From contig JAFRBA010000201.1 in the NCBI GenBank assembly GCA_017405115.1, positions 1 through 15,726 on the forward strand: 15,726 nt of DNA. The letters run 5' to 3'. Below the pieces are notes generated by a model, which was given only the letters and a program-made list of their open reading frames with translations, did not search any database and was not told the DNA's origin. Below are positions 1-15,726 of this stretch, one piece after another (position 1 is the stretch's first letter; each line of letters begins with the position of its first letter). Origin of the DNA: Kiritimatiellia bacterium. Lineage in GTDB: Bacteria; Verrucomicrobiota; Kiritimatiellia; RFP12; UBA1067. The position numbers were made by a program, and so were the translations under genes.

Positions 1-534
1 AACCAACGCGGCATAGTCGCTCTTAAGGCAACCCATAATAATCAAATCATGATACTGTCCGTTTTTAAAAACAGCCTGGCGTTGGACTCCTTCAACCTTA
101 AACCCCACCTTTTCGCAGACTCGCAAAGATGCCGCGTTATAAGAAAGTGCGCTACCATTTATACGGTTCAATCGCAGTTCATCAAATGCATACCGCATTA
201 GCGTCATCCAAGCATCAGTTGCCAACCCTCTGGTTCTAATTTCTTTTCTTGCAATCCTCATTCCTAGGCCAGATGCGACACCATTCTTCCAGTCGATATC
301 GCGAAGCCCTATCATGCCGACTGCGCCATCTCGTTCCGTCTCAATAGTGAAACGGAGCCGATGCAAATCATTCTTGCAGTTCTCGAACCATGTTTTCTGG
401 TCTTGCGCAGATATGGGGAATGCCCAACCAACAATCATCTTCTCGTATTCTGGATCATTCGCTAAAGCGCGCAACATCTCGCAATCTTCTTGCTCCACAG
501 CCCTAAGATGAACAACTTTGCCTTTTAGTTCCAT
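1..534 (-). CDS. GNAT (RimJ/RimL-type) N-acetyltransferase, 3' end cut by window edge
   Basis: The minus strand encodes 178 codons and is still open at the left edge. It starts MELKGKVVHLRAVEQEDCEM, and a strong AAGGAGG lies about 6 nt before the ATG at 534, which fixes the start. The fold signature is GNAT: N-terminal 'LRAVEQEDC', an acetyl-CoA loop 'RTRGLATDA' (residues 100-108), and a C-terminal 'NAASLRVCEKVGF' (133-145). RimL-like relatives in surface-sugar clusters (PseH type) acetylate amino-sugars, and similar enzymes acetylate protein N-termini. The gene lies 18 nt after the CitE-like gene and is the last visible gene of the operon. From context I infer acetylation of an amino group made by one of the DegT enzymes. 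The substrate cannot be read from the sequence. RimL relatives are about 180-190 residues long, so only a few codons should be missing. Confidence 0.85.
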   Translation of the reverse strand, partial: MELKGKVVHLRAVEQEDCEMLRALANDPEYEKMIVGWAFPISAQDQKTWFENCKNDLHRLRFTIETERDGAVGMIGLRDIDWKNGVASGLGMRIARKEIRTRGLATDAWMTLMRYAFDELRLNRINGSALSYNAASLRVCEKVGFKVEGVQRQAVFKNGQYHDLIIMGCLKSDYAALV

Positions 535-552
535 GATGGACCTCCTTGTCGC

Positions 553-1347
553 TTAATTTCGGGTTTCTCTTTCTTTGAGGATTCTCTTAAACCGAGCTAT
601 ATGCATTTTCTCATACAACTTGTCGCCAAAAACCAACACCGCCTCACCCTGTCTTTCATATTGCTCAACTATCCTTCGGATATTATCAATATCATGCTCT
701 GCAAATGCTTTCTGTACTCCAGGAATAAACTTTGGGTGTATTGCCATTTTACCGTCGAATCCCAACATGGCAGATCGTTCCGCTTCGGCATCCGCCCTTG
801 CCACATCTTTGATGCAGAAGCTTGGAGTGTCATACACTCTTTTGCCATACGCCTTGCCAAACATTACAAGTCGTGATTTAGGATACAGCAGAGACTCTTC
901 AGTATTCTGCATGTTTGCTGCCGCAGTATAATCTTCCGCACCGAATGCAAGCGCTGCTATCCTTTGGTTACTCGCGATATCTTCTATTCTTGCCAAGCCC
1001 AACGGCGTCTCCAACAACGCTATCACTTCGCGATTCGCAAGGCATTCAGCGAACTCGTCCACGAATCTGCAGTCCTCAACTTTTGGAATCATTACGCCTT
1101 GAAATCTGCAACTTTTCAACCGCACCAATTGCTCACGCATCAATACTCTATCAGGCCTAATAAAGCAATTCGCTGCGTTGTTTTCCTCAAGGAAGCGCAT
1201 TACCGCATCAAGAGCCTCCGCCTTCCCTTCCGTCGGAATGGAATCCTCAAGATCGATAATGTAGGCGTCAGCCGTACACACCGCGATCTTCTCCAACATT
1301 TTATCCTTTGCGGGGATAAACAACAGGCTATGCACAACATCGCTCAT
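553..1347 (-). CDS. HpcH/HpaI aldolase / citrate lyase beta (CitE)-like protein
   Basis: The 264-residue length is normal for the CitE-like family. Visible family motifs are LLFIPA (8-13), IDLED (31-35), FIRPDR (62-67), MIPKVED (86-92), LLETPLG (111-117, Glu113 a likely metal ligand), FGAEDYTA (135-142, Asp139 the second metal ligand) and GFDGKMAIHPKFI (196-208). The family uses Mg2+ in TIM barrels to cleave or form C-C bonds of acyl-CoA or 2-keto-acid substrates such as malyl-CoA, citramalyl-CoA or citryl-ACP. The ATG overlaps the stop of the upstream DegT-like gene by 4 nt (1344-1347), so the two are probably translated together. No acyl-carrier or CoA-ligase partner is visible here. Within a polysaccharide/phosphonate operon I infer that it makes or trims a small acyl or keto-acid decoration. 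Its substrate is unknown. Confidence 0.85.
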   Translation of the reverse strand: MSDVVHSLLFIPAKDKMLEKIAVCTADAYIIDLEDSIPTEGKAEALDAVMRFLEENNAANCFIRPDRVLMREQLVRLKSCRFQGVMIPKVEDCRFVDEFAECLANREVIALLETPLGLARIEDIASNQRIAALAFGAEDYTAAANMQNTEESLLYPKSRLVMFGKAYGKRVYDTPSFCIKDVARADAEAERSAMLGFDGKMAIHPKFIPGVQKAFAEHDIDNIRRIVEQYERQGEAVLVFGDKLYEKMHIARFKRILKERETRN

Positions 1348-2249
1348 TCTTTGATCACCTCGACAATCCTCTTCATCTCATATTCTCCATATCTCTGGTC
1401 AATAGGCAATGAGACAATATGTTCTGACATCACCACGTCATTACAGACTTCCGACCAATATAATGGAACATATATTTTATTGTCAATCAGTCTCGGCCGC
1501 ACGCTCGCAGCATCTGCGGCATACGGGTAAACCAATGGGACGTCATCATCAGTCGTATCCATCGGAAATGTTGTCGGCAAGCAGCCTCTAAGTATGTTGA
1601 AGTTTTGCAGACGTCGTTTGGCTGCATACTTGCAGTCTAACTGACTCATCAGCAAGGTCGTCAACGCCGACATCTGCTTTACATCCTGCCGTGCAAGGAC
1701 TTTGGAGTTCTTTTTGAAATCAGCGTATCCCGCACTCGCTCCCAAATCCACTCGTTTGAGAAGGTACGTCATACGATTCCATGAGACATCTCGAGGAAAA
1801 TCTTCTGCGTCACCCTCTAATCCACAAACAATCCCACCATCAGGTAGTCCAAAGAATTTCCGCGGACTATAGAATGCCGCACGGCCAATTTGTCGTGAAT
1901 AGAACGCCTGCGCGTTGTCGACAATTAGGTTCGGATATCTCTTCACCATCTCCCTAACCTTACCGCCACATACGCCGAAGTAATTGTTATAGATTATGAA
2001 ATCGTTTTTGGGGAAATCACAATCAGGAAAGAAACTCGAATCAAGCGCGTATTGCTCTATCTTAACACGTTCTTTTTGCAATGCATCAAAGACAACCGGG
2101 CATGTATAAGCAGGAACATGCAGCTTTCTAATTCCCAGTTTACGGACGATGAACCTAAGCGCATTCCTGCCGGAATTAAGATAAATCCCGTCATGGTACA
2201 GAGGTTGGTTACCTCCCGCAAGTTCAAGATATCCGCCTATTTCCTTCAT
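1344..2249 (-). CDS. Short DegT/DnrJ/EryC1-like PLP protein
   Basis: 301 residues starting MKEIGGYLELAGG. I chose the ATG at 2249 because it overlaps the ATP-grasp stop as ATGA and follows AGGTGAAGG. An ATG at 2270 lies further inside the upstream gene. The protein resembles a compact DegT-family aminotransferase: 'NSGRNALRF' (25-33) suits the PLP-phosphate site, 'LIVDNAQAF' (108-116) carries the ring-nitrogen Asp111, and 'YSPRKFFGLPDGG' (127-139) has the Schiff-base Lys131. Both catalytic residues are therefore present, so an active PLP enzyme is likely. At about 300 residues it is shorter than usual DegT proteins (about 370), with a reduced C-terminal domain. It lies between the ATP-grasp and CitE-like genes with 4-nt overlaps on both sides. 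The reaction is probably amination of a keto-sugar or keto-acid, but the substrate is unknown. Confidence 0.75.
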   Translation of the reverse strand: MKEIGGYLELAGGNQPLYHDGIYLNSGRNALRFIVRKLGIRKLHVPAYTCPVVFDALQKERVKIEQYALDSSFFPDCDFPKNDFIIYNNYFGVCGGKVREMVKRYPNLIVDNAQAFYSRQIGRAAFYSPRKFFGLPDGGIVCGLEGDAEDFPRDVSWNRMTYLLKRVDLGASAGYADFKKNSKVLARQDVKQMSALTTLLMSQLDCKYAAKRRLQNFNILRGCLPTTFPMDTTDDDVPLVYPYAADAASVRPRLIDNKIYVPLYWSEVCNDVVMSEHIVSLPIDQRYGEYEMKRIVEVIKE

Positions 2250-3478
2250 GTTACCTTCACCTGCAGCCAATCCGAAGAATTCAAAACAGCAGTTACCGCT
2301 TCTTGGTAAGTGTCAAATTGCATGAACATCGTTCCAATCGCTTGGTTGGCGCCATTAAATCCCGTCACATTATCACCTTCCCGAATATAAATGCATTCTT
2401 CTTTCAGATACCTGTGTTTGTCACCGCACATCTCAATTCCCCAAAAGCACCCCGTTTTGTTGCTATGCATGACCAAATCGACCCACACACCATCATACTT
2501 CGGTTGTGCAAGAGGCAACAGCGAAAGCCCAAGGGCCATGCGCACATTGTTTTCAATGAGATCTTGCCCTGTTGCCAACTTCAGAACTTCCGAGAGTCGA
2601 TTACCTCCGCCTCTTGGTGAGACTTCCATGATGTATGGTTTCCCATCTAAGGCGACTCGCGCCTCAATGTTGTAGATTGACGTGCCGAGATTTAGCAATC
2701 GAATCAATCGTTGGATATCATCCCTCAGTTTCTCCTGCGCTTCCGACGGCATGTCACATGGCCAAATGTGCGCAATTGGGGCGTACGGATTGGGCGAGTT
2801 CATGTCAAAATACTGCGAGTCAAACGAACAGAACACTAGTTCGTTGTCTATTGAAAAACAATCCGACCCCGTCTGATGACCCTCTAATTCCAAGAACTGC
2901 TCGATGATGAACCTCCCGGAATGGCTCTCAGCGATCGCCCCGTCTATTGCTGTAGAGAGTGCATCAAACGAATCAATCCGCCTGCAACCCTTCGAACCCG
3001 CCGAATCAACCGGCTTGGCAATAACAGGAAATCTTCCCATCCCATCTACACGATCTACACGTTCTACACGGCTAAAATCCCTTAACGCTTCTTCCTTGCT
3101 CACATATCCCTTGTGCCACGGACAGTTAAACCCATTCGCATCGAGGAAATCACGGAATCGGTCTTTGTTCTGGAGAATCTCCACCGACTTGAGCGGCGGC
3201 GATGGAAGACCCATCTTCTCGGCGACATACGCGGCAGTCACGACGCCTGGATCAACGCCAAATGAGAGGATGCCGTCGATCTGCTTCTCCTGCGCAACCT
3301 TCAAGACCGCATCTCTGTCTATGATGCTTACATTTACATACTCGTCCGAATACTTGTGCGCGATGTTGTCTGGCAAATAATCCGCCGTTATAACATACGC
3401 CCCCAGCTTATGCGCTGCCTCAATGACCGGCAGCAAGTACCGTATCCCGCCAAGCAGCATCAGTTTCTTCTGTTTCAT
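2246..3478 (-). CDS. ATP-grasp carboxylate-amine ligase family protein
   Basis: 410 residues from ATG 3478 (MKQKKLMLLGG). A TTG at 3493 would add five residues, and neither start has a good Shine-Dalgarno site. The N-terminal pre-ATP-grasp domain (LMLLGGIRYLLPVIEAA) is Rossmann-like. The ATP-grasp core shows 'VIAKPVDSAGSKG' (152-164, ATP lysine and glycine loop), 'IIEQFLELEG' (191-200) and 'NIEARVALDGKPYIMEVSPRGGGN' spread over 270-293 with Mg ligand Glu285. The family joins a carboxylate to an amine through an acyl-phosphate, as in carbamoyl-phosphate-synthase-like, PurT-like and peptide ligases. Between the second half of the pre-domain and the ATP lysine is a peptide, DFSRVERVDRVDGMG (134-148), encoded by a repeat word found elsewhere in the window. 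It overlaps the next gene by 4 nt. A role in attaching an amino acid or carboxylate to the glycan precursor is inference. Confidence 0.85.
   Translation of the reverse strand: MKQKKLMLLGGIRYLLPVIEAAHKLGAYVITADYLPDNIAHKYSDEYVNVSIIDRDAVLKVAQEKQIDGILSFGVDPGVVTAAYVAEKMGLPSPPLKSVEILQNKDRFRDFLDANGFNCPWHKGYVSKEEALRDFSRVERVDRVDGMGRFPVIAKPVDSAGSKGCRRIDSFDALSTAIDGAIAESHSGRFIIEQFLELEGHQTGSDCFSIDNELVFCSFDSQYFDMNSPNPYAPIAHIWPCDMPSEAQEKLRDDIQRLIRLLNLGTSIYNIEARVALDGKPYIMEVSPRGGGNRLSEVLKLATGQDLIENNVRMALGLSLLPLAQPKYDGVWVDLVMHSNKTGCFWGIEMCGDKHRYLKEECIYIREGDNVTGFNGANQAIGTMFMQFDTYQEAVTAVLNSSDWLQVKVT
3043..3077 (-). repeat. 9-bp-period repeat word inside the ATP-grasp gene
   Basis: Read on the coding (minus) strand this is TTTTAGC followed by three units of CGTGTAGA(A/T), giving the peptide SRVERVDRVDG. 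The same word occurs at 12972-12998, 12560-12595, 12684-12719 and in copy B. In inverse orientation it lies inside ppd at 10192-10226, where 29 of 31 bases match this copy. Confidence 0.85.
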
Positions 3479-3497
3479 GCAATCAAACCGCAAAATT

Positions 3498-3525
3498 CTT
3501 TCGTGTATTTAGTGTATTTCGTGGT
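3498..3525. repeat. Repeat word 'cgtgtatttcgtgg' between degT and the ATP-grasp gene
   Basis: The plus strand reads ttctttcgtgtatttagtg then tatttcgtgg, an imperfect 9-10-bp periodic word. Related copies are at 11823-11856 (inside the glycosyltransferase gene) and 14164-14190 (leader of the antitoxin). Words of this type are widespread dispersed repeats in PVC and some other genomes (general knowledge). Here it fills most of the 66-nt gap upstream of the ATP-grasp start. Confidence 0.7.
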
Positions 3526-3544
3526 GCTAACTAACAACTACGCA

Positions 3545-4690
3545 TTAACAACCAGCCACTATCTCCCTTACATTCTCTGCAATGGCCTTAACATCCTCCA
3601 ACGCAAGCCCATAATATGTCGGCAGGGTCAATACCCGCGAAGCCAGATCTTCCGCAACAGGACAGCTCCCCTTCCCATATACATACGGCGCGAAATCGGT
3701 CAAGAGCGGATAAAAGTACCGCCGCGAGAACACGTTGCAGTTCTTCAACTCCTCGTACACGCGCTCACGAGTGGCAAAGTCTTTGAATAGGACCGGTATG
3801 TACGCCTTGTTCTGCGAGTACGGCACTAGCTTCATATGGGGACAGTCCCCAAGCACCTCTTCATATGCCTCGTAAATCTTCTGCCTATAGTCAAGCAACT
3901 CGTCGATCTTCTTCAAACACTCCAGCCCCATCAGAGCCTGAAGCTCATTCATCTTGGCGTTCGTTCCAACATCCGTGCAACTCAACTCCCCATGAATCGC
4001 GAAGTTCCTCAACTCATACAACTTCTCCTGCACCCTGGCGTCCTTGAACACCAACAACCCACCCTCGCATGAATGGAACAGCTTCGTTGGATGAAAGCTG
4101 AACATGCTCATATCCCCACACAACCCTATACTTATCGCCTCACTTCCAGGCTTTTCCACTTTTCCACTTTTCCACTTTTCAACCTTGACTCCAAACGCAT
4201 GCGCCGCGTCGTAAATGATCTTCACCCCGTACTTCTCGCCCAATCTCTCAAACCCTTCAATATCACATACGTTCCCATACACATGCACCGGCACAATCGC
4301 CTTCGTTCGCGACGTAATCAGCTTCTCCGCCGCCTTCGGCGAGAGGCACATAGTCTCCGAATCAATATCGGCAAACACCGGCTTCGCACCAATCCGCATC
4401 AAAGCATGGCTCGTCGCGACAAAGGTAAACGGTGTGGTTATGACTTCTCCACCCGTAAGCCCCATAGCGTAATAGCCAAGCTCCAGCGCAAGCGTGCCAT
4501 TTACGAACAATGCCATGTTCGACTCCGGTACAGCAAGATAGCGCGACAACTCGCTCTGGAACCGCTGCAGCATTGGTCCGTTGTTGGTAAGCCACAGGTT
4601 GGACCATATCTCTTCCAACCCGCTCTTGAACTCGTCAAGAGAAGGCAGGTACGGTCTTGTAACAAGAATTGGATTATTGAATCGAATCAT
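3545..4690 (-). CDS. DegT/DnrJ/EryC1 PLP-dependent sugar aminotransferase
   Basis: 381 residues from ATG 4690 (MIRFNNPILVTRPYLP), the usual start context for this family. An in-frame TTG at 4714 would add eight residues. Hallmarks: 'NGTLALELG' (64-72) binds the PLP phosphate, 'ITTPFTFVATSHA' (85-97), 'DAAHAFG' (161-167) with Asp161 for the pyridine nitrogen, and 'MFSFHPTKLFHSCEGG' (196-211) with Schiff-base Lys203. Members transaminate 3- or 4-keto nucleotide sugars with glutamate in surface-polysaccharide pathways, so this probably makes an amino-sugar for the same polymer. Two stretches look inserted: EKWKSGKVEKPG (171-182), from an 8-bp tandem repeat, and GDCPHM (281-286), from a GGGGACTGTCCCC dyad. 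The second is absent from a diverged paralogous remnant at 14953-15130. The gene starts 28 nt after the small membrane-protein gene. Family confidence is high; the exact sugar is unknown. Confidence 0.92.
   Translation of the reverse strand: MIRFNNPILVTRPYLPSLDEFKSGLEEIWSNLWLTNNGPMLQRFQSELSRYLAVPESNMALFVNGTLALELGYYAMGLTGGEVITTPFTFVATSHALMRIGAKPVFADIDSETMCLSPKAAEKLITSRTKAIVPVHVYGNVCDIEGFERLGEKYGVKIIYDAAHAFGVKVEKWKSGKVEKPGSEAISIGLCGDMSMFSFHPTKLFHSCEGGLLVFKDARVQEKLYELRNFAIHGELSCTDVGTNAKMNELQALMGLECLKKIDELLDYRQKIYEAYEEVLGDCPHMKLVPYSQNKAYIPVLFKDFATRERVYEELKNCNVFSRRYFYPLLTDFAPYVYGKGSCPVAEDLASRVLTLPTYYGLALEDVKAIAENVREIVAGC
3836..3853. repeat. Perfect dyad GGGGAC-A-GTCCCC inside degT
   Basis: The plus strand reads atggggacagtccccaag. 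The dyad has 6-bp arms around a single base. A close variant, cttggggacaggccccat, is intergenic at 12852-12869 and matches the reverse complement at 16 of 18 positions. It encodes LGDCPHM in the aminotransferase. Confidence 0.75.
4152..4183. repeat. Four tandem 8-bp units (ttttccac) inside degT
   Basis: Three exact units of TTTTCCAC and one variant TTTTCAAC. On the coding strand they read as GTGGAAAA repeats and give VEKWKSGKVEK. The period is 8 bp, so gain or loss of one unit would shift the reading frame. Confidence 0.9.
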
Positions 4691-4718
4691 TAGCGTCTCA
4701 CGATACAAAGCCAATGGA

Positions 4719-4904
4719 TTAGACGGCCTTTACTTCCTCTTCGACTTCCTTGCCGGCGTTCTCGTCGCGGCCAAGGGCCTTGTTGGCACCCCTCTTGACC
4801 TTGCGCCAGACGACCCCGAACACGACGCCGAGGGCGATGGCAACGCCTGCGATGGCCTGGACGGTGTATGACATCACCGACGGGTCTACATATGCGAGTA
4901 TCAT
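4719..4904 (-). CDS. Small single-pass membrane protein with YVDPS motif
   Basis: 61 residues. The ATG at 4904 overlaps the stop of the YidC-fusion gene as ATGA and is preceded by AGGAAAAAGGAA, so it is very likely translated. The N-terminus reads MILAYVDPSVMSYTVQ and is followed by one hydrophobic segment (about residues 14-33, AIAGVAIALGVVFGVV), a basic patch (WRKVKRGANKALGR, 33-46) and an acidic tail (ENAGKEVEEEVKAV). I recall small proteins with an (I/V)DP(G/S)xxS motif near the N-terminus and a single helix beside phosphotransferase or sulfatase genes in cell-envelope clusters. Their function is not known to me. The topology suggests a short extracytoplasmic N-terminus and a basic-acidic cytoplasmic tail. 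Coupling to the fusion gene suggests a partner or stabilising subunit of that enzyme (inference). Confidence 0.72.
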   Translation of the reverse strand: MILAYVDPSVMSYTVQAIAGVAIALGVVFGVVWRKVKRGANKALGRDENAGKEVEEEVKAV

Positions 4905-6853
4905 TTCCTTTTTCCTTTCTTGCGGTTGATAAGCGCTTCCAGTATGTACTTGCCGACTTCTGTGCCGGCATGCCCAGGATTGAAGAACTGCTCTGCGAAG
5001 AGCCGGTCGATCTTCGCCGCGAAGGCGTCCGGACGCGCTAGCATGTCCGCAACGACCGCCGCGGCAGGCGCAGGCGAGCCATCCGCCGCAGGCTTCAGCT
5101 GCTCAGGATCGACCGAAACGCCGACTTCGTCCCGGAACGAAATGTCCGTCGGCACGAGGTCGATCTTTTTCCACTCAGGGTTTATCACCTTCATCGGCGT
5201 GTTCACGAAGAGGGTCGGTCGACGAGTCTTGTACGCGAACTCGTATGCGATGCCCGACCAGTCCGTGACGAGAACGTCCGACTCGTCCATAGTGGAGGGC
5301 TTACCAAAGTCGTCCTCGATCACGACCGCCGCGTTGCCTTCGTAGCGCGCACGTATCGCCTGCCAGCGCGCCGGGTTGCGGCGGACATACTGCGGATGCG
5401 GGCGAAGGACGATTGTGATTGTTTGAGTGAGGGAGTGGGGGGGTGGGGGAGTGAGGGAGGTGGGGGAGAGGGAGAGAAGCGCGGAGACGAGGTCGTCTAG
5501 GCAAAGGTCAAAGATATTGTCGCGCTGATGCGAGTTCGCGACCATGATCCTCACGCCATCGCCTCCATGCGCATCGGATTTGCGATCAAGCGTGTCGAGA
5601 AGCGGATAACCAGACTCTATAAGCTTCTTCGCCTTCAGCCCGTACACCGTCTCTGTCGCGCGATGCTCCGCCACCTGGAACGGTCCGTTGCACATTATCG
5701 TGTCGAAATGGTCAAAGGCCCCCTTCCGGTAGCACATGTGCACCGACGTCGGGCCGTGGTCAAGGTAGACGTACTCCACGTCCTTACGCACGTAGCTGCG
5801 CTTGATCTGATAGGTGTTCAGGTCGGGAGTTGTCATCACCACCATGTCGGCGTCCATCTTCATCATGAGGGGGATTATGCGCGTCCGCCCTATGAAGTAT
5901 GCCCGTATGCGCTGGTTCGCCGCGGCCATCGCGAATATCCCGTCCTTCGGGTCGTTCGTCACATAGTGTATCGTTACATTCGAGTGTTCCAAAAGCCATT
6001 CCACGACCGTCTTGAAGTACTTGTAGTATCCGCCGCCCTCCGCGTAGAAGACAAGGTGCTTGTTGGCGACCTTGAAGAAGCGCTTGTAGTCCGCCTTCTC
6101 CCTGCGCCGGTCCTCCGGCGAGACAACCGACTTGCGCCTGATGTCCTCCTCGAACTTCCTGAGCTCCGCCTGGGACCTGCGGAGGCGCGGATAGTCCACA
6201 TGCTTTTTCGGCGGTATGCACCAGTTCTCGCCCCACTGCACGACTATCGAGAATATGTTGCTCGTGGCCCAGTAGAGGCCCACTCCCGCCGCGACGAAGC
6301 AGCCGAGGAAGAGCGATATGCATATGGAGATGCCGTTGGTTATCAGCTGCTGGGTGCGCGTCTGCTCGTGCTGCAGGGGGTTGAATATGTTCTGGGAATA
6401 GCCGAGGAGCCATGCCGCGGCGCCGGCGAAGAGAGGCATGAACCATGAAACACCACCATCCGTCCACGGAACGCACGCGATGAGCGGCTTTGCCATGCCG
6501 GGAACGGTAAGCCTGTCGCCGATTCCGTATATAACCTTCACAAACGCCATGAGGATGACGATCTGTATCGCAAGCGGCACTAGCGAGAGGAGCGGATGGT
6601 AGTGCTCGCGCTTGAAAAGCGCCGCAGTCTCGTCGCCAATCGCGTCCCTGTCGCCGTAGCGCTCCATCTTGATGCGGTTCGACTCGGGCATCAACTGCAC
6701 CATCTTCAACGAGTTGACCTGACACCAGAGAGAGACAGGGAACTGGAGTATCTTCGTAAGGAACGTGAAGATGACAATGTCTGCCCACCAGTTCGGGCAC
6801 CATGAATGGCACCAGTCCATGAGCCAGGCAAAGAACTTAACGAGATATTCCAT
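4901..6853 (-). CDS. YidC/Oxa1-like membrane domain fused to CDP-glycerol glycerophosphotransferase-like domain
   Basis: 650 residues in one frame. Residues 1-215 resemble the core of YidC/Oxa1: a first helix 'WWADIVIFTFLTKILQFPVSLW' in two parts (22-43), then 'NSLKMVQLMPESNRIKMERYGD' (47-68), the cytoplasmic hairpin, 'HPLLSLVPLAIQIVIL', and later helices ending 'GLYWATSNIFSIVVQW'. The position of the conserved groove Arg holds Lys34. Residues 265-645 resemble the TagF/TagB poly(glycerophosphate) transferase domain: 'YLDHGPTS' (363-370, HG motif), 'LRPHPQY' (483-489, RPHP motif), 'SDVLVTDWSGIAYEF' (525-539). This family moves phosphopolyol from a CDP/CMP donor onto a membrane-linked acceptor. 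Next to PEP mutase and PntC, I infer that CMP-AEP is the donor. A repeat-coded proline stretch (about 459-478) sits between motifs. ATG 6853 begins 1 nt after the pepM stop, with no obvious Shine-Dalgarno site. Confidence 0.85.
   Translation of the reverse strand: MEYLVKFFAWLMDWCHSWCPNWWADIVIFTFLTKILQFPVSLWCQVNSLKMVQLMPESNRIKMERYGDRDAIGDETAALFKREHYHPLLSLVPLAIQIVILMAFVKVIYGIGDRLTVPGMAKPLIACVPWTDGGVSWFMPLFAGAAAWLLGYSQNIFNPLQHEQTRTQQLITNGISICISLFLGCFVAAGVGLYWATSNIFSIVVQWGENWCIPPKKHVDYPRLRRSQAELRKFEEDIRRKSVVSPEDRRREKADYKRFFKVANKHLVFYAEGGGYYKYFKTVVEWLLEHSNVTIHYVTNDPKDGIFAMAAANQRIRAYFIGRTRIIPLMMKMDADMVVMTTPDLNTYQIKRSYVRKDVEYVYLDHGPTSVHMCYRKGAFDHFDTIMCNGPFQVAEHRATETVYGLKAKKLIESGYPLLDTLDRKSDAHGGDGVRIMVANSHQRDNIFDLCLDDLVSALLSLSPTSLTPPPPHSLTQTITIVLRPHPQYVRRNPARWQAIRARYEGNAAVVIEDDFGKPSTMDESDVLVTDWSGIAYEFAYKTRRPTLFVNTPMKVINPEWKKIDLVPTDISFRDEVGVSVDPEQLKPAADGSPAPAAAVVADMLARPDAFAAKIDRLFAEQFFNPGHAGTEVGKYILEALINRKKGKRK
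5425..5474. repeat. G-rich low-complexity tract inside the YidC-fusion gene
   Basis: About 50 bp of plus-strand (template) sequence made of gtgaggga/gtggggg-type units, with several G runs of three or more, including runs of seven and five. It encodes SLSPTSLTPPPPHSLTQT. The base composition is strikingly unlike the flanking sequence. Confidence 0.85.
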
Positions 6854-6854
6854 T

Positions 6855-8159
6855 TCAGGCGTCTATCAGCGTTATGATCTTCTTAAACGGCATGAGGCGA
6901 GAATCAACCTCCTGCGCACGATGATATTTCAGCAAGTCCTGCGCGACGGACTGCATGGCGGGAAACGCAGCGCGCGTGAGCTGGTTCGCATAGATGCAGA
7001 TGTTGACGCCGTGCGCAGCAAGTTCCGACTCCGTGACAGAATTGAACGAAGTTGGCACGACGACAATTGGCGTCGACGGATCAGCCGCGCGAAACCTATC
7101 GCAGAATTCCAGTATTTCGGCAGGGTCTTTCTTGCGCGAATGGATCATTATGCCGTCCGCGCCGGCCTTGACGTATGCGCGGCAGCGCGTCAAGGCGTCG
7201 TCCATGCCCTGCTCCAGGATCAACGACTCACAGCGGGCGATTATCATGAACTCCCTTGTTCTCAAAGCCTCCTTGCCGGCTGCGATCTTGGCGCAGAAGT
7301 TATCTATGGAATCCTGAGTCTGCTTGACCTCGGTGCCGAAAAGAGAGTTCTTCTTGAGTCCGCACTTGTCCTCTATTATCACGGCCGAAACGCCGATGCG
7401 CTCGAGGGTGCGGACGTTATACACGAAGTGTTCTGTAAGACCGCCTGTGTCGCCGTCGAGGATGATGGGCTTGGTCGTGACCTCCATGATGTCGTCAATG
7501 GTACGAAGACGGGACGACATGTCGACAAGCTCAATGTCCGGCTTGCCCTTCGCTGTGGAGTCGCAGAGCGACGACACCCACATCGCGTCGAACTGGTCGA
7601 GCCGTCCGTCTGCCTGGCGCACGACCGTCGTCTCCGCAATGAGGCCAGTCAGCCCGGAATGCGCCTCTATCGTCTTGACGATGGGGCACAGCCGTATCAG
7701 CTGGCGCAGGCGTTTGCGGCGGAACTCCGGCATGGCGAGCCGCTCGCGGTCAAGGTCGTCAATGCGCTTAACCTCGGGGTCGAACGTGTAGGGCACGTCG
7801 ACGATCTCGCCGCCGTACTTCGCGAGGCACGACTCGACGTTCTGGCGGATGAAGTATTCGGGGGCCGCCGGGTTGCACCAGTTGTCGCCGTGGATGACGT
7901 AGTCGGGGCGCTGCTCTGCGATAATCTCGTCGTAGAACATGTCCTTCTGGACGACGACGTTCGCGACGCCCTCGATAGACCGCGCTGCGGCGATCCTTTC
8001 TTCAAGCGAGCACGATGGGAAGCGGTTGTAGCGGATCATCGCCTCGTCGGAGAGGACGCCGACCGTCACCTCGCCCAGCTTGCGCGCTTCGCCGATTATG
8101 TTGCGATGCCCTTTATGGATCACCGCCGTGCAGAAACAAGTATAGACTTTCGCCGACAT
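6855..8159 (-). CDS. pepM: Phosphoenolpyruvate mutase with N-terminal cytidylyltransferase-like domain
   Basis: 434 residues from ATG 8159 (MSAKVYTCFC). GAGGAA lies 11 nt upstream, and the longer open frame would run back into the transaminase gene without family support. Residues 1-135 are a nucleotidyltransferase-like domain with HKGH (15-18, HxGH class). Residues 160-430 are the PEP mutase/isocitrate-lyase barrel: 'FDAMWVSSL' (190-198), 'ILDGDTGG' (233-240), and the diagnostic EDKCGLKKNS (263-272), which matches the EDKxGxKxNS motif separating mutases from lyases. It converts PEP to phosphonopyruvate, the first committed step to C-P compounds. The unfavourable equilibrium is pulled forward by the decarboxylase, whose gene is in the same operon. 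Two-domain pepM is typical of phosphonoglycan or phosphonolipid clusters. The gene starts 40 nt after the transaminase stop. Catalytic residues look intact. Confidence 0.95.
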   Translation of the reverse strand: MSAKVYTCFCTAVIHKGHRNIIGEARKLGEVTVGVLSDEAMIRYNRFPSCSLEERIAAARSIEGVANVVVQKDMFYDEIIAEQRPDYVIHGDNWCNPAAPEYFIRQNVESCLAKYGGEIVDVPYTFDPEVKRIDDLDRERLAMPEFRRKRLRQLIRLCPIVKTIEAHSGLTGLIAETTVVRQADGRLDQFDAMWVSSLCDSTAKGKPDIELVDMSSRLRTIDDIMEVTTKPIILDGDTGGLTEHFVYNVRTLERIGVSAVIIEDKCGLKKNSLFGTEVKQTQDSIDNFCAKIAAGKEALRTREFMIIARCESLILEQGMDDALTRCRAYVKAGADGIMIHSRKKDPAEILEFCDRFRAADPSTPIVVVPTSFNSVTESELAAHGVNICIYANQLTRAAFPAMQSVAQDLLKYHRAQEVDSRLMPFKKIITLIDA

Positions 8160-8199
8160 TACGACGCGTTCCTCACATAAGTATGTGTTGCCACCACTG

Positions 8200-9324
8200 T
8201 CATGAATTATAACGAATCTGGATGCCCAAGGCTCCAATCGCATCCTTGAGCACCTTGAAGAACGCAACGATGTCAGGCTCGTCGATCTGCCCGAGGGCGC
8301 AGAGACGGAACGTACGCGCAGTCCCTACCTTGCCGGGATAGATTGTGAACCCGCGCTCATGGCAGTAGTCGTGCACCTTCTCAAACGACCAAGCCGGATC
8401 ATCGGGGTAGATGACGGACACGACAAGCCCACTCTGGTATTCGCGCTTTATGAGGTTCTTGAAGCCAAGCTCGGCGAGCCCCCTGTGGAGCGCCTTGAAT
8501 ACACGGGTGTGCCGCGCCCACTTCGCCTGCTCACCCTCCGCCCAGTACTCCTTCAGGGCCTGGAGCGTCGCGTATACAGTCTGGACCGGCGGCGTGAAGT
8601 GCATCTCGCCGGTCCTCTCGAAGCAGTCGTACTGAAGGAACAGATTGCAATAGTAGGAACGTTTAGGGAACGCAGCCGACTCTCGTATCTTGTCCTCGCG
8701 GCCTATGACGAAGGAGAGCCCCGTCATCGACTGCAGCCCCTTCTGCGCACTCGCCATCAGGAAGTCAACGTTGTCCTCGACGATGTTTATCGGACGCATC
8801 GCGTATGTCGATGTCGTATCCACTATGAAGGTGCAGCCATGCGCATGCGCCGCGGCACCGATCTCGCGAATGGGGTTCAAGACGCCAGAGCCAGTCTCGT
8901 GGTGCGTAGTGTAGACGACGGCGACATCGGGATTCCCGTCGAGGGCCTTCGCCACCGCAGCGGGATCCACGGGCTGCTCGATCGGTAGCTTGAGGTCGAT
9001 GTGCGGCATTCCGTACGCCTCGCAGATCTCGACGGCACGCGCGGAATAGGCGCCGTTGTTCGCAACGAGAATCTTCTTGCCAGCCGGAAGAAGGGAGTTG
9101 AGGCAGACATCCATGTTCATCGTGCCAGACCCGCAGAAGAGCACGCTCGTATACCGCTCGTCGCCATGCACAACTTTCACCAAGTCACGGCGAAGACCCT
9201 TCATCAGGGCGGCGAACTCCTTTTCGCGTGGGCAGATGTCCGGCACGACCTGTGCCATCTTGACGGTGTCCGTCGTCGTGGCGGGGCCTGGATTGAGAAG
9301 AATGTTCCTTTTGATGTTCATCAT
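8200..9324 (-). CDS. phnW: 2-aminoethylphosphonate-pyruvate transaminase (PhnW/AEPT family)
   Basis: 374 residues, the normal AEPT length. N-terminal 'LLNPGPATTTD' (9-19) and 'DICPREKEF' (29-37) are family signatures. Also visible are 'FCGSGTMN' (63-70, PLP phosphate), 'IVDTTSTYA' (167-175, Asp169) and 'SAQKGLQSMTGLSF' (192-205, Schiff-base Lys195). The enzyme class I aminotransferase (class V fold) interconverts phosphonoacetaldehyde and AEP with alanine/pyruvate. In catabolic loci it removes the amino group, but here, between pepM, pntC and ppd, the biosynthetic direction (making AEP) is far more likely. In-frame ATGs at 9324 and 9321 are both possible, and neither has a strong Shine-Dalgarno site. 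It follows pntC by 53 nt. Confidence 0.92.
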   Translation of the reverse strand: MMNIKRNILLNPGPATTTDTVKMAQVVPDICPREKEFAALMKGLRRDLVKVVHGDERYTSVLFCGSGTMNMDVCLNSLLPAGKKILVANNGAYSARAVEICEAYGMPHIDLKLPIEQPVDPAAVAKALDGNPDVAVVYTTHHETGSGVLNPIREIGAAAHAHGCTFIVDTTSTYAMRPINIVEDNVDFLMASAQKGLQSMTGLSFVIGREDKIRESAAFPKRSYYCNLFLQYDCFERTGEMHFTPPVQTVYATLQALKEYWAEGEQAKWARHTRVFKALHRGLAELGFKNLIKREYQSGLVVSVIYPDDPAWSFEKVHDYCHERGFTIYPGKVGTARTFRLCALGQIDEPDIVAFFKVLKDAIGALGIQIRYNS

Positions 9325-9377
9325 TATCTGTCGTGTGTTTCACTATCGACGCCAGCTTGGCGCAGAATGGTCTTATG

Positions 9378-10079
9378 CTACTGCCTGAGACTTGCCTCGA
9401 GACTCCTGAGATCCTCTACGGTGTCGCACTCAACTATCTCGCCAGGATTGACATCGTGTATCTTCAGGTCGAGGCCTTCCCTGACGAGTCGGTCGACGAT
9501 TTCATCCCAGAAAAGCTGAGCGTTCTCGGGCTTATGGACGGCTTCAACGACCGCGCGCGCGATTTTCGCCGCGTCAGGCTGGCGGAAATACGATATCCCC
9601 ACCATGTTGAAGCAGTCGTCGCCACCCTTCCCGACGCGGGTGATGCGTCCGCCTTCAACATCGAAGACCCAGTCGTCCGAATGGCCTGGAATAAACTTCC
9701 CAAAATAGCCGGATTTTTCGATCGGACGACAGAGCAAGTCCGCCGAGGGCACGAAAAGGTCGGCCTCGCAGACAAAGCAGTCTGCACTTGACATCTGCTC
9801 CGCGGCAACCGCTATCGAGCCGATGTTGTTCTTTGTGTCGTATTCGGGGTTCACGACAAGATGCAGACTGGGATACTTCTCGGTCAGGCAGTCGAACTGC
9901 TCTTTTTTGTAGCCAACGACAACATAGATGTCATCGACGCCGCGCTTCTGGAGCGCCGCTATCACCGTCTCAATCAGAGGACGCCCAAGGACCGGCACAA
10001 GAGGCTTGGCAATTGTGTCGGTCAACGGCCTCATGCGGCTTCCCATCCCCGCCGCCATCAATATCGCGATCTCTTTCAC
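9378..10079 (-). CDS. pntC: LicC/PntC-type cytidylyltransferase (predicted CTP:2-aminoethylphosphonate cytidylyltransferase)
   Basis: 233 residues from a GTG start that overlaps the ppd stop as GTGA. The sugar-nucleotidyltransferase signature is clear: 'MAAGMGSRMRPLTD' (8-21), 'AKPLVPVLGRPLIE' (24-37), 'VVVGYKKEQF' (53-62), 'NPEYDTKNNIGS' (77-88), 'CEADLFV' (104-110), 'MVGISYF' (158-164), 'LFWDEIV' near residue 200, and a terminal 'VECDTVEDL'. These are the landmarks of LicC (CTP:phosphocholine) and of PntC, which makes CMP-AEP. Because the neighbours supply AEP, and no choline-kinase gene is seen in the window, I assign PntC. The product would be the activated donor for the YidC-fused transferase. 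Phosphocholine activation remains the main alternative, and only the substrate pocket would settle it. Confidence 0.85.
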   Translation of the reverse strand: MKEIAILMAAGMGSRMRPLTDTIAKPLVPVLGRPLIETVIAALQKRGVDDIYVVVGYKKEQFDCLTEKYPSLHLVVNPEYDTKNNIGSIAVAAEQMSSADCFVCEADLFVPSADLLCRPIEKSGYFGKFIPGHSDDWVFDVEGGRITRVGKGGDDCFNMVGISYFRQPDAAKIARAVVEAVHKPENAQLFWDEIVDRLVREGLDLKIHDVNPGEIVECDTVEDLRSLEASLRQ

Positions 10080-11188
10080 TTTGCCAGCATCTTCATATAC
10101 AGCGCCTTGTTGACCTGCGGCGGCTCCTTCGGGCGGCCAAGGTCTTTGCGGGCGCCCTTGGCGACCCTTATTTCGACGAACTGCGGTTTACTTGAACCGT
10201 GAAGAACGTGTAGATCGTGTAGATTGGCTGCGTCTGCTACCACATCATATCCACAGGATGCCGCGATTGCCGGGAGGTCGATTGAACCGCCGACCGTTGG
10301 CTGGCCGCCGACAGAGTCATGCGCCGCGTTGTTGAGGACTATGTGCGTAAGGTTCGCGCACCCGCTCTGTCCCGCGATTGCCATGTTTCCAAGATGCATG
10401 ATGCTTGCGCCGTCGCCGTCTAGGCAATAGACTTTGCGGTGTGGTTGCGCCTTGGCGATTCCAAGGGCGATCATGATAGCATGCCCCATGGATCCAACGG
10501 TCAGGAAGTCGCGCGAATGGTCCTGCCCGAGGCGTTCACGCGTCTCGTACACCTCGCGCGATATCATGCCAGTTGTGGAGACGACTACGGAATCGTCTGG
10601 CAACGCCCTCAAGACCCCTTCGATTGCATCTTCACGCTTCAGCGACGCGACGTCCGGCTTCTTGTTCTGCAACTTGCACTCGGCAAAGAGTCCCTTTCGG
10701 ACGATAAGCGCTACGGGGCGCGATTCCGCCTTGGCGCGTTCGACCATCCTCCGCGTCACTTCTAGCGCGGCAGATTCGTCATCCGGCAGCACCTCGGTCG
10801 GAATGCCAAGCGTCTCGAAAAGCGAAACTGTGACCTTGCCCTGCTTGACGTGCTGCGGCTCGTCCTTCACGCCGGGTTCGCCGCGCCATCCAACAAGCAG
10901 CACCATCGGAATGGAGTAAACGTCCGGGTCGGCGAGCGAGCAGAGCGGATTTACGGCGTTGCCCTGTCCGGAGTTCTGCATGTATACGAGCGCCGGCCGG
11001 CCCGTCGCCAGATAGTGCCCGGCAGCTAGTCCGACCGCTCCGCCTTCGTTCGCGGCGATCACGTGGCGCTCCCCGCACGTGTCCGTGACATACGCGCAAA
11101 AGCTTTTCAGGAGCGAGTCCGGCACGCCAGTGAAGAAGTCGACGCCCGCTGCCTTCAACCCGCCGACAAAACTGCCTACATCAACCAT
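10076..11188 (-). CDS. ppd: Phosphonopyruvate decarboxylase (TPP-dependent)
   Basis: 370 residues, full length. ATG 11188 follows GAGGG at about 10 nt and overlaps the glycosyltransferase stop by 13 nt. 'FFTGVPDSLLKSF' (18-30) and 'AANEGGAVGLAAG' (45-57, TPP-activating Glu48) mark the Pyr domain. 'CLDGDGASIMHLGNMA' (255-270) with 'VLNNAAHDSVGGQPT' (284-298) forms the GDG...N Mg-TPP motif of the PP domain. The C-terminus 'KGARKDLGRPKEPP' is typical. The enzyme decarboxylates phosphonopyruvate to phosphonoacetaldehyde, making the PepM step irreversible and feeding the transaminase. Residues 321-331 (ANLHDLHVLHG) are encoded by a 9-bp-period repeat word, opposite in orientation to the copy in the ATP-grasp gene. 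It lies in the variable linker before the last strand, so activity is plausibly kept. The first 14 codons recur in the remnant at 15131-15170. Confidence 0.94.
   Translation of the reverse strand: MVDVGSFVGGLKAAGVDFFTGVPDSLLKSFCAYVTDTCGERHVIAANEGGAVGLAAGHYLATGRPALVYMQNSGQGNAVNPLCSLADPDVYSIPMVLLVGWRGEPGVKDEPQHVKQGKVTVSLFETLGIPTEVLPDDESAALEVTRRMVERAKAESRPVALIVRKGLFAECKLQNKKPDVASLKREDAIEGVLRALPDDSVVVSTTGMISREVYETRERLGQDHSRDFLTVGSMGHAIMIALGIAKAQPHRKVYCLDGDGASIMHLGNMAIAGQSGCANLTHIVLNNAAHDSVGGQPTVGGSIDLPAIAASCGYDVVADAANLHDLHVLHGSSKPQFVEIRVAKGARKDLGRPKEPPQVNKALYMKMLAK
10192..10226 (+). repeat. 9-bp-period repeat word inside ppd, inverse to the ATP-grasp copy
   Basis: The plus strand reads ttgaaccgtgaagaacgtg then tagatcgtgtagattgg. 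Twenty-nine of 31 bases match the reverse complement of 3043-3077. The ppd coding strand reads the complement, giving NLHDLHVLHG. Confidence 0.85.
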
Positions 11189-12357
11189 GGTCTCATTCCC
11201 TCAATATATTGGTTCCCAACTATACGGTTATAGGCATCAATCATCGGCTTTGCCACCGCCGGCCAGGTGTACTTCTCCTCCACCAGCTGCCGGCCGCGGC
11301 GGCCCATCTCGGCAAGCTCTTCCGGAGATGTGCTCAACGCCTCCGAGAGCGCATGCTCAAGGCTTGCTGTAGGCGGCAAGTCAATCCACCAGCCACATTT
11401 TAGTTGAGAGTTAAGAGTTATGAGTTGTGAGTTGGTGTAGCCTTCCAGTTCATGCCAAGGGGTGCCTTTTGTTGTGATAACCGGCACTCCCGCCCAAAGC
11501 GCCTCTGCAACTACTATGCCGAAGTTCTCGGAATATGTCGGGAGGACGAACAGACTGGCCCGCGCATATGCCTTCCACTTCTCGTCGTCGTTCAAGGTAC
11601 CCGTGAAGATGAACTGATCTTGCAACCCCAACTCCTTCACCCTCTCCTTTACCTTCGCCTCATATTCGCGTTCAAGTTCCCCGCCCACAGTATACACCAA
11701 CTCACAAACCCATCCACACCCATCTCTGCCTCTCTGCATCTCTGCGTTAGAAATCTTCTTCCAGACTTCAACAAGCTCCAACACGCCCTTCTTCGGATGC
11801 ATCCGACTCACAAACAACACTCTCTTCCGTGTCTTCAGTGTATTCCGTGGTTCAAACTTCTCCGGCACATTGACGCCATTAGGACTGACAATCACCGGAT
11901 TCTTGAATCCCAGTCTCCTGAACTGCTCAGCCTCGCTTTCGGCCGTAGCATGAAGCGCCGCGGCACATTTCAGGTCCCTGTCTTGATACAGCCATCTCGC
12001 CAATCTCTTCTTGAGCCATTTCTGCTGCAGCGACCACGGTTCCAGCATGCCCCTTGGCGCGATTATGTACTTGACGCCAACCCTACGACACGCGACCGCG
12101 ACCTTATGGAGACGCAAATCCCAAAGGCCATGAATATGCACAAGGTCATAGCCAAGAAGTGTCTTGCGAAGCTCCTCTGCGTCATCGAAACGGCTCTGGA
12201 CGTCACGCACTCCATCAATCCACGGCTTGCCGCCGTTCAACGGCCAAATCCATGCATCGATGCCTGCCGCGCACTCCGCCGCGACAAGTCCCTGGCATGA
12301 TCGCGACGGCCCCCCGCCCCCGCGGCCCAGTCCAGAGATGACATGAAGAACTTTCAT
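11176..12357 (-). CDS. GT4-family (GT-B) glycosyltransferase
   Basis: 393 residues beginning MKVLHVISGLGRGGGGPSRS, a typical GT-B N-terminus with a glycine-rich loop. 'DLVHIHGLWD' (71-80), 'PRGMLEPWSL' (101-110), 'VSPNGVN' (157-163), 'LFVSRMHPKKG' (181-191) and 'SENFGIVVAEALWAGVPVI' (276-294, the EX7E pair Glu277/Glu285) are GT4 landmarks. It transfers a sugar from a nucleotide donor to a lipid-linked or glycan acceptor at the cytoplasmic membrane face. The sugar is unknown. First gene of the operon, about 120 nt downstream of a strong promoter. Three peptides look inserted: EPRNTLKTRKRV (169-180), NAEMQRGRDGCG (204-215) and TNSQLITLNSQL (308-319). Each is encoded by a repeat word. The last splits what would read 'LEGY-KCGWW', a common GT4 motif. 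The ATG has only a weak upstream Shine-Dalgarno site. Confidence 0.92.
   Translation of the reverse strand: MKVLHVISGLGRGGGGPSRSCQGLVAAECAAGIDAWIWPLNGGKPWIDGVRDVQSRFDDAEELRKTLLGYDLVHIHGLWDLRLHKVAVACRRVGVKYIIAPRGMLEPWSLQQKWLKKRLARWLYQDRDLKCAAALHATAESEAEQFRRLGFKNPVIVSPNGVNVPEKFEPRNTLKTRKRVLFVSRMHPKKGVLELVEVWKKISNAEMQRGRDGCGWVCELVYTVGGELEREYEAKVKERVKELGLQDQFIFTGTLNDDEKWKAYARASLFVLPTYSENFGIVVAEALWAGVPVITTKGTPWHELEGYTNSQLITLNSQLKCGWWIDLPPTASLEHALSEALSTSPEELAEMGRRGRQLVEEKYTWPAVAKPMIDAYNRIVGNQYIEGMRPWLM
11403..11435. repeat. 'gagttaagagtt'-type repeat word inside the glycosyltransferase gene
   Basis: The plus strand reads gttgagagttaagagtta then tgagttgtgagttgg. It encodes NSQLITLNSQL. The shared core gttgtgagttaagagt occurs between genes at 12760-12775, within leader copy A, and again in copy B near 15700-15716. 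Confidence 0.8.
11723..11753. repeat. 'tctctgc' repeat word inside the glycosyltransferase gene
   Basis: The plus strand carries four TCTCTGC/TCTGCG-type units. On the coding strand this gives NAEMQRGRDG. The word resembles a dispersed 'ctctgcgtctctgcgtt' repeat I know from other genomes. No second copy is visible in this window. Confidence 0.65.
11823..11856. repeat. 'cgtgtcttcagtgtattccgtgg' word inside the glycosyltransferase gene
   Basis: The plus strand reads cttccgtgtcttcagtg then tattccgtggttcaaac. The second half matches 14173-14188 (tatttcgtggttcaaac) almost perfectly and is close to 3511-3525. It encodes EPRNTLKTRKR. Confidence 0.75.
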
Positions 12358-12483
12358 TGGCTCAACAGGGTCCGTATATTATACGCTCTCGCCCCGTGGA
12401 GTATGCAGCCGAATACTTCACTTCCGCGTTTTCCGCAGTCTCTTTATCTTGCCGGGGCATTATGCTCCAAACAACAAGCGTGT

Positions 12484-12512
12484 ATTTTAACCTTTTGGTT
12501 AACCAATGTCAA
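12484..12512 (-). promoter_or_regulatory. Sigma70-type promoter of the phosphonate operon
   Basis: Read on the minus strand: TTGACA (12512-12507), 17-nt spacer, TAAAAT (12489-12484). The -35 is perfect, the spacer ideal and the -10 one base off consensus. Transcription would start near 12477, leaving about 120 nt of leader before the GT start at 12357. The same elements with the same spacing are preserved in copy B. A TATAAT lies further downstream in the leader but has no -35 partner. Confidence 0.75.
12487..12506. promoter_or_regulatory. Dyad in the promoter spacer (candidate operator)
   Basis: TTAACC-TTTT-GGTTAA (12487-12502) is a perfect 6-bp inverted repeat, and it overlaps the perfect 12-bp palindrome TTGGTTAACCAA (12495-12506). 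Together they fill the spacer and touch the -10 box, a position where a bound repressor would block RNA polymerase. Both are identical in copy B. Confidence 0.5.
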
Positions 12513-12559
12513 GGTGGCGACAGGGGGCATGTGTAACCGGCCAGTGAAACGCAGGTAGC

Positions 12560-12719
12560 GGTTTAGCCGTGTAGAAGTGTAGAAAATGTAGAAGTTTTGA
12601 TCTGGGGCCAAGCCCCAGACCCCCACCCAAGGGTAAGGAAAGTGATGAATTGTGAATTTTTTCAACTTTCAAGCTCTCTCGTTTTTTCTACACATCTACA
12701 CTTCTACACGGCCAAAACC
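12560..12719. repeat. 160-bp element with ~36-bp imperfect terminal inverted repeats
   Basis: The left arm (12560-12595) reads ggtttagccgtgtagaag then tgtagaaaatgtagaagt. The right arm (12684-12719) is its imperfect complement, sharing gccgtgtagaagtgtaga exactly. The interior contains the hairpin at 12601-12619 and no ORF. This is MITE-like in shape, but no transposase or target duplication is visible. The arms are the same 9-bp-period word found inside the ATP-grasp and ppd genes. Confidence 0.6.
12601..12619. repeat. Perfect hairpin TCTGGGGC-CAA-GCCCCAGA
   Basis: An 8-bp perfect stem with a 3-nt loop, followed by a C-rich tract (cccccaccca). There is no T-run on either strand, so it is not a convincing intrinsic terminator. 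It is repeated exactly at 15542-15560. Confidence 0.8.
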
Positions 12720-12777
12720 TGACCATGCAGTTGAGTGACCGATTACGGGGCATGTAGATGTTGTGAGTTAAGAGTGG

Positions 12778-12823
12778 CTCGCCGCCACCTTCATTCCCCT
12801 AACACTCTTCTCCATGCTTTCAG
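12778..12823. repeat. 46-bp repeat, copy 1
   Basis: The stretch from ctcgccgccaccttcattcc to catgctttcag matches 14233-14278 with a handful of differences. Leader copy B ends at the window edge in its first bases (ctcgccgc, 15719-15726). This copy overlaps the right border of direct repeat A. Confidence 0.7.
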
Positions 12824-12908
12824 AATACTACCTGGACGATCTAATGGAATCCTTGGGGACAGGCCCCATTCGCGGCTTCGTTTTTTGCGCTTCATCCACC
12901 ATCTTCAT
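12824..12908. other. Intergenic stretch with a GGGGAC-type dyad
   Basis: Together with the leader this belongs to a long gene-poor stretch (12358-12908). It holds the word cttggggacaggccccat (12852-12869), a variant of the dyad inside degT. I see no ORF with family support. Confidence 0.5.
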
Positions 12909-13283
12909 TCACTTATCCCTATCGCCATCCGCGTACCAACCAGCCACCTGCCTTCTTCCCATCCCCCCCCCTTCTACACGCTCTACACGGCTAAAATCTG
13001 TTAAGCACATGCGTTTCAAATCAGGACGACAGATTGTCCGACACAGACACAAATCCGCTACCCTTGTAGAAACGGTTTCGCCATCGGTCTTCACGGCAAG
13101 CTCATTACCATCTGAAGCCTTGTAAACTACAATCTGATTATCCATGTCCAGATGTGCTCGTCTCAACCGCAGAACACGCTCCCCGACAACTTCAGCGGCG
13201 CAATCCCAACACACGCATCCATATCGACTTGCATCACGGCAAAACATACTTTCTTGTCGCAGCAACAACCGTCTTTTTGACAT
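12909..13283 (-). CDS. Possible small ORF, unrecognised
   Basis: 124 codons from ATG 13283 (MSKRRLLLRQESMFC), overlapping the last 50 nt of the toxin gene. The only Shine-Dalgarno-like sequence (GGGAGA) is too close to the ATG to be ideal. The middle reads 'RAHLDMDNQIVVYKASDGNELAVKTDGETVSTRVADL' in two halves, which looks protein-like, but I recognise no family. The C-terminal tail includes DFSRVERVEGGGMG, encoded by the 9-bp-period repeat word at 12972-12998 in the same frame as in the ATP-grasp gene. It could be a small third gene of the toxin-antitoxin unit, a decayed gene, or chance coding. No function is proposed. Confidence 0.25.
   Translation of the reverse strand: MSKRRLLLRQESMFCRDASRYGCVCWDCAAEVVGERVLRLRRAHLDMDNQIVVYKASDGNELAVKTDGETVSTRVADLCLCRTICRPDLKRMCLTDFSRVERVEGGGMGRRQVAGWYADGDRDK
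12972..12998 (-). repeat. 9-bp-period repeat word (two units)
   Basis: The plus strand reads ttctacacgctctacacgg then ctaaaatc. On the minus strand it is GATTTTAGC followed by CGTGTAGAG/CGTGTAGAA, the same word and orientation as 3043-3077, sharing GATTTTAGCCGTGTAGA exactly. Confidence 0.85.
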
Positions 13284-13851
13284 TCTCCCAAGTAAGGTTG
13301 CCGTCAAACATCTCTGGCATCGGGTCTTCTTCCGCATCGTCGAAATACATCAACCCCCGCAGAGGGAAGGAGAGTTCCGATACGGAAAACTTCTCCTTGT
13401 AGAAGGAAAGCATCTGCTCAAGCGAAAATACATCAAATAGTCGCGCAACATCAATGAAATCCTTTTTGCGACCGCGATTGGCGACCGCCGAGAGCTTCAT
13501 TGCCGCAATATCCTTCAAGCCGGCCAGCCTAATGTCACACTCCTCAATAGCATCGTCCAACCATGGATAAGGATAGTTCACCAAATCAACTTTCACATTA
13601 TCGACGCGCAATGACTGCACCGTTCCATTCTCAGCCCCTTCGACCGAATGTCCGGCGTCGGCAAGTAGTTTCCTGTAGGACACGATCGCATCAAAGGTTC
13701 CGAACATATCAAGATCGACCGACTTCCTATGTCCGAGATGAAGCGCGAGAGCAGTTCCGCCAACCAACCTTGTGTTGGTCAGATCTGGCAGCCGCTGAAG
13801 CCGCTTCAGTAGATCCAGGGTGCTTGGCTCGACTGTTTCAGTGTGTAGCAT
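13234..13851 (-). CDS. AbiEii/AbiGii-family nucleotidyltransferase toxin
   Basis: 205 residues, with AAGGAG 9 nt before ATG 13851. 'TRLVGGTALALHLGHRKSVD' (27-46) continuing to LDMF is the AbiEii signature: GG at 31-32 and the DxD of the nucleotidyltransferase site at Asp46/Asp48. Asp89 ('VKVDLVNYP') fits the third carboxylate, and 'LKDIAAMKLSAVANRGRKKD' (112-131) is the conserved helix. AbiEii-type toxins are NTP transferases that stop growth, some by modifying tRNA, and act in phage defence with a cognate antitoxin. The antitoxin gene precedes and overlaps it by 46 nt. At about 200 residues it is a short member of the family. Target and activity here are inferred from the family only. Confidence 0.85.
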   Translation of the reverse strand: MLHTETVEPSTLDLLKRLQRLPDLTNTRLVGGTALALHLGHRKSVDLDMFGTFDAIVSYRKLLADAGHSVEGAENGTVQSLRVDNVKVDLVNYPYPWLDDAIEECDIRLAGLKDIAAMKLSAVANRGRKKDFIDVARLFDVFSLEQMLSFYKEKFSVSELSFPLRGLMYFDDAEEDPMPEMFDGNLTWENVKKTVVAATRKYVLP

Positions 13852-14099
13852 CTGAACGACTCCTTCGGCTGTCCAGAAAGATTCACGATAAAGGAAAACG
13901 ATACCGGGTCAAGACTGCGCAGGGTCTTCGAAGTGGCAACCACATTGTCGAATCCATACATCGAGAACATATGCCGTATATCATCCAGCGTTCCACGCTC
14001 AAGGACACGCTGAACGACATACTTCATGTGCTTGGAAAAGTCCAAATCTGCCGGATCCGCATCCCAGAACAAGTTCTCTGAAAAATCATTTCTGCTCAT
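13806..14099 (-). CDS. Antitoxin partner of the AbiEii-type toxin (DUF6922-like)
   Basis: 97 residues from ATG 14099, preceded by CAGGGAG at about 9 nt. A longer open frame extends upstream to 14270, but that part is repeat sequence and I treat it as leader. The motif 'LFWDADPADLDFSKHMKYVVQR' in two parts (10-31), then 'RVLERGTLDDIRHM' (31-44) and 'RSLDP' (61-65), is what I know from small proteins placed directly before AbiEii-type toxins. It overlaps the toxin start by 46 nt, which suggests coupled, antitoxin-first translation. It probably binds and neutralises the toxin and may repress its own promoter. No separate DNA-binding motif is obvious. Confidence 0.75.
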   Translation of the reverse strand: MSRNDFSENLFWDADPADLDFSKHMKYVVQRVLERGTLDDIRHMFSMYGFDNVVATSKTLRSLDPVSFSFIVNLSGQPKESFRCYTLKQSSQAPWIY

Positions 14100-14163
14100 C
14101 TCAAATTCTCCCTGATCCCTTTTCACATTACGCCCTGCGCGCGACCCTTTGTGGCCCTTACCG

Positions 14164-14190
14164 TTTTCGCGTATTTCGTGGTTCAAACCT
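14164..14190. repeat. 'cgtatttcgtggttcaaacc' repeat word in the antitoxin leader
   Basis: The plus strand reads ttttcgcgtatttcgtgg then ttcaaacct. It matches the words at 11823-11856 and 3498-3525. It lies between the predicted promoter and the antitoxin start. Confidence 0.65.
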
Positions 14191-14232
14191 TTGTTTTGAT
14201 TGGCAATAGACTCCGCCCTTCTTGACAATCGC

Positions 14233-14278
14233 CTCGCCGCCACCTTCATTCCCTCAACACTCTTCATCATGCTTTCAG
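14233..14278. repeat. 46-bp repeat, copy 2
   Basis: Matches 12778-12823. On the minus strand it starts just after the extended -10 box at 14292-14284, so it would form the first ~45 nt of the antitoxin transcript. Confidence 0.7.
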
Positions 14279-14283
14279 TGCTT

Positions 14284-14292
14284 ATTATATCA
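14284..14292 (-). promoter_or_regulatory. Extended -10 promoter for the toxin-antitoxin pair
   Basis: On the minus strand TGATATAAT (14292-14284) is a perfect extended -10 (TGnTATAAT). No -35 match is seen, which is usual for extended -10 promoters. The start would be near 14277, about 178 nt before the antitoxin ATG. Confidence 0.5.
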
Positions 14293-14315
14293 TATTTCCG
14301 CCGCGCCCACCGCCA

Positions 14316-14837
14316 TCAGCGTTCCCCACCCGCAAAACAACCCACACACATCGCATCTCCCGTTTCTGCGACCCCACCTGCTTCGGCTATCGCCGCCTCC
14401 AGGCGAGTGATTTCATCATCACGCAATTCAGGGAAAAGTTGCCGCTTTCTCTGAGAGAGCCGTCCGCCATTCTGCCGAACGAACAAGATAAACTGATTAG
14501 CCTTTTTGCCCGGCATATCGACAATGTTTCTCATTGCCACCCGCATTTTATCGTATGCTTTCAAGTAGTCAAGCTCGGATTTCCATTCAGTGCGAATCGT
14601 CTGCACAATCACCTGTTGAAAGTATTCAACTATCGGAGTATAGTCAATTGCACGGTAGAAATCCCGAGAATCGTTCCGCACCGACACCTCGCCTTTGTCG
14701 TCCATGTCGTAGTCAAGCAACGGCATCAGCCGATTCGAGAAAGATTCGAGCGCCTTCGATTGCAGATACAATTCGCACACATTCAACGAATATCGCTGGA
14801 TTAAGTACAAATATCCTCTCCTCATTGTTTCGTTCAT
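14316..14837 (-). pseudogene. 5'-truncated Fic-family gene (C-terminal part only)
   Basis: 173 codons matching the region after the catalytic domain of large Fic proteins: 'ALESFSNRLMPLLDYDMDDK' (29-48), 'DFYRAIDYTP' (59-68), 'IVDMPGKKANQF' (105-116), 'QNGGRLSQRKRQLFPEL' (122-138), 'DDEITRLEAAI' (140-150). Fic enzymes AMPylate target proteins using an HPFxxGNGR motif. That motif and the whole N-terminal core are missing, and the sequence upstream of 14837 has no Fic coding in any frame I can read. The ATG at 14837 has no Shine-Dalgarno site. I call it a remnant. A stand-alone regulatory fragment is possible but unlikely. The C-terminal tail after residue 153 (GGVAETGDAMCVGC) looks non-native. 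It lies upstream of the toxin-antitoxin pair in the same orientation. Confidence 0.6.
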
Positions 14838-14952
14838 AGACTGACTGCTGGTTGCAATAGTATTAAGAAATTTGCATTTCCATTAAAACTTCAAACCAAA
14901 GTTGCATTTCCATCAAATCTGTATTTCCGCATATCCAGTGTACCACTACGGG
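14838..14952. other. Intergenic stretch with a spaced direct repeat
   Basis: Two copies of ttgcatttccat(t/c)aaa, at 14872 and 14902, are exactly 30 bp apart, with a weaker third (tgtatttccgcat) after them. The spacing is close to three helical turns. This separates the Fic remnant from the degT remnant. No gene is visible. Confidence 0.45.
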
Positions 14953-15130
14953 CTAACAACAAGCCGCAATCTCCCTCACATTCTCCGCAATCGCCCTCAC
15001 ATCCTCCAGCGACAGTCCATAGTACGTCGGCAGGGTCAATACTCGCGCGGCCAAGTCTTCCGCCACCGGCACGTAGGCCTTGTTCTGCGAGTACGGCACA
15101 AGCTCCACGTAGTCCCCGAGCACTTCTTCG
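14953..15130 (-). pseudogene. Remnant of a DegT aminotransferase 3' end with internal deletion
   Basis: Read leftwards: 'EEVLGDYVELVPYSQNKAY' then 'VPVAEDLAARVLTLPTYYG' to a TAG at 14953-14955. It is collinear with residues 277-299 and 345-381 of the aminotransferase at 3545-4690, but 45 residues are missing. The deletion is in frame and joins at a shared 'PV' (ccgg at the DNA level). DNA identity to the intact gene is only about four-fifths, so it derives from a diverged paralogue. There is no start codon in this frame. Confidence 0.85.
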
Positions 15131-15170
15131 CTGCCTTCAACCCGCCGACAAAACTGCCTACATCAACCAT
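15131..15170 (-). pseudogene. Remnant of the first ~14 codons of ppd
   Basis: ATG 15170 and the following codons (MVDVGSFVGGLKA) are identical in sequence to the start of ppd at 11149-11188. They then run out of frame into the degT remnant and hit a stop after about 25 further codons. The ribosome site and start are retained, but no Ppd domain can be made. Confidence 0.9.
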
Positions 15171-15172
15171 GG

Positions 15173-15306
15173 TCACATTCCCTCAATATATTGGTTCCCA
15201 ACTATACGGTTATAGGCGTCAATCATCGGCTTAACCACCGCCGGCCAGGTGTACTTCTCATCCACCAGCTGTCGGCCGCGGCGGCCCATTTCGGCAAGCT
15301 CTTCCG
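15173..15306 (-). pseudogene. Remnant of the glycosyltransferase 3' end
   Basis: Encodes 'EELAEMGRRGRQLVDEKYTW' and on to 'NRIVGNQYIEGM', matching the last ~45 residues of the GT at 11176-12357. An AGA-to-TGA change ends it five residues early. Over 15131-15306 there are seven differences in 176 bp from 11149-11324. Upstream it joins at 'tccg' directly to leader copy B, so the rest of the GT gene, including its start, is deleted. Confidence 0.88.
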
Positions 15307-15414
15307 ATATTATACGCTCACGCCCCGTGGAGTATGCAGCCGAATACTTCACTTCCGCGTTTTCCGCAGTCTCTCTGTTTTGCCGGGGCATTATGCTCCA
15401 AACAACAAACGCGT

Positions 15415-15443
15415 ATTTTAACCTTTTGGTTAACCAATGTCAA
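15415..15443 (-). promoter_or_regulatory. Second copy of the operon promoter
   Basis: TTGACA (15443-15438), 17-nt spacer, TAAAAT (15420-15415), identical in both boxes to the copy at 12484-12512. It also keeps the TTGGTTAACCAA palindrome in the spacer. It now faces the GT/ppd/degT remnant and, beyond it, the Fic remnant and the toxin-antitoxin pair. Confidence 0.7.
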
Positions 15444-15500
15444 GGTGGCGACAGGGGGCGACAGGGGGCATGTGTAACCGGCCTGTGAAACGCAGGTAGC

Positions 15501-15660
15501 GGTTTAGCCGTGTAGAAGTGTAGAAAATGTAGACGTTTTGATCTGGGGCCAAGCCCCAGACCCCCACCCAAGGGTAAGGAAAGTGATGAATTGTGAATGT
15601 TTTCAACTTTCAAGCTCTCTCGTTTTCTCTACACATCTACACTTCTACACGGCCAAAACC
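15501..15660. repeat. Inverted-repeat element, copy B
   Basis: Same element as 12560-12719: left arm 15501-15536, right arm 15625-15660, with the hairpin inside. The arms keep gccgtgtagaagtgtaga exactly. Confidence 0.6.
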
Positions 15661-15726
15661 TGACCATGCAGTTGAGTGACCGATTACGGGGCATGTAGAT
15701 GTTGTGAGTTAAGAGTGGCTCGCCGC

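Follow-up and report, generated by a model that had tools for sequence, protein, structure and literature searches.

How do two different enzymes of a single gene cluster come to carry nearly the same stretch of DNA, one in the opposite sense to the other? The question is raised by a 15,726-base stretch of Kiritimatiellia DNA, which we analysed over its whole length and refer to as the window. Its minus strand carries a phosphonate-type gene cluster, in which the following genes were assigned by their Pfam domains:

2246-3478, minus strand: ATP-grasp ligase, host of the opposite-sense copy
3545-4714, minus strand: DegT-family aminotransferase
6855-8159, minus strand: PEP mutase fused to a cytidylyltransferase
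8200-9324, minus strand: class-V aminotransferase
9378-10079, minus strand: NTP transferase
10076-11188, minus strand: ppd, phosphonopyruvate decarboxylase with both ThDP-enzyme domains, host of the Ppd arm
11176-12357, minus strand: glycosyltransferase

Positions 4901-6853 hold a single ORF in which YidC/60KD_IMP membrane insertase and CDP-glycerol glycerophosphotransferase domains are joined, a fusion that to our knowledge is unusual. DNA resembling this gene, counted as DNA similarity alone, is present in the relatives L005, L006, L011 and L012.

Positions 10192-10230 in ppd share 34 of 39 bases with positions 3038-3076 when the latter are reverse-complemented. For comparison, 200 dinucleotide-shuffled windows yielded no match to the Ppd 39-mer better than 25/39, and the mean was 22. 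Recomputation of the core gave the same 29 of 31 bases as the initial annotation, and translation of the coding strands confirmed the opposite-sense peptides, NLHDLHVLHG in Ppd and SRVERVDRVD in the ATP-grasp enzyme. Each copy is composed of three 9-nt units (CTACACGnT), and both have the same order of variants, GAT followed by GTT. We call arrays of this word family A and refer to arrays of other units as families B to E. The window contains these arrays:

10192-10230, minus strand: family-A arm in Ppd, units at 10198-10224, variant end CACGGTTCAA, peptide NLHDLHVLHG
3038-3076, plus strand: family-A arm in the ATP-grasp gene, units at 3044-3070, end GGCTAAA; the minus-strand gene reads FSRVERVDRVD
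12973-13004, plus strand: third family-A arm, two units, end GGCTAAA, within the minus-strand ORF 12909-13337
12558-12716, no strand assigned: inverted pair of a variant of the family-A word with 8-nt unit spacing
15499-15657, no strand assigned: second copy of the 8-nt-spaced inverted pair, in a duplicated segment, predicted fold -66.0 kcal/mol
3499-3531, plus strand: family-C array of TTTCGTGTA units, ends GTGGTGCTAAC, intergenic
11815-11857, plus strand: family-C array of TTCCGTGTA-type units, ends GTGGTTCAAAC, in the glycosyltransferase gene
11721-11755, plus strand: array of CTCTGC units (family-B type), ends GCGTTAGAAAT, in the glycosyltransferase gene
4151-4180, plus strand: CTTTTCCA tandem array in the DegT-family aminotransferase gene, peptide EKWKSGKVEK
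5425-5476, plus strand: GAGTGGGG tandem array in the YidC/glycerophosphotransferase fusion gene
11402-11434, plus strand: AGTTGAG tandem array in the glycosyltransferase gene (TNSQLITLNSQL)

A Pfam search with ORF 12909-13337 gave no match. The pair at 12558-12716 has its arms at about 12558-12586 and 12684-12716, with the ends pointing outward and a spacer of about 97 nt; no listed ORF of at least 100 aa spans it, and the predicted RNA fold of 12556-12718 amounts to -68.0 kcal/mol. In its 8-nt spacing and long spacer it is a variant of the usual hairpin form described below. Its second copy belongs to positions 14942-15726, a mosaic of the window pieces 3534-3661, 3792-3834, 11147-11324 and 12376-12785 that are 80-98% identical and have deletions between them; by sequence comparison, this region appears to be a scar of recombination in the cluster or a degraded duplication of it. 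In duplicates that are 96-98% identical, the 10-bp unit GACAGGGGGC is present twice at 15443-15469 and once at 12512-12531.

The family-A word is not confined to this cluster. Contigs were scanned with an alignment of the 120 Ppd homologues that were listed out of 8000 scored, and the best 80 of 430 loci were kept; this led to MAG contigs (L001-L012), several titled Kiritimatiellae and, if the title names the sample, of rumen-type origin. Allowing a single mismatch at most, we found the three-unit pattern in both orientations in 4 of 11 genomes from the best Ppd loci, where the pattern read backwards gave no hit. In the relatives of genome G003, the 17-base core CTACAYGTTCTACACGG was detected 366 times in 38 of 145 genomes, with up to 53 copies per genome, while its backwards version was absent from all 145. 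Among 387 genomes drawn from the phylum, 12 contain the core.

The flanks of the arrays are unrelated except at one end, where most arrays stop at TTCTACACGGCTAAA or a variant of it; the usual forms are GGCTAAA or the GGTTAA and GGTTCAA types. For an unbiased test of this end, 31 copies were collected with a pattern lacking it, and the first four downstream columns held 1.34, 0.68, 0.85 and 0.84 bits. In 134 de-duplicated copies the first five columns reached 1.53, 1.07, 0.93, 0.92 and 0.63 bits, the first being biased because the search pattern ends in that G, and the upstream columns, two repeat-phase columns excepted, gave 0.01-0.24 bits. Exact GCTAAA follows 33 of the 134 copies and many others vary; the outer end is a preference, not a rule. 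Three units are present in 75 of these copies, two in 58 and four in a single one. Among 22 three-unit copies the order CTACACGTTCTACATGTTCTACACG was found nine times and CTACACGATCTACACGTTCTACACG six times. The recurrence of a variant order together with a common end favours copying of the element over new slippage in every gene. What is dispersed in these genomes is an element of DNA; the word is not a protein motif. Larger composites exist as well: in G117 (L286-L291), intergenic complex repeats with family-A arms recur several times, together with boilerplate sequence such as CGCGTTGGGACAACGCGCCCTACCA.

Families with other units share the design of family A, as far as the small samples for families B to E allow their ends to be counted. 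A TTAAA end follows 8 of 14 listed copies of family B (CTCTGC units, 8 nt; 16 copies in total), GGTTAAA or GGTTCAAA ends 6 of 10 copies of family C (TTCCGTG, 9-nt units), and 5 of 10 copies of family D (AATCCTG, 9-nt units) continue with TCAA; in the copies of family E (CTTTTCAAC) no TTAAA- or TCAA-like end was seen. The sequence CTCTGCGnCTCTGCGTTAAA is present in 40 of the 145 relatives of G003, and its control in none. Units of 7 nt do occur among further arrays of these genomes.

Could such arrays have arisen locally, by slippage from chance seeds in each gene, their likeness being due to codon use and base composition? Changes in unit number do occur: the Ppd relative P0014 has, by its peptide, one repeat unit more, 9-nt steps are also seen at site 5 of the PurF-like gene described below, the duplicated window segments differ by the 10-bp unit, and a 14-bp gain separates G005 from G010. 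In the 38-50 kb aligned per pair among G005, G010 and G011, we counted 18 indels of at least 12 bases, five of them tandem-like. Many other families of 6-9 nt units exist as well; with a TRF threshold so low that codon-level repeats are picked up too, 400 kb of G003 gave 325 arrays of period 6-12. Against local birth, the same unit, variant order, end and inverted-pair geometry recur across many genomes within unrelated flanks, and the backwards pattern is missing from the 145 genomes. The common end and the outward pairing largely refute pure slippage, which we rejected as the cause of dispersal and retained for copy-number drift; as a full account it is very improbable.

Arrays that lie close together are almost always inverted, with their preferred ends on the outside. 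When same-family neighbours no more than 150 bp apart were counted for four families in 2.57 Mb, 30 pairs pointed outward (25 of family A, four of B and one of C), none inward and eight were in tandem, while six neighbours of different families showed no outward preference. Pairs of family D, found in the PurF-like gene, point outward as well. With looser family-A units and neighbours no more than 40 bp apart, the fetched relatives yielded 34 outward, one inward and five tandem pairs, a tally in which orthologous pairs of related genomes (e.g. G056 and G061) are counted apart; the window pairs at 12558-12716 and 15499-15657 lie outside the pairs listed in both counts. The resulting hairpins are mostly 60-75 bp long, most commonly 61-62 bp, and typically have the form TTTAGCC-GTGTAGAAC-rTGTAGATC-... 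-TTCTACATG-TTCTACATG-GTTAA, with predicted folds of -25 to -45 kcal/mol for the better strand of family-A pairs.

According to simple ORF calls, 27 of 34 hairpins are intergenic and seven lie in called ORFs, and by hand count 20 of the 27 are located within 30 bp of a stop codon. This location would suit hairpins with a 3'-end function, be it as terminators, as mRNA stabilisers or in protein binding, that are selected in place, their coding copies being accidental. Such a role is also suggested by the inner transition-type mispairs, among which G.U is favoured over A.C on one strand (55 versus 26, p = 0.0017, uncorrected for the common descent of copies; pairs were oriented by their outer 11 pairs, which was possible for 26 and not for eight). 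However, the hairpin strand relative to the genes shows no clear bias, with 12 cases of (-,-), six of (+,-), six of (+,+) and three of (-,+), and the stem is followed by an A-run, not a T-run. Rfam at the gathering threshold detected no family in the window or in L294, L299, L305 and L278. We thus rejected both a strand-specific regulatory hairpin, given the orientation counts, and a known RNA family, given the Rfam result. Selection of the hairpins at 3' ends in general we consider unlikely, albeit with a real chance of being right.

Inverted doublets that form hairpins and occur next to single copies are also the hallmark of REPINs, whose doublets are mostly extragenic, whose halves are palindromic and which flank RAYT genes, according to their description (PMC3116915). 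The two-copy inverted hairpin is clearly present here, as the 34 outward, one inward and five tandem pairs document, and REPIN-type elements moved by a RAYT (Y1 HUH transposase) were considered. The domain PF01797 is found at E <= 0.001 in 99 of the 145 genomes (96 over the cut-off), more precisely in 31 of 38 genomes with family A versus 68 of 107 without it (Fisher p = 0.044, an association that may reflect genome size), and in all 14 genomes with at least eight family-A copies. In contrast to REPIN halves, the Kiritimatiellae arms consist of 9-mers in tandem and show no strong palindrome of their own, judging by two window arms that fold singly at -7.1 and -8.1 kcal/mol, and coding copies are common. 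Moreover, a check of five Y1_Tnp loci in five family-A-rich genomes, covering about 1.2 kb on each side, revealed no RAYT adjoining the elements: none of the loci is flanked by a complete array of families A to E, and there is one partial match at a locus edge. With none of these five loci so flanked, the RAYT linkage was rejected, and mobilisation by a RAYT appears improbable.

We then turn to the Ppd site itself. The 120 listed of 8000 scored Ppd homologues fall into classes with LHxLH (19), LCASAL (37), LRLCVK (3), short (21), long (33) and other (7) segments; P0040, placed in the class 'other', also reads RLCASALK. An alignment of Ppd orthologues at the array, as the initial annotation had proposed, thus reveals other repeat-type peptides at the same site. 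The peptide LCASALN corresponds to CTC TGC GCC TCT GCG TTA AAT, a frame of family B, and in a different ORF (L282) the DNA of LRLCASALK is made of CTCTGCG units. By their peptides, the LHxLH segments of the relatives would be arrays as well.

It is conceivable that LHxLHxLH and RVERVDRVD are selected as peptides, for instance as part of a normal helix of the ThDP domain. The outgroup Ppd L013 has NLTELTEIL at this place, the six other outgroup proteins shown have segments of similar length, and all seven look helical by sequence. The array provides a like pattern of leucines and a like length: from GGQ to LGRP the window Ppd has 60 residues, 59 of 79 loci have 62-64, and five short ones have 45. 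Yet LHxLH occurs in none of the 79 readable Ppd segments among the best 80 of 430 loci, which by title belong mainly to Bacteroidales, Treponema and Akkermansia, so that the conservation in unrelated phyla expected of a protein motif was not found. In Ppd relatives of 75-86% identity the place is taken by a short, LCASAL or long segment, and the same DNA is also used in the opposite sense and outside coding regions. The absence of LHxLH from these segments and the turnover in the relatives led us to reject a conserved peptide motif, whose probability we regard as minute; the earlier judgement that protein-level selection is hardly responsible is borne out by the opposite-sense and non-coding copies and by the other peptides at the Ppd and ATP-grasp sites. 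The Ppd arm refills a slot of about equal length and does not lengthen a loop. The structural model of Ppd has a mean pLDDT of 65.5, too low for a firm placing, and shows a short helix at 323-326.

On a Ppd tree computed without the segment, the classes need 45 changes, compared with a shuffled mean of 68.2. Well-supported branches force at least five changes for LHxLH and at least seven for LCASAL, support being weak elsewhere, where the classes interleave. The 45 changes can be accounted for by repeated gain but also by gene conversion, which is likely to have acted as well. P0008 and P0009 adjoin the window Ppd (P0001) in the tree yet carry a long segment. About 40 residues (about 300-343) differ between P0008/P0009 and P0001 and the proteins are similar again beyond, in the manner of a short exchange tract that includes the array. 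On a larger scale, the phosphonate clusters of L006, L011 and L012 are about 99% identical downstream of position ~9972, and L012 differs upstream; this boundary beside ppd possibly marks a cluster swap.

The site in the ATP-grasp enzyme is variable, too. In an alignment of 120 listed of 8000 scored homologues, the interval between EEALRDF and FPVIVKP is occupied by RVERVD-type, SGGVESGGV, STTTTSNYNY, PTPTPT, LSTLNSQLSTS or other peptides, or contains little extra. Both solved relatives, 4dim and 3vot, lack eight residues within FSRVERVDRVD, and the structural model (mean pLDDT 92.9) has its sole block below 80 at residues 141-150 (62). Of the 145 relatives of G003, three had an ATP-grasp match at E <= 1e-40, none of them with the array.

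Ppd and the ATP-grasp ligase are not the only enzymes concerned. Of the 134 family-A copies, 65 lie in ORFs that are 90 aa or longer, and 41 if the ORFs must reach 150 aa; some of the called ORFs may not be genes. On the same strand, the 41 copies read S-T-R (18), L-H-x (3) and Y-T-x (3), and on the opposite strand R-V-E/D (16) or otherwise (1). The initial annotation had assumed that only frames free of TAG would survive. The arrays do lie in open frames, but as a filter TAG is weak, given that the bare unit has it in only one of its six frames; the usual end, GGCTAA on one strand and TTTAGC on the other, limits the frames more than TAG does. The coding frames agree with those left open by this end, which amounts to consistency and not to proof because ORFs are open by definition.

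A GT2 glycosyltransferase (L265, G031) reads IIKEY-STRSTRSTR-LTFKWLSEKDRG, with the array between IIKEY and LTFKW, and its alignment to 9omm has gaps of five and two residues near STRSTRSTR; another ORF with STRSTRSTR, L266, had no match in the PDB search. One further ORF holds a family-A copy in G003 and a GTTCCCC array in G011. Occupied and unoccupied family-A sites can be paired in L305/L275, L280/L302 and L296/L268, where the element edges and adjoining flanks have diverged too; these pairs come from 19 listed alignments, several of which merely align repeat to repeat and are uninformative.

The clearest case is a PurF-like enzyme of G061 (L296), G037 (L268) and G056 (L309), which has glutamine amidotransferase domains and whose eight PDB matches are all amidophosphoribosyltransferases. 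Pairwise identities over aligned residues are 536/649, 586/659 and 542/657. Its gene carries repeats at six sites, all in frame and stop-free in the three genomes:

Site 1: inverted pair of family D in two genomes; the third has a repeat-like sequence of a different kind
Site 2: in-frame family-A hairpin in two genomes, absent from the third
Site 3: family-A hairpin in all three genomes
Site 4: sequences of families B and D in one genome; the remaining two share another repeat-like sequence
Site 5: pair of family D in one genome; the second has three units of family A and the third has two
Site 6: arrays of the CAACT type, present in two of the genomes and missing from the third

At five of the six sites, the repeat is absent from a relative or is of another kind there. 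The alignment to the Bacillus subtilis PurF (1gph) breaks at sites 2, 3 and 4, where 1gph has 7 to 9 residues. One may ask whether such inserts are translated at all. Ribosomal bypassing is known from phage and mitochondrial cases, and short hairpins in coding sequence, such as these inserts, resemble known bypassed segments. However, bypassed segments need not be open, and all six PurF sites are in frame and stop-free in three genomes, even though open frames are a condition of ORF finding itself. We give skipping of the inserts by the ribosome only a slim chance.

Taken together, we propose, with a probability of roughly 0.8, that the Ppd array represents one arm of a repeat family of Kiritimatiellae that is dispersed, non-autonomous, able to form hairpins and tolerated in permissive protein segments. 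Arms usually comprise two to three units of 9 nt and have a single favoured end on the outside, and the larger form has two arms inverted around a short spacer with their ends outward. Pairs are mostly intergenic; pairs and single arms also occur in ORFs, in open frames and in both senses, and an orthologous coding site may hold the repeat, lack it or carry another family. Copies would spread within genomes through a trans-acting activity, possibly with the hairpin single strand or RNA as the intermediate, and coding insertions would survive solely where the frame stays free of stops and the segment is permissive. Ppd and the ATP-grasp gene, each with a single arm, may hold half copies, the other arm having been lost or never copied, and unit numbers would then drift in 9-nt steps. 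The Ppd arm was probably kept as its Leu-x-x-Leu reading can stand in for the normal segment of the slot. The original suggestion, namely a spreading element at the DNA level that loops tolerate, thus holds with regard to dispersal, use in both senses and exchange at individual sites, but the loop is not apt for Ppd, where the array replaces a segment of similar length.

Several known systems invite comparison. The STRR of cyanobacteria are heptamer-type repeats, and the SDR of Nostoc comprise mobile repeat families of 21-27 nt, some with a common fold without sequence similarity. The terminal inverted repeats of MITEs have their counterpart in the TTTAGCC...GGTTAA ends. Rickettsia palindromic elements (RPEs) are small, dispersed and of several families, many lying in frame in unrelated metabolic genes (PMC10969869). 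The same multi-family in-frame insertion is seen here in the PurF-like, GT2, Ppd and ATP-grasp genes, but RPEs are about 150 bp long, as opposed to mostly 60-75 bp for family A; they also differ from the Kiritimatiellae elements in that the latter are built of 8-9 nt tandem units and frequently occur as single arms. The TAACTGA heptamer repeats of Beggiatoaceae, cyanobacteria and Bacteroidetes are direct repeats of a short unit that are mostly intergenic, partly in ORFs and strain-specific (PMC4679880). These and the Kiritimatiellae elements are alike as dispersed, degenerate tandem arrays of a short unit, yet the heptamers have units of 7 nt instead of 9 nt (families A, C and D) or 8 nt (B), and the Kiritimatiellae elements add the preferred outer end and the outward inverted pairing; furthermore, forward TAACTGA repeats close all three frames. 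BrickBuilt of Porphyromonas gingivalis, a minisatellite within a MITE with tandem units inside an inverted-repeat element, differs in its 23-nt units, its always intergenic position and its single family (PMC4596501). By analogy, the Kiritimatiellae elements would resemble RPEs in the way they work, whereas their appearance is that of REPINs crossed with short tandem repeats, and we file them under none of these. In the open-licence literature, the matches listed contained no published description of the repeat words or of repeats in Kiritimatiellae or Verrucomicrobia.

More tentatively, and with less than even odds, we suggest that Kiritimatiellae harbour a whole suite of hairpin elements that differ in sequence and follow one design, namely two to three units of 8-9 nt, an outer end resembling TTAAA, and inverted pairs that face outward. 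They would be spread by a shared, undescribed activity and enter or replace one another at permissive enzyme sites, thus acting as a standing generator of protein-segment diversity. If this is true, a metabolic enzyme such as PurF is being changed in six places by small repeats of the dispersed kind, which at one site replace each other across families among relatives, and the system would offer a natural experiment on how short DNA elements turn into protein sequence as well as a test case for whether one mechanism underlies small bacterial repeats such as REP, RPE, STRR and SDR. For annotators, peptides such as STRSTRSTR, RVERVDRVD, LHDLHVLH and LRLCASAL in Kiritimatiellae genomes are likely to be DNA elements rather than motifs.
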